Shown here: piece by piece, positions 1 through 64,000 of the stretch
Position numbering within the stretch: the first letter of the stretch is position 1
Layout of the letters: every line of letters starts with the position of its first letter
Assembly (NCBI GenBank): GCA_963971535.1
Contig: OZ020591.1
Location: forward strand, 11,463,588 to 11,527,587
Source of the DNA: Notolepis coatsorum
Lineage: Eukaryota > Chordata > Actinopteri > Aulopiformes > Paralepididae
Length of the DNA: 64,000 bases
Direction: 5' to 3'
Notes under the pieces: generated by a model
Database searches by the model: none
Told to the model about the DNA's origin: nothing
The model's input: the letters and a program-made list of their open reading frames with translations, nothing else
Program-made: the position numbers and the translations under genes

Positions 1-1590
1 CAAACAAGAGGTGGAGGCAGGCAAATTCTGCGGCATGGTCATGCTGGACCTACAAAAGGCCTTCGACACTGTCAATCACTCCATTCTGATTGATAAGCTA
101 AAAGCAATTGGTTTTGATAGTTTATCAGTGAGCTGGATGCAATCTTACCTGGAGGGGAGAGAGCAGATGGTGGAGGTAAACGGTACCCTATCCCCCCCCC
201 CTCACAGTGAGCTGTGGTGTTCCACAAGGAAGCATACTAGGACCGCTACTGTTCCTAATTTATGCAAATGTCATGTCGTCAGCTTGTGACTGCAACTTGT
301 TCCTGTTTGCGGATGACTCAGCCCTGCTGGTCTCTGACAAGAACAAGTTACAGGTTGAAAAAACCCTCAGCTCGGAACTCGGCAGAATCTGCACCTGGCT
401 CGCTGATAACAAACTATCATTACACATGGGCAAAACAGAGTCCATTCTCTTCGGTTCAAATAACAAACTCAGCAAGACCGACGGCTTCTCAGTTACAGTG
501 GGTGACAATATTTTCACAAGGCAAGATGAAATTACCTACCTAGGTTCCATCCTAGAGGCAAATCTTTCCTGTGACAAAATGGCATCCAAGGTAATAAAAA
601 AAAAGTCAACCAACGAACTAGATTCTTGTACCGGATCTCCTCTCTGGTAAACAAGAATACCCTGAAGACTCTGGCAGGAGCACTCATTCAAGGGTACTAC
701 GACTATGCTTGCACCTCATGGTACCAAAGCACCTCAAAGGCGCTAAAAACTAAATTACAAACATCACAAAACAAACTGGTCAGACTACTGCTTGACCTTA
801 CCCCTAGAACCCACCTCACCCCTGCCCACTTTTGACAACCTAGGATGGCTTAGAGTAGACGACAGAGTACAGCAACTTGCAATGGGCCTGGTCCACAAGA
901 TACACTATACGACTAAGGTACCCATGTACATGTCAAAATACTTCCCAAAGGTCAGTGAATACCACGACCATAACACCAGAGGAAGCTCAACAAATCATGT
1001 TAAACCCAGATTCGGCTCAAACAAGGGACTAAACACGTTTCGCAATTATGCCACATCAATGTGGAATGCACTACCCAAAGCTGTAAAGGAATGTGAATCC
1101 CTACCCACATTCAAAACCGCTCTTAAAGAGCACCTACGGGCGGCTGCAATTCGAAACTGGCCACCGTAAATGTCCAAACCCCCCACCCCCTCCTAATAGA
1201 CAGTCTCCTCCCCACGGCTATATTCTCTCCCCACCGTATATTTCTCTCCCACCCACCCACCCCCTCCTAATGTACAGTCCCCTCCCCATCATATGTATAT
1301 ACTCTGTCAGGATCTAGGGGTAACAGTACTGTATATTTGAATATCGTATATATCAAATGTAACAGTACTAAATACCTGTATGTCATGTATGTCCCTATGC
1401 CATAAATGTCATGTATGTTGTGTATGTCATAAATGTCACTATGAATTGAAAATGGGGGACCCTGATGTAAACAAGACAAAAGTCTTTCTCTGGTCTGCAT
1501 CCCCTTAACAATTGTGTGTATTGAGCCGTACTGTTGTATTGTACCCATTCTGCAATATGTTAAATAAAGTTCTCATTCATTCATTCATCG
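1..1590 (+). mobile_element. Jockey-superfamily LINE (family A), 5' cut by window edge
   Basis: This is the 3' part of a non-LTR retrotransposon that begins before the window. Translated pieces show the reverse-transcriptase blocks AFDTVNHSIL (about 60-90), GVPQGSILGPLLFLIYA (about 215-268) and FADD (305-316), then the C-terminal stretch with MWNALPKAVKECESLPTFK ending at 1169. A C-rich 3' UTR follows, then an AATAAA and an ATTC-type tail near 1570-1590. The reading frame is shifted several times (near 200, 600 and 830), so the copy is dead. The same 3' UTR recurs at least ten times in the window. Clade assignment within the CR1/L2/Rex/Jockey group is uncertain. Confidence 0.85.
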
Positions 1591-1611
1591 CCCTCTAGCC
1601 TTAATCTCTAG

Positions 1612-1912
1612 GCGGCAGGTGGTGTAGTGGTTAACACTGTCGCCTCACAGCAAGAAGGTCCTGGGCTCGTTTCCCATTTGGGACCAGGTATGGGGCATCC
1701 CCCCGGGCCTTTCTGTGTGTAGTTTGCATGTTCTCCCCGTGCTCGCAAGGCTTTCCCCTCCAAAAAAAAGAAACCAAATGGAAAAACATGCAGGAAAGAT
1801 AGTCAACAGTGTCACGTCCCTGATGAAGACGGACAGTAGCGCTTGGATTGGTCCCCACGCCGCAGCCGATGTCTTGCAAATTGCAAATGTTGCGGCATGA
1901 CAAATAAAGACT
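1612..1912 (+). mobile_element. tRNA-derived SINE
   Basis: The head TGGTGTAGTGGTTAACACTG resembles a Pol III A box, and a degraded B box lies near 1665-1676. The body includes the common fish SINE stretch TTTGCATGTTCTCCCCGTG. It ends near an AATAAAGACTT tail. A close relative lies at 48,050-48,420 and again at 60,715-61,085. The B box has lost the TTCGA core, so this copy is probably silent. Confidence 0.75.
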
Positions 1913-2257
1913 TCTCTTAGGACACAATCCAGTAAGTTGAAACTTTATCATGGCCAATGGAGTCACAGATGCACACTGCATGTCACACAGCCGATGGAAC
2001 CCGATTGGCCCGGCCAGGTTTCGAGCTCCTCTTCATTCCGCCTTGCTCTGCTGAGCGTGTCATCAAAGCGCGCCAGCTGGCACGAGACACCCCGTCTGAA
2101 ACCGTGCCCGGCCTGCTGTACCCACAGACCAAGTTACTCTGTGGCACTTTGCAGTGGGGTACAAAAAGGTACACTTTGTCCCTGGTCATCGACACTTGAA
2201 TTGGCTCACCTCTCAACAGGAACCAGCACTAGATATCAACAGTGCCGAGTAAACAGG
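1913..2257. other. no recognisable feature
   Basis: No domain, RNA gene or known repeat was recognised here. Short open frames on both strands have no family resemblance. Confidence 0.5.
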
Positions 2258-3068
2258 ACTTGAGGTGTAATGATTCGACCCAACAACGATTCGATTAAGA
2301 TTCTTCAGGCAACGATTCAATATTAATTTGACCACGATTTGATTCGACCTTAACACATTCCCTGCCACGCTTCTATCCATCAATGTATGATCACTGCCAC
2401 CAGTCTAAGCCTATGGAGATGTTCACCTTTGCAGGGCTATAACTTTTTAAATTGTATTGCTAAATTGACATTACTATGGCCCATTCAACATCGATTATCC
2501 ATCATTCAGGATGTAGGAACGTTATACTTTTTCGTTCATATATATTTATTTACCCAGGCAAGCAAGTAAGAACAAATTCTGATTTTATTTATTGTCAAAA
2601 GTATGCATAATGTTGTGTTAATTCCACAACAAGAGATATGTAATGTTAATTACCTGAAATTATTAAAAAAAATTGGGGGGGGGGGAACCCTGCATATATC
2701 GGTATCGGTTGATATCGGTATCTGAAATTATGAGTTGGACAATATCGGTATCGGTAAAAAAGCCAATATCGAGCATCCCTAGTTATGACTCATCATGCGC
2801 GGATGAAAGGGGGGGGGGGGGGGGTCGTTTATAATTCTGTGATCGTCAGTAAATGCTTTATGTAGTATGGGTGATATATTGATCAGAGTGGTTTGCATTG
2901 AAAAGAATAAACAATCAAGCTGATAGTAACGTTACTGTCCTCTTACCGTTCGCCAATGAGACTGGAGGAAAAAGATCCCACTTATTTGATGGCGATCGAC
3001 TAGATCCATTTCCGGTTTGTATGGCGCAATAAACGCCCAAAGCATATCGATTGAGTTATGGCAGCGAT

Positions 3069-3448
3069 TAGGGATGGGTACCGAATTCGGTTCTTTTGAG
3101 GTACCGAACCACGTCGGTACTACCGAGTATCGATTCAAGTGAGATACCAAAAGAAAATTATTATTTTTACCTTTTTTTTTTTTTACCTTTTTTCTTTTCA
3201 TGTCAACGTTCACACGCACAATATATGCTTACCTAGGATTTGACTTGATTCAACAACAAAGCAGTCGGAGCAATGGCAAGGCGAAAACGGTCGAAATTGT
3301 AGTTATTTGAAGTTAGGATTTTTTTTTCACGACTGAGGTAGGTAAATAATTTTTTTTTAGACTAAAGTACCAAAAAAAGGTACCGTTGGGTACCGGTATC
3401 GATTCACAGGTACCGTATCGGTTCAAATGTGAAAGGTACCCATCCCTA
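3069..3448. mobile_element. hAT-type MITE with 8-bp target duplication
   Basis: The ends TAGGGATGGGTACC and GGTACCCATCCCTA are inverted copies. They are flanked by the perfect 8-bp direct repeat GCAGCGAT (3061-3068 and 3449-3456). An 8-bp target duplication is typical of hAT transposition. The interior is AT-rich with no coding capacity. Confidence 0.85.
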
Positions 3449-4061
3449 GCAGCGATCCATATACACGGATGTGTGTCTAGAGTCCCGCAACAATATGTGA
3501 CTGCCGGACGGATTTCCCAGATGCACCGAGATCACCAGAGATCCATTTCCGGTTGTAACTCGCCTATTGAAGCTCGGTATTGAAGCGTTACACGGTTGTG
3601 CAGAGTCCCACTGTCTTAGCAGAGGCTGGGTGGCGGAATTATGAATACCATGTCGAAAAAATGAAATATGATCTCAATAACGTCGTACGCCGTGGCTTGG
3701 CGGAATCCGCATGACCAGCAAACCCGTTGTACAACGTTATTGGCGGTCAATGTGTTAAGAACGATGCATTGTTACACCCCTAGTAATTGATCATTTCCTT
3801 CCCATCTACACATCCTACACAACTAGCAGAAAACCACTAAATAATTAGATGGGGGGGGGGGGGGGGGGGTACAATAACCACATTTCTGGGAAGGAGCAGG
3901 AAGTGGAATAAGCTCATGGTCACGGTGGGGATGTTTAAGTCGACCTTTGACGTACTCATCATCCATGTCATCTTAATCACGGGGCTAAACCCTAACGGAA
4001 CAGGACATTGTTCCCTTTTCACCAGCATACCTTAGTCTCACAGTAGCCTACATTCCCACAC

Positions 4062-4136
4062 TCGGACACACACACACACACACACGGACACACACTCGGA
4101 CACACACACACGCACACTCGGACACACACACACACC
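4062..4136. repeat. CA microsatellite, interrupted
   Basis: This is a run of CA dinucleotides broken by CACTCGGA interruptions that themselves recur three times. Confidence 0.9.
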
Positions 4137-4607
4137 TATAAGCGCGGCAGATCATATGATGAGGCGAGAGGAGAAGGAGCCAGTTTGTCATGGGTTAGAG
4201 AAGCCTGCAGTGCATTGCGGTTTCATTTAGTCCCAAACTATAGACTGAGGAACACGCAAGAGGATTCACTCAGCATGAATGGACTATGTCAATAAAAAAA
4301 AAGATTTTAATTTTTTTTATAATATATTCTTACATTTTCAAATCGATCGCCACCGTAGGATCGATGCATTGCGATGCATTGATGCGTCGTTACGTTACGC
4401 CCCTAATTGCAATATTTATGGTTCTTCCATATGGTAAGTCAGGGAACTGATTTACAGACGGCAGGTTCTGCTCTGGGGCTATATCTGGAGGAGTAATCAG
4501 AGCTACAAACGCAATCTGTGTGTACAAACACGCATGCTGCACGCACACCCACCAACCACAGCCACTCAGGGACCGGAGGGTGAACGATGTATACACACGT
4601 CACCATC

Positions 4608-5640
4608 AGGGATGGGTATCGTTAGGATTTTATCGATACTACTACTCTTATCGATACTGCTTAACGGTTCGGTACTTTATCGATACTCTTATCGGTTCTT
4701 TTTGGTTCTTTTTTTGCAAGAAAAAAAGACAATTAATTAAGAACAGAATCAACATTGCTTTATTATTTATAAATACAACTTTATAAATAAGTATTATAAA
4801 TAAATATAATTTCTTCAGCAACAGCAGCAGCAATGTTCTTTTATATAACTTTATAAATAAATATAATAAATGAATATAATTTCTTCAGCAACAGCAGCAA
4901 CAATGTTTTAAATGTGTCTGACTCTGAATTATAGACTTTTTATAATAAACAACAAATGCAAAAGGCTAACAGAACTGTGACACTCGTTCACCCTATCCTC
5001 TGTCATCCTTCCTCTAGCTGCTAGGGTGAAAGGACTTTGGGTGGTGGAGGGAGGTAGAGGGAAGATGTGTGGTGGCCCTGGGCTCACTGGCCTGGGACAC
5101 ATTGGTGGCTGACGCCTCAGCTTGACGATCTATAAAAAGTTTAGATTGTAGTATTTGTAGCTAAACAATTATTTTGTTTATTAGCCTATTTGTAATAATT
5201 CGTTATTAGCCTAGGAAACTCCGTATCTTGGCTTACCGGCGGCAGTGGACGTGGATGCAGATGGAACACTGCGCGCAAGGCAGTCGAATACGCGCATTTC
5301 TGCACACTAACATCATGTTTTGCCAACAGATGTTTTGATAAATTGCTCGTATTGCCACCCTTACTGGCAAATGTTTTGTTGCACTTGTGGCAACGTGCGT
5401 TGTATATCCATACTTTCTTTAGAACGCTTCGCTCTATCCGCCATCACGAGTCACGGTGCATGCAGACTCAGAGCTGTCTGTGTCTGTGTGCAGTGCGCTT
5501 CAGCACGGAGAACTTTCATTAAGGAGTACCCGTATGTAGCACTACTAGCGAGCGACTCGCGAGGAGTGTGTGTAATAATGACTCGCTGTGGCTCGCTTCT
5601 CGTGCAGAGACAGAGAGAGGATAGATCGTTTGCAACTTTT
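4608..5640 (-). mobile_element. hAT-like element remnant with BED zinc finger exon
   Basis: The left edge AGGGATGGGTATCG resembles the terminal repeat of a hAT-type family. Reading the minus strand from about 5392 to 5308 gives a BED-type zinc finger: C-H-K-C, then FASKGGNTSNLSKHLLAKH, with the C-x2-C and H-x4-H pattern found at the N-terminus of hAT transposases. No catalytic core follows, so the copy is a deletion derivative or relic. The right border, near the AAT repeat at 5643, was not resolved. Confidence 0.6.
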
Positions 5641-5642
5641 AA

Positions 5643-5671
5643 ATAATAATAATAATAATAATAATAATAAT

Positions 5672-5742
<71 letters not shown>
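5643..5742. repeat. AAT microsatellite
   Basis: About 100 bp of AAT trinucleotides with one phase break. Confidence 0.95.
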
Positions 5743-5743
<1 letters not shown>

Positions 5744-6072
5744 TTCTTGAAATCTATAAAAGATCAATTTAAAAACATCCTTTTCTGCTGGTAAAAGGTG
5801 ATTTTGTGAGTCCACCTCCCCGACCTCCAAGCACACAAGACACACTGCAATGATTCACATCATCAGCGCTTGACAAGCGCGGCGCTACAATAGTCATGAG
5901 GAAGGACACCAGCTGGCAGGCGTGAAATTAAAGCCTTGTTTTATGGACCATGTTTTCATTCCGACTAACCACCTGCATAATTCAAGTTGGTCCCTTCAGT
6001 GTGATGAGCAGTACAGGGTGAGGCGCTGAACTGTTGTTTTTTTATTGCCCTTTAATCTTTTCTCCCACCCCC
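5743..6072. other. no recognisable feature
   Basis: Ordinary AT/GC-mixed sequence without a recognised repeat or coding region. Confidence 0.5.
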
Positions 6073-6280
6073 CCCCCCCCCCCCCCCCAATTTTGTCATT
6101 ATGGCAATTCACTATTCTACCGTCGGTCTGGGGAGGGTGTAGACTACCATACGCCTCCTCCGATACATGTGGAGCTGCCCAAGCCAGAGGTACCGATAAC
6201 CAAGCCGGACTGAGGTACCGCTGCTGGGAATTTAACCCGGGACTGCGCGGTGGTAGGCATGCTTAGACCTTTACACACTA
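6073..6280 (-). mobile_element. SINE-like repeat, reverse orientation
   Basis: A poly-C run followed by CAATTTTGTCATTATGGCAATTC and a body ending in GAATTTAACCCGGGACTGCG looks like the reverse complement of a tRNA-derived SINE. A related body in the other orientation lies at 25,610-26,095. The family was not identified further. Confidence 0.5.
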
Positions 6281-6715
6281 CCCACCCAATAAGATGATAC
6301 GAGCCAGTTTATGGATCCATTCCACAGATGAATCAAGAAGAGCACAAGAACTGAGACACATGGGTCTCTTGCCATAGTGGTCAACTTGTACAAGTTCTTG
6401 CAGTAGAGAGCCAAGCAGGGGGCTTAAGGTCAGCGTCTGTAGTAACATATACACACAAGCTTCAGAAACACAATATGTATATATCCTTTTTCAAGCATGT
6501 AGGCTGGTGCATATCAAATTTAAATGCACACAGGTTATTCATATCGCAAATCGTGTTTTTCTACGTCACCGTTTTCCCTTGAACAACACACAAACAACTC
6601 TTACTGAGCATGTCAGATACGGCATGCCACAGTGCGTTAAGATTTACAATGCTTCTTCTCCCTGCTCCTCTTCCAGGGAGTGGGGTCGTGGGCTGGCCAG
6701 TTAAAGAGGGTGGAT
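6281..6715. other. no recognisable feature
   Basis: No coding or repeat signal could be supported in this stretch. Confidence 0.5.
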
Positions 6716-7283
6716 GAGGATTTCAAAACAATACCCCCGAGGTCCAAGAATAGACTGACTGTATGTCAATAACATCACCAAGGTCACTCGAGACTTTAGA
6801 GTGCCAATTTGACAACAAACTTTAAAACGTGAAGCACAATAACAGTACAGTATGACTCGTAAAATATTCAGGGACAGATCATGCACTGATCGTATCACAG
6901 CGCTACTTCCAGACTGCAGAGAGTGGCCCGATCTGCAGCCAAACGCACAATTTTGGAGGTTGGCTTCCGTCGACTCTCCAGGACATTTACACCCCAGGCT
7001 AGGGCTGGGCGATATGGCCTAAATATGATATCACGATATTTTCTGACCTTTCGGCGATACACGATACACATCACGATGTTTTTCTTTTTTACCCCAAACG
7101 ATTCATTATGAGGCTTACCAAGACAGTATTTGAGTTTGCAAGCCAACATTAAAGACAAAATAAAATACCCATGCATTTAGCATTTTTATATTATATATTA
7201 GATTTAGATTATTGGATTATTAGATTATAATATATTGCATATATTTAGCAATGAGATATTATATGATTTAGATATGAAATATG

Positions 7284-7430
7284 ATTAATTGAAAATGGGG
7301 GACCCTGATGTAAACAAGACAAAAGTCTTTCTCTGGTCTGCATCCCCTTAACAATTGTATGTATTGAGCTGTACTGTACCCATTCTGCAATATGTTAATA
7401 AAGTTTTAAATCAATCAATCAATCAATAAA
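7284..7430 (+). mobile_element. LINE family A 3' end
   Basis: Only the last 147 bp of the LINE is present: the GAATTGAAAATGGGGGACCC block, the AATAAAG signal and a short ATCA-type tail. This is a strongly 5'-truncated insertion. Confidence 0.8.
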
Positions 7431-7485
7431 TAGCATTTTAGCATTTTTATGAAACTACTATATATTTGTATGTCTCTAAATGTTT

Positions 7486-7605
7486 TGATGAATTGAAAAT
7501 GGAGGACCCTTATGTAAAAAAGCCGAAAGTCTTTTTCTGGTCTTCATCCTCCTGTACTGTATTGTACCCATTCTGCAATATGTTAATAACGTTTTCATTC
7601 ATTCT
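7486..7605 (+). mobile_element. LINE family A 3' end, diverged
   Basis: This is the same 3' UTR block as the preceding insertion but with many substitutions and a small deletion, so it is an older copy. Confidence 0.7.
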
Positions 7606-8235
7606 GACGGACAACAGAATAATTTTGATTGACAGTCGAGTCTGCCAATTACGTCACACCGCTTGCACCCGCCCTGCTGTTCTTAGCACCAATCGGCAAG
7701 CTCTATTAGTTTTTGACTTCCTGAATGCCCCGTGTGCTGACATCAACAAAGCTACTTACATTAGCTCCCCGCGACCGACTAGTAGGAGACCAGTGCACCA
7801 CAGGATGACTAAATGAGCCATAATGATTTTACCTCAACGAATGTTATAATAAAAGCCTTTCCATACATCTGTCTGATTGAAAACTTTATTAACAGACCGC
7901 GGAATGGGCATATCTCAACACGGGCTGAGATATGAACGAGTAACGTGTGGACCAGATTGACGCGACACAATCCTATTGGGCAAAACATCACGATATCCAC
8001 GATACGTTGAAAAAGTGTATTGTTAATGAACTGTACCCGATATTTATATAATATCGTCATATCGCCCAGCCCTACCCCAGGTGTTGCAGGGCCAAGGCGA
8101 AGAGAATAATCAAAGACTCTAGCCACCCAAACAACGCCTCTTTGAACTGCTGCGGTCAGGCAAGCGCTACCGGAGTCTCATGGCCGGTACAGAGAGACTC
8201 AGAAGGAGCTTCTATCCCCAGCCCAGGCCATCAGG

Positions 8236-8675
8236 ATGATCAATGACTAACATCAACCTATCCATCTACATTCATTGCACACACATCCACAACATTTTTA
8301 ACACATCATATTTTATCTATTTATTAGAGATTTGCACTACATTACCAACCGTTAATCCAGATGGTAATAGAATTGAAATGAGGACAGAGTTTATTACAGT
8401 AGGTTATTTTCCCCCACTAACTAACTAGTACTAAATTATTAGTGGTCAAGTAATAGTGTTTGTAAACTTAGCTTTTCAAAAATTCTACTGAGGAATGGGA
8501 GATTATTATAGGGTCTTTTACTCCTCTGGACAGCACAAGGAATTGGATCATTTGCTAACCATCTTTCAGATCGCCTTCAAACTCCTGGAGGCCCCCAGGA
8601 GGACAAACCTGGTGCCAAGCAGAGGTCAGAGGGAGACGGTTTTAACCCTCCTATTATGTTCAATTATGTTCCATT
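8236..8675. other. no recognisable feature
   Basis: No coding or repeat signal was recognised between the LINE remnant and the L2 copy. Confidence 0.5.
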
Positions 8676-11396
8676 ATGTTCAATCTCACCATTGTTACAC
8701 TCTACCGCCCTCCAGGTCCGCTCGATCACTTCACAGATAAGCTGGACATGCTTCTAAGCTCCTTACCGGAAGATGTTACCCCTCTCCTTCTATTGGGCGA
8801 CTTCAACCTGCCTGACTCATCTCAGTCAGTCATAGTAGTCTCCCTCCTACAATCATTTGACCTGACTCCCACTGCCATGCCTCCCACCCACAAAGCAGGC
8901 AACTCCTTGGATCTCATATTTTCCCGTAACTCCAGCATCATTAACACCACGGTAACTCCCCTACATGTATCTGACCATTCCTTCATATCCTTCTCACTAA
9001 CTCTCATGCTTAACCGAAAGGTCTTCACCCCAACTCAAACCGTCTCACTCAGACGCAACCTGGCCTCCCTATCCCCCTCCACCCTCTCCTCTGACATACT
9101 GTCCGCTCTACCTTTGAGTGACACCTTCTCTGCTCTCTCCACAGAGATGGCAACCTCCACCCTCCTCTCAGCCCTTGCAACCTCCTTTGACAAGCTCTGT
9201 CCCCTCGTTGAGAAACCTGCCCGCCGTTCCCCGCCCAGTCCATGGCTGACAGATCCAGTGAGAGAACAAAGACAGGTCCTGAGAGCAGCTGAAAGGAAGT
9301 ATAGAAAGTCACGCCTCACTGCTGACATCGACACATATCACAACCTCTTGTTAACATTCTCCAAAACCATTACTAATGCCAAAGCTTCTTTCTTTCACCA
9401 TAGGATCGAGGCCTCTGCCAAGAATCTTCGCAAACTGCATGCTACCATGTCCTCCCTCCTCACTCCCCCCCCACCCCCCCCCTCCATCATCTTTCTCTGC
9501 CGAAGACTTTGCGATCTTCTTTGAGGAAAAAGTGGAGAACATCCGCAGCTCCTTCTCCCAACCCCCACCCATTCCAAATGCTGAATCGAGAACCTCTTCC
9601 TTCACTCTGTCATCTTTCTCTCCCATTACAGAAGCCGAGACCCTGACACTGGTAACGTCGAACCGTCCGACTACATGCCAGCTGGACCGGCTACCTTCCC
9701 CACTCCTCCAGACCATAGCACCAGACATCCTCCCATTCCTAACTGCAACCATCAACTCCTCACTCAACTCGGGGGTGGTCCCCACCTCCCTAAAACAAGC
9801 CAGAGTCACGCCCCTCATAAAAAAACCATCCCTGAACCCTACCGTCATAGGCAACTACCGTCCTGTCTCTCTTCTCTCCTTCCTTTCTAAAACACTTGAA
9901 CGTGCTGTATCCAACCAACTTACTGCTTATCTCTTACAGAATGACCTCCTAGACCCTAATCAGTCAGGCTTCAGAACTGGTCACTCCACAGAGACAGCCC
10001 TCATTGCGGTCACAGAGGCACTTCACTTAGCAAAAGCGAAAGGCCTCTCCTCTGTCCTGATTCTCCTAGATCTATCTGCAGCCTTCGACACAGTCAACCA
10101 CCAGATCCTCCTCGCGGCCCTCGCAGGAATGGGAGTGGCTGGCTCTGCGCTGACATGGTTGTCATCATACCTCAATGACCGCTCCTACCAAGTGTCATGG
10201 AGAGGGACCCTGTCGGCCACCCGCCCCCTGCGGACGGGTGTCCCCCAGGGCTCGGTTTTAGGACCCCTTCTCTTCTCCCTCTACACTAAATCACTGGGTA
10301 ACATTATCACGTCTCATGGCTTCTCCTACCACTGTTATGCCGACGATACTCAACTCTTCCTCTCCTTCCCTCCCTCAGATATCCACGTCTCTGAGCGGAT
10401 CTCGGCCTGTCTGTCCGACATCTCCGCCTGGATGACGACCAACCACCTCAAACTGAACCTAAGCAAAACAGAATTGCTCCACCTGCCGGCCAAATCCTCC
10501 CCCCTGACCGACCTTTCCATCACAGTCGAGAATGCAGCTGTGACCGCGTCCCCGACCGCCAAGAACCTTGGTGTTGTCCTCGACGACCAGTTGAACTTCT
10601 CTGCTCACATCGCAGCGACAACCAGAACCTGCAGATTCCTCCTGAGCAACGTCAGAAGGATCCGCCCCTTCCTGACAAAAGAATCCACCCAACTCCTCGT
10701 CCAATCAACAGTCATCTCCCGCCTCGACTACTGCAACGCACTGCTCGCTGGCCTCCCGGCCACTGCCACTAAGCCTCTTCAACTCATTCAGAACGCAGCG
10801 GCCCGCCTGATCTCAAACCTACCGAAGTCGGCCCATGTCACCCCACTTCTTAGGGACCTGCACTGGCTCCCCATTGCTGCACGAATCCGCTTCAAGGCCC
10901 TCGACCTAGCATACCGTGCGGCAAAGGGAACTGCTCCCGCCTACCTCCGGTCAATGGTCTCTAACTACACACCCTCAAGACCCCTACGCTCTGCTTCTTC
11001 TGGCCGCCTCAGACCTACTCCTATCCAAGCTCCGGGAGGGTCATCAAAGAGAAGTCGCCTATTCTCAGTCCTTGCCCCACAATGGTGGAATGAACTACCC
11101 ACCCCAGTTAGGACAGCCGAAACACGTCCAATCTTTCGCCGTCGACTAAAGACGCACTTCAACCATTATCTGAATTTAAAAAAAAAAAAAAAAAAAAAAA
11201 AATCTAACCCTAACTAACCTTACTGTCATCATGCACTTGTCCTAATAAACTAACCTACACTGTAGCACTCAACACTTTGATGAACATTGTTACTCAGCTG
11301 ATAGAGTTGTGCCCTTCCTGATGGCTTGTCGTACAGAACTTGTAAGTCGCTTTGGATAAAAGCGTCAGCTAAATGACTAAATGTAAATGTAAATGA
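8676..11396 (+). mobile_element. L2-clade LINE, 5'-truncated, endonuclease end plus reverse transcriptase
   Basis: This is the longest LINE in the window. The first part (8676-9524) encodes the C-terminal half of the APE-type endonuclease, with LLLLGDFNLPDS near 8795-8820 and VSDHSFIS near 8970. The second (about 9376-11,210) encodes the reverse transcriptase: NYRPVSLLSFLSKTLE, GVPQGSVLGPLLF and the catalytic YADD at 10,336-10,347, then the C-terminal WWNELPTPVR block. The two parts are in different frames, and the shift falls in the C-run at about 9463-9482. A poly-A run (about 11,178-11,200) sits at the end of the frame. The element ends in the L2 tail AAATGTAAATGTAAATG. The endonuclease N-terminus and any ORF1 are missing, so the copy cannot move itself. 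The long open polymerase frame suggests a fairly young insertion. Confidence 0.9.
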
Positions 11397-11676
11397 TGTT
11401 CAGAATCAAAACACTTTAATTGGCCAAGTACTGTATATTTGCACACAAGGAATTTAGCTTGGTGGTTGCATTAAAAACAACTGCCATTTACATTTAAAGA
11501 CCAAAATAATAAAACACAATGTAAGCCAATAATTTTTTTTTTAAACGGTATGTATATGAAACAAGATCAGAAACGGAGAACAGTCATTGCACTGCCATTT
11601 GTTTGATCAAAATAAATGGATGTATAGATAACAGTGAGCTGTAGTGATATGATGGCAGCAGGAAGGCGCTATTTTA

Positions 11677-11812
11677 CATTGTCATTTAGCTGACGCTTTT
11701 ATGCAAAGCGACTTACAAGTTCTGTTCGACAGGTCAACAGGAAGGGTGCAGCTCTAACAATGTTCATCAAAGTGTTGAAACTTGGGCAGTGTTGAGTGCA
11801 TAGCTATGGTGC
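11677..11812 (-). mobile_element. L2 LINE 3' end, inverted
   Basis: This is the reverse complement of the terminal 130 bp of the L2 family, including CATTTAGCTGACGCTTTTAT and the CAAAGTGTTGA block. It is a short 5'-truncated insertion on the minus strand. Confidence 0.8.
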
Positions 11813-12078
11813 AATGCAGTAGTGATTAACCAGCAGCTTTGTTGCATGTGGGGAGCAGCTATTCTTGTGGCGAGTGAGAGTCTTTTATAGTGTGGACTCG
11901 AGCCTCCTTCCAGAGGCCTGGACGATGTGATGGGCTGGACGGAAAGCATTTCATCGTGACCAACATTTAGAAGTAAGTGTGACTCATAACCTAATGTCCT
12001 GATGAAGGATGAGTAGTTTAGGGACATGTGATAAGCTGTGAAATGGATCCATGTGTAACTTTGGTGTGGACATTTCTC

Positions 12079-12876
12079 GATTCTAGGATGCATCGCGATG
12101 CGAACGATTCTGCATCGATGCAGTGACAGAACATAATCGATTATAGCCTACTAACTATGTGTATATAAAAAAAAAATTAAACAGGCACATTTGCGCATAT
12201 TGCTGTAGTCACATTGGTTAGGAAAAGTTAGACTGTAGTAATTACTGGTAGTAATTACTGGTGACAGGAGTCTTCAATAACGTTTGGATGGTAATCCATT
12301 TTGTGAATACATTTGTTGCCGTTGAAACAACTTATTCGTTGGCAGACAGCAGCTCCTGCTATCGAACGTTAGCAAGCTAAAGCTAAGCATGCATAGCGCA
12401 ACCAGTGTAACTTGTGTTCTGCTGGGAAACGTCCATTCAGAAACTTTGTATATGAAAATAAGTCATTCAGTGATATGACTATTTTCCCTTCTTGGTGTGT
12501 TCAGCTGACACTGTTGCCACTACGCAAAGCTAGTCCGGTAATGCATCCACTCAACTCATAGAAAATACAGCATCAGGGTATTGTTCTAAAAGTACTGATA
12601 CTAATAAAATGAGTATTGAACCGTTTAACAGCTGGGTATCAAGATACTTTTCTAGGATCGGTGTATCGTGCAACATTAGTAAAGACATTTATTTTGACAC
12701 CGATTTAAGAACTTTCTAAATAAAAGAGTTAATTTATCCGACTGCTTGTATTAATTGATGAAAAAGTAGCCATGTGCAGTGATATATAGATTATAAAATT
12801 GAGGATGTAATATATTATCGAAATGCATCGTAATCGAATTTAAATCGTGAGGCCAGTGAAGATTGACAGCTCTAGT
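12079..12876. mobile_element. possible hAT-type remnant
   Basis: GGATGCATCGCGATGCGAAC near the left and ATGCATCGTAATCGAATTTA near 12,823-12,843, followed by GACAGCTCTAG, resemble decayed ends of GATGCATCG-type hAT elements. No target duplication was found and the interior has no coding signal. Confidence 0.35.
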
Positions 12877-13044
12877 GTTAAGAGAGCAACGGAAATCTAC
12901 TGAAGACCTTTGGGGCGAATTGTGCGTCTGTCCCATCTGGGGTGCAGAGGGTCAACACATGCTTATCTCAGGTTTAGATCGTGTGCTCAGCTCACTCCCA
13001 AATGGAAAGAGGAAGCTTGTAACGTCAAAAGAAGAGACATTGTT

Positions 13045-13366
13045 ATACAGATCATATACTGATGAGAAGGTCAGAGGTTATCTTACCAGCGGCCATCAGG
13101 CTCCACAACAGTGGGCAGGGACTGCTGCCAGACATACAACTACAACTACTAGGAACCTAAAAAAGGACAATAATACTACCGTCCTTATGCATACTGCACC
13201 TTATGTGAATACTGTATACTTCAGTTAGTTAGTTAGTTATATTAATGTTATATTGTTTACACTGCTTGTTTTTACTAGCTGTACCTCCCCTCCCCCCCAG
13301 GCTGCTGTGATGCCTGAATTTCCCCAAGGGGATCAATAAAGGAATATCTTATCTTATCTTACAACG
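13045..13366 (+). mobile_element. LINE 3' end with TCTTA tail
   Basis: It ends with GAATTTCCCCAAGGGGATCA, then AATAAAGG and a short TCTTATCTTATCTTA tail. This is the common 3' end of a fish Rex/CR1-type LINE. The upstream 200 bp looks like the decayed C-terminus of its polymerase frame. Confidence 0.65.
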
Positions 13367-13369
13367 CCT

Positions 13370-13960
13370 ACATAGACGTCCCCATTGACTTTTTTTTTCT
13401 GTATAAAAAAACATAATGAAAAGAAGGAGACAAATGACAACCTTGAAGGGAACCAGAAGAAGAGGACAGCTGTTTAGAGTAAGCAGCACTCATTGACCCT
13501 AAAACAGTTATAAAGACCCTTATCCAAACCATATCAAAAAAATCAAGTTGAAAAAAGGGAAATGGGTTTCTCTGCAAGCAAGTGTTAAATACAGAGGACA
13601 AACCAAAGGTTTAACAAGGACAAAGTGGCGTCCTCCAAACCTCTATAGGTAAACTGCAGAGGGGCTACTCTAGGTTGTTCGTAAAACATCAAGGTTTCCA
13701 TAACTACGGTGAGAGCGACTGGCCTGAAGTAGTTTAATACCTTTAGTTTTGAGTATTGACCTGATCTACTAGGACTAGTGTGGGCCATTTCCAGCTCATG
13801 GGAACCTTTTGTAGTTTAAGAGACTGTAAAAAATATATAGTGGAATATGCCACTCAGCTACTCTGCATACATCTTAAGCACAGAGCAGCTGATATTATCC
13901 AGGCCTGGGCTCTTCCTTACATTATATGCATTTTAAATTAATGGTTTAGATTAATCGACA
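13370..13960 (-). mobile_element. decayed LINE reverse transcriptase fragment
   Basis: Read on the minus strand, it gives GPDNISCSVLKMYAE near 13,905-13,855, LNYFRPVALTVVMETL near 13,745-13,695 and VAPLQFTYRGLEDATLSLLN near 13,665-13,605. These match the N-terminal blocks of Jockey/CR1-type polymerases (GPDGI, NDYRPVALTS, DPLQFAY-GVEDA). Stops and frame changes show that it is an old relic. Confidence 0.7.
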
Positions 13961-14104
13961 AGACGATAACTAAGTAACTAGTGACAGCCCTAGTTACGAC
14001 AAACAAAACATGGTTTGGGGGGGGTAAACAAAAGGATGTAGTGTGTAGTTTGCCCTTTTGCCCTTAGGATCCTAAAACAAAACCCTTGTACGTAACGTAA
14101 GGCA

Positions 14105-17100
14105 AGCCCCCATGACTGAAACTCTTATCCTTTAACTACCTCCAGGGTAGGTGTTCCCCGAGCATGAATGCTATTTTTCATCAACGCCCTGCTTCACATT
14201 CACACAGTTCCATTCACACCTGGGAGCTGCCCAGTACAACCCCAGTCTGACACTGTTGACCACTAGGAGCTGCCCAGTACAACCACAGTCTGACACTGTT
14301 GACCACTAGGAGCTGCCCAGTACAACCACAGTCTGACACTGTTGACCACTAGGAGCTGCCCAGTACAACCACAGTCTGACACTGTTGACCACTAGGAGCT
14401 GCCCAGTACAACCACAGTCTGACACTGTTGACCACTAGGAGCTGCCCAGTACAACCACAGTCTTACACTGTTGGCCACTAGGAGCTGCCCAGTACAACCA
14501 CAGTCTGACACTGTTGACCACTAGGAGCTGCCCAGTACAACCACAGTCTGACACTGTTGACCACTAGGAGCTGCCCAGTACAACCAGTCTGACACTGTTG
14601 ACCACTAGGAGCTGCCCAGTACAACCAGTCTGACACTGTTGACCACTAGGAGCTGCCCAGTACAACCACAGTCTGACACTGTTGACCACTAGGAGCTGCC
14701 CAGTACAACCACAGTCTGACACTGTTGACCACTAGGAGCTGCCCAGTACAACCACAGTCTGACACTGTTGACCACTAGGAGCAGCCCAGTACAACCACAG
14801 TCTGACACTGTTGACCACTAGGAGCTGCCCAGTACAACCACAGTCTGACACTGTTGACCACTAGGAGCTGCCCAGTACAACCACAGTCTGACACTGTTGA
14901 CCACTAGGAGCTGCCCAGTATAACCACAGTCCGACACTGTTGACCACTAGGAGCTGCCCAGTACAACCACAGTCTGACACCGTTGGCCATGACCACTAGG
15001 AGCTGCCCAGTACAACCACAGTCCGACACTGTTGACCACTAGGAGCTGCCCTGTACAACCACAGTCTGACACTGTTGACCGCTAGGAGCTGCCCAGTACA
15101 ACCACAGTCTGACACTGTTGACCACTAGGAGCTGCCCTGTACAACCACAGTCTGACACCGTTGGCCATGACCACTAGGAGCTGCCCTGTACAACCACAGT
15201 CTGACACTGTTGACCGCTAGGAGCTGCCCAGTACAACCACAGTCTGACACCGTTGGCCATGACCACTAGGAGCTGCCCTGTACAACCACAGTCTGACACT
15301 GTTGACCGCTAGGAGCTGCCCAGTACAACCACAGTCTGACACCGTTGGCCATGACCACTAGGAGCTGCCCTGTACAACCACAGTCTGACACTGTTGACCG
15401 CTAGGAGCTGCCCAGTACAACCACAGTCTGACACTGTTGACCACTAGGAGCTGCCCAGTACAACCACAGTCTGACACTGTTGACCACTAGGAGCTGCCCA
15501 GTACAACCACAGTCTGGCACTGTTGACCACTAGGAGCTGCCCAGTACAACCACAGTCTGACACTGTTGACCACTAGGAGCTGCCCAGTACAACCACAGTC
15601 TGGCACTGTTGACCACTAGGAGCTGCCCAGTACAACCACAGTCTGACACTGTTGACCACTAGGAGCTGCCCAGTACAACCACAGTCTGACACTGTTGACC
15701 ACTAGGAGCTGCCCAGTACAACCACAGTCTGACACTGTTGACCACTAGGAGCTGCCCAGTACAACCAGTCTGACACTGTTGACCACTAGGAGCTGCCCAG
15801 TACAACCAGTCTGACACTGTTGACCACTAGGAGCTGCCCAGTACAACCACAGTCTGACACTGTTGACCACTAGGAGCTGCCCAGTACAACCACAGTCTGA
15901 CACTGTTGACCACTAGGAGCTGCCCAGTACAACCACAGTCTGACACTGTTGACCACTAGGAGCAGCCCAGTACAACCACAGTCTGACACTGTTGACCACT
16001 AGGAGCTGCCCAGTACAACCACAGTCTGACACTGTTGACCACTAGGAGCTGCCCAGTACAACCACAGTCTGACACTGTTGACCACTAGGAGCTGCCCAGT
16101 ATAACCACAGTCAGACACTGTTGACCACTAGGAGCTGCCCAGTACAACCACAGTCTGACACCGTTGGCCATGACCACTAGGAGCTGCCCTGTACAACCAC
16201 AGTCTGACACTGTTGACCACTAGGAGCTGCCCTGTACAACCACAGTCTGACACTGTTGACCGCTAGGAGCTGCCCAGTACAACCACAGTCTGACACTGTT
16301 GACCACTAGGAGCTGCCCTGTACAACCACAGTCTGACACCGTTGGCCATGACCACTAGGAGCTGCCCTGTACAACCACAGTCTGACACTGTTGACCGCTA
16401 GGAGCTGCCCAGTACAACCACAGTCTGACACCGTTGGCCATGACCACTAGGAGCTGCCCTGTACAACCACAGTCTGACACTGTTGACCGCTAGGAGCTGC
16501 CCAGTACAACCACAGTCTGACACCGTTGGCCATGACCACTAGGAGCTGCCCTGTACAACCACAGTCTGACACTGTTGACCGCTAGAAGCTGCCCAGTACA
16601 ACCACAGTCTGACACTGTTGACCACTAGGAGCTGCCCAGTACAACCACAGTCTGACACCGTTGGCCACTAGGAGCTGCCCAGTACAACCACAGTCTGACA
16701 CTGTTGACCGCTAGGAGCTGCCCAGTACAACCACAGTCTGACACTGTTGACCACTAGGAGCTGCCCAGTACAACCACAGTCTGACACTGTTGACCACTAG
16801 GAGCTGCCCAGTATAACCACAGTCCGACACTGTTGACCACTAGGAGCTGCCCAGTACAACCACAGTCTGACACCGTTGGCCATGACCACTAGGAGCTGCC
16901 CTGTACAACCACAGTCTGACACTGTTGACCACTAGGAGCTGCCCTGTACAACCACAGTCTGACACTGTTGACCGCTAGGAGCTGCCCAGTACAACCACAG
17001 TCTGACACTGTTGACCACTAGGAGCTGCCCTGTACAACCACAGTCTGACACCGTTGGCCATGACCACTAGGAGCTGCCCTGTACAACCACAGTCTGACAC

Positions 17101-18640
17101 TGTTGACCGCTAGGAGCTGCCCAGTACAACCACAGTCTGACACCGTTGGCCATGACCACTAGGAGCTGCCCTGTACAACCACAGTCTGACACTGTTGACC
17201 GCTAGGAGCTGCCCAGTACAACCACAGTCTGACACTGTTGACCACTAGGAGCTGCCCAGTACAACCACAGTCTGACACTGTTGACCACTAGGAGCTGCCC
17301 AGTACAACCACAGTCTGGCACTGTTGACCACTAGGAGCTGCCCAGTACAACCACAGTCTGGCACTGTTGACCACTAGGAGCTGCCCAGTACAACCACAGT
17401 CTGACACTGTTGACCACTAGGAGCTGCCCAGTACAACCACAGTGTGACACTGTTGACCACTAGGAGCTGCCCAGTACAACCACAGTGTGACACTGTTGAC
17501 CACTAGGAGCTGCCCAGTACAACCACAGTCTGACACTGTTGACCGCTAGGAGCTGCCCAGTACAACCACAGTCTGACACTGTTGACCACTAGCAGCTGCC
17601 CAGTTCAACCACAGTCTGACACTGTTGACCACTAGGAGCTGCCCAGTACAACCACAGTCTGACACTGTTGACCACTAGGAGCTGCCCAGTACAACCACAG
17701 TCTTGACACTGTTGACCACTAGGAGCTGCCCAGTACAACCACAGCCTGACACTGTTGACCACTAGGAGCTGCCCAGTACAACCACAGTCCGACACTGTTG
17801 ACCACTAGGAGCTGCCCAGTACAACCACAGTCTGACACTGTTGACCACTAGGAGCTGCCCAGTACAACCACAGTCTGACACTGTTGACCACTAGGAGCTG
17901 CCCAGTACAACCACAGTCTGACACTGTTGACCACTAGGAGCTGCCCAGTACAACCACAGTCTGACACTGTTGGCCACTAGGAGCTGCCCAGTACAACCAC
18001 AGTCTTGACACTGTTGACCACTAGGAGCTGCCCAGTACAACCACAGTCTTACACTGTTGGCCACTAGGAGCTGCCCAGTACAACCACAGTCTGACACTGT
18101 TGACCACTAGGAGCTGCCCAGTACAACCACAGTCTGACACTGTTGACCGCTAGGAGCTGCCCAGTACAACCACAGTCTGACACTGTTGGCCACTAGGAGC
18201 TGCCCAGTACAACCACAGTCTGACACTGTTGACCACTAGGAGCTGCCCAGTACAACCAGTCTGACACTGTTGACCACTAGGAGCTGCCCAGTACAACCAC
18301 AGTCTGACACTGTTGACCACTAGGAGCTGCCCTGTACAACCACAGTCTGACACTGTTGACCACTAGGAGCTGCCCAGTACAACCACAGTCGGACACTGTT
18401 GACCACTAGGAGCTGCCCAGTACAACCACAGTCTGACACGGTTGGCCACTGGGAAACTCCACTGCAGCAGTTGGTGGTTAAGTGCCTTGCTCAAGGGCAT
18501 TTCAGAGGTCGGTATCGAGTTATTCATTCACTTCACCACCCAGGTTTACCTGCAGGTTTGGGGGATCGAACCGGCAACCTTCCGGTCACAAACCTGCTTC
18601 TCTGACCTCTAGGCCACCGCTGCCACTGGCCTGTTTGTAA
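14105..18640 (-). mobile_element. tRNA-derived SINE with hugely expanded interior
   Basis: The right part (18,437-18,640), read on the minus strand, is a SINE head with A-box-like TGGCCTAGAGGTCAGAGAAG and B-box-like GGTTCGATCC, followed by CTTGAGCAAGGCACTTAACC and CAGTGGAGTTTCCCAGTGGC. The left part (about 14,105-14,222) is the matching 3' body (CAGGTGTGAATGGAACTGTG, GTGAAGCAGGGCGTTGATGA). In ordinary copies of this fish SINE these two parts are joined by a single short stretch containing GACTGTGGTTGTACTGGGCAG. Here that stretch has become about 98 tandem units. So the array grew from inside one SINE insertion. Confidence 0.75.
14223..18437. repeat. 43-bp minisatellite array (about 98 units) with higher-order blocks
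   Basis: The unit is GACCACTAGGAGCTGCCCAG followed by TACAACCACAGTCTGACACT and GTT. Common variants are a 4-base deletion (CAACCAGTCTG), a 6-base longer form (GTTGGCCATGACCAC), a GACCGCTAGG form and a CCTGTACAACC form. Several marker variants recur 1,181 bp apart: CAACCAGTC at 14,580 and 15,761, AGCAGCCC at 14,780 and 15,961, and GTATAACC near 14,918 and 16,099. This shows block duplication within the array. No protein is encoded. Confidence 0.95.
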
Positions 18641-18888
18641 TCTAGGTGCTGCGATTCAGGAATCTCACAAATTGATCCATTCTTGGGTCACGATTCGATT
18701 AAAAAAATCACTTTGAGTTACTTTTCCCATTTGACTGTGGTAGACAGTAGTTTAATAGGTCTAAAAGAAAAATAAATAGCATTTTATGGTAAGGGGGGGG
18801 TTGTGAATGGATTCAAATAGGTTTCTTTTCTCACACCCCTACTTTATCATTTGCACAACGTTTTTACTTTGTAAAAATGTATTGCAAC

Positions 18889-19904
18889 TAGAGTTGTTCC
18901 GATACCGATACCAGTATCGGAAATGCCGCCGATACTGCCTAAAATGCTGGTATCGGTATCGGCGAGTACACGTAAATTCTAGCCTCCGATCTCATGATGT
19001 CATTTATCTCCTGCCGAGTCCTGCGGAGAGTGAGGATTATAAAATTAACATGTTTTAAAGTGTGATGCTGTGTCATTTTAACAGCAGATACACTTTCTTA
19101 AATTCCATTGTCCCCGACTGTGCGGTGTGACGGGGAGCTCGGACGGGAATCGGGATGTGTTTGGCTGGTGTTATGATAGCATTAGCTGGAAAGATAGCTA
19201 GTTGGAACAACATCCGCTTTAAGGTTACATCAAATCAGATGATCGCCTGTCCTTTCTCCAGGACCTAACACTGTCCGTGACCGTCTATCAACAATAATGC
19301 ACCCACGGTGAATTGTATTTAAGTTAAGTAGCTACGGACTAGCGTTAGCTGACTATTACTAACGTTATCAAATGTCAATGCGGGAAGACGAGCTAGGTCA
19401 GTTAGCTTAGCTTGATAACATTACCGTGTCTAAAGTTGGTGCTACTCATAATCCAGCAATAATGGCTGCAGACCTGCAAGCAAAGTACAGCAAGTGCCAA
19501 AGGATAAGAGTCTGAGGCGGAGTTTCAAAAGAGAATGTTGAATATTTATTTTGCATCAAAAATCACAACATGAACGTTCTATCTGCCACTAGCTTACAGA
19601 CTGAATAGGGTATATCTGCAGAGCCAACACCGTTTAATGTCCGTGTGGATCATTGGAGTAGGGTATATCTGCAGTGCTGCAGCCCATACTCATTGATTAA
19701 TGATACTAATACAAATCTATACAATCACCTGTTGTTGAATAAATACCATACGTTCTAGTTATTACTAAAAAACAGTATAACAGTATCTAAAAAAAAAAAA
19801 AAAAAAAAAAAGTATAATTTATATACTTTTTTTTTTTATGCACTGGTATCGGATAAATATCGGTATCGGCCGATACCCAAAGCTTAGGTATCGGAACATC
19901 TCTA
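18889..19904. mobile_element. hAT-type non-autonomous element with 8-bp target duplication
   Basis: The ends TAGAGTTGTTCCGATACCGA and TATCGGAACATCTCTA are inverted. They are flanked by ATTGCAAC on both sides (18,881-18,888 and 19,905-19,912). The subterminal regions are rich in TATCGGTATCGG. The interior of about 1 kb has no transposase domain. Confidence 0.88.
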
Positions 19905-19912
19905 ATTGCAAC

Positions 19913-20500
19913 AGTGTATTGCAATAAGGGGTTGAACCTGATAAGCATCTTGCTTTCCCCCCCATTCATCTTTGGACAAGAGACTGTTTTATTTATTATT
20001 TTTCTTCCAAAGCAAATCATCTTTGTATTTTTTTTTTATCATAAGCCATGTGTTGTCTAGGGTTGACGGTAGGCGTGATCACAGCTAGCAACTCTGGCGT
20101 CACATGAAACGTTTGCTTAGCATTCTCACATAGTCTTGTTTTCTTATCGGAAGCCAATCTCACAGTAGCCATCCTTGGCACGCAGCTTCCTCATTCTGCT
20201 CAATCAAGCAGGGCTCTCGCGTCGCGCTGCTGCTATACTGGAGGCTGAATAAACCAGTCTATTGATGAGAACGCTCCTCTTGCAGGAAACCTTCCCGTCG
20301 CTCATCATCTCTCGCGACAGAGGCCTTGTGGACAGGAGAAGCTGATGACAACTAAACACCGGCATATTCACATCATCAATTCCACACGGACTGAGATGCA
20401 TGGGGCTTTCAGGGGCGACCCTGGCAGGCCCAGTGGACCTAGATGAACACAGCTGGCACCCTGACACGAGACACACGGACCAGATCAACACCACTGAGCC
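19913..20500. other. no recognisable feature
   Basis: No conserved coding or repeat signal was recognised here. Confidence 0.5.
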
Positions 20501-20504
20501 TTTT

Positions 20505-20575
20505 AACCCTTTCACTGCCACACGACAGAAGAAGGTTAACCCTTTACTATCACACAACCGACGGTAACATAAGAG
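20505..20575. repeat. short GTTAACCCTTTCACTGCCAC repeat cluster
   Basis: Two imperfect copies of a roughly 30-bp motif (TTAACCCTTTCACTGCCACA followed by CGACAGAAG) lie here. The motif recurs at 22,295-22,595, 40,290-40,455 and 52,820-53,012. Confidence 0.7.
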
Positions 20576-20606
20576 ATTTCTTTTAAACATTGCGTTTAGC
20601 GCCGTT

Positions 20607-21444
20607 TAGGCCTGCCGCGATAAGCAATAAATCGATTAATTGCTGCGATAATTAAAATTAATGCAATGATTTTGACAGGCGCGATTAATTGCTATTTGCG
20701 CGTTTGTTTTAATGAGGCGGAACCAGTGCCCCTTGTCAGTCACTGTCCGTGTTGGGAGGCGGGCCGCTGGCTTTACTACAGAGCAGAGAGCACAGCACAG
20801 GAGCTCCGTGGGGCAACACCACATAGCTTAACTACATTTCTCAATAGTGTTGCTCCTTTTAACCAAGTAGCGTTATTTGTAGTGTAACGTTAGCGTTTTA
20901 ACGTTAGTAGCTAACGGTAAAACTAACTTAAAGTTAGTTGTTCACCAACAATCTCAACATTTGTTTTATCATTAGCTCATGTCGATCTACTAGTAGCATC
21001 AGCAAGCTAACGTTAGCTGGCCCCAGTCCACTAGCAGCATGTCGATCTACCAGCAGCATCAGCAAGCTAACGTTAGCTGGCCCCAGTCCACTAGCAGCAT
21101 GTCGATCTACCAGCAGCATCAGCAAGCTAACGTTAGCTGGCCCCAGCCCATTAGCAGCATGTCGAAGTAGTAGTAGCATCAGCAAGCTAACGTTAGCTGG
21201 CCCCAGTCCACCAGCAGCATCAGCAAGCTAGGATAATAACAACAATACTTCCGGTCCGGTCGGTGGGCTTCAAAATAAAAGTCTAAAACACCGGAAAAGA
21301 CGGAGCGGTGGGCTTCAAAATAAAAGTTTTGGGAAATAAATTTCTCAAAAAAAAATTCTCTAACCGGTCGCAATAATATCGCTTATCGCGATATTTTCGG
21401 GGGCAATTAATCGCCCAGCAAAATTTGTTATCGTGGCAGGCCTA
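20607..21444. mobile_element. hAT-type non-autonomous element with 8-bp target duplication
   Basis: The ends TAGGCCTGCCGCGATAA and TTATCGTGGCAGGCCTA are inverted with one mismatch. They are flanked by GCGCCGTT on both sides (20,599-20,606 and 21,445-21,452). The interior contains a 60-bp tandem repeat and no transposase domain. Confidence 0.88.
20985..21233. repeat. 60-bp tandem repeat, about four units
   Basis: Each unit holds AGCAAGCTAACGTTAGCTGG followed by CCCCAGTCCACTAGCAGCAT. The perfect palindrome GCTAACGTTAGC is in every unit. The array lies inside the surrounding hAT-type element, so it amplified after or together with that insertion. Confidence 0.9.
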
Positions 21445-21452
21445 GCGCCGTT

Positions 21453-22068
21453 GCTTCAGCAAAGCATCCTTTACTCCTGTCGGTATGATATGGCTTCATA
21501 GGGGAAATAATTATATTTATACATAAGCCAAAGCCACACCTTCCCTCTCGTGTAAGCCTTTAGTAATCGACCTTTACCAGATATGACAACAGGTCCTCGC
21601 TTGCTGTGAAGCCTACATCGCCTACTCTCATGTCAGGTTTAATCAGGTCCTTGAACAGGAATCGGAGAGTGACCAGGGGAACACTGTAAGCAGACGCGCA
21701 CTGGCAGGAAGGCTTGGAAGCCCAAGCACTGGCTGAAACAAGACTAATCTTCTCATATTTGCACACTGAACCGCCTAGCTGATGTCTGGCCCTTTGCGTC
21801 TGGGGCGGTGTGAAAGAGGAAAAGAGAACAGACCACTCCCCCAACAGTTCCCAGTCAGGTCCTTGGACAGAAGTCTCGACGTGGTAGTAAGCAGACTGGA
21901 AGAGGAAAGGTTGCAAGAAGTCGAGTGTTGCGAAGCGGCCCTGTTGTGCAGTGGTTGCGGGGAACTGCTGTAAAACTACTGTAAATGGGAATTGTGTCCC
22001 AAAAAAAAGAGGCCTGGAAAAATCCCATCTGTGAGAAAACGAGGAGGGGGACAGGAGGAACGATCCCC

Positions 22069-22102
<34 letters not shown>

Positions 22103-22290
22103 ATTGTCCCCCACAATTGAGCGCCCCCCCCCTTGGCTTTCACTCAAAACATTTCCCGCCACTCAAGGACAAAGCAACACCAGCAGCAGCCTCTCGGAAG
22201 TAGCTTAGTAATCATCTGGTAAAGTGGTTGAATGATGCACTTCCAATGATGAGAGGGGGCAAGAGACGGACTCCCAAGTTAAAAAAATAA
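21453..22290. other. no gene recognised; poly-C run
   Basis: A long poly-C tract lies near 22,070-22,102. Open frames on either strand here are low-complexity (Gly- or Pro-rich across that tract) and match no family I know. Confidence 0.5.
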
Positions 22291-22294
22291 ATAA

Positions 22295-22595
22295 AAAAAA
22301 TTAACCCTTTCACTGCAACACGACAGCCGGTTAACCCTTTCACTGCCACACGACAGAAGGTTAACCCTTTACTATCAGACAACCGATGGCGACCCCCCCC
22401 CCTTAACCCTTTCACTGCCGAGCTACCAAAACAGTTAACCCTTTTCACTGCGACAATACACAGAAGGTTAACCCTTTCACTGCCAAACGACAGCCGGTTA
22501 ACCCTTTCACTGCCATGCGACCGTCGGTTGTGTGATAGTATTGTGTGATAGTAAAGGGTTAACCCGCTGTCGTGTGGCAGTGAAAGGGTTATTAA
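22295..22595. repeat. GTTAACCCTTTCACTGCCAC repeat cluster, both orientations
   Basis: Six or so imperfect copies run on the plus strand. Inverted copies end the cluster (GTGTGGCAGTGAAAGGGTTA near 22,572-22,591). The unit length is irregular at about 28-45 bp. Confidence 0.8.
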
Positions 22596-22671
22596 ACCGA
22601 GTCATGCTCTGGACGTATAAATGATATGATGAACACAAACATTACATTTTGCAGCCATGGGAGCAGGCGGT

Positions 22672-22738
22672 CAGCTGTTCAGTCAGAGACAAAGCAAGTG
22701 TTCGATTGGTTGCTTCTTTGTCTCTGACTGAACAGCTG
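22672..22738. repeat. perfect 23-bp inverted repeat (hairpin)
   Basis: The arm at 22,672-22,694 (starting CAGCTGTTCAGTCAGAGACA) is perfectly complementary to 22,716-22,738, with a 21-base spacer. It could fold into a stem-loop. No transposon ends or RNA gene boxes were recognised around it. Confidence 0.85.
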
Positions 22739-22739
22739 G

Positions 22740-23814
22740 CTGCAACCAGTGGGGGGGGGGGGGTGCAAACAGAGACGCAAATAGCGCAAGAGGCACATGT
22801 GAAGGAGACACACACCACCATAACGTTAGCGGGCTGCTGAGTGATGACCCCTGACCCTAACCTAGGGCAACTGACAAACAGCAAGTAGCACAGTGACTGG
22901 TAGCAGCACCCTCCCGCCGTGGAACTTATTGTGCAAAGTAAAGTGGCAATGAGTTTACAAACAACCACAAACACGTCCCCCCCCCCTCCAGACATCAGAC
23001 CCGTGGGCACATGGGGTCAATTAAAATCACGCTTTTAATAACGAGCTCGGCTGGTTATTATATAGCAGTAATATTTGCTAAACCCATGACTACATCTACG
23101 TTTTAATAAATCCAATTCGCCCGGTTTCTTTAGCTACAAACACAAAGCTATAAATCAGACCCATGTGCTGATGATGACAGTCATGCGGTGCGTAAAGCAG
23201 GGTCAACAACATATATATAGATCTAATATCTTAACGCCACTTCAGGACAACCTCAGGGGAGGGGGGGGTCGTACAGAACCAAGCATTTCACTACTAATGT
23301 ACATTATTATAATATGTGACAAATCAAACACAACTTAAAGTTTGAGGAAAGCGCATCTTGTGTTTACAATGACCCTTCTTCCCCGCTGGTTGTAATTCTC
23401 CAAAAAGCCAAGAATACCTTGATGATTAATAACCTTTCATTTCCACCGTTCAAACCCCGAGACGGTGTACTGTAATAGTTCGGGATGACGGGTCAGTGTT
23501 GTTGAACTTGTGGCCGAACTTGGGTCTTGGACTAGTCTTCTGGACGGAACCGTTGGCGCGGACACGCGTGGAGTCTTTGTTTGTTTGGAACAAGTACCTT
23601 CTTTACCGGACAATCACTCTGTAAACAACAGGTTCTACTGTAGCTGGTTGTTAATAAAACGTGTGTCACCACCCCGGGAAAATCCACTACGTTCTCTTGA
23701 TCCCGACTTTACTTCCACCGCACACAAAAAAGATAAATATAAACAGCTCCTATAAAAGGTCAACCAGACATGTTCAAGTTGAAGACAAGGGGTTTCTTGT
23801 TGTTCCAGAAAACA
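22740..23814. other. no recognisable gene
   Basis: Poly-G and poly-C runs occur near 22,751 and 22,978. No conserved coding or repeat signal was recognised. Confidence 0.45.
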
Positions 23815-23985
23815 GCCTACCTTTAGTCGGTGTGTGCGGACTGCGGAGACGGAGAGTTGGAGTCTTGGTGTGAGTGTGACGACCGCGTCCTCAGAGCTGC
23901 TGTGTGTGAATGAGCTGAGATCCCGCAGCGTCTCGTCGGGAGTAGATTAGTGGGCGTTTTTTTTTTTGGCCAATGGTTCGTGGGG
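23815..23985 (-). promoter_or_regulatory. possible minus-strand promoter and untranslated first exon
   Basis: On the minus strand, CCATTGGCCAA (a CCAAT-like box near 23,969-23,979) is followed by a CpG-rich stretch that ends in GACTAAAGGTAGGC near 23,817-23,828. That last sequence fits a splice donor (AAG then GTAGG). No coding sequence can be tied to it in the window, so this is a weak call based on composition and motif only. Confidence 0.25.
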
Positions 23986-24003
23986 TGAATGAAAATTTAT
24001 GAA

Positions 24004-24101
24004 TGAAAACTTTATTTAACAGATCGCAGAATGGGTACAATACAGTACGGCTCAATACACACAATTGTTAAGGGGATGCAGACCAGAGAAATACGTTTGT
24101 C
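24004..24101 (-). mobile_element. LINE family A 3' end, left part of a split copy
   Basis: This is the reverse complement of the LINE tail and 3' UTR, from the AATAAAG signal inward. Its inner end is repeated at 25,109-25,151, where the inverted copy resumes. The copy was therefore split by the plus-strand LINE between them. Confidence 0.75.
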
Positions 24102-25105
24102 TTGTACCGGATCTCCTCACTGGTAAACAAGAACACCCTGAAGACTCTTGCAGGAGCACTCATTCAAGGGTACTACGACTATGCTTGCACCTCATGGTAC
24201 CAAAGCACCTCAAAGGCGCTAAAAACAAAATTACAAACATCTCAAAACAAACTGGTCAGACTACTGCTTGACCTTACTCCTAGAACCCACCTCACCCCTG
24301 CCCACTTTGACAACCTAGGATGGCTTAGAGTAGACGACAGAGTACAGCAACTTGCAATGGGCCTGGTCTACAAGATACACTATACGACCGGGGTGCCCAT
24401 GTACATGTCAAAATACTTCCCAAAGGTCAGTGAATACCACGACCACAACACCAGAGGGAGCTCCACAAATCATGTTAAACCCAGATTCGGCTCAAACAAG
24501 GGACTAAACACGTTTCGCAATTATGCCACATCAATGTGGAACGCCCTACCCAAAGCTGTAAAGGAATGTGAATCACTACCCACTTTCAAAAACACTCTCA
24601 AAGAGCACCTACGGGAGGCTGCAATTCGAAACTGGCCACCGTAAATGCCCAACCCCCCCCCCCCTCATAATAGACAGTCTCCTCCCCACCGCATGTATAT
24701 ATATTCCCTCCCCGCCGTATGTATATTTCTCTCCCACCCACCCACCCCCTCCTAATGTACAGTCCCCTCCCCATCATATGTATATACTCTGTCAGGATCT
24801 AGGGGTAACAGTACTGTATATTTGAATACCGTTTAGGTCACAAATGTATCAGTACTAAATACCTGTATGTCCCTATGCCATAAATGTCATGTATGTTGTG
24901 TATGTCATAAATGTCTATATGAATTGAAAATGGGGGACCCTGATGGAAACAAGACGAAAGTCTTTCTCTGGTCTGCATCCCCTTAACAATTGTGTGTATT
25001 GAGCCGTACTGTATTGTACCCATTCTGCAATCTGTTAATAAAGTTTTCATTCATTCATTCATTCATTCATTCATTCATTCATTCATTCATTCATTCATTC
25101 ATTCA
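24102..25105 (+). mobile_element. LINE family A copy, 5'-truncated, nested
   Basis: It carries an intact 180-codon stretch of the polymerase C-terminus (YRISSLVNKNTLKTLAGALI at the start; WNALPKAVKECESLPTFKN near the end), then the C-rich 3' UTR and a tail of at least 15 ATTC units (about 25,046-25,105). It lacks the FADD catalytic block. It sits inside an inverted copy of the same family. Confidence 0.85.
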
Positions 25106-25450
25106 TACACACAATTGTTAAGGGGATGTAGACCAGAGAAAGACGTTTGTCCCCCATTTTCAATTCATAGTGACATTTATGATGACATACACAACATACA
25201 TGACATCATGACATTTATGGCATAGGGACATACTTGACATACAGGTTTATAGTACTGTTACATTTGTGACATATACGATATGCAAATATACAGTACTGTC
25301 TGTTACCCATAGATCCTAACAGAGAATATATACATATTATGGGGAGGAGACTGTCTATTAGGAGGGGGTGGGGGGGGGGGGGGGGGGGGGTTTGGACGAT
25401 TACGGTGGCCAGTTTTGAATTGCAGTAGGTGCTCTTTAAGAGCGGTTTTG
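25106..25450 (-). mobile_element. LINE family A 3' end, right part of the split copy
   Basis: This is the reverse complement of the 3' UTR and the last coding bases, including the poly-G form of the C-rich UTR at 25,370-25,390. It continues the inverted copy that begins at 24,004. Confidence 0.75.
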
Positions 25451-25609
25451 AATGTGGTTCCCGTTCCTGAATGTGGGGGTTCCTATTGGTCTTCCAGGGG
25501 GTTCTATGTGGTCCCCAGCGAAATTGGGAATCGTTAAATGTCACAAAATATCGTCTTCACTAGAAATGAGTACAGTGAAAGGATGTATAAAAAGAACAGT
25601 AGGCGGGCG

Positions 25610-26095
25610 GCTACGTGGCGTAGTGGGCAAGGCGCTCGCCATGAAATGCTGGAGACGCTGGGCTCGTCAGTTCGAGCCCAGCGCTCCACATTGCTTTCAG
25701 TTTAGCTGGTCGTTCATACTAATACACATTGGCCGTATTAGGGGGTGGGAAACTGATGGGTGGGGATCGGGCGTTGTGGACAGCGACTCCTACAGGTCGG
25801 TTGGTGCGCCTGCGCAGTAGAATCAGGAAGTGTCGGGGGCAGCGTGAGCCTCCCACGCGTTACTCCTCGCCACTGAGAGATCGAGCTGCGCAGGTGAAAA
25901 GATGCGACTGCTGCTACCTCGAGTACCGGAGGGGACTTGTGCTATGTATGACTTAGTCCACATTGCAGCCGGCTTGTGGGAGGCAAGAAACAGCGTCCGT
26001 GACAGGGGAGAGTTGAATTGGATGATACGAAATTGGGATGGGAGAAAAATATAGAAAAAATGGGAGAAAAAGTGGATAAAAAAAAAAAAAAAAAA
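25610..26095 (+). mobile_element. tRNA-derived SINE-like composite
   Basis: The A-box-like GGCGTAGTGGGCAAGGCGCT and B-box-like GTCAGTTCGAGCCC (25,669-25,682) form a tRNA-type Pol III promoter. The long body ends with AATTGGGATGGGAGAAAAA and a poly-A run at about 26,078-26,094. The length of nearly 490 bp suggests a dimer or a partnered SINE. Confidence 0.6.
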
Positions 26096-26129
26096 CGCCT
26101 ACTTGCACTGCATGCAACCCCGTCCCATG

Positions 26130-29100
26130 AAGAATGCATCACTGTTTGTCAGCTTATGTCGCTGTCCTTGTTCTATTGCAGGGTGTCCTCATCCTTGACA
26201 CCATGGTCGTTGTTGGACGCACTGTCCCTGGCTGCGCTTTCGTATCCGGAGACGTGTCTGAAGCACTCGCCATTGCTCTGTTGACTAATCATGGACTTGC
26301 CCACCAACACGTAGCGTCTGTCATGGCCGCGCCAGCCCAGGCCCCGGCCCCTCACAACCCGAGACTCGATCGGCCCAAAGTTGATGTGGGCATGTCAATA
26401 GAGGAATGGAACGTCTTCATCCGTCGTTGGAACGTATTCTGCACCGGCTCAGGCATAGGGGCTGCCCAGCCCCCTGTCAAGTTGTTTCAGTGCGCTGGGC
26501 CTGTGCTCGGAGACAGCCTGTTGAAAGCCGCCCCCGACAGCGCTTCCGGACCCTTGCCAGACCTAATCCGTCATGCGTTCTCTAGCTGTCGTCCCAGTCG
26601 CTGCACGTGCCCTGCGCACCGAGCTACTTCAGTTACGCCAGGAACGGGACGAGACATTCTGCGCATTCGCTGCCAGAGTGCGGGGTAAAGCAGAGACATG
26701 CGCATATAATGCAGGGACATGGACTATACCGACCACATTATCCGTGATGTTCTGCTCAATGGCATTTATGACTCGGACATACGCCGCGAGACGCTAGGGA
26801 CACCTGACGTCCTGGTTAAGCCAGTTAATGACGTAATTGCACTCCTCGAAAACAAAGACGTAATGCTCTCCCGTCTGCCATGTCGTCATTCCGGGGGCCT
26901 GAAGACGACCCCACAGACGAGCCCCGCCCCGGGCCCTGCGGATGGGGCTAAACGAGCCTCGTGCCCGGAATGTAAAAGCGTCATTAATGTCTTCACGGAG
27001 GGGCCTCGCGGGTGGAATCCTAAGCCTCACCAGGTGTGCATCGACTGCTACAGGGCCCGCCGGTGACAGAGGTGTCAACAGCTGCCATTCGACGGTCAAC
27101 AGGCCGCCATGGGGTCGGAGCTGATCTCCCAGGTCTCATCGGTGCAGGCTGGAGCCCGCCCTGGCCAACGTCGCAGGAGCCATCGCCGACGCCGCATCCC
27201 TACGTCGCATGGCTGTGTCAACAGGCCTGCACCTATGAGACTCGAGCACCACATCTTCTCCAAGGGCGAATGTAGACGAGCCAGGCTGAGAGACCACCCC
27301 TGAGCATTAATCACCATCTCGGTGGACATGCCAATCAAACTGAGAGATGGCACCAGCAACAGGGGCTCGGCCAACGGGGCTCGGATATCTGCTGTCGCAG
27401 ACACTGGCACACAGTCGGAACTTTGGTCCCTGGAGGAGTTCCTGGCCTGCGGTTTCACGCGGGACGACCTGCGACCTGTCAGCCTCAGCCTGTCGGCCGC
27501 CAACCGCTCCCCTATAGCCATCGAGGGAGCGTCCTTTGCTAGGCTCTCGACGACCTGCAGCGGGGGCCGTGTTACATCCTGCCGTTCCATGGTATACGTG
27601 AGCAGCTCAGTCCGGGCCATGTACCTCTCCTACGAGTCGTTGCTCAACCTCGGCCTCTTGCCCGTGAACTTCCCGTCGGATGACGTTGCAGGGGGGCCCA
27701 GGGACAGGCGTAGCCCTGACACGGCTAACACACCAGACCAGCCCTTGTCCGTCAATGCTACGAGGTCGACCAACGGTGGCTGCATAGAGCCAGGTGACCC
27801 CCATGGCGCCCAGTGCTCATGTCCTCAGTGTACGGTCCCCCCGGCACGCCCCGCGGCACTGCCGTTCCCTTGTACACCAGAGAACAGGTGGCTAACTACG
27901 CCCAGTTGCGTGACACAATGGCTCCATTCAAGCCGTTCCTCAGCCCGCGCTGTGTGTTCCTATATGGTCCCCCGAACTGGAGGAGGCCTTCCAGACGTCC
28001 AAGCAAGCAATAATTGGGGCCATCCGTGAGGGCGTGGAGATCTACGACATGCAGAAGCGTACCTGCCTCCGTACTTCCTGTTCCAACAACATTGTCGCTG
28101 TGCTTCGGGTATACCGGACTGCTGTCCAGGAGGATGGAGGATCATCCCCTGCGGAGCAGCGCTATGCGGCCGTCGAAGGAGAGGCCCTGGCTGTGGCCTG
28201 GCGTCTGGAACAGACGTGGTACTTCACGCAAGGGTCCGACAACCTCGTCGTGGTCACCGACCATAAGCCATTGGTGAAGATCTTTGGCGACCGTACGCTG
28301 GATGAAATAACAAACTTGCGTCTGTTTAGACTCAAGCAGCGCACCCTCCCATGGCGCTTCGACATTGTGCATCTGCCTGGCAAGAGCAACTATGCCGCTG
28401 ATGCTACTTCAAGGCATCCTTCCCCCTCGGGCTCAGCAAACGGCCTCTCACTGGGGCTGCCGAGCGGGCCTGACGCCGTGGAGTCAGCACTCATGGCCTC
28501 CATCCGCGACGATGCACGGGAGCTCGGAGCCGTCTCTTGGCCCCTCCTCGCACAGGAGACAGTAGCTGACGAATGCCTCAGCCACCTCCTCCACCTCATC
28601 GAGCAGGAGGGTGGGATTGACATCAACGACCCTGCCCTGGCGAGTCTGTCATCGGTCTGTGAGTCCGTCTACGCACAGGATGGCGTCCTGCTCTATCGGG
28701 ACCGCGTTGTGGTTCCCCCATCCCTCCGTGACAGAGTCCTTCGGCACCTCCATGCCGCGCACCAAGGGACTTCAGCAATGGGGCAGCATGCCCGAGCCAT
28801 AGTCTACTGGCCCGGGATGTCCGGGGACATCCAAGCCACCAGGGACGGGTGTGCAGACTGCAACCGCAATGCTCCGTCACAGGCGGCTACACCCCCCCTG
28901 CCGCCCTCACCCCCGTCCACACCATTCAAGGCGGTGTTTGCTGACTTCTTCGATTATGGGGGCCGCCACTACCTAGTTGTCGGGGACCGGCTCTCGGGCT
29001 GGGTAGAGGTCCTGAGCTCTACGGCGGGTACTGCCCTGGCGGGCTCAGCTAGCCTGGTCCAACACCTCCGCTCATTCTTCGCCACCTTTGGAGGAGCTCT

Positions 29101-29200
29101 CGAGCGACAGTGGTCCGGAGTTCAGAGCGAGCCACACTGAGGACTTCCTCCGCTTATGGCACGTCAAACACTGTGTGTCCTCCGTTAGCTTTCCGCAGCA
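26130..29200 (+). mobile_element. Ty3/Gypsy-type LTR retrotransposon fossil, broken
   Basis: Recognisable parts, in order, are a Gag-like segment (about 26,310-26,680), a protease-like segment (about 27,330-27,660), RNase H (about 28,100-28,420, with VVTDHKPLVKIFGDR and HLPGKSNYAADATSR) and integrase (about 28,700-29,100, with an HHCC-type zinc region and the start of the core). No long terminal repeats were found around it. It is clearly broken, with several breaks and missing parts. The degree of decay suggests an old insertion. Chromovirus or other sub-family placement is not possible by eye. Confidence 0.8.
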
Positions 29201-30140
29201 TATGCCTCATATATCTGTATACATGCACACAGTACATATACACATTACACCCCTAACTGACAAAATGTTAAATCGTAAATATTAATTTAGGAGCCAATCC
29301 AAACACCTCTAGTAAATATATATATAGAGAGCTATCCCATGTACATCATCCAGAAATAGAAATTCCATTGAAAATCCATTTTCCCAAAATGAAAGCCTCT
29401 TCATGTGTCGGAAAAATGAAAAACATTGAAATGCATAGGTTTATAAAAAATAGGCAGAGCTAAAGGCATGGGCCAATTTATCATGCATGATGGGGGGAAA
29501 ACGTGTCCAAATCAACTAGGCTCATCCTTTATTCCAGCCCCGGCCTCGCCTGTCTCATGACACCAGACTCTCTCTCTCCTGGAGACAAGCGTGTTGAGAG
29601 AGACGGACAAAGAGGGATCTTGTTTGGGAGTTAGGAGGCCTGGCAGGCATATAGTTGACGGAGAGACTGACTGCATGGGAAGGAGGAGAAGGTCAGAGGT
29701 CAAATCAGGCTCGTTAACCCCCGACAGAACACTAGTCCAAGTCCACCTGAGGGGGGAACCTCATCTTTATTTAGGTCTATATCTCCCCTTCACCCCCCCC
29801 CCCCCTTAACGCTTTCTAATAATAAATATCCTCAAACTAAATCCTCAATTTGAATAAAGTGATTCATCTGATTAAATGAGTCTTTTTCTTTTTATTAAAT
29901 CAACTTTCCAGACCCAGCCCAGGGAGAAGCCCCAGCCCAACTAAATCAATTAAATCAACTTTCTTTAATGAATATAACTCATCAGTTTCTTTCTTTTAAT
30001 ACTATAATATTAGTGTAGCCTAATCTTTATCTGCAACTGTGAAGAAAAACCCCATTGGTTTAAACAGAATGAATAGAAAAAGAAAAAAAAACGTTTTTTT
30101 TATTAAAAATAAAAAATTATAACGAACAAAGGTTCGAACG
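29201..30140. other. no recognisable feature
   Basis: AT-rich sequence without a supported gene or named repeat. A poly-C run lies near 29,793. Confidence 0.5.
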
Positions 30141-30144
30141 TTTG

Positions 30145-30391
<247 letters not shown>

Positions 30392-30715
30392 TAATTGTGT
30401 TTGTGCCAAACCTCCAAACTATGCACTCGCCTCTATCGTCTCTCTTCAATTTACCACTCCAACCACAACAAGTCACAAGTCTCCAGTAGAGGTAAAAATC
30501 AAGTTAGTGCGATAACTGACAGACAGAGAGACCAAGCAAGCTTCCGCATGAGACTGGAGCAGGAGACAGCCTTGTGACCGGGCTGTTTAGAGGCAGACCT
30601 ACATGTAACCTGGACTGAGAACACAGCAGAGTATCAGCAGTGAAATGATCATGAACTGTACTTTGCTGGTTTCAGCTCTATATGTTTAGAGTTGGTTTCA
30701 GCTCAATTTTTTTTT
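30392..30715. other. no recognisable feature
   Basis: No gene or named repeat was supported between the dinucleotide tract and the L2 tail. Confidence 0.5.
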
Positions 30716-30915
30716 TATAAATCTAACCCTAACTAACCTTACTGTCATGCACTTGTCCTAATAAACTAACCTACACTGTAGCACTCAACACTTTGATGAA
30801 CATTGTTACTCAGCTGATAGAGTTGTGCCCTTCCTGATGGCTTGTCGTACAGAACTTGTAAGTCGCTTTGGATAAAAGCGTCAGCTAAATGACTAAATGT
30901 AAATGTAAATGTAAA
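30716..30915 (+). mobile_element. L2 LINE 3' end
   Basis: It is nearly identical to the last 200 bp of the large L2 copy (11,200-11,396), down to the AAATGTAAATG tail. The near identity suggests a recent, strongly 5'-truncated insertion. The minisatellite starts directly at its tail. Confidence 0.9.
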
Positions 30916-32430
30916 TATGTACCGCTACACTTTGCTAGCTTCATATCACAGCTGTATACTGTATGTACCGCTACACTTTGCTAGCTTCATATCACAGCTG
31001 TATATGTACCACTACACTTTGTTAGCTTCATATCACAGCTGTATATGTACCGCTACACTTTGCTAGCTTCATATCACAGCTGTATATGTACCGCTACACT
31101 TTGCTAGCTTCATATCACAGCTGTATATGTACCACTACACTTTGCTAGCTTCATATCACAGCTGTATATGTACCGCTACACTTTGATAGCTTCATATCAC
31201 AGCTGTATATGTACCGCTACACTTTGTTAGCTTCATATCACAGCTGTATATGTACCGCTACACTTTGCTAGCTTCATATCACAGCTGAATATGTACCGCT
31301 ACACTTTGTTAGCTTCATATCACAGCTGAATATGTACCGCTACACTTTGTTAGCTTCATATCACAGCTGTATATGTACCACTACACTTTGCTCGCTTCAT
31401 ATCACAGCTGTATATGTACCACTACACTTTGTTAGCTTCATATCACAGCTGTATATGTACCACTACACTTTGCTCGCTTCATATCACAGCTGTATATGTA
31501 CCACTACACTTTGTTAGCTTCATATCACAGCTGTATATGTACCACTACACTTTGTTAGCTTCATATCACAGCTGTATATGTACCGCTACACTTTGTTAGC
31601 TTCATATCACAGCTGTATATGTACCACTACACTTTGCTCGCTTCATATCACAGCTGTATATGTACCACTACACTTTGTTAGCTTCATATCACAGCTGTAT
31701 ATGTACCACTACACTTTGCTCGCTTCATATCACAGCTGTATATGTACCACTACACTTTGTTAGCTTCATATCACAGCTGTATATGTACCACTACACTTTG
31801 TTAGCTTCATATCACAGCTGTATATGTACCACTACACTTTGTTAGCTTCATATCACAGCTGTATATGTACCGCTACACTTTGCTAGCTTCATATCACAGC
31901 TGAATATGTACCACTACACTTTGCTAGCTTCATATCACAGCTGAATATGTACCACTACACTTTGCTCGCTTCATATCACAGCTGTATATGTACCGCTACA
32001 CTTTGTTAGCTTCATATCACAGCTGTATATGTACCGCTACACTTTGCTAGCTTCATATCACAGCTGAATATGTACCACTACACTTTGCTAGCTTCATATC
32101 ACAGCTGAATATGTACCACTACACTTTGCTAGCTTCATATCACAGCTGTATACTGTATGTACCGCTACACTTTGTTAGCTTCATATCACAGCTGTAGGCC
32201 TATATGTACCACTATACTTTGTTAGCTTCATATCACAGCTGTATATGTACCGCTACACTTTGCTCGCTTCATATCACAGCTGTATATGTACCACTACACT
32301 TTGTTAGCTTCATATCACAGCTGTATAGTATTATACCACTACTCTTTGCTCGCTTCATATCACAGCTATAAACTGTATGTATGTACCACTACACTTAGCT
32401 TGCTTCATATCACAGCTGTTATGTCTTATG
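30916..32430. repeat. 41-bp minisatellite, about 36 units
   Basis: The unit is TATGTACCACTACACTTTGT followed by TAGCTTCATATCACAGCTGT and A. Variant positions (ACCGC or ACCAC, TTGCTAG, TTGTTAG or TTGCTCG, GTATA or GAATA) are shared in runs of neighbouring units, which points to local block duplication. The last units are irregular. Because 41 is not a multiple of three, open frames that cross it are artefacts. Confidence 0.95.
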
Positions 32431-32580
32431 ATGAATTGAAAATGGGGGACCCTGATGTAAACAAGACGAAAGTCTCTCTCTGGTCTGCATCCCCTTAACA
32501 ATTGTATGTATTGAGCTGTACTGTACTGTACCCATTCTGCAATCTGTTAAATAAAGTTTTCAATCAATCAATCAATCAAG
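32431..32580 (+). mobile_element. LINE family A 3' end inside the 41-bp minisatellite
   Basis: Only the 3' UTR block and an ATCA-type tail are present. A minisatellite-like unit (CTTGCTTCATATCACAG) is found on both sides, so the LINE landed in the array. The same insertion is in unit 2 at 52,260-52,408. Confidence 0.85.
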
Positions 32581-33024
32581 CTGTATGTACCACTACACTT
32601 AGCTTGCTTCATATCACAGAACATATGAACATAGACTGAAACTAACTTTTGATCTCCTGGGCGACAACATATTTATTTTCCAATATAGGGTTCCATGGTG
32701 GTCCAGTGGGCCTCTCTATTGTATTTATTGTAGGTGACATATTTACCTACCTTGTTTAACAACCAGGAAAGTTGGAAAGAGAAAGTTGTATGTATTGTAG
32801 TTGAAATATTGTAATCCAAATCCATGCACACAAAAAAAATGTAATTCAGCTAATTCAGCATATTAGTTACAAGATTGTGGTGGTAATGCATTCTTATGTT
32901 GATACATGAAGAGGCTTTAGTTTTGAGAAAATGGAGTTTGTTTATAGTGGCGACTGGTGGCCCCAGTGGTGAGAAACTCATTATTGCAGTTTTAGCCCTT
33001 TCACTACCACACTACCAAATGGTT
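32581..33024. other. non-coding stretch, present in both units
   Basis: No gene was recognised. It ends in ACTACCAAATGGTTAAC, the target site of the large insertion. The counterpart in unit 2 is 52,409-52,850. Confidence 0.6.
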
Positions 33025-33315
33025 AACGTTAGGTTATGACTATAACCAAGTTCTGTTAGTATAGCGACGCTCGGCATCGCTCTCTGCACTATCTCGCATA
33101 CGTGCACGCGCACTGAATAAAGACCACAATGTACCTTTAATCCCAATATTTGTCTGACCACACCCCTATCAGCTTACCCATATAAGCAGGGGTGGGGCCA
33201 CCCACTCTCCTCCTTCCCAAGCTTTCGCCACAAGGCGAGGTCAAAGGCTGCAGCGGCGTCGGATGCCGAGCGTCGCTATACTAACAGAACTTGGTTATAG
33301 TCATAACCTAACGTT
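33025..33315. repeat. hairpin module at the left end of the large element (54-bp perfect arms)
   Basis: The arm at 33,025-33,078 begins AACGTTAGGTTATGACTATA. It is the exact reverse complement of 33,262-33,315. The 183-bp spacer includes CCCATATAAGCAGG and the segment shared with the right end of the large element. The module could be a small foldback element at the tip or a duplicated, inverted terminus. Confidence 0.9.
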
Positions 33316-33841
33316 CTGTATCGTATCGCTCTCGCTCGGCATCGCTCTCTGCACAAGGGAGGCCGAGCGAGAGCCAACGGCCGACAAATACACCCCGCTG
33401 ACAGCCCCCCACAAACCATCAGAACAGGGAGGGCCGAGCCCCCCCGACCCACCCTAATGGCGGGCACCCCCCCTATTAGGGGCTTCACGGGAGGGCGACG
33501 GACCCGACCGTGCGAAGAGGCACTCAAGCAACTCAACGCACAGGGTGAGCAGACCGTGGCTTGACCCCACGACTACACACACGCACAACCCGCATGCCAC
33601 CCGGGAACGAACGGAGGAACAACCTCGTTACTGCCCCCAGAATCACGGGGTCAAGGGCAAACCCAACCCCGTGGCAAGGCCGTAGCAGCGGAGCACGAAG
33701 GAAGACCCAGACCCACCAAAAGGACTGGACTCCCTAGAATGGGGGCCCGGAGAAGTCCATGATGCCAGCATCAAGACCCCACCAGGTGGGCACGTAGTGC
33801 CCCGCCCCCCACATCGCCAGCGTATTCGGACAAAGGCCCCT

Positions 33842-33960
33842 CAGTTACTGCACCTGGTATTCCCAGGCGGAATCCCATCCAAGTACTAACCAGGCCAGAA
33901 CCTGCTTAGCTTCCGAGATCGGACGAGATCGGGCGTGTTCAGGTTGGTATGGCCGTAAGC
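33842..33960 (-). pseudogene. 5S rRNA-like sequence, full length (119 nt)
   Basis: The minus strand starts GCTTACGGCCATACCAACCT and keeps the 5S internal control region: AGCTAAGCAGG, the GGATGGGA intermediate element and GGGAATACCAGGTGC. The length equals a normal 5S RNA. Several bases differ from the vertebrate consensus, and no T-run terminator follows on the minus strand (CTGAGGGGCC). It is therefore more likely a 5S-derived sequence or pseudogene than a working gene. It lies inside the large inverted-repeat element. Confidence 0.85.
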
Positions 33961-34620
33961 CGAGCGGGCCCCGTCCCCCCAATAGTACACCGCCTGGCAC
34001 ACTGACCCTGCAGAACAGGCAGTCAGCATGGCCGTAAGCACACAAAAAAGGTTAACTAACGGAAGCAGGCAGCGCACCGGGGAAAAACCAGGCAACAGGC
34101 TGTTAACCCTAGCCTGGAGACTGCGGACGAGACAGGCGCCAGAGGGGACAGCTGAACACAGCCGCCCCGGCGGAAGGAGCGTAAGCTGGCGGTGTTGCAT
34201 GACCAAGCCTCCATTTAAAAACCCCCACCCAGAGGGGTCGAGGCAGAGAAGGCTGACACGATTGGCAGACGTCATGAACGTGCAGGGGCACCCTCAAACG
34301 GTGAACCCGGGAGTTGACACTGCTCCAACACACCAGGGAATCAACCACCTCGGTGTTACCCAATGCGGTGGTTGTTCCTATAACCCCTCAAGAAAAAACT
34401 CCAAAACACACCTGCGGGTATACACCGGCTATACCGCAGTACAAGTGTTTCAGTTTCCAAAAAGGGTTAACCCAGGCCTACGGGTCGCAAACATCACTTC
34501 GGACCGGGCCTGGCGGTACGGGAAGCACAGGGTCACCAGAGGAGGTCAAAAAACCACCCCCACAGGCCCCTCTTCGCCATGCGTGAGAGAGGAGCGAAAA
34601 ATAATGGAGAACCAGCCCCT

Positions 34621-34739
34621 AAGCACACCGTACCTGGTATTCCCCGGCGGTCTCCCAACCAAGTACTAACCAGGACCAACCTGTGTAGCGGCCGAGATCC
34701 GACGAGATCGAGCGCATACAGAATGGCATGGCTGTAAGC
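34621..34739 (-). pseudogene. second 5S rRNA-like sequence, diverged
   Basis: It has the same orientation as the first, 779 bp away. The 3' part (TGGTTAGTACTTGG and GGGAATACCAGGT) is well kept. The A-box region is changed (GCTACACAGG in place of GCTAAGCAGG), and the 5' third has many substitutions. It has no terminator T-run. Confidence 0.8.
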
Positions 34740-36235
34740 CATGACGACAGTGCTGAGTAAAAACATACCCAACCAGGGTCTCCATAGCGCTTAACCCTGT
34801 GACACCCAGACCGACCTGGCATTTTTCCCCCTGAAAAAAGCCCAAGTCCCTCAGGGTACCAGAACAGCAGATCTGCATCCCCGGCGGACAACGGGTTCAA
34901 CTGATCTGGACCAGCGTGACCAGAACCAGTCCCGTGCCCTAACCACGCCGACATGCCTACTCCAGGAGAAGGGCAGATATGCGTGTTGATCTTAACATGA
35001 AAAGAAGGCGCCACCCAGACGTTCGGACGAACCGCGCCTGGTGGCCCACCCCAAGGGCGTGAGACCCCACCACATATGTTCAGATCCATCCCGTCATCAT
35101 CCCCCAGACATGAACGAGAATCCGTCGACAACCCACCCAGGTCATGGGATGTGGTCGTCGGAAGAGGAAAAACCCCCATCTCAGTTGCTTTATAAAAACG
35201 CCGTTTCAACCACAAGCAACCAAGGCGTGCCAGTCAATCGCCTGTTTACAGCGAGCTAGCACTATACGTGCGTCGGGACACACCCCCATCAATGAACAGG
35301 CTAATTAGACCTGTCATTGAATCCCCAAGGCGCCCAGGGGAACGACAAGAGGGGTGTGACACTCCCTAACTCCAACACTTCTGGAATAGAAAGAAGGAAG
35401 CATCAACAGTATGTATCCCAGTCTACACAGCCGGGGTAAAAATTTTTCACATTTTTACATCCCATAGGAAAGAGACGGGGATCCCCAGAGAGACTTCCCA
35501 CGCGAGCTGTACAGATTGAAAAGAATATATTGCACCTTGAGCCATGTAAAAAACTGGTTTTAGGGCCCCCGGGGAAGAGGCACTGAACCCATACACACTC
35601 AATAAACGAATTGAATCGAATATACATACAATAGAAAAGGACCCTTCTAGAGGGTCCACTCACTTTGACAATCTGAGGAGGAAGGCTCTGTACTCTGATG
35701 GAGGCTTCCTCACATGGAAGAAGGAGTCCGAACTCACAGAAGGCCTGAATAGGCGCTTGGTGAGGAGGAGCCCTGACCACCCCCCCTGAAAACAGATCCA
35801 TCACATGGACCTGAACAGCACACGGAAGTCCTACCAACAGAGACGCGCACGGTGACGTACTCTATGGCGGGGGAATTCCTGCGGTGCACACGCCCAATAT
35901 ACCAGGCCGTGGGACCAGGAACTCCCTCCCCCCCCCCCCCCCCCCCCCCGTAACGTGCCGAACCGCCACGTGACGGGAACCTTGAAGGACAGGGGGTGTA
36001 CCCCTGACCGACAGAACAATGGGGAGAGGAAAGGTTACCAGTTCACCCCTTTACGACCCCACACCCATGATACGATGTAACGACAAAAAGAGAATATGAC
36101 ACAGTCATAGTCAGCTCTATGAAGCGTTTCACAGCTCCACACAGCGCATGAGCTAACCTGCTATCTGATTTTTACTAAGGAAAAACACAGAATAGAGAGG
36201 GCTCTAAGAACCCCGGTCCAACATACACATGTGCT
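34740..36235. other. no recognisable gene (interior of the large element)
   Basis: GC-rich non-coding sequence with poly-C runs near 35,926-35,949. No transposase, capsid or other domain was recognised on either strand. Confidence 0.5.
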
Positions 36236-36239
36236 TCTG

Positions 36240-36700
36240 TGGCCAGTACAACCCAGTTGTAGGTCACATGACACACACAACCCATCATCATTATACAGTG
36301 TGCCCCCCGCCCCCCCCCCCCCCCCCAACCACCTCCAATGTAAATTACCCAGTATGGTTGTCAATATCCCAATGTACCCAACCCCCCCCACCCAACCTCC
36401 AATGTACAGTTTCTACGTCAAATGTATATACTCCCTTTTCTTGACTCCTTCTGTATCACAAACAGTACTGTATTTGCAAATCTGGTATGTCATAAATGTA
36501 TAGATGTAGCAGTACTGACTATCTGTATGTCATGTATGTCATATATGTCTATATGAATTGAAAATGGGGGACCCTGATGGAAACAAGACAAACGTCTTTC
36601 TCAGGTCTGCATCCCCTTAACAATTGTATGTATTGAGCCGTACTGTATTGTACCCATTCTGCAATCTGTTAAATAAAGTTTTCATTCATTCATTCATTCA
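36240..36700 (+). mobile_element. LINE family A 3' end
   Basis: A diverged C-rich UTR precedes the conserved GAATTGAAAATGGGGGACCC block (36,555 on), the AATAAAG signal and an ATTC tail. The coding part is missing. Confidence 0.75.
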
Positions 36701-36887
36701 TGGCTGACAGTAGACGACAGAGTAGTCAGCAACTTGCAGCAGCCTGGGCCCTGTTCCTCGTTAGCCGGATAATGTTCAGCAGCTGAAACGAGGATTATTC
36801 TGCCTCTATATCTAAAAGGTCTGTTCCTATCTGAACTGATCTAAACACTTTCTTTAACGCCATACATAAACCCTAAGCTATATTAAA

Positions 36888-36941
36888 CATTGATTGATTG
36901 AAAATTGTATTAACAGATTGCAGAATGGGTACAATACCCTG
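36888..36941 (-). mobile_element. inverted LINE family A tail fused to the next copy
   Basis: ATTGATTGATTGAAAATTGT and GCAGAATGGGTACAATAC are the reverse complement of the LINE terminus. It is joined without a gap to the plus-strand copy that follows. Confidence 0.75.
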
Positions 36942-38175
36942 AAAAAACCCTCAGCACGGAACTAGGCAAAATCTGCATATGGCTCGCTGATAACAAACTA
37001 TCATTACACATGGGCAAAACAGAGTCCATTCTCTTCGGTTCAAATAACAAACTCAGCAAGACCGACGGCTTCTCAGTTACAGTGGGTGACAATATTGTCA
37101 CAAGGAAAGACGAAATTACCTACCTGGGTTCCATCCTAGAGGCAAATCTTTCCTGTGACAAAATGGCATCCAATGTAATAAAAAAAAGTCAACCAACGAA
37201 CTAGATTCTTGTACCGGATCTCCTCTCTGGTAAACAAGAATACCCTGAGGACTCTGGCAGGAGCACTCATTCAAGGGTACTATGACTATGCGTGCACCTC
37301 ATGGTACCAAAGCACCTCAAAGGCGCTTAAAACAAAATTACAAACATCACAAAACAAACTGGTCAGACTACTACTTGACCTGAACCCCAGAACCCACCTC
37401 ACCCCTGCCCACTTTGCCAACCTAGGATGGCTTAGAGTAGACGACAGAGTACAGCAACTTGCAATGGGCCTGGTCTACAAGATACACTATACGACCGGGG
37501 TGCCCATGTACATGTCAAAATACTTCCCAAAGGTCAGTGAATACCACAACCACTACACCAGAGGAAGCTCAACAAATCATGTTAAACCCAGATTCGGCTC
37601 AAACAAGGGACTAAACACGTTTCGCAATTATGCCACAACAATGTGGAACGCCCTACCCAAAGCTGTAAAGGAATGTGAATCCCTGCCCACATTCAAAACC
37701 GCCCTTAAAGAGCACCTACGGGAGGCTGCAATTCGAAACTGGCCACCGTAAATGCCCAAAACCCCCACCACCTCCTAATAGACAGTCTCCTCCCCACCGC
37801 ATGTATATATTCCCTCCCCGCCGTATGTATATTCCCCTCCCACCCACCCACCCCCTCCTAATGTACAGTCCCCTCCCCATCATATGTATATACTCTGTCA
37901 GGATCTAGGGGTAACAGTACTGTATATTTGAATACCGCCTATGTCACAAATGTATCAGTACTAAATACCTATATGTCCCTATGCCATAAATGTCATGTAT
38001 GTTATGTATGTCATAAATGTCTATATGAATTGAAAATGGGGGACCCTGATGGAAACAAGACAAACGTCTTTCTCAGGTCTGCATCCCCTTAACAATTGTA
38101 TGTATTGAGCCGTACTGTATTGTACCCATTCTGCAATCTGTTAAATAAAGTTTTCATTCATTCATTCATTCATCA
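36942..38175 (+). mobile_element. LINE family A copy, 5'-truncated
   Basis: It starts within the polymerase domain just after the FADD block (KTLSTELGKI region) and runs through the C-terminus (180 codons open from 37,209), the 3' UTR and an ATTC tail. One frameshift near 37,185-37,200 separates the two coding pieces. It lies inside the large inverted-repeat element. Confidence 0.85.
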
Positions 38176-40125
38176 CCTACAAAAAATGGCAAAAACACTC
38201 AACAGAGGAACGCCGTTTTTTTCACAATGAGAGAATACATCATTCTTGATTAGTATCGACCACAGGCCTTGCTAAGCACACATGACAGCAACCAAACCAA
38301 TTTCCCATTAGGAAATAAGTTTCTCCAGCAGATTTAGCACAACCTCAGCAATCAAGCTAAGAGTTACATCGTATCCCTACCACACAAAAGACACAATTAA
38401 TGCACAACATGTCTGATAGGAGGATGAAAAAGTCCCCAGGGAACCGGGGGGGAAAACACAATCCTCCTATTTTACCCTCAATACGGCCAGTTAAAACAGG
38501 AAAACCTGTTAATGTGTGAACACACTGTTCATTGTCATTACAGTCTGAGAAAGAACATTCTTTTACTCACTTGTCACCAAGCATAGCTTCATAGGTTAGT
38601 TACCTTAGTTGTGAGTACACGGTGCATATAAACACCATGATGTTTCTCACACAACAACCAGATCATTCCCCGATTTGCACGGAGAAGCTAACTGCCAGTG
38701 ACAAAAACAGCTCACACATAACCCGCAACGTATCCTAAATGCATTGTAGCAACACACGTTTTGGGAAAAACACCGTTATTCACAATACATTTAGCAAAGT
38801 AAAACCAGAAGACGTGTTATGAGGTCTGGTCAACCCCGTTCCTACCCGGAACGCAGATCAGCGAAGTGCAGTCACAGACACCGTAGGAAACACAGCCGCT
38901 CCTGTGTTGTCCGAACTGGGCAGCGTCACCGCCCCAACCCGCACTACAGTCCCCTGTTGATGCAACCTTGCCGTCCTGGCTCAGGGCAGGGTCGACGAAA
39001 CATCCCCTGTCAAGGATGACGTCGTGGTCAAGAGTGTAAAACATGTTAAAATCAAAGCACGTTCAACAGAATAGCATCACGACGCACGCGATCAGAAGCG
39101 AGCTCACGGCGGCGCGCGAGAAGCTAAGCTACCCCGCGCCAGCCATGGCCATAGCAGCAAGCTAACGTTACCCAGCGACCACGACATGCTAGCCCCGCAG
39201 CTAACAGCTGACTGGCTAATAGTAGGCCCTAAGCAGGCCATGCAGCGATCCAGCAGGCTAACGCAGCAGTTAACAGCTGACTGGCTAACCGTAAGCTATG
39301 AACATGTAAACAATGACATAACACTCACCCAGACAGGCCGCCGTTCTGAACCTCTCCTCACTTTTTAAGAGAAAAGAGAAAACAAGATGTCAACACCGCT
39401 TCACAACGGTGACTTTACCACATCCGACGGAATCAGCACAGTACCAACTGGCCTGTGTAGCTGACTTTGAACATGAATCTGCCGCTATCGCACATTACAT
39501 GCACATATCCCCTCGTGAAGGAATACTCTCATTTGGATATGAAAGATGGGGCCTTAACACGGTGACAGAGAGAATCCACTCGTCCAGAACACACAGGGAT
39601 CACCAGTGTCAATGGTCGCGGCCCACTAGTTAAAACTATAATGGTCTTCAGACCAAGGCTTCCTGTCGCCTAGGTGGCTAAACAAAGGACCCTAGCCTGG
39701 GGCCGGTTTCCATAAACTTTGTCAAGTAGCCCCCATAGCACTAACAGACAAGTGGAGCCCGCCAGCAAACACTACTCACCCAACCTGGAACGCACCGCTT
39801 CTCACAACAGCGGCATGTCCGACAGTTCAGCTGTGGCCTGACAGGTTTCACCCCAACAAACACAGCAAGGAACTGCAGTTGAGAAGCATGCAGCGGCGTG
39901 CTCCCAATACGAAAACCGGTGGAGGGTTTTTAGAATGATCATCATCTTCCAGACACTCCAGTACGAAGACAATATCGCCGTATTTTCTCGAAAATAGTGA
40001 GAGAGAAAATAAAGATATGATGTCAACGTATCCTTGTTTCCCAAAGCTGCTCCTAAACCTTTCTTCCATCATGGTGTCAAGTGTGGGGATCTACCGAGGC
40101 ACTTCTTCCTTGTGGTGAAAGCGAG
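38176..40125. other. no recognisable gene (right interior of the large element)
   Basis: The short near-repeat AACAGCTGACTGGCTAA occurs twice (39,206-39,222 and 39,272-39,288). No coding domain was recognised. Confidence 0.5.
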
Positions 40126-40289
40126 AAGGAGGAGAGTGGGTGGCCCCACCCCTGCTTATATGGGTAAGCTGATAGGGGTGTGGTCAGACAAATATTGGGA
40201 TTAAAGGTACATTGTGGTCTTTATTCAGTGCGCGTGCACGTATGCGAGATAGTGCAGAGAGCGATGCCGAGCGAGAGCGATACGATACA

Positions 40290-40455
40290 GAACCCTTTCA
40301 CTGTGACAATACATAAGGTTAACCCTTTCACTGCCACACGACAAAGTGTTAACACTTTCACTACCACACTACAGAAGGTTAACCCTTTCACCCTTTCACT
40401 ACAACCCCCTGTGAAAGGTTAACCTTCTTTAGTGTGGTAGTGAAAGCGTTAAAGA
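40290..40455. repeat. GTTAACCCTTTCACTGCCAC repeat cluster
   Basis: Four imperfect plus-strand copies and one inverted copy (GTGTGGTAGTGAAAGCGTTA near 40,431-40,450). The large element inserted into the first unit of this cluster. Confidence 0.8.
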
Positions 40456-41189
40456 CCCAATCCGTAATCCAAAATGTAAACAAATTGGGGCATTCCCACC
40501 ACCAGAAATGGGAAGAAATAGCAACAAAGACCCTCTTGACACAAGAACTAGCATTAGGAACAGGTGAATGTGAGTTTTTAATTGTATTTGCTGTATTCTT
40601 TGTGACTGTATACGGTTTGTTTACATTGGTAATGTTTGTCAACACTGGGTTGAACATATTTAGGCTGTATTCTGAATTACAATGGGTTAAAGGAAAACTA
40701 GCTTAAAATTAGCTTATTTGCCATCTACCCTGGAGTAGATCAAATTCTTCAAGAATGTTTGTAAATATACCCCACATTGATATTGTAAAACAGATTGAGC
40801 CTTTAAGAAAAAAGTTATTATAATAATTATTACTAATAATAATTATTTGACTATTTTGAATATAGCCACTGAGTCATGAACTACGCTCTATGACAACGAA
40901 CTCGGTTCTAATTAGTAAGAGAGTGGATCTTACACAGCTCTCATCCTCTGCTACCATATGGAAATAATTTGGCGCCATCGAGTTGAATTTCACAGTCTAC
41001 CAGTAAGTCCTGGGAGAGGAGTGTTATGGAGCGCTCCGTCGTCTTATTGGGCACGGGTCAAACACGCTGATTAATGTTTAATGCCATTCTTGTCTGGACT
41101 CATTTAGAACCGATAGATTAGACACCCATATGAATTACATCTACAGTACACACACCACAGAACTGCTATAACCCTGCTATGATCATAGA
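40456..41189. other. non-coding stretch, present in both units
   Basis: No gene was recognised. A 90-codon open frame at 40,434-40,706 has no ATG at its start (GTG) and no family resemblance. The same sequence is at 53,013-53,756. Confidence 0.55.
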
Positions 41190-41460
41190 TTCAAGATTCA
41201 AGATTGTTTATTGTCATGTGCACAGTTAAACAGACAGTTTGCCATACAATGAAAATCTTACTTTACACAAAATCACACAATACTTAACCCTTTTTTTTTT
41301 TTTAGCCAAGGGTTTTCAAAGACAAGGGCTGGAGGCTTCCAGTCTGCCAGTCGTCCCATTCAGCTTGGTTCAGGGGGGAAAGGGTACAACTTTGGGTTGA
41401 CTTTGGGTCTTTGAAAAGCGCTATGCAAAATAAATGAATTATTATTATTATTATTACAAA
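41190..41460. repeat. fish interspersed repeat fragments and poly-T run
   Basis: TTCAAGATTGTTTATTGTCATGTGCACAG with ATACAATGAAAATCTTAC is a common fish repeat end. After a T-run (41,290-41,304) comes a piece ending in AAAAGCGCTATGCAAAATAAAT and ATT repeats, typical of a SINE or L2-type tail. On the minus strand the TTTATT at 41,207-41,212 gives an AATAAA that could serve the mcl1-like gene. Confidence 0.55.
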
Positions 41461-41482
41461 AGTCTCTTCGAGTCCAATAAAT

Positions 41483-42280
41483 TCACCTGATCAACAGGGC
41501 AAGTGTTGCCACAATCCCAGCGAAACCAGCTACAGCCATGAGAGCGTGCCTCACTGTGGACTCTGGGTCAGCCACTCGAAAGAACTCCACAAACCCATCC
41601 CAGGAATTGTTTTTCACCAGCCAGTCTCGTTGGTCAGAAAGGAGATACGTGGAGATTTCTTGGCCCACCAACGCAACGCAGTGCTGTCTGCCCATCTCCT
41701 TCAGGTACTGGCACACAACCGCCCCGAAGGCCACCAGGCTGGCAATGCGACCCCAGTTGGTGACCCCGTCACCAAAGAGGCCCTTGGCCACAGATATAAT
41801 GAAGCTCATGTCGTCCCCTCCGTTATCCAACTCCATTATTTTGTTGCGCATACCATGATATCCATATCGGTGTTTCCGGAGAAGGTCATCCACAACCCTT
41901 TTCATCGTCGAGAGAGTCTTGCCTTGCCCCCACCATGACGTAGAAAGTCCGGTAAAGTCTGTAAGGAAAGTGCCAATGAGTTCTCTTGTGTCGTTCTCCA
42001 GTGTCTCGTCCCCTGCCGGACGGCTGGGCATGTCGCGGTCACTGTCCAACAGCTCGGGAGCGCACGGCAGAGCGCCGTCGTCGCTATCGCCGATATCATC
42101 CAGGATGTTTTTAATCTGCAAAATCTTCGGCCTTGGTGGAGTATCACTACCAGCGACATTCCCATTTTGAGTATCTAAGGATGAGGCCCTCGCCCTCGCC
42201 CTCGCCCTCCCAGAGCCGCAGAGACTCGAGAAGGTTCCAGTTGTGGTCCTTTTGGTCAACGACGTAGAGAAAGTATTCAT
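41483..42280 (-). CDS. mcl1: Mcl-1-like anti-apoptotic Bcl-2 family protein, intronless (unit 1)
   Basis: A 265-residue protein. Mcl-1 binds BH3-only proteins and Bak at the mitochondrial outer membrane and blocks cell death. Visible parts are an N-terminal variable region with an Arg-Ala repeat (about 25-31), a BH3-type helix (TLSTMKRVVDDLLRKH, about 122-137), BH1 with the Mcl-1 signature DGVTNWGRI (171-179), BH2 (DWLVKNNSWDGFVEFF, 219-234) and a C-terminal membrane anchor ending ALLIR (about 246-265). BH1, BH2 and the anchor closely follow human MCL1. The N-terminal region is shorter than in human (350 aa). The start is the ATG at 42,280; the open frame extends six codons further up, but only to a TTG. 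Vertebrate MCL1 normally has three exons, with an intron near BH2, and here the frame is unbroken. That points to a retrogene. A heat-shock-type repeat array lies about 125 bp upstream. Confidence 0.9.
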   Translation of the reverse strand: MNTFSTSLTKRTTTGTFSSLCGSGRARARARASSLDTQNGNVAGSDTPPRPKILQIKNILDDIGDSDDGALPCAPELLDSDRDMPSRPAGDETLENDTRELIGTFLTDFTGLSTSWWGQGKTLSTMKRVVDDLLRKHRYGYHGMRNKIMELDNGGDDMSFIISVAKGLFGDGVTNWGRIASLVAFGAVVCQYLKEMGRQHCVALVGQEISTYLLSDQRDWLVKNNSWDGFVEFFRVADPESTVRHALMAVAGFAGIVATLALLIR

Positions 42281-42391
42281 CTTCGCGTTGTCTTTCAAAT
42301 AAATCTCGTTAGTTAAAAGTTATTTCTCTGTTGTCTCTTCAAAGTCCAGTCAAGTTATGAGTCTTCTTCTCCTTCAGTTCCCTGGGCTGCC

Positions 42392-42399
42392 TTTAAATA
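42392..42399 (-). promoter_or_regulatory. TATA-like box upstream of the mcl1-like gene
   Basis: The minus strand reads CTATTTAAAGG, about 112 bp before the ATG and within 10 bp of the first heat-shock-type repeat. The spacing allows a leader of about 80 bases. The same box is in unit 2 at 54,966-54,973. Confidence 0.55.
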
Positions 42400-42404
42400 G
42401 GACA

Positions 42405-42690
42405 CAAATGTTCTAGAATGTTCTATTATGACACATACTGTGACATCACAAATGTTCTAGAATGTTCTATTATGACATCATACTGTGACATCACAAATGT
42501 TCTAGGATGTTCTATTATGACATCATACTGTGACATCACAAATGTTCTAGAATGTTCTATTATGACATCATACTGTGCCATCACAAATGTTCTAGAATGT
42601 TCTATTATGACATCATACTGTGACATCACAAATGTTCTAGAATGTTCTATTATGACATCATACTGTGACATCACAAATGTTCTAAATCAA
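42405..42690 (-). promoter_or_regulatory. array of six 45-bp repeats with heat-shock elements, upstream of mcl1-like gene
   Basis: Each unit holds TTCTAGAATGTTC, which is TTC-nn-GAA-nn-TTC, a perfect three-pentamer heat-shock factor site. It is followed by TATGACATCATACTGTGACA and TCAC, giving two TGACATCA sites, one base from the ATF/CREB consensus TGACGTCA. Five of the six units keep the exact heat-shock core; the third has TTCTAGGATG. The units are 45 bp long (first one 44). Known biology: HSF1 trimers bind such arrays. Function here is inferred from sequence and position. Confidence 0.75.
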
Positions 42691-42860
42691 ATCAAATCAA
42701 ATCAAATTTATTTATAAGGCCCGACAACACACGTTAATGTCCCCATGGGCCGTACAGGTCTTCTTTAAACAAGTCAAGAAGAAAACATAATAAGTCAAGA
42801 ACAGAACAAGAACACCATAAGGTCCAAAAAATTTAAGATAAATAAACAAATAAATGAAAG
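42686..42860. repeat. interspersed repeat end with AAATC tail, 3' of dhx38-like gene
   Basis: CTAAATCAAATCAAATCAAA and TTTATTTATAAGGCCC match the inverted tail of a common fish SINE or LINE. On the minus strand TTTATT at 42,707-42,712 gives an AATAAA about 417 bp after the dhx38-like stop codon, a possible polyadenylation signal. Confidence 0.55.
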
Positions 42861-43128
42861 AATGCAAGGTAGGGAAGGTTGTGCTGGTGGTCTTGTGCCT
42901 TATACAAGTTCTCCCTCTAGTGGAATATAGATTAACTGCACGTTACACTGGACACGATGCCGATGGGTTGACATTATGTACACGGAGTCCCAACTGTGGG
43001 ACCAGTTCGGTTTACAGATGTGTGTGCGTGTGTGTGCCAGCGCTGGCATGGTTCAGATACTGGTGATCCTGCATCAGAAGGAGTCCAAGCAGTAGGAAGA
43101 CCAACCCTACGTCCTTCAGAGAGAAGGG

Positions 43129-46100
43129 CTACAGTCCGAAGCGGGCGGGGGTTCTCTTGGGTGTCATGGGGGCTTCCTCCATCCTTCCTGGGGTGCAGAT
43201 TTTCACAGCCACCCGGACACTGTTGACGTTACTCTTCCTGTCCTGCTCCTCTCGGCGTGATCTCCGCTGCCGCTCAGCCAGGGTCATCTCCTCCTCCATG
43301 TTAGTGATCTCCTCCTTGGCCCTCCGGCAGTTCTCCTGTCTGCTCTTGCCTGCGTGTTTGATACTATAGAACATGGGGCCCAGCTCTGCGAGCCACTCTC
43401 CCTCCACTGCAGTCACACACTGCATGTACTCCTTGGTGGTGGTCAAGAGCAGATCATGGTAGGTGATGTAATCAGGGGTGTAGCCCATCCCAAACAGGGA
43501 GCTGGTAGGGTGGAGGTGGCAGGGCATGCCCGTCCTCACGTTCACATACTCACCGATACCCTTGAGCTTGGCAGCCTGGTGGAAATAAGCAGCGCAGATA
43601 CATTTCCTGATGATGTCCGAGTCAGAGCCGCAGGAGATCAGGTTCATCCTCTGCTGAACCATGATGTCCTTCAGCTGGGAGTGGACCTCAAACACCTTGT
43701 GCATGGCCTTGGTGTGGATGAAGTGCTTGTTGCACCAGATGCTGGAGTAGTTGTTGTTCTTCCACTGCATGTAGACGTGGTGGTAGGTGAGGTGGTCGCT
43801 CTCTGGTACAGCAAACTTCTCCCTCACCTGGTCACTCTCCTCCTCGCGACCCTTGGGTCTGTAGAAGATGGCGGGAACGGACAGCATAGAGATGATGATG
43901 AGGATGTCGGCGCTGCAGCCCATGTCACATGACACGATGAGCATCTTGGAGAGAGCCGGGTCCAGAGGGAACTGCGCCATCAAGCGACCCGTCGGTGTCA
44001 GAGCGCCTGTGTTGTCGAGAGCTCCCAGGATCCACAGCTGGTACATGGAGTTCAGCATGTTGTCCTCGGGCGGCGGGTCCATGAAGTGGAAGAGCAACAG
44101 GTCCTGGACCCCCAGAGACTTCAGCAGCAGGACCACGTTGGACAGGTTGGTCCTCTGGATCTCTGGGATGGTGGTGGACAGCATCTCGTTCTTATAGGCA
44201 CTCTGAGTGTACAGCCTGTAGCACTGGCCTGGCCCTGTGCGTCCCGCTCTGCCGGCGCGCTGGTTGGCGTTGGCCTGGCTGATGGGGTACACCCGAAGGT
44301 CATCGGTGCCAATGCGAGGGTTGAACACCTTAAGTTTACAGTATCCTGCATCCACAACAAACATGATCCCATCTACAGTCAGAGACGTCTCAGCGATGTT
44401 TGTGGCAACGATGCACTTCCTCACCCCGCCTGGAGCCTTCTGGAAGATCTTGGCCTGAAGATCAGAGGGGAGCTGGGAGTAGATGGGCAGCACTTCCAGA
44501 GCAGGAGCGCTCTCCAAGTCCTCCAACCTCTCCACGATCTGATCCAACGTCACCTCGATGTCCTCCTGGCCAGGCATGAAGATCAGGATGTCTCCTGACA
44601 TGCCGCTGAGGTGGATCTGCAGGGCCTGCTTCACTGCTGCCTCCACATAGTCCTCCTGAGGAGTCTTGCTGAACAAGATGTCCACTGGGAACGTTCTTCC
44701 TGGGATGTTGAAAATCGGTACGTTGCCGAAAAACGCTGCAAATTTGTCTGAGTCCATCGTAGCCGAGGTGACTATGAGCTTCAGGTCGGCGCGCCTGGAG
44801 ACCACCTCGCGCAGCAGGCCAAACAGCACGTCAGTATTGAGGGAGCGCTCGTGGGCCTCGTCCATGATAACAACACTGTAGTGATCCAAGTCCGACTCCC
44901 TCAGCGACTCTCTCAGCAGCATACCGTCCGTCATGTACTTGATTACCGTCTTCTCTGACGTGCAGTCCTCGAAACGGATGGCGTAGCCCACCTCCTGCCC
45001 CAGGCTGATGGCCATCTCCTCGCTGACTCTCTTGGCGACGCTCATGGCGGCCACCCTGCGGGGCTGGGTGCAGCCCACCATGCCGTAGCCGGTGTAGCCG
45101 TCCTCGTGCAGGTACTGGGTGAGCTGGGTGGTCTTCCCGCTGCCCGTCTCGCCCACCACGATCACGATGCTGTTGTCCCTGATGATGTTTAGCAGCTGCT
45201 GTCTGACGGCGAAGATAGGCAGGTACTGTCTCTGCTCCAAAAGGGTTTTCTTCTTAGCAAATTCACTTGCGGCCTCAGTCTTATCTTTCATATGGTCTGC
45301 ATATTGCTGTTCTGTTCTGTAGTCCACCTTGCCGTCCTCTCCTACAGGCTTTCCCCCAGAGCTGTCCGTTTCCTCTTTCTTCTTGATGCCCATGATGTCT
45401 CCCAGCTTTGTACCCGCCAGCTCCCAGTGTTTTTGCTGTGCCTTCTTGCGTTCTTTCTGCTCATGGTGCTTACGGACCAGCTGGCTGCGCTTACGAGAGA
45501 TGATGGCCATGTCTGAGGTGGCGTCTTTGACAGGGATGACAGGCTCTGGCTGCTTAGTGAAGACTATTCTTCCGTCCAGGAAGGGAGGGACCAGGTTGTG
45601 AACCAGCAGGTGGACCTTGGCAGCGTTGTCCTCCTCAAAGTCCTCGTCCACCTCCAGCCTCTGCACCACCCCGCTGGTCAGCATGCGGTTTGTCTCCCAC
45701 CGCTCGTTGTCCTCGTTGATCTGCCGCTTCTGGGCAGATATACGTTTCTGTGTCTGTTTCTGGAGGATCTGCTCCCTCTTCTTCACGTACTCTTCAGAGG
45801 TAGCGGTCAGTGGGTTGTGGAACTCGTCGTAGCCTTCGTCCATCATGTACCAGTCCCTGTCGGCTTGCTTCTGGTCGTCCTCCCACTGCTGCTTCTCATC
45901 CTCGTTGTCGAACATAATCCCCTCCTGACTGTCTTCCTTCTTGCCTTTTCCTCGTGACAGACGAGGGGTGGAGCCCAGATGCTTCCTGTCATTGGCCCAC
46001 TCATTATACTTGTAAGAAGGGGTGGGCAGGGGCGTGTCATCAGGATAACGGCCTCTAACTGACCTGTCCCTCCTCTCACTCTCGCGGCCGGTGTGCGGGC

Positions 46101-46953
46101 TGTGCTCTGAGCGATCAGACTCTCCCCGTGAAAGAGCGGGGGATGGAGACTCCCACTGGGAATGCCTTGAGCTGCCAATACCACTGTCGTCCTCTTCCCA
46201 GTTGGAACGTGAGGGTGTAGAGGAGTCTCTGGGGCGCTGTGGAGGCGTAGGAGGCTCCTCCCTCTTGCTCCCCCGGCTGATACCATCAGTAGACCAGCCT
46301 TCTCTCTGGGAGCGCTCGCTCCTCTCGCTGCGATCTGAACGCTCGGACGAGCTGCCGCTGCTGCTGCCGCCGCGGCGGCTATGGCTGCGTTCTCCATCAT
46401 CTCTTTCACTCCGCCGGTCTCTGCCTTTCTCTCTGTTCCTCTCCCTGTCCTTTTCTCTCTCCCTATTCCTGTCCTCTTTGGAGCAGGCGTAGACCCCGTG
46501 CTCCCGTCTGTCTCTCTCTCTCTGCTGGTGTTTGTGACGGAACTCCCCGCTGACCCCCCCAGGGCTGGAGGGTGTCTCAGAGCCGGGCATCCGGTACTTC
46601 CTACTCTCCTTTCTAGCGCCTCTGTCTTCATCCTCATCCTCGTCGTTCTCTTCCTCATCGGACCCAGAATCGCTCTTGCTTTCCTCCCAGTCTCTGTAAG
46701 AAGACACCTTGGATTTCTTCGTCTGCCTGTCGTCGCTGCCTGTCTCCTCCTGCTCTCTGCTCTCACGCTCCTTCCTCTTCTGGGCCGCCAGCAGATCCAA
46801 GCCCAACAGGGAGGTGCGCGGAGAGGGCGCGCGGAAAACGTGGGGCTCCGAAGCGGCGCTCTTCTGCTTTACAATCAGTCCGCCGACCTCAGTGGTGGGG
46901 TCGCCGCCTTCCAGCCTATGCATTGACTCGTCATCGTCCATCGTCTTAGGCAT
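43129..46953 (-). CDS. dhx38: DHX38/PRP16 pre-mRNA splicing DEAH-box helicase, intronless (unit 1)
   Basis: A 1,274-residue protein (human DHX38 is 1,227). PRP16 uses ATP to remodel the spliceosome around the second catalytic step, in the nucleus. The N-terminus has the DHX38 signature HRLEGGD and [12 protein letters not shown], then a charged Arg/Ser/Glu-rich region (about 60-310), [18 protein letters not shown] and [16 protein letters not shown]. The helicase core shows [10 protein letters not shown] (motif I), [10 protein letters not shown] (Ia), DEAH (II), SAT (III), [13 protein letters not shown] (V) and [12 protein letters not shown] (VI). The winged-helix, ratchet and OB-type C-terminal regions follow, ending TPARFGL as in human. 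All catalytic motifs are intact. The gene has more than 20 exons in vertebrates but is a single open frame here, so it is almost certainly a retrogene. The ATG at 46,953 is the only start that gives the full family N-terminus. Confidence 0.95.
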
Positions 46954-47045
46954 CTTGTTTGAGCAATGCAGGCTTCAGTCTGTGTGTCAGTCCTTTTTCT
47001 TCTTCAGAATGAGATCTTTCTCACTCAGTTCACCTTCTTCTTCTT

Positions 47046-47586
47046 CTAGAATGTTATATTATGACATCATACTGTGACATCACATGTTCTAGAATGTTCT
47101 ATTATGACATCATACTGTATCACATGTTCTATTATGACATCATACTGTATCACATGTTCTATTATGACATCATACTGTAACATCACATGTTCTAGAATGT
47201 TCTATTATGACATCATACTGTAACATCAAATGTTCTAGAATGTTCTATTATGACATCATACTGTGACATCACAAATGTTCTAGAATGTTATATTATGACA
47301 TCATACTGTGACATCACAAATGTTCTAGAATGTTATATTATGACATCATACTGTGACATCACAAATGTTCTAGAATGTTATATTATGACATCATACTGTG
47401 ACATCACAAATGTTCTAGAATGTTATATTATGACATCATACTGTGACATCACAAATGTTCTAGAATGTTATATTATGACATCATACTGTGACATCACAAA
47501 TGTTCTAGAATGTTATATTATGACATCATACTGTGACATCACAAATGTTCTAGAATGTTATATTATGACATCATACTGTGACATCT
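47046..47586 (-). promoter_or_regulatory. array of about 13 heat-shock-type 45-bp repeats upstream of dhx38-like gene
   Basis: This is the same repeat as in front of the mcl1-like gene, starting about 95 bp before the dhx38 ATG. Three of the irregular units on the dhx38 side carry the full TTCTAGAATGTTC site (near 47,086, 47,191 and 47,232). The eight regular units farther out read TTCTAGAATGTTA, with the third pentamer weakened, but on the minus strand gain AATATAAC, a weak TATA-like motif. Two shortened units lack the GAA pentamer. TGACATCA is kept throughout. The leader between array and ATG is GAAGAAGAAG-rich. Confidence 0.7.
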
Positions 47587-47731
47587 AAGTCTGCAACGAT
47601 TAGTCGATATAATCGACAACATCGATCATAAAAACTCGTGGACGCCTACATTTTGCGTTGATGCATCGTATAATTTTTTTCTTTTTTATTTAAAATTTCT
47701 TAATTTTTTTATAAAATAAAAATGTTGCACT

Positions 47732-47893
47732 ACCTATCTTTGTGAAAGTGGCTTCTCAGCTCTGGTCCAGCTGAAGACAAAGCAGAGGAACAGATTGGAC
47801 ATTGAGCATGACCTCAGAGTTGCTTTGTCTACCATCACCCCAGACTTTGAGACTCTTGTCAGGAGCAAACAACATCCCCAGTTATCCCATTAG
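47732..47893 (+). pseudogene. hAT transposase C-terminal dimerisation domain remnant
   Basis: It encodes TYLCESGFSALVQLKTKQRN, RLDIEHDLRVALSTITPDFE and a short end QLSH before a TAG stop. This matches the C-terminal dimerisation region of ZBED5/FAM200-like hAT transposases (CE-GFSAL and KxRNRLxIEHDLR). The BED finger and catalytic core are missing, so no active enzyme is made. Confidence 0.85.
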
Positions 47894-48049
47894 TTCCCTG
47901 GGATGTTAAGAAGTCTGCTAAGAAGGATATATTATTTATTATTATTATTATTATTTTATTTCATTGTGTTTTTAGCCCTAGTTGCACTTTTGTTGCAACC
48001 CCAGTTATCCCATTAGTTCCCCCAAACTTACTGTCGGTCTGTTATGTGG

Positions 48050-48420
48050 TGTAGTGCACGTGGTGTAGTGGTTAACACTGCCGCCTCACAGCAAGAAGGT
48101 CCAGGGTTCGATTCCCGCTTGGGGACCAGGTTTCCATGATGCCAGGTACCCAGGTGGGGTATCTCTAAGGCCTTTCTGTGTGGAGTTTGCATGTTCTCCC
48201 CGTGCTCGCAAGGGTTTCCCCCCCCCCCCGATAAGATAAACCCAATGGAAAAACATGCACAACAACAGATCGCTAACGCTGTGGCGTCCTTGACGAAGAC
48301 GGACAGGAGCACTTGGATTGGTCCCCGGGGCGCGGCTCACGTTGACGCCCTATCTGCTCCCGGCTGCCCATGGGGGGAAGGACGACGGGATGGGTCAAGC
48401 GCAGAGACTCAATCGCATCG
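48050..48420 (+). mobile_element. tRNA-derived SINE
   Basis: TGGTGTAGTGGTTAACACTG (A box) and GGTTCGATTCCC (B box, 48,105-48,116) form an intact Pol III-type internal promoter. It is followed by TTTGCATGTTCTCCCCGTG. This copy keeps the TTCGA core lost in the one at 1612-1912. Confidence 0.8.
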
Positions 48421-48424
48421 GTAC

Positions 48425-49860
48425 TCTATCCCCCCCCTCACAGTGAGCTGTGGTGTTCCACAAGGAAGCATACTAGGACCACTACTCTTCCTAATTTATG
48501 CAAATGACATGTCGTCAGCCTGTGACTGCAACTTGTTCCTGTTTGCGGACGACTCAGCCCTGCTGGTCTCTGACAAGAACAAGTTACAGGTTGAAAAAAC
48601 CCTCAGCTCGGAACTAGGCAAAAATCTGCATATGGCTCGCTGATAACAAACTATCATTACACATGGGCAAAACAGAGTCCATTCTCTTCGGTTCAAATAA
48701 CAAACTCAGCAAGACCGACGGCTTCTCAGTTGCAGTGGGTGACAATATTGTCACAAGGAAAGACGAAATTACCTACCTGGGTTCCATCCTAGAGGCAAAT
48801 CTTTCCTGTGACAAAATGGCATCCAATGTAATAAAAAAAGTCAACCAACGAACTAGATTCTTGTACCGGATCTCCTCTCTGGTAAACAAGAATACCCTGA
48901 AGACTCTGGCAGGAGCACTCATTCAAGGGTACTACGACTATGCGTGCACCTCATGGTACCAAAGCACCTCAAAGGCGCTTAAAACAAAATTACAAACATC
49001 ACAAAACAAACTGGTCAGACTACTACTTGACCTTACCCCCAGAACCCACCTCACCCCTGCCCACTTTGACAACCTAGGATGGCTTAGAGTAGACGACAGA
49101 GTACAGCAACTTGCAATGGGCCTGGTCTACAAGATACACTATACAACTAAGGTACCCATGTACATGTCAAAATACTTCCCAAAGGTCAGTGAATACCACA
49201 ACCACTACACCAGAGGAAGCTCAACAAATCACATTAAACCCAGATTCGGCTCAAACAAGGGACTAAACATGTTTCGCAATTATGCCACATCAATGTGGAA
49301 CGCCCTACCCAAAGCTGTAAAGGAATGTGAATCCCTGCCCACATTCAAAACCGCTCTTAAAGAGCACCTACGGGAGGCTGCAATTCGAAACTGGCCACCG
49401 TAAATGCCCAAAACCCCCACCACCTCCTAATAGACAGTCTCCTCCCCACCGCATGTACATATTCCCTCCCCGCCGTATGGATATTTCTCTCCCACCCACC
49501 CACCCCCTCCTAATGTACAGTCCCCTCCCCATCATATGTATATACTCTGTCAGGATCTAGGGGTAACAGTACTGTATATTTGAATACCGTTTATGTCACA
49601 AATGTTTATCAGTACTAAATACCTATATGTCCCTATGCCATAAATGTCATGTATGTCATGTATGTTGTGTATGTCATAAATGTCTATATGAATTGAAAAT
49701 GGGGGACCCTGATGGAAACAAGACAAACGTCTTTCTCTGGTCTGCATCCCCTTAACAATTGTGTGTATTGAGCCGTACTGTATTGTACCCATTCTGCAAT
49801 CTGTTAAATAAAGTTTTCATTAATTAATTAATTAATTTATTCATTCATTCATTCGGCGAC
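48425..49860 (+). mobile_element. LINE family A copy (unit 1)
   Basis: It runs from SCGVPQGSILGPLLFLIYAN (48,442 on) through FADD (48,546-48,557) to the polymerase C-terminus at 49,403, the 3' UTR and a TTAA/ATTC tail. One extra A near 48,621-48,626 shifts the frame. The second part is open for 246 codons. The SINE abuts its 5' end. Confidence 0.88.
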
Positions 49861-50339
49861 TGAGAAAAAGACAATGCATGTGTGTGTGTGTGTATCCCGG
49901 TGTGTGTGTGCCGCTCCAATTGCATGTCCAGTTCGTTGCATGCTGAATAAAGACCCCCTAAAGAGGTCCTGCATTATTATTATTATGTTAAGCTAAGAAG
50001 TCTGCTAAGAGCCCGGAAAAGGAGCCGCGCCCACAGGAAGCAGAGATGGAGGGTGTGACAGAAATAATCGTTAGATTAGTCGACTAATCGAAAAAATTAT
50101 CGACAGATTAGTCGACTACCAAAAAAATAATCGTTAGTTGCAGCCCTAGTTTACAATATAAAAATGGAGGTGACAATGGCTCACAGCAGCAGTTAAAAAC
50201 TGTCATAGTTCGGGGGAAGGGTGACAGTGAGGTCACAGCAGCAGTCAGGTCAGAGTGTCTGCCTGGCACAAAGCAAAAGAGGGGGGTGGGGGGATCACAG
50301 TTCACAGTGTGGGGGGGGGGGCTAGGTGGGGGAGCTAGC

Positions 50340-50545
50340 ATTCTCCAGCCTGATGGCCTGTGGGTAGAAACTGTTTGTCAGAGGGCTTTCAGACTCCTGT
50401 ATCGCCTGCCTGATGGCAAGAGGTTAAAGAGTCTGTGCTGAGGGTGTGTGTGTGTGTACTGTCCTTAATGATGTTATGTGCTCTCCTGGTGGCCCTGGTA
50501 GAGTAAATGTCCTGTAGTGATAGCATAGGTCAGCAGCCACAGAAC
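50340..50545. repeat. LINE-like interspersed fragment
   Basis: CCTGATGGCCTGTGGGTAGAAACTG, CGCCTGCCTGATGGCAAGAGG and CTCCTGGTGGCCCTGGTAGAG are familiar fish LINE-type 3' sequence in reverse orientation. Exact family not assigned. Confidence 0.5.
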
Positions 50546-50639
50546 TGTTATTATAACCCTGCTGTGATCATAGCATAGGTCAGCAGCCATCAAGTCGTGG
50601 TTGAACCCAGTTCAGTGTGCACTGGTTTTGCCATCTCAT

Positions 50640-51165
50640 CTAAAAACGTGTGCCTCCAAGTTGCTCCAAGGTCCTCGATCTGGCATCATATCACGCGGCG
50701 AAGCGAACGGCTCCCGCCTACCTCCGGTCAATGGTCTCTAACTACACACCCTCAAGACCCCTCCGCTCTACATCCTCTGGCCGCCTCAGACCCACTCCTC
50801 CTATCCGAGCTGCTGGGGGTCATCAAAGAGAAGCCGCCTATTCTCGGTCCTCGCTCCACAATGGTGGAACGAACTTCCCACCACAGTCAGGACAGCTGAA
50901 TCCCAACCAATCTTTCACAGTCGACTAAAAACACACTTCTTCAATCAACATCTAAAAAAAAAAAAAAAAAATCTTCTTACTGTCCTATACTACAGTACCA
51001 TGCACTCCTCCTCCTACTATACTAATGTACTAATACTAATACTAATGTACTACTGTTTAATCATTGTTACTCAGCTGAAAGAGTTGCACCCTTCCTGCTG
51101 ACTTGTCGTACAGAACTTGCTTTGGATAAAAGCGTCAGCTAAATGACTAAATGTAAATGTAAATG
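50640..51165 (+). mobile_element. L2 LINE fragment, C-terminus and tail
   Basis: APAYLRSMVSNYTPSRPLRS matches the large L2 at 8676-11,396. It is followed by an A-run and the L2 3' end with GCGTCAGCTAAATGACTAAA and AAATGTAAATG. Small indels break the frame. Confidence 0.85.
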
Positions 51166-51299
51166 TTGCTATAGTGCATTATGACCTCCAGTTGAACTCT
51201 AAGCTACCAGTCGCAAAGCATCATGAAGCGGCTATCAGGATTCAGATAGCGGGCTTCGCGGCGAGCGCAGGTGGCGGGCGGGGAGCCATTTGCAACAAT

Positions 51300-51880
51300 G
51301 AACTGCAACACACTACACCACTAAGGTACCCATGTACATGTCGAAATGCTTCCCAAAGGTCAGTGAATACCACGACCACAACACCAGAGGGAGCTCCACA
51401 AATCATATCCAACCCAGATTCGGCTCAAACAAGGGACTAAACACGTTTCGCAATTATGCCACATCAATGTGGAACGCCCTACCTAAAGCCGTAAAATAAT
51501 GTTAATCCCATTCCCTACCCACCTTCAAAACCGCTCTCAAAGAGCACCTACGGAAGGCCGCAATTCGAAACCGGCCCCGGTAAATGTCCAACCCCCCCAA
51601 TGTACAGTTTCCTCCCCCTCAAATGTATATATTCTCTTTTATAAACTCTGTCTGTAAATAAACAGTACTGTATATTTGTATATCTTGTATGTCATAAATG
51701 TCTGGATGTATCTGTATGTCGTGTATGTCATAAATGTTATGAATTGAAAATGGGGGACCCTGATGTAAACAAGACAAAAGTCTTTCTCTGGTCTGCATCC
51801 CTGTAACAATTGTGTGTATTGAGCCGTACTGTATTGTACCCATTCTGCAATCTGGTAATAAAATGTTCAATCAATCAACA
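51300..51880 (+). mobile_element. LINE family A fragment
   Basis: It covers the last 75 or so codons (from TKVPMYMSKCFPKV) and the 3' UTR, ending in AATAAAATG and an ATCA tail. It is more diverged than the other copies, with in-frame damage near 51,497. Confidence 0.8.
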
Positions 51881-52186
51881 TTAAACAACCGTGCCGCACC
51901 ACTGGATTCGTCACACTTTCCCACACAGCATGTGTCATGTCAATGCATCATGTGAATTCAGGCTGGAGGTCGATACTGTGTTTAGCGCTTAGGCGTGTTA
52001 TCAAGGACGATGTGAGGAGAGGATGAGAAACAGAGAAAAGTGTGTGTGTGTGTGTGAGAGAGAGAGCGAGAGGGAGAGAGAGAGAGGGCAGTAGCTTGCA
52101 CACAAATGGCAGCGTGTATCAAATTCATCTCACACGTCTTATCACTTTACTTGACTGAATAACTGAATCATGACGAGACACAATTA
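51881..52186. other. no gene; GT and GA dinucleotide runs at the end of unit 1
   Basis: Short GT (52,041-52,056) and GA (52,057-52,088) tracts are present. The junction to unit 2 follows at 52,187 with a few shared bases (ACACAGC). Confidence 0.55.
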
Positions 52187-52259
52187 CACAGCTATAAACT
52201 GTATGTATGTACCACTACACTTTTTAGCTTGCTTCATATCACAGCTGTTATGTCTTATG

Positions 52260-52408
52260 ATGAATTGAAAATGGGGGACCCTGATGTAAACAAGACGAAA
52301 GTCTCTCTCTGGTCTGCATCCCCTTAACAATTGTATGTATTGAGCTGTACTGTACTGTACCCATTCTGCAATCTGTTAAATAAAGTTTTCAATCAATCAA
52401 TCAATCAA
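52260..52408 (+). mobile_element. LINE family A 3' end (unit 2)
   Basis: Counterpart of 32,431-32,580, with the same tail and flanking minisatellite-like sequence. Confidence 0.85.
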
Positions 52409-52819
52409 GCTGTATGTACCACTACACTTAGCTTGCTTCATATCACAGAACATATGAACATAGACTGAAACTAACTTTTGATCTCCTGGGCGACAACATA
52501 TTTATTTTCCAATATAGGGTTCCATGGTGGTCCAGTGGGCCTCTCTATTGTATTTATTGTAGGTGACATATTTACCTACCTTGTTTAACAACCAGGAAAG
52601 TTGGAAAGAGAAAGTTGTATGTATTGTAGTTGAAATATTGTAATCCAAATCCATGCACACAAAAAAAATGTAATTCAGCTAATTCAGCATATTAGTTACA
52701 AGATTGTGGTGGTAATGCATTCTTATGTTGATACATGAAGAGGCTTTAGTTTTGAGAAAATGGAGTTTGTTTATAGTGGCGACTGGTGGCCCCAGTGAGA
52801 AACTCATTATTGCAGTTTT
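52409..52819. other. non-coding stretch (unit 2)
   Basis: Counterpart of 32,581-32,990. It lacks three bases (GGT) near 52,795. No gene was recognised. Confidence 0.55.
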
Positions 52820-53012
52820 AGCCCTTTCACTACCACACTACCAAATGGTTAACCCTTTCACTGTGACAATACATAAGGTTAACCCTTTCACTGCCACACG
52901 ACAAAGTGTTAACACTTTCACTACCACACTACAGAAGGTTAACCCTTTCACCCTTTCACTACAACCCCCTGTGAAAGGTTAACCTTCTTTAGTGTGGTAG
53001 TGAAAGCGTTAA
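52820..53012. repeat. GTTAACCCTTTCACTGCCAC repeat cluster, uninterrupted (unit 2)
   Basis: It has the empty target site of the large element at 52,850/52,851, then the same units as 40,290-40,455. Confidence 0.8.
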
Positions 53013-54030
53013 AGACCCAATCCGTAATCCAAAATGTAAACAAATTGGGGCATTCCCACCACCAGAAATGGGAAGAAATAGCAACAAAGACCCTCTTGAC
53101 ACAAGAACTAGCATTAGGAACAGGTGAATGTGAGTTTTTAATTGTATTTGCTGTATTCTTTGTGACTGTATACGGTTTGTTTACATTGGTAATGTTTGTC
53201 AACACTGGGTTGAACATATTTAGGCTGTATTCTGAATTACAATGGGTTAAAGGAAAACTAGCTTAAAATTAGCTTATTTGCCATCTACCCTGGAGTAGAT
53301 CAAATTCTTCAAGAATGTTTGTAAATATACCCCACATTGATATTGTAAAACAGATTGAGCCTTTAAGAAAAAAGTTATTATAATAATTATTACTAATAAT
53401 AATTATTTGACTATTTTGAATATAGCCACTGAGTCATGAACTACGCTCTATGACAACGAACTCGGTTCTAATTAGTAAGAGAGTGGATCTTACACAGCTC
53501 TCATCCTCTGCTACCATATGGAAATAATTTGGCGCCATCGAGTTGAATTTCACAGTCTACCAGTAAGTCCTGGGAGAGGAGTGTTATGGAGCGCTCCGTC
53601 GTCTTATTGGGCACGGGTCAAACACGCTGATTAATGTTTAATGCCATTCTTGTCTGGACTCATTTAGAACCGATAGATTAGACACCCATATGAATTACAT
53701 CTACAGTACACACACCACAGAACTGCTATAACCCTGCTATGATCATAGATTCAAGATTCAAGATTGTTTATTGTCATGTGCACAGTTAAACAGACAGTTT
53801 GCCATACAATGAAAATCTTACTTTACACAAAATCACACAATACTTAACCCTTTTTTTTTTTTTTTTTTTTTAGCCAAGGGTTTTCAAAGACAAGGGCTGG
53901 AGGCTTCCAGTCTGCCAGTCGTCCCATTCAGCTTGGTTCAGGGGGGAAAGGGTACAACTTTGGGTTGACTTTGGGTCTTTGAAAAGCGCTATGCAAAATA
54001 AATGAATTATTATTATTATTATTACAAAAG
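53013..54030. other. non-coding stretch and repeat fragments (unit 2)
   Basis: Counterpart of 40,456-41,460. The T-run at 53,850-53,871 is longer than in unit 1 by 8 bases. Confidence 0.55.
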
Positions 54031-54050
54031 TCTCTTCGAGTCCAATAAAT

Positions 54051-54854
54051 TCACCTGATCAACAGGGCAAGTGTTGCCACAATCCCAGCGAAACCAGCTA
54101 CAGCCATGAGAGCGTGCCTCACTGTGGACTCTGGGTCAGCCACTCGAAAGAACTCCACAAACCCATCCCAGGAATTGTTTTTCACCAGCCAGTCTCGTTG
54201 GTCAGAAAGGAGATACGTGGAGATTTCTTGGCCCACCAACGCAACGCAGTGCTGTCTGCCCATCTCCTTCAGGTACTGGCACACAACCGCCCCGAAGGCC
54301 ACCAGGCTGGCAATGCGACCCCAGTTGGTGACCCCGTCACCAAAGAGGCCCTTGGCCACAGATATAATGAAGCTCATGTCGTCCCCTCCGTTATCCAACT
54401 CCATTATTTTGTTGCGCATACCATGATATCCATATCGGTGTTTCCGGAGAAGGTCATCCACAACCCTTTTCATCGTCGAGAGAGTCTTGCCTTGCCCCCA
54501 CCATGACGTAGAAAGTCCGGTAAAGTCTGTAAGGAAAGTGCCAATGAGTTCTCTTGTGTCGTTCTCCAGTGTCTCGTCCCCTGCCGGACGGCTGGGCATG
54601 TCGCGGTCACTGTCCAACAGCTCGGGAGCGCACGGCAGAGCGCCGTCGTCGCTATCGCCGATATCATCCAGGATGTTTTTAATCTGCAAAATCTTCGGCC
54701 TTGGTGGAGTATCACTACCAGCGACATTCCCATTTTGAGTATCTAAGGATGAGGCCCTCGCCCTCGCCCTCGCCCTCGCCCTCCCAGAGCCGCAGAGACT
54801 CGAGAAGGTTCCAGTTGTGGTCCTTTTGGTCAACGACGTAGAGAAAGTATTCAT
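54051..54854 (-). CDS. mcl1: Mcl-1-like anti-apoptotic Bcl-2 family protein, intronless (unit 2)
   Basis: A 267-residue protein identical to the unit 1 copy except for two extra residues (Ala-Arg) in the Arg-Ala repeat at about 25-33. That comes from one more 6-bp GCCCTC repeat (54,755-54,782). BH3, BH1 (DGVTNWGRI), BH2 and the membrane anchor are intact. The start is the ATG at 54,854. A TATA-like box (54,966-54,973) and a six-unit heat-shock-type array lie upstream. A six-base repeat-length difference in a near-identical pair fits either alleles or a very young paralogue. Confidence 0.9.
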   Translation of the reverse strand: MNTFSTSLTKRTTTGTFSSLCGSGRARARARARASSLDTQNGNVAGSDTPPRPKILQIKNILDDIGDSDDGALPCAPELLDSDRDMPSRPAGDETLENDTRELIGTFLTDFTGLSTSWWGQGKTLSTMKRVVDDLLRKHRYGYHGMRNKIMELDNGGDDMSFIISVAKGLFGDGVTNWGRIASLVAFGAVVCQYLKEMGRQHCVALVGQEISTYLLSDQRDWLVKNNSWDGFVEFFRVADPESTVRHALMAVAGFAGIVATLALLIR

Positions 54855-54965
54855 CTTCGCGTTGTCTTTCAAATAAATCTCGTTAGTTAAAAGTTATTTC
54901 TCTGTTGTGTCTTCAAAGTCCAGTCAAGTTATGAGTCTTCTTCTCCTTCAGTTCCCTGGGCTGCC

Positions 54966-54973
54966 TTTAAATA
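54966..54973 (-). promoter_or_regulatory. TATA-like box upstream of mcl1-like gene (unit 2)
   Basis: CTATTTAAAGG on the minus strand, in the same position relative to the array and the ATG as in unit 1. Confidence 0.55.
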
Positions 54974-54979
54974 GGACAC

Positions 54980-55260
54980 AAATGTTCTAGAATGTTCTAT
55001 TATGACATCATACTGTGACATCACAAATGTTCTAGAATGTTCTATTATGACATCATACTGTGACATCACAAATGTTCTAGAATGTTCTATTATGACATCA
55101 TACTGTGACATCACAAATGTTCTAGAATGTTCTATTATGACATCATACTGTGCCATCACAAATGTTCTAGAATGTTCTATTATGACATCATACTGTGACA
55201 TCACAAATGTTCTAGAATGTTCTATTATGACATCATACTGTGACATCACAAATGTTCTAA
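54980..55260 (-). promoter_or_regulatory. array of six 45-bp repeats with heat-shock elements (unit 2, mcl1 side)
   Basis: All six units keep TTCTAGAATGTTC exactly. The base change (GGATG) and the 1-base loss in the unit 1 array are absent here. One unit has TGCCATCA for TGACATCA in both copies. Confidence 0.75.
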
Positions 55261-55435
55261 ATCAAATCAAATCAAATCAAATTTATTTATAAGGCCCGAC
55301 AACACACGTTAATGTCCCCATGGGCCGTACAGGTCTTCTTTAAACAAGTCAAGAAGAAAACATAATAAGTCAAGAACAGAACAAGAACACCATAAGGTCC
55401 AAAAAATTTAAGATAAATAAACAAATAAATGAAAG
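55257..55435. repeat. interspersed repeat end with AAATC tail (unit 2)
   Basis: Counterpart of 42,686-42,860, including the minus-strand AATAAA. Confidence 0.55.
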
Positions 55436-55703
55436 AATGCAAGGTAGGGAAGGTTGTGCTGGTGGTCTTGTGCCTTATACAAGTTCTCCCTCTAGTGGAA
55501 TATAGATTAACTGCATGTTACACTGGACACGATGCCGATGGGTTGACATTATGTACACGGAGTCCCAACTGTGGGACCAGTTCGGTTTACAGATGTGTGT
55601 GCGTGTGTGTGCCAGCGCTGGCATGGTTCAGATACTGGTGATCCTGCATCAGAAGGAGTCCAAGCAGTAGGAAGACCAACCCTACGTCCTTCAGAGAGAA
55701 GGG

Positions 55704-58700
55704 CTACAGTCCGAAGCGGGCGGGGGTTCTCTTGGGTGTCATGGGGGCTTCCTCCATCCTTCCTGGGGTGCAGATTTTCACAGCCACCCGGACACTGTTG
55801 ACGTTACTCTTCCTGTCCTGCTCCTCTCGGCGTGATCTCCGCTGCCGCTCAGCCAGGGTCATCTCCTCCTCCATGTTAGTGATCTCCTCCTTGGCCCTCC
55901 GGCAGTTCTCCTGTCTGCTCTTGCCTGCGTGTTTGATACTATAGAACATGGGGCCCAGCTCTGCGAGCCACTCTCCCTCCACTGCAGTCACACACTGCAT
56001 GTACTCCTTGGTGGTGGTCAAGAGCAGATCATGGTAGGTGATGTAATCAGGGGTGTAGCCCATCCCAAACAGGGAGCTGGTAGGGTGGAGGTGGCAGGGC
56101 ATGCCCGTCCTCACGTTCACATACTCACCGATACCCTTGAGCTTGGCAGCCTGGTGGAAATAAGCAGCGCAGATACATTTCCTGATGATGTCCGAGTCAG
56201 AGCCGCAGGAGATCAGGTTCATCCTCTGCTGAACCATGATGTCCTTCAGCTGGGAGTGGACCTCAAACACCTTGTGCATGGCCTTGGTGTGGATGAAGTG
56301 CTTGTTGCACCAGATGCTGGAGTAGTTGTTGTTCTTCCACTGCATGTAGACGTGGTGGTAGGTGAGGTGGTCGCTCTCTGGTACAGCAAACTTCTCCCTC
56401 ACCTGGTCACTCTCCTCCTCGCGACCCTTGGGTCTGTAGAAGATGGCGGGAACGGACAGCATAGAGATGATGATGAGGATGTCGGCGCTGCAGCCCATGT
56501 CACATGACACGATGAGCATCTTGGAGAGAGCCGGGTCCAGAGGGAACTGCGCCATCAAGCGACCCGTCGGTGTCAGAGCGCCTGTGTTGTCGAGAGCTCC
56601 CAGGATCCACAGCTGGTACATGGAGTTCAGCATGTTGTCCTCGGGCGGCGGGTCCATGAAGTGGAAGAGCAACAGGTCCTGGACCCCCAGAGACTTCAGC
56701 AGCAGGACCACGTTGGACAGGTTGGTCCTCTGGATCTCTGGGATGGTGGTGGACAGCATCTCGTTCTTATAGGCACTCTGAGTGTACAGCCTGTAGCACT
56801 GGCCTGGCCCTGTGCGTCCCGCTCTGCCGGCGCGCTGGTTGGCGTTGGCCTGGCTGATGGGGTACACCCGAAGGTCATCGGTGCCAATGCGAGGGTTGAA
56901 CACCTTAAGTTTACAGTATCCTGCATCCACAACAAACATGATCCCATCTACAGTCAGAGACGTCTCAGCGATGTTTGTGGCAACGATGCACTTCCTCACC
57001 CCGCCTGGAGCCTTCTGGAAGATCTTGGCCTGAAGATCAGAGGGGAGCTGGGAGTAGATGGGCAGCACTTCCAGAGCAGGAGCGCTCTCCAAGTCCTCCA
57101 ACCTCTCCACGATCTGATCCAACGTCACCTCGATGTCCTCCTGGCCAGGCATGAAGATCAGGATGTCTCCTGACATGCCGCTGAGGTGGATCTGCAGGGC
57201 CTGCTTCACTGCTGCCTCCACATAGTCCTCCTGAGGAGTCTTGCTGAACAAGATGTCCACTGGGAACGTTCTTCCTGGGATGTTGAAAATCGGTACGTTG
57301 CCGAAAAACGCTGCAAATTTGTCTGAGTCCATCGTAGCCGAGGTGACTATGAGCTTCAGGTCGGCGCGCCTGGAGACCACCTCGCGCAGCAGGCCAAACA
57401 GCACGTCAGTATTGAGGGAGCGCTCGTGGGCCTCGTCCATGATAACAACACTGTAGTGATCCAAGTCCGACTCCCTCAGCGACTCTCTCAGCAGCATACC
57501 GTCCGTCATGTACTTGATTACCGTCTTCTCTGACGTGCAGTCCTCGAAACGGATGGCGTAGCCCACCTCCTGCCCCAGGCTGATGGCCATCTCCTCGCTG
57601 ACTCTCTTGGCGACGCTCATGGCGGCCACCCTGCGGGGCTGGGTGCAGCCCACCATGCCGTAGCCGGTGTAGCCGTCCTCGTGCAGGTACTGGGTGAGCT
57701 GGGTGGTCTTCCCGCTGCCCGTCTCGCCCACCACGATCACGATGCTGTTGTCCCTGATGATGTTTAGCAGCTGCTGTCTGACGGCGAAGATAGGCAGGTA
57801 CTGTCTCTGCTCCAAAAGGGTTTTCTTCTTAGCAAATTCACTTGCGGCCTCAGTCTTATCTTTCATATGGTCTGCATATTGCTGTTCTGTTCTGTAGTCC
57901 ACCTTGCCGTCCTCTCCTACAGGCTTTCCCCCAGAGCTGTCCGTTTCCTCTTTCTTCTTGATGCCCATGATGTCTCCCAGCTTTGTACCCGCCAGCTCCC
58001 AGTGTTTTTGCTGTGCCTTCTTGCGTTCTTTCTGCTCATGGTGCTTACGGACCAGCTGGCTGCGCTTACGAGAGATGATGGCCATGTCTGAGGTGGCGTC
58101 TTTGACAGGGATGACAGGCTCTGGCTGCTTAGTGAAGACTATTCTTCCGTCCAGGAAGGGAGGGACCAGGTTGTGAACCAGCAGGTGGACCTTGGCAGCG
58201 TTGTCCTCCTCAAAGTCCTCGTCCACCTCCAGCCTCTGCACCACCCCGCTGGTCAGCATGCGGTTTGTCTCCCACCGCTCGTTGTCCTCGTTGATCTGCC
58301 GCTTCTGGGCAGATATACGTTTCTGTGTCTGTTTCTGGAGGATCTGCTCCCTCTTCTTCACGTACTCTTCAGAGGTAGCGGTCAGTGGGTTGTGGAACTC
58401 GTCGTAGCCTTCGTCCATCATGTACCAGTCCCTGTCGGCTTGCTTCTGGTCGTCCTCCCACTGCTGCTTCTCATCCTCGTTGTCGAACATAATCCCCTCC
58501 TGACTGTCTTCCTTCTTGCCTTTTCCTCGTGACAGACGAGGGGTGGAGCCCAGATGCTTCCTGTCATTGGCCCACTCATTATACTTGTAAGAAGGGGTGG
58601 GCAGGGGCGTGTCATCAGGATAACGGCCTCTAACTGACCTGTCCCTCCTCTCACTCTCGCGGCCGGTGTGCGGGCTGTGCTCTGAGCGATCAGACTCTCC

Positions 58701-59528
58701 CCGTGAAAGAGCGGGGGATGGAGACTCCCACTGGGAATGCCTTGAGCTGCCAATACCACTGTCGTCCTCTTCCCAGTTGGAACGTGAGGGTGTAGAGGAG
58801 TCTCTGGGGCGCTGTGGAGGCGTAGGAGGCTCCTCCCTCTTGCTCCCCCGGCTGATACCATCAGTAGACCAGCCTTCTCTCTGGGAGCGCTCGCTCCTCT
58901 CGCTGCGATCTGAACGCTCGGACGAGCTGCCGCTGCTGCTGCCGCCGCGGCGGCTATGGCTGCGTTCTCCATCATCTCTTTCACTCCGCCGGTCTCTGCC
59001 TTTCTCTCTGTTCCTCTCCCTGTCCTTTTCTCTCTCCCTATTCCTGTCCTCTTTGGAGCAGGCGTAGACCCCGTGCTCCCGTCTGTCTCTCTCTCTCTGC
59101 TGGTGTTTGTGACGGAACTCCCCGCTGACCCCCCCAGGGCTGGAGGGTGTCTCAGAGCCGGGCATCCGGTACTTCCTACTCTCCTTTCTAGCGCCTCTGT
59201 CTTCATCCTCATCCTCGTCGTTCTCTTCCTCATCGGACCCAGAATCGCTCTTGCTTTCCTCCCAGTCTCTGTAAGAAGACACCTTGGATTTCTTCGTCTG
59301 CCTGTCGTCGCTGCCTGTCTCCTCCTGCTCTCTGCTCTCACGCTCCTTCCTCTTCTGGGCCGCCAGCAGATCCAAGCCCAACAGGGAGGTGCGCGGAGAG
59401 GGCGCGCGGAAAACGTGGGGCTCCGAAGCGGCGCTCTTCTGCTTTACAATCAGTCCGCCGACCTCAGTGGTGGGGTCGCCGCCTTCCAGCCTATGCATTG
59501 ACTCGTCATCGTCCATCGTCTTAGGCAT
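55704..59528 (-). CDS. dhx38: DHX38/PRP16 pre-mRNA splicing DEAH-box helicase, intronless (unit 2)
   Basis: A 1,274-residue protein, identical in sequence to the unit 1 copy over its whole length. It has all the helicase motifs ([42 protein letters not shown]) and the DHX38-specific N- and C-terminal blocks. No intron, stop or frameshift is present. Identity of two 3.8-kb frames means the duplication is very recent, the two are alleles, or they are kept alike by conversion. The heat-shock-type array upstream is two units longer than in unit 1. Confidence 0.95.
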
Positions 59529-59620
59529 CTTGTTTGAGCAATGCAGGCTTCAGTCTGTGTGTCAGTCCTTTTTCTTCTTCAGAATGAGATCTTTCTCACT
59601 CAGTTCACCTTCTTCTTCTT

Positions 59621-60251
59621 CTAGAATGTTATATTATGACATCATACTGTGACATCACATGTTCTAGAATGTTCTATTATGACATCATACTGTATCACAT
59701 GTTCTATTATGACATCATACTGTATCACATGTTCTATTATGACATCATACTGTAACATCACATGTTCTAGAATGTTCTATTATGACATCATACTGTAACA
59801 TCAAATGTTCTAGAATGTTCTATTATGACATCATACTGTGACATCACAAATGTTCTAGAATGTTATATTATGACATCATACTGTGACATCACAAATGTTC
59901 TAGAATGTTATATTATGACATCATACTGTGACATCACAAATGTTCTAGAATGTTATATTATGACATCATACTGTGACATCACAAATGTTCTAGAATGTTA
60001 TATTATGACATCATACTGTGACATCACAAATGTTCTAGAATGTTATATTATGACATCATACTGTGACATCACAAATGTTCTAGAATGTTATATTATGACA
60101 TCATACTGTGACATCACAAATGTTCTAGAATGTTATATTATGACATCATACTGTGACATCACAAATGTTCTAGAATGTTATATTATGACATCATACTGTG
60201 ACATCACAAATGTTCTAGAATGTTATATTATGACATCATACTGTGACATCT
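59621..60251 (-). promoter_or_regulatory. array of about 15 heat-shock-type 45-bp repeats (unit 2, dhx38 side)
   Basis: It has the same order of irregular then regular units as 47,046-47,586, with two more regular units. Full TTCTAGAATGTTC sites lie near 59,661, 59,766 and 59,807. The length difference marks the array as variable. Confidence 0.7.
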
Positions 60252-60396
60252 AAGTCTGCAACGATTAGTCGATATAATCGACAACATCGATCATAAAAAC
60301 TCGTGGACGCCTACATTTTGCGTTGATGCATCGTATAATTTTTTTTTTTTTTATTTAAAATTTCTTAATTTTTTTATAAAATAAAAATGTTGCACT

Positions 60397-60558
60397 ACCT
60401 ATCTTTGTGAAAGTGGCTTCTCAGCTCTGGTCCAGCTGAAGACAAAGCAGAGGAACAGATTGGACATTGAGCATGACCTCAGAGTTGCTTTGTCTACCAT
60501 CACCCCAGACTTTGAGACTCTTGTCAGGAGCAAACAACATCCCCAGTTATCCCATTAG
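60397..60558 (+). pseudogene. hAT transposase C-terminal domain remnant (unit 2)
   Basis: It encodes the same peptide as 47,732-47,893, starting TYLCESGFSAL and ending QLSH. Confidence 0.85.
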
Positions 60559-60714
60559 TTCCCTGGGATGTTAAGAAGTCTGCTAAGAAGGATATATTAT
60601 TTATTATTATTATTATTATTTTATTTCATTGTGTTTTTAGCCCTAGTTGCACTTTTGTTGCAACCCCAGTTATCCCATTAGTTCCCCCAAACTTACTGTC
60701 GGTCTGTTATGTGG

Positions 60715-61085
60715 TGTAGTGCACGTGGTGTAGTGGTTAACACTGCCGCCTCACAGCAAGAAGGTCCAGGGTTCGATTCCCGCTTGGGGACCAGGTTTCC
60801 ATGATGCCAGGTACCCAGGTGGGGTATCTCTAAGGCCTTTCTGTGTGGAGTTTGCATGTTCTCCCCGTGCTCGCAAGGGTTTCCCCCCCCCCCCGATAAG
60901 ATAAACCCAATGGAAAAACATGCACAACAACAGATCGCTAACGCTGTGGCGTCCTTGACGAAGACGGACAGGAGCACTTGGATTGGTCCCCGGGGCGCGG
61001 CTCACGTTGACGCCCTATCTGCTCCCGGCTGCCCATGGGGGGAAGGACGACGGGATGGGTCAAGCGCAGAGACTCAATCGCATCG
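60715..61085 (+). mobile_element. tRNA-derived SINE (unit 2)
   Basis: Counterpart of 48,050-48,420, with intact A and B box sequences. Confidence 0.8.
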
Positions 61086-61089
61086 GTAC

Positions 61090-62520
61090 TCTATCCCCCC
61101 CCTCACAGTGAGCTGTGGTGTTCCACAAGGAAGCATACTAGGACCACTACTCTTCCTAATTTATGCAAATGACATGTCGTCAGCCTGTGACTGCAACTTG
61201 TTCCTGTTTGCGGACGACTCAGCCCTGCTGGTCTCTGACAAGAACAAGTTACAGGTTGAAAAAACCCTCAGCTCGGAACTAGGCAAAAATCTGCATATGG
61301 CTCGCTGATAACAAACTATCATTACACATGGGCAAAACAGAGTCCATTCTCTTCGGTTCAAATAACAAACTCAGCAAGACCGACGGCTTCTCAGTTGCAG
61401 TGGGTGACAATATTGTCACAAGGAAAGACGAAATTACCTACCTGGGTTCCATCCTAGAGGCAAATCTTTCCTGTGACAAAATGGCATCCAATGTAATAAA
61501 AAAAGTCAACCAACGAACTAGATTCTTGTACCGGATCTCCTCTCTGGTAAACAAGAATACCCTGAAGACTCTGGCAGGAGCACTCATTCAAGGGTACTAC
61601 GACTATGCGTGCACCTCATGGTACCAAAGCACCTCAAAGGCGCTTAAAACAAAATTACAAACATCACAAAACAAACTGGTCAGACTACTACTTGACCTTA
61701 CCCCCAGAACCCACCTCACCCCTGCCCACTTTGACAACCTAGGATGGCTTAGAGTAGACGACAGAGTACAGCAACTTGCAATGGGCCTGGTCTACAAGAT
61801 ACACTATACAACTAAGGTACCCATGTACATGTCAAAATACTTCCCAAAGGTCAGTGAATACCACAACCACTACACCAGAGGAAGCTCAACAAATCACATT
61901 AAACCCAGATTCGGCTCAAACAAGGGACTAAACATGTTTCGCAATTATGCCACATCAATGTGGAACGCCCTACCCAAAGCTGTAAAGGAATGTGAATCCC
62001 TGCCCACATTCAAAACCGCTCTTAAAGAGCACCTACGGGAGGCTGCAATTCGAAACTGGCCACCGTAAATGCCCAAAACCCCCACCACCTCCTAATAGAC
62101 AGTCTCCTCCCCACCGCATGTACATATTCCCTCCCCGCCGTATGGATATTTCTCTCCCACCCACCCACCCCCTCCTAATGTACAGTCCCCTCCCCATCAT
62201 ATGTATATACTCTGTCAGGATCTAGGGGTAACAGTACTGTATATTTGAATACCGTTTATGTCACAAATGTTTATCAGTACTAAATACCTATATGTCCCTA
62301 TGCCATAAATGTCATGTATGTCATGTATGTTGTGTATGTCATAAATGTCTATATGAATTGAAAATGGGGGACCCTGATGGAAACAAGACAAACGTCTTTC
62401 TCTGGTCTGCATCCCCTTAACAATTGTGTGTATTGAGCCGTACTGTATTGTACCCATTCTGCAATCTGTTAAATAAAGTTTTCATTAATTAATTAATTAA
62501 TTTATTCATTCATTCATTCG
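61090..62520 (+). mobile_element. LINE family A copy (unit 2)
   Basis: Counterpart of 48,425-49,860, with the same single frame shift and tail. Confidence 0.88.
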
Positions 62521-63004
62521 GCGACTGAGAAAAAGACAATGCATGTGTGTGTGTGTGTATCCCGGTGTGTGTGTGCCGCTCCAATTGCATGTCCAGTTCG
62601 TTGCATGCTGAATAAAGACCCCCTAAAGAGGTCCTGCATTATTATTATTATGTTAAGCTAAGAAGTCTGCTAAGAGCCCGGAAAAGGAGCCGCGCCCACA
62701 GGAAGCAGAGATGGAGGGTGTGACAGAAATAATCGTTAGATTAGTCGACTAATCGAAAAAATTATCGACAGATTAGTCGACTACCAAAAAAATAATCGTT
62801 AGTTGCAGCCCTAGTTTACAATATAAAAATGGAGGTGACAATGGCTCACAGCAGCAGTTAAAAACTGTCATAGTTCGGGGGAAGGGTGACAGTGAGGTCA
62901 CAGCAGCAGTCAGGTCAGAGTGTCTGCCTGGCACAAAGCAAAAGAGGGGGGTGGGGGGATCACAGTTCACAGTGTGGGGGGGGGGGCTAGGTGGGGGAGC
63001 TAGC

Positions 63005-63210
63005 ATTCTCCAGCCTGATGGCCTGTGGGTAGAAACTGTTTGTCAGAGGGCTTTCAGACTCCTGTATCGCCTGCCTGATGGCAAGAGGTTAAAGAGTCTG
63101 TGCTGAGGGTGTGTGTGTGTGTACTGTCCTTAATGATGTTATGTGCTCTCCTGGTGGCCCTGGTAGAGTAAATGTCCTGTAGTGATAGCATAGGTCAGCA
63201 GCCACAGAAC
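63005..63210. repeat. LINE-like interspersed fragment (unit 2)
   Basis: Counterpart of 50,340-50,545. Confidence 0.5.
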
Positions 63211-63304
63211 TGTTATTATAACCCTGCTGTGATCATAGCATAGGTCAGCAGCCATCAAGTCGTGGTTGAACCCAGTTCAGTGTGCACTGGTTTTGCCATC
63301 TCAT

Positions 63305-63832
63305 CTAAAAACGTGTGCCTCCAAGTTGCTCCAAGGTCCTCGATCTGGCATCATATCACGCGGCGAAGCGAACGGCTCCCGCCTACCTCCGGTCAATGGT
63401 CTCTAACTACACACCCTCAAGACCCCTCCGCTCTACATCCTCTGGCCGCCTCAGACCCACTCCTCCTATCCGAGCTGCTGGGGGTCATCAAAGAGAAGCC
63501 GCCTATTCTCGGTCCTCGCTCCACAATGGTGGAACGAACTTCCCACCACAGTCAGGACAGCTGAATCCCAACCAATCTTTCACAGTCGACTAAAAACACA
63601 CTTCTTCAATCAACATCTAAAAAAAAAAAAAAATAATCTTCTTACTGTCCTATACTACAGTACCATGCACTCCTCCTCCTACTATACTAATGTACTAATA
63701 CTAATACTAATGTACTACTGTTTAATCATTGTTACTCAGCTGAAAGAGTTGCACCCTTCCTGCTGACTTGTCGTACAGAACTTGCTTTGGATAAAAGCGT
63801 CAGCTAAATGACTGAATGTAAATGTAAATGTT
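63305..63832 (+). mobile_element. L2 LINE fragment (unit 2)
   Basis: Counterpart of 50,640-51,165. The A-run differs in length and has an interruption (AATAATC), and one base in the tail differs (GACTGAATG). Confidence 0.85.
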
Positions 63833-63965
63833 GCTATAGTGCATTATGACCTCCAGTTGAACTCTAAGCTACCAGTCGCAAAGCATCATGAAGCGGCTAT
63901 CAGGATTCAGATAGCGGGCTTCGCGGCGAGCGCAGGTGGCGGGCGGGGAGCCATTTGCAACAATG

Positions 63966-64000
63966 AACTGCAACACACTACACCACTAAGGTACCCATGT
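63966..64000 (+). mobile_element. start of LINE family A fragment (unit 2), cut by window edge
   Basis: It matches the beginning of the fragment at 51,300. Confidence 0.7.

Follow-up and report, generated by a model that had tools for sequence, protein, structure and literature searches.

An intronless dhx38 gene within a dispersed array of predicted heat shock elements in the fish Notolepis coatsorum

The hsp70 genes are intronless and stand behind heat shock elements (HSEs). In Caenorhabditis, Helitrons carry HSE clusters and can place host genes under the control of HSF-1 (PMC6927752); among the species examined in that report, dense HSE clusters stood out only in Caenorhabditis. Human satellite III is formed by tandem repeats which come under HSF1 control in stress (PMC8535310, PMC9032817, PMC5511177). 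As for the copying of genes, zebrafish retrogenes are described as forming chimeric genes (PMC3091775), and LINE-tail dependent retroposition is ascribed to LINEs, some of which recognise their own tail (PMC3747384). Splicing is inhibited by heat (PMC5406028).

Here we describe a locus of Notolepis coatsorum which lies in a 64-kb piece of contig C23; this whole stretch will be called the window. It has a dhx38 (PRP16) gene without introns and a mcl1-like gene, each of them preceded by an array of a 45-bp repeat (Table 1). We consider it probable that this dhx38 was retrocopied from a chimeric message, made by splicing a leader exon to exon 2; the gene is found inside an array of a dispersed family and would be likely to come under the control of an HSF.

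Table 1. Features of the dhx38 and mcl1-like locus, with positions in the window
Feature	Position	Strand	Remarks
Unit with mcl1-like and dhx38	40291..52850		12.56 kb, repeated head to tail
mcl1-like ORF	41483..42280	-	Single exon; Bcl-2 family
TATA-like TATTTAAAG	42391..42399	-	Lies between mcl1-like and the array end CATTTGTG, a few bases from the latter
Array A	42403..42684	-	Upstream of mcl1-like; 5 perfect HSEs; probably the other half of the same array as B
Putative target-site duplication TTCTA, 3' side	42680..42684		In register with 47044..47048 in the 45-bp unit
dhx38 3' region	42685..43128	-	Predicted hairpin, AATAAA, (ATTTG)n at the end
dhx38 (PRP16) ORF	43129..46953	-	Intronless, 1274 aa; helicase motifs intact
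ATGCCTAAG	46945..46953	-	dhx38 codons 1-3 with the start codon, from the dispersed leader exon; exon 2 (ACGATGG) is next
dhx38 leader	46954..47043	-	Together with 46945..46953, the dispersed leader exon
Putative target-site duplication TTCTA, 5' side	47044..47048
Array B	47044..47585	-	Stands before dhx38; unit of 45 bp, 13 anchors
Element remains	47586..50150		Presumably hAT-like; abut the distal end of array B; far end near 50150 placed by eye from terminal repeats
Second tandem copy	52851..64000		Differs from the first by 6 substitutions and a few indels over about 11 kb; its array B has two more units
Array A, second copy	54977..55259	-	6 perfect HSEs
dhx38 ORF, second copy	55704..59528	-	Sequence identical to the first
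Array B, second copy	59619..60250	-	15 anchors

The 45-bp repeat and its dispersed family

The anchors of array B (TATTATGACATCATACTGT) span positions 47057 to 47561, and its first TTCTAGAA core, at 47044, is 90 bp from the dhx38 ATG at 46953. These values agree with a first-pass annotation of the same DNA, which had placed about 13 units of a 45-bp repeat some 95 bp upstream of this ATG. Eleven units contain the core; two units of 30 bp are devoid of it. TGTTA follows the core in eight cases and TGTTC in the other three: the weakened third pentamer (TTA for TTC) which had been noticed before is indeed the prevailing form in front of dhx38.

Perfect three-pentamer HSEs (TTCnnGAAnnTTC) are found in array B at positions 47087, 47190 and 47233. 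The whole window has 17 strict HSEs, every one of them in the four 45-bp arrays; 100 shuffled sequences have 0.39 on average. As regards its sequence, therefore, the array near the 5' end of dhx38 is of the heat-shock type, as had been claimed, with nGAAn/nTTCn pentamers arrayed close to the start. All the 35 copies of TTCTAGAA in the window are also inside the arrays. Besides, each full unit has two TGACATCA octamers, and arrays contain 67 of the 70 copies present in the window; an HSE and an ATF-type site appeared together in one out of 400,000 shuffled 45-mers. These octamers were absent from the first-pass annotation, as were the splitting of the array by dhx38, the dispersal of the unit throughout the genome and the dispersed leader exon. 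The sequence TGACATCATTG is described as the PDII site of the E-selectin promoter, to which ATF2 binds (PMC4973847). The only TATA near dhx38 is ATATAAC, within a TTA unit; the usual TATA of the family is absent before this gene. A bacterial promoter scan gave nothing.

Other repeats are also present in the window. A 43-bp tandem repeat with about 97 copies (14223-18454) and a 41-bp tandem repeat with about 36 copies (30915-32424) have no strict HSEs. Region 32361-33027 is found again at 52187-52853, with 99% identity.

The 45-bp repeat is widely distributed. A core 31-mer of the unit, with up to 3 mismatches, occurs at 23,196 places in the 3.42-Gb genome, while its reversed control occurs at none; counted at 45 bp each, these places represent about 0.03% of the genome. 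The idea of the array as a private feature of mcl1-like and dhx38 had to be dropped for this reason, and so had that of a special recruitment before dhx38: the array belongs to a promoter family with many dispersed copies. Among the 100 places listed, all of them exact and all in contig C1, the perfect TTC form accounts for 94 and the TTA form for 6. Seventeen arrays of the family were read, near-duplicates included. A TATA box in promoter orientation stands at most 24 nt after the array in 11 of them and is missing in 6; the boundary CATTTGTG is found in 12. The distal boundary GACATC is present at several loci besides array B. Among the open-access papers listed in our searches, none describes a family of HSE promoters dispersed in a fish genome, which does not prove that there is none.

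Different genes are found behind these promoters. At locus L046 a double-RING ORF begins about 70 bp past the TATA box; L044 and L047 have BTB, BACK and kelch domains farther downstream of the family promoter, and matches to kelch and BTB (77 and 73%) are found in L048, located downstream of L014. The names finTRIM and klhl10 for genes of this kind are our assumption. In L043 and L045 the ORF search gave transposon-type ORFs or nothing that could be named. Reverse-transcriptase and GIY-YIG-like ORFs lie near the HSE promoter of L043 (C1:8507500-8514499), and we take them to be Penelope-like. The loci L014 to L021 (C1, 1.92-2.10 Mb) are HSE-promoter loci in inverted copies about 180 kb apart. 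Around L046 (C1:17574000-17580499) the pattern hits in C1:17573625-17598049 reveal five HSE promoter arrays with a regular spacing of about 6 kb, which could belong to a cluster of tandem genes with such promoters in front; the one unit which was read has the double-RING ORF.

The composition of the family bears on the conditions in which its arrays would act. They might act in the germ line and not in heat stress: the family would serve testis-type genes through HSF2 or HSF5, and dhx38 and mcl1-like would be germ-line retrogenes. The BTB-kelch exons downstream of some promoters agree with this view, and so do the dhx38 cores, since eight out of 11 have two perfect pentamers and a weakened third. 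Retrogenes are often expressed in the germ line, which also counts in its favour. The link of the BTB-kelch genes, presumably klhl10-like, to the testis is an assumption, which counts against it. Furthermore the commonest unit, as found in 94 of the 100 exact places of C1, is the perfect three-pentamer site, which suits HSF1. As for HSF5, it is said to prefer short HSEs (PMC12366260, PMC11059408), with male infertility in zebrafish hsf5 knockouts (PMC12366260), which speaks for the germ line; on the other side, a preference of mouse HSF5 for a single GAA triplet has been reported (PMC11059408). The germ line, with HSF5 as the factor, has to be taken seriously as an alternative, which we hold to be rather unlikely. 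By its sequence, array B would be likely to switch on dhx38 under stress.

The dhx38 copies and their protein

The window dhx38 is a complete DHX38/PRP16, colinear with the PRP16 chain 5yzg_Z and with all the catalytic helicase motifs present. The best full-length relatives among those listed are about 88-89% identical, and in protein trees it is placed near the base of acanthomorph fishes. In a DNA search each window copy gives one match of 3,825 bp, as compared with 26 exon matches (95-100%) on the parent gene in contig C49, so that the description of dhx38 as an intronless gene with a multi-exon parent is borne out. Of the 25 parental junctions, 23 can be joined without gaps under GT/GC-AG; the other two leave gaps of 2 and 3 nt. 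Many parental exons appear in two sets, C49:66266234-66380222 (the set which was read) and 66493032-66585135, either a duplication or an unresolved haplotype. Long uninterrupted dhx38 matches of 1.3-1.5 kb, with 66-67% identity, are also found in C9:175658143-175659472, C8:77604721-77606248 and C23:10441390-10442920; they are possibly intronless copies of other DEAH helicases. The open-access literature searched gave no relevant report of a dhx38 retrogene.

Four copies of the intronless gene have been located. Two of them form the tandem pair of the window; the second may be a false duplication due to the assembly, and the stretch adjoining the window after it reads N. A third copy of the block, at 134.69 Mb in the same contig, has kept both arrays, the tail and an intact ORF of 1272 aa. 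Copy 4, in contig C3224, is 97% identical; it has 8 frameshifting indels and ends at an exon border.

It could be thought that these are young, mostly neutral retrocopies which landed by chance in a common repeat, the array having no role. The frameshifts of copy 4 are in agreement with this. On the other hand three of the four copies have a full ORF, although two of these are the near-identical tandem pair, and the two ORFs of this pair are free of substitutions over their 3,825 bp. Landing in an array by chance is also unlikely, since the counted units cover such a small part of the genome.

The substitutions can be read in both directions. Between the window copy and the C49 parent there are 22.5 synonymous and 41.5 replacement differences (dN/dS 0.51, p 0.014 in the test against neutrality). 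Part of this is constrained change from the parental branch: a value of this size could be due to the constraint on the parent itself, and is compatible with near neutrality once that is allowed for. Between the window copy and copy 3 we count 5 synonymous and 4 replacement changes; the resulting dN/dS of 0.22 (p 0.028, from 9 changes) argues for a working protein and against neutral copies. Of 744 residues which are otherwise near-invariant, 24 are changed in the window dhx38. At 14 of these positions the conserved residue is still present in the parent, a point in favour of neutral copies; at 7 the parent has the same change, and at 3 its residue is a different one from both. These changes are concentrated in the HA2/OB region, with 13 in 181 residues as compared with 11 in 563 elsewhere (p 0.0013). 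The excess at near-invariant columns is the only feature that stands out in the rate of dhx38. We rejected the possibility of an unusually fast protein overall: its branch of 0.135 is below the median path of the clade, 0.18. Neutral drift to 24 conserved changes leaves no stop in 12.5% of the simulations, indels not counted, a result which a neutral origin can accommodate. On balance we find neutral copies doubtful, and lean towards a protein which would be translated, in a relaxed or altered form. No protein near-identical to the window dhx38 is found among the 120 relatives listed from a very large protein collection, and in that list there is therefore no sign of its expression.

Leader exon, junction and putative insertion site

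Of the last 73 nt before the junction at the 5' end of dhx38, 71 are identical to those of loci L065 and L069 (counted by eye). The 36-mer at the end of the leader, which includes ATGCCTAAG, is found at 203 places genome-wide with up to 3 mismatches, while a control gave none. Fifteen are exact: three correspond to dhx38 copies and 12 to other places. Five of these 12 were read (L065-L069); L065 and L069 have near-identical surroundings, so that they are not independent. In all five GTGAGT follows the leader, at the point where the window has ACGATGG. The parent in C49 has an acceptor at this junction, CTCTCTCCAG followed by ACGATGG. The donor of the leader copies and the acceptor of the parent thus meet at the junction, and the retroposed message reads as a spliced chimera.

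An HSE unit and a TATA box stand before the leader in two of the five copies read (L065 and L069). The other three have a GAA-rich tract and no HSE unit in the 260-280 nt before it, which indicates that the leader exon also exists without the array. A sister leader stands after arrays in L014 and L047. The dhx38 leader coincides with that of L014 in 28 of 32 nt (score 44; none of 1,000 shuffles exceeded 30), and its match with the family leaders has p 0.002. Copy 4 of dhx38 has at its 5' end a related family leader ending in GTGGAAAG, joined to the same exon-2 border beyond array remnants; its score is 74, against a shuffle maximum of 25.

In the case of mcl1-like, the position of the TATA box and the array boundary fit the family; the leader does not clearly do so, and its match with family leaders is not significant (p 0.096). 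A leader common to mcl1-like and dhx38 was considered and rejected, as the best local match is not significant either (p 0.17 and 0.49). The tail after mcl1-like, region 41001-41482, is likewise a dispersed repeat and contains AATAAA and several copies of TTGAATC; a similar piece is found at 50537-50573. From its sequence mcl1-like may be a LINE-tailed retrocopy as well; we take its parent to have a three-exon structure.

Could the leader be dhx38's own exon 1, from which the BTB-kelch and other loci took it? The protein of Sparus (P0061), one among the 120 DHX38 relatives listed, starts with MPKT, and this start could represent an old native exon 1. We think such an origin quite improbable in view of the 203 dispersed places, the splice donor in the five copies read and the different version of the family leader which copy 4 joins to the same border. 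The parental gene points in the same direction, as there is no such leader in the 1.9 kb before its exon 2 in C49. Against our own reading, on the other hand, it must be said that these 1.9 kb contain no array either, that the parental exon 1 could not be located, and that among the 100 matches listed of the 203 leader places none is in C49.

The two sides of dhx38 complement each other. Array A stops in the middle of a unit, at TTCTA, abutting the 3' tail of the gene; array B starts in the middle of a unit, also at TTCTA, abutting the leader. Both arrays have the same orientation and the same phase, with zero bases between array and insert on either side. Their outer ends are those of a single family array: the proximal boundary CATTTGTG in A and the distal boundary GACATC in B. 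The simplest reading of this arrangement would be one mcl1-like promoter array with a dhx38 retrocopy inserted in it. The TTCTA duplication is short: if duplications of 4-20 bp are allowed, about 17 of the 45 phases would fit by chance, so that by itself the duplication in register is weak evidence. The 444 bp at the 3' end have no poly(A), with a longest A-run of 3 nt; in its place stands the (ATTTG)n tail, as in LINEs which do without poly(A), and the predicted hairpin of the tail has a fold z of -2.3. That A and B are instead independent family copies, with dhx38 and its leader placed between them by recombination, is very unlikely: the family is abundant and the matches listed are often close together, but there is no unique DNA at either border, the phase is common, the 5-bp duplication is present and the ends are complementary, one half having a proximal and the other a distal boundary known elsewhere.

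Proposed origin and comparison with known systems

Insertion of a chimeric message into the array would have taken place in several steps. A dispersed promoter would have driven a transcript in which the leader, with its own in-frame ATG, was spliced from AAG/GTGAGT to CAG/ACGATGG of dhx38. The spliced message, with the LINE-like hairpin and the (ATTTG)n end found in the sequence and no poly(A), would have been reverse-transcribed and inserted in the middle of a unit of the array upstream of mcl1-like, leaving a duplication of 5 bp. The array would be divided in this way into two halves which point the same way, one of about 13 units in front of dhx38 and another of about 6 in front of mcl1-like. 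The block is found copied in tandem and at 134.69 Mb of the same contig, probably as later events. The cores are predicted to be bound by HSF1 or another HSF, and TGACATCA perhaps by ATF2/c-Jun; dhx38 would then be transcribed with no need for splicing.

Yost and Lindquist reportedly described the inhibition of splicing by heat in 1986 (cited in PMC5406028), and Stankiewicz is said to have tied Mcl-1 degradation to heat-induced apoptosis in 2009 (cited in PMC4260742). Given both effects, heat-inducible copies of dhx38 and mcl1 would make sense, which is not evidence for them. A rescue of splicing by dhx38 meets with caution from the 24 changes in 744 near-invariant residues, the dN/dS of 0.51 and the lack of a close protein among the 120 listed.

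A wider proposal, which we offer tentatively as it is more doubtful than the history of dhx38 itself, is that of a dispersed gene-trap cassette. It would consist of 45-bp units with HSE and ATF-type sites, a TATA box and a leader exon with ATG and splice donor; it would have spread through a vertebrate genome and spliced into passing genes, the chimeric messages being retroposed into other arrays of the family. A spliceosomal ATPase, an anti-apoptotic Mcl1, RING and BTB-kelch proteins might in this way be under a single HSF-controlled programme. If this is true, a vertebrate, as is the case in Caenorhabditis, has dispersed many thousands of HSE units with unrelated genes behind them, by means of a promoter exon which becomes spliced to genes and returns to the genome in their copies. 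The locus would then allow a direct test of whether a stress-induced splicing factor independent of splicing helps in heat recovery. It would also be a test of how retrogenes gain promoters, as here they carry the exon of the promoter and land in more of the same promoter.

Among the known systems, hsp70 has in common with dhx38 an intronless coding unit behind HSEs, with the difference that the product of dhx38 is a spliceosomal ATPase. The nearest precedent is found in the Helitrons of Caenorhabditis, which are also dispersed repeats with clustered HSEs (PMC6927752). The fish repeat differs from them in being found in a vertebrate, as a 45-bp array which at many of the sampled loci has a TATA box and a leader; its control by heat is predicted from the sequence. 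Human satellite III shares the organization in tandem repeats (PMC8535310, PMC9032817, PMC5511177), with control by an HSF being only a prediction in the fish arrays; satellite III is pericentric and non-coding, whereas the fish arrays stand before genes. The zebrafish retrogenes which form chimeric genes (PMC3091775) are also retrogenes of a fish. In dhx38, in contrast, the foreign exon lies within the retroposed message and comes from a dispersed leader exon. Finally, the predicted hairpin and (ATTTG)n of the dhx38 insert, without poly(A), resemble LINE-tail dependent retroposition (PMC3747384), with the difference that here a full host gene has been carried in the insert.
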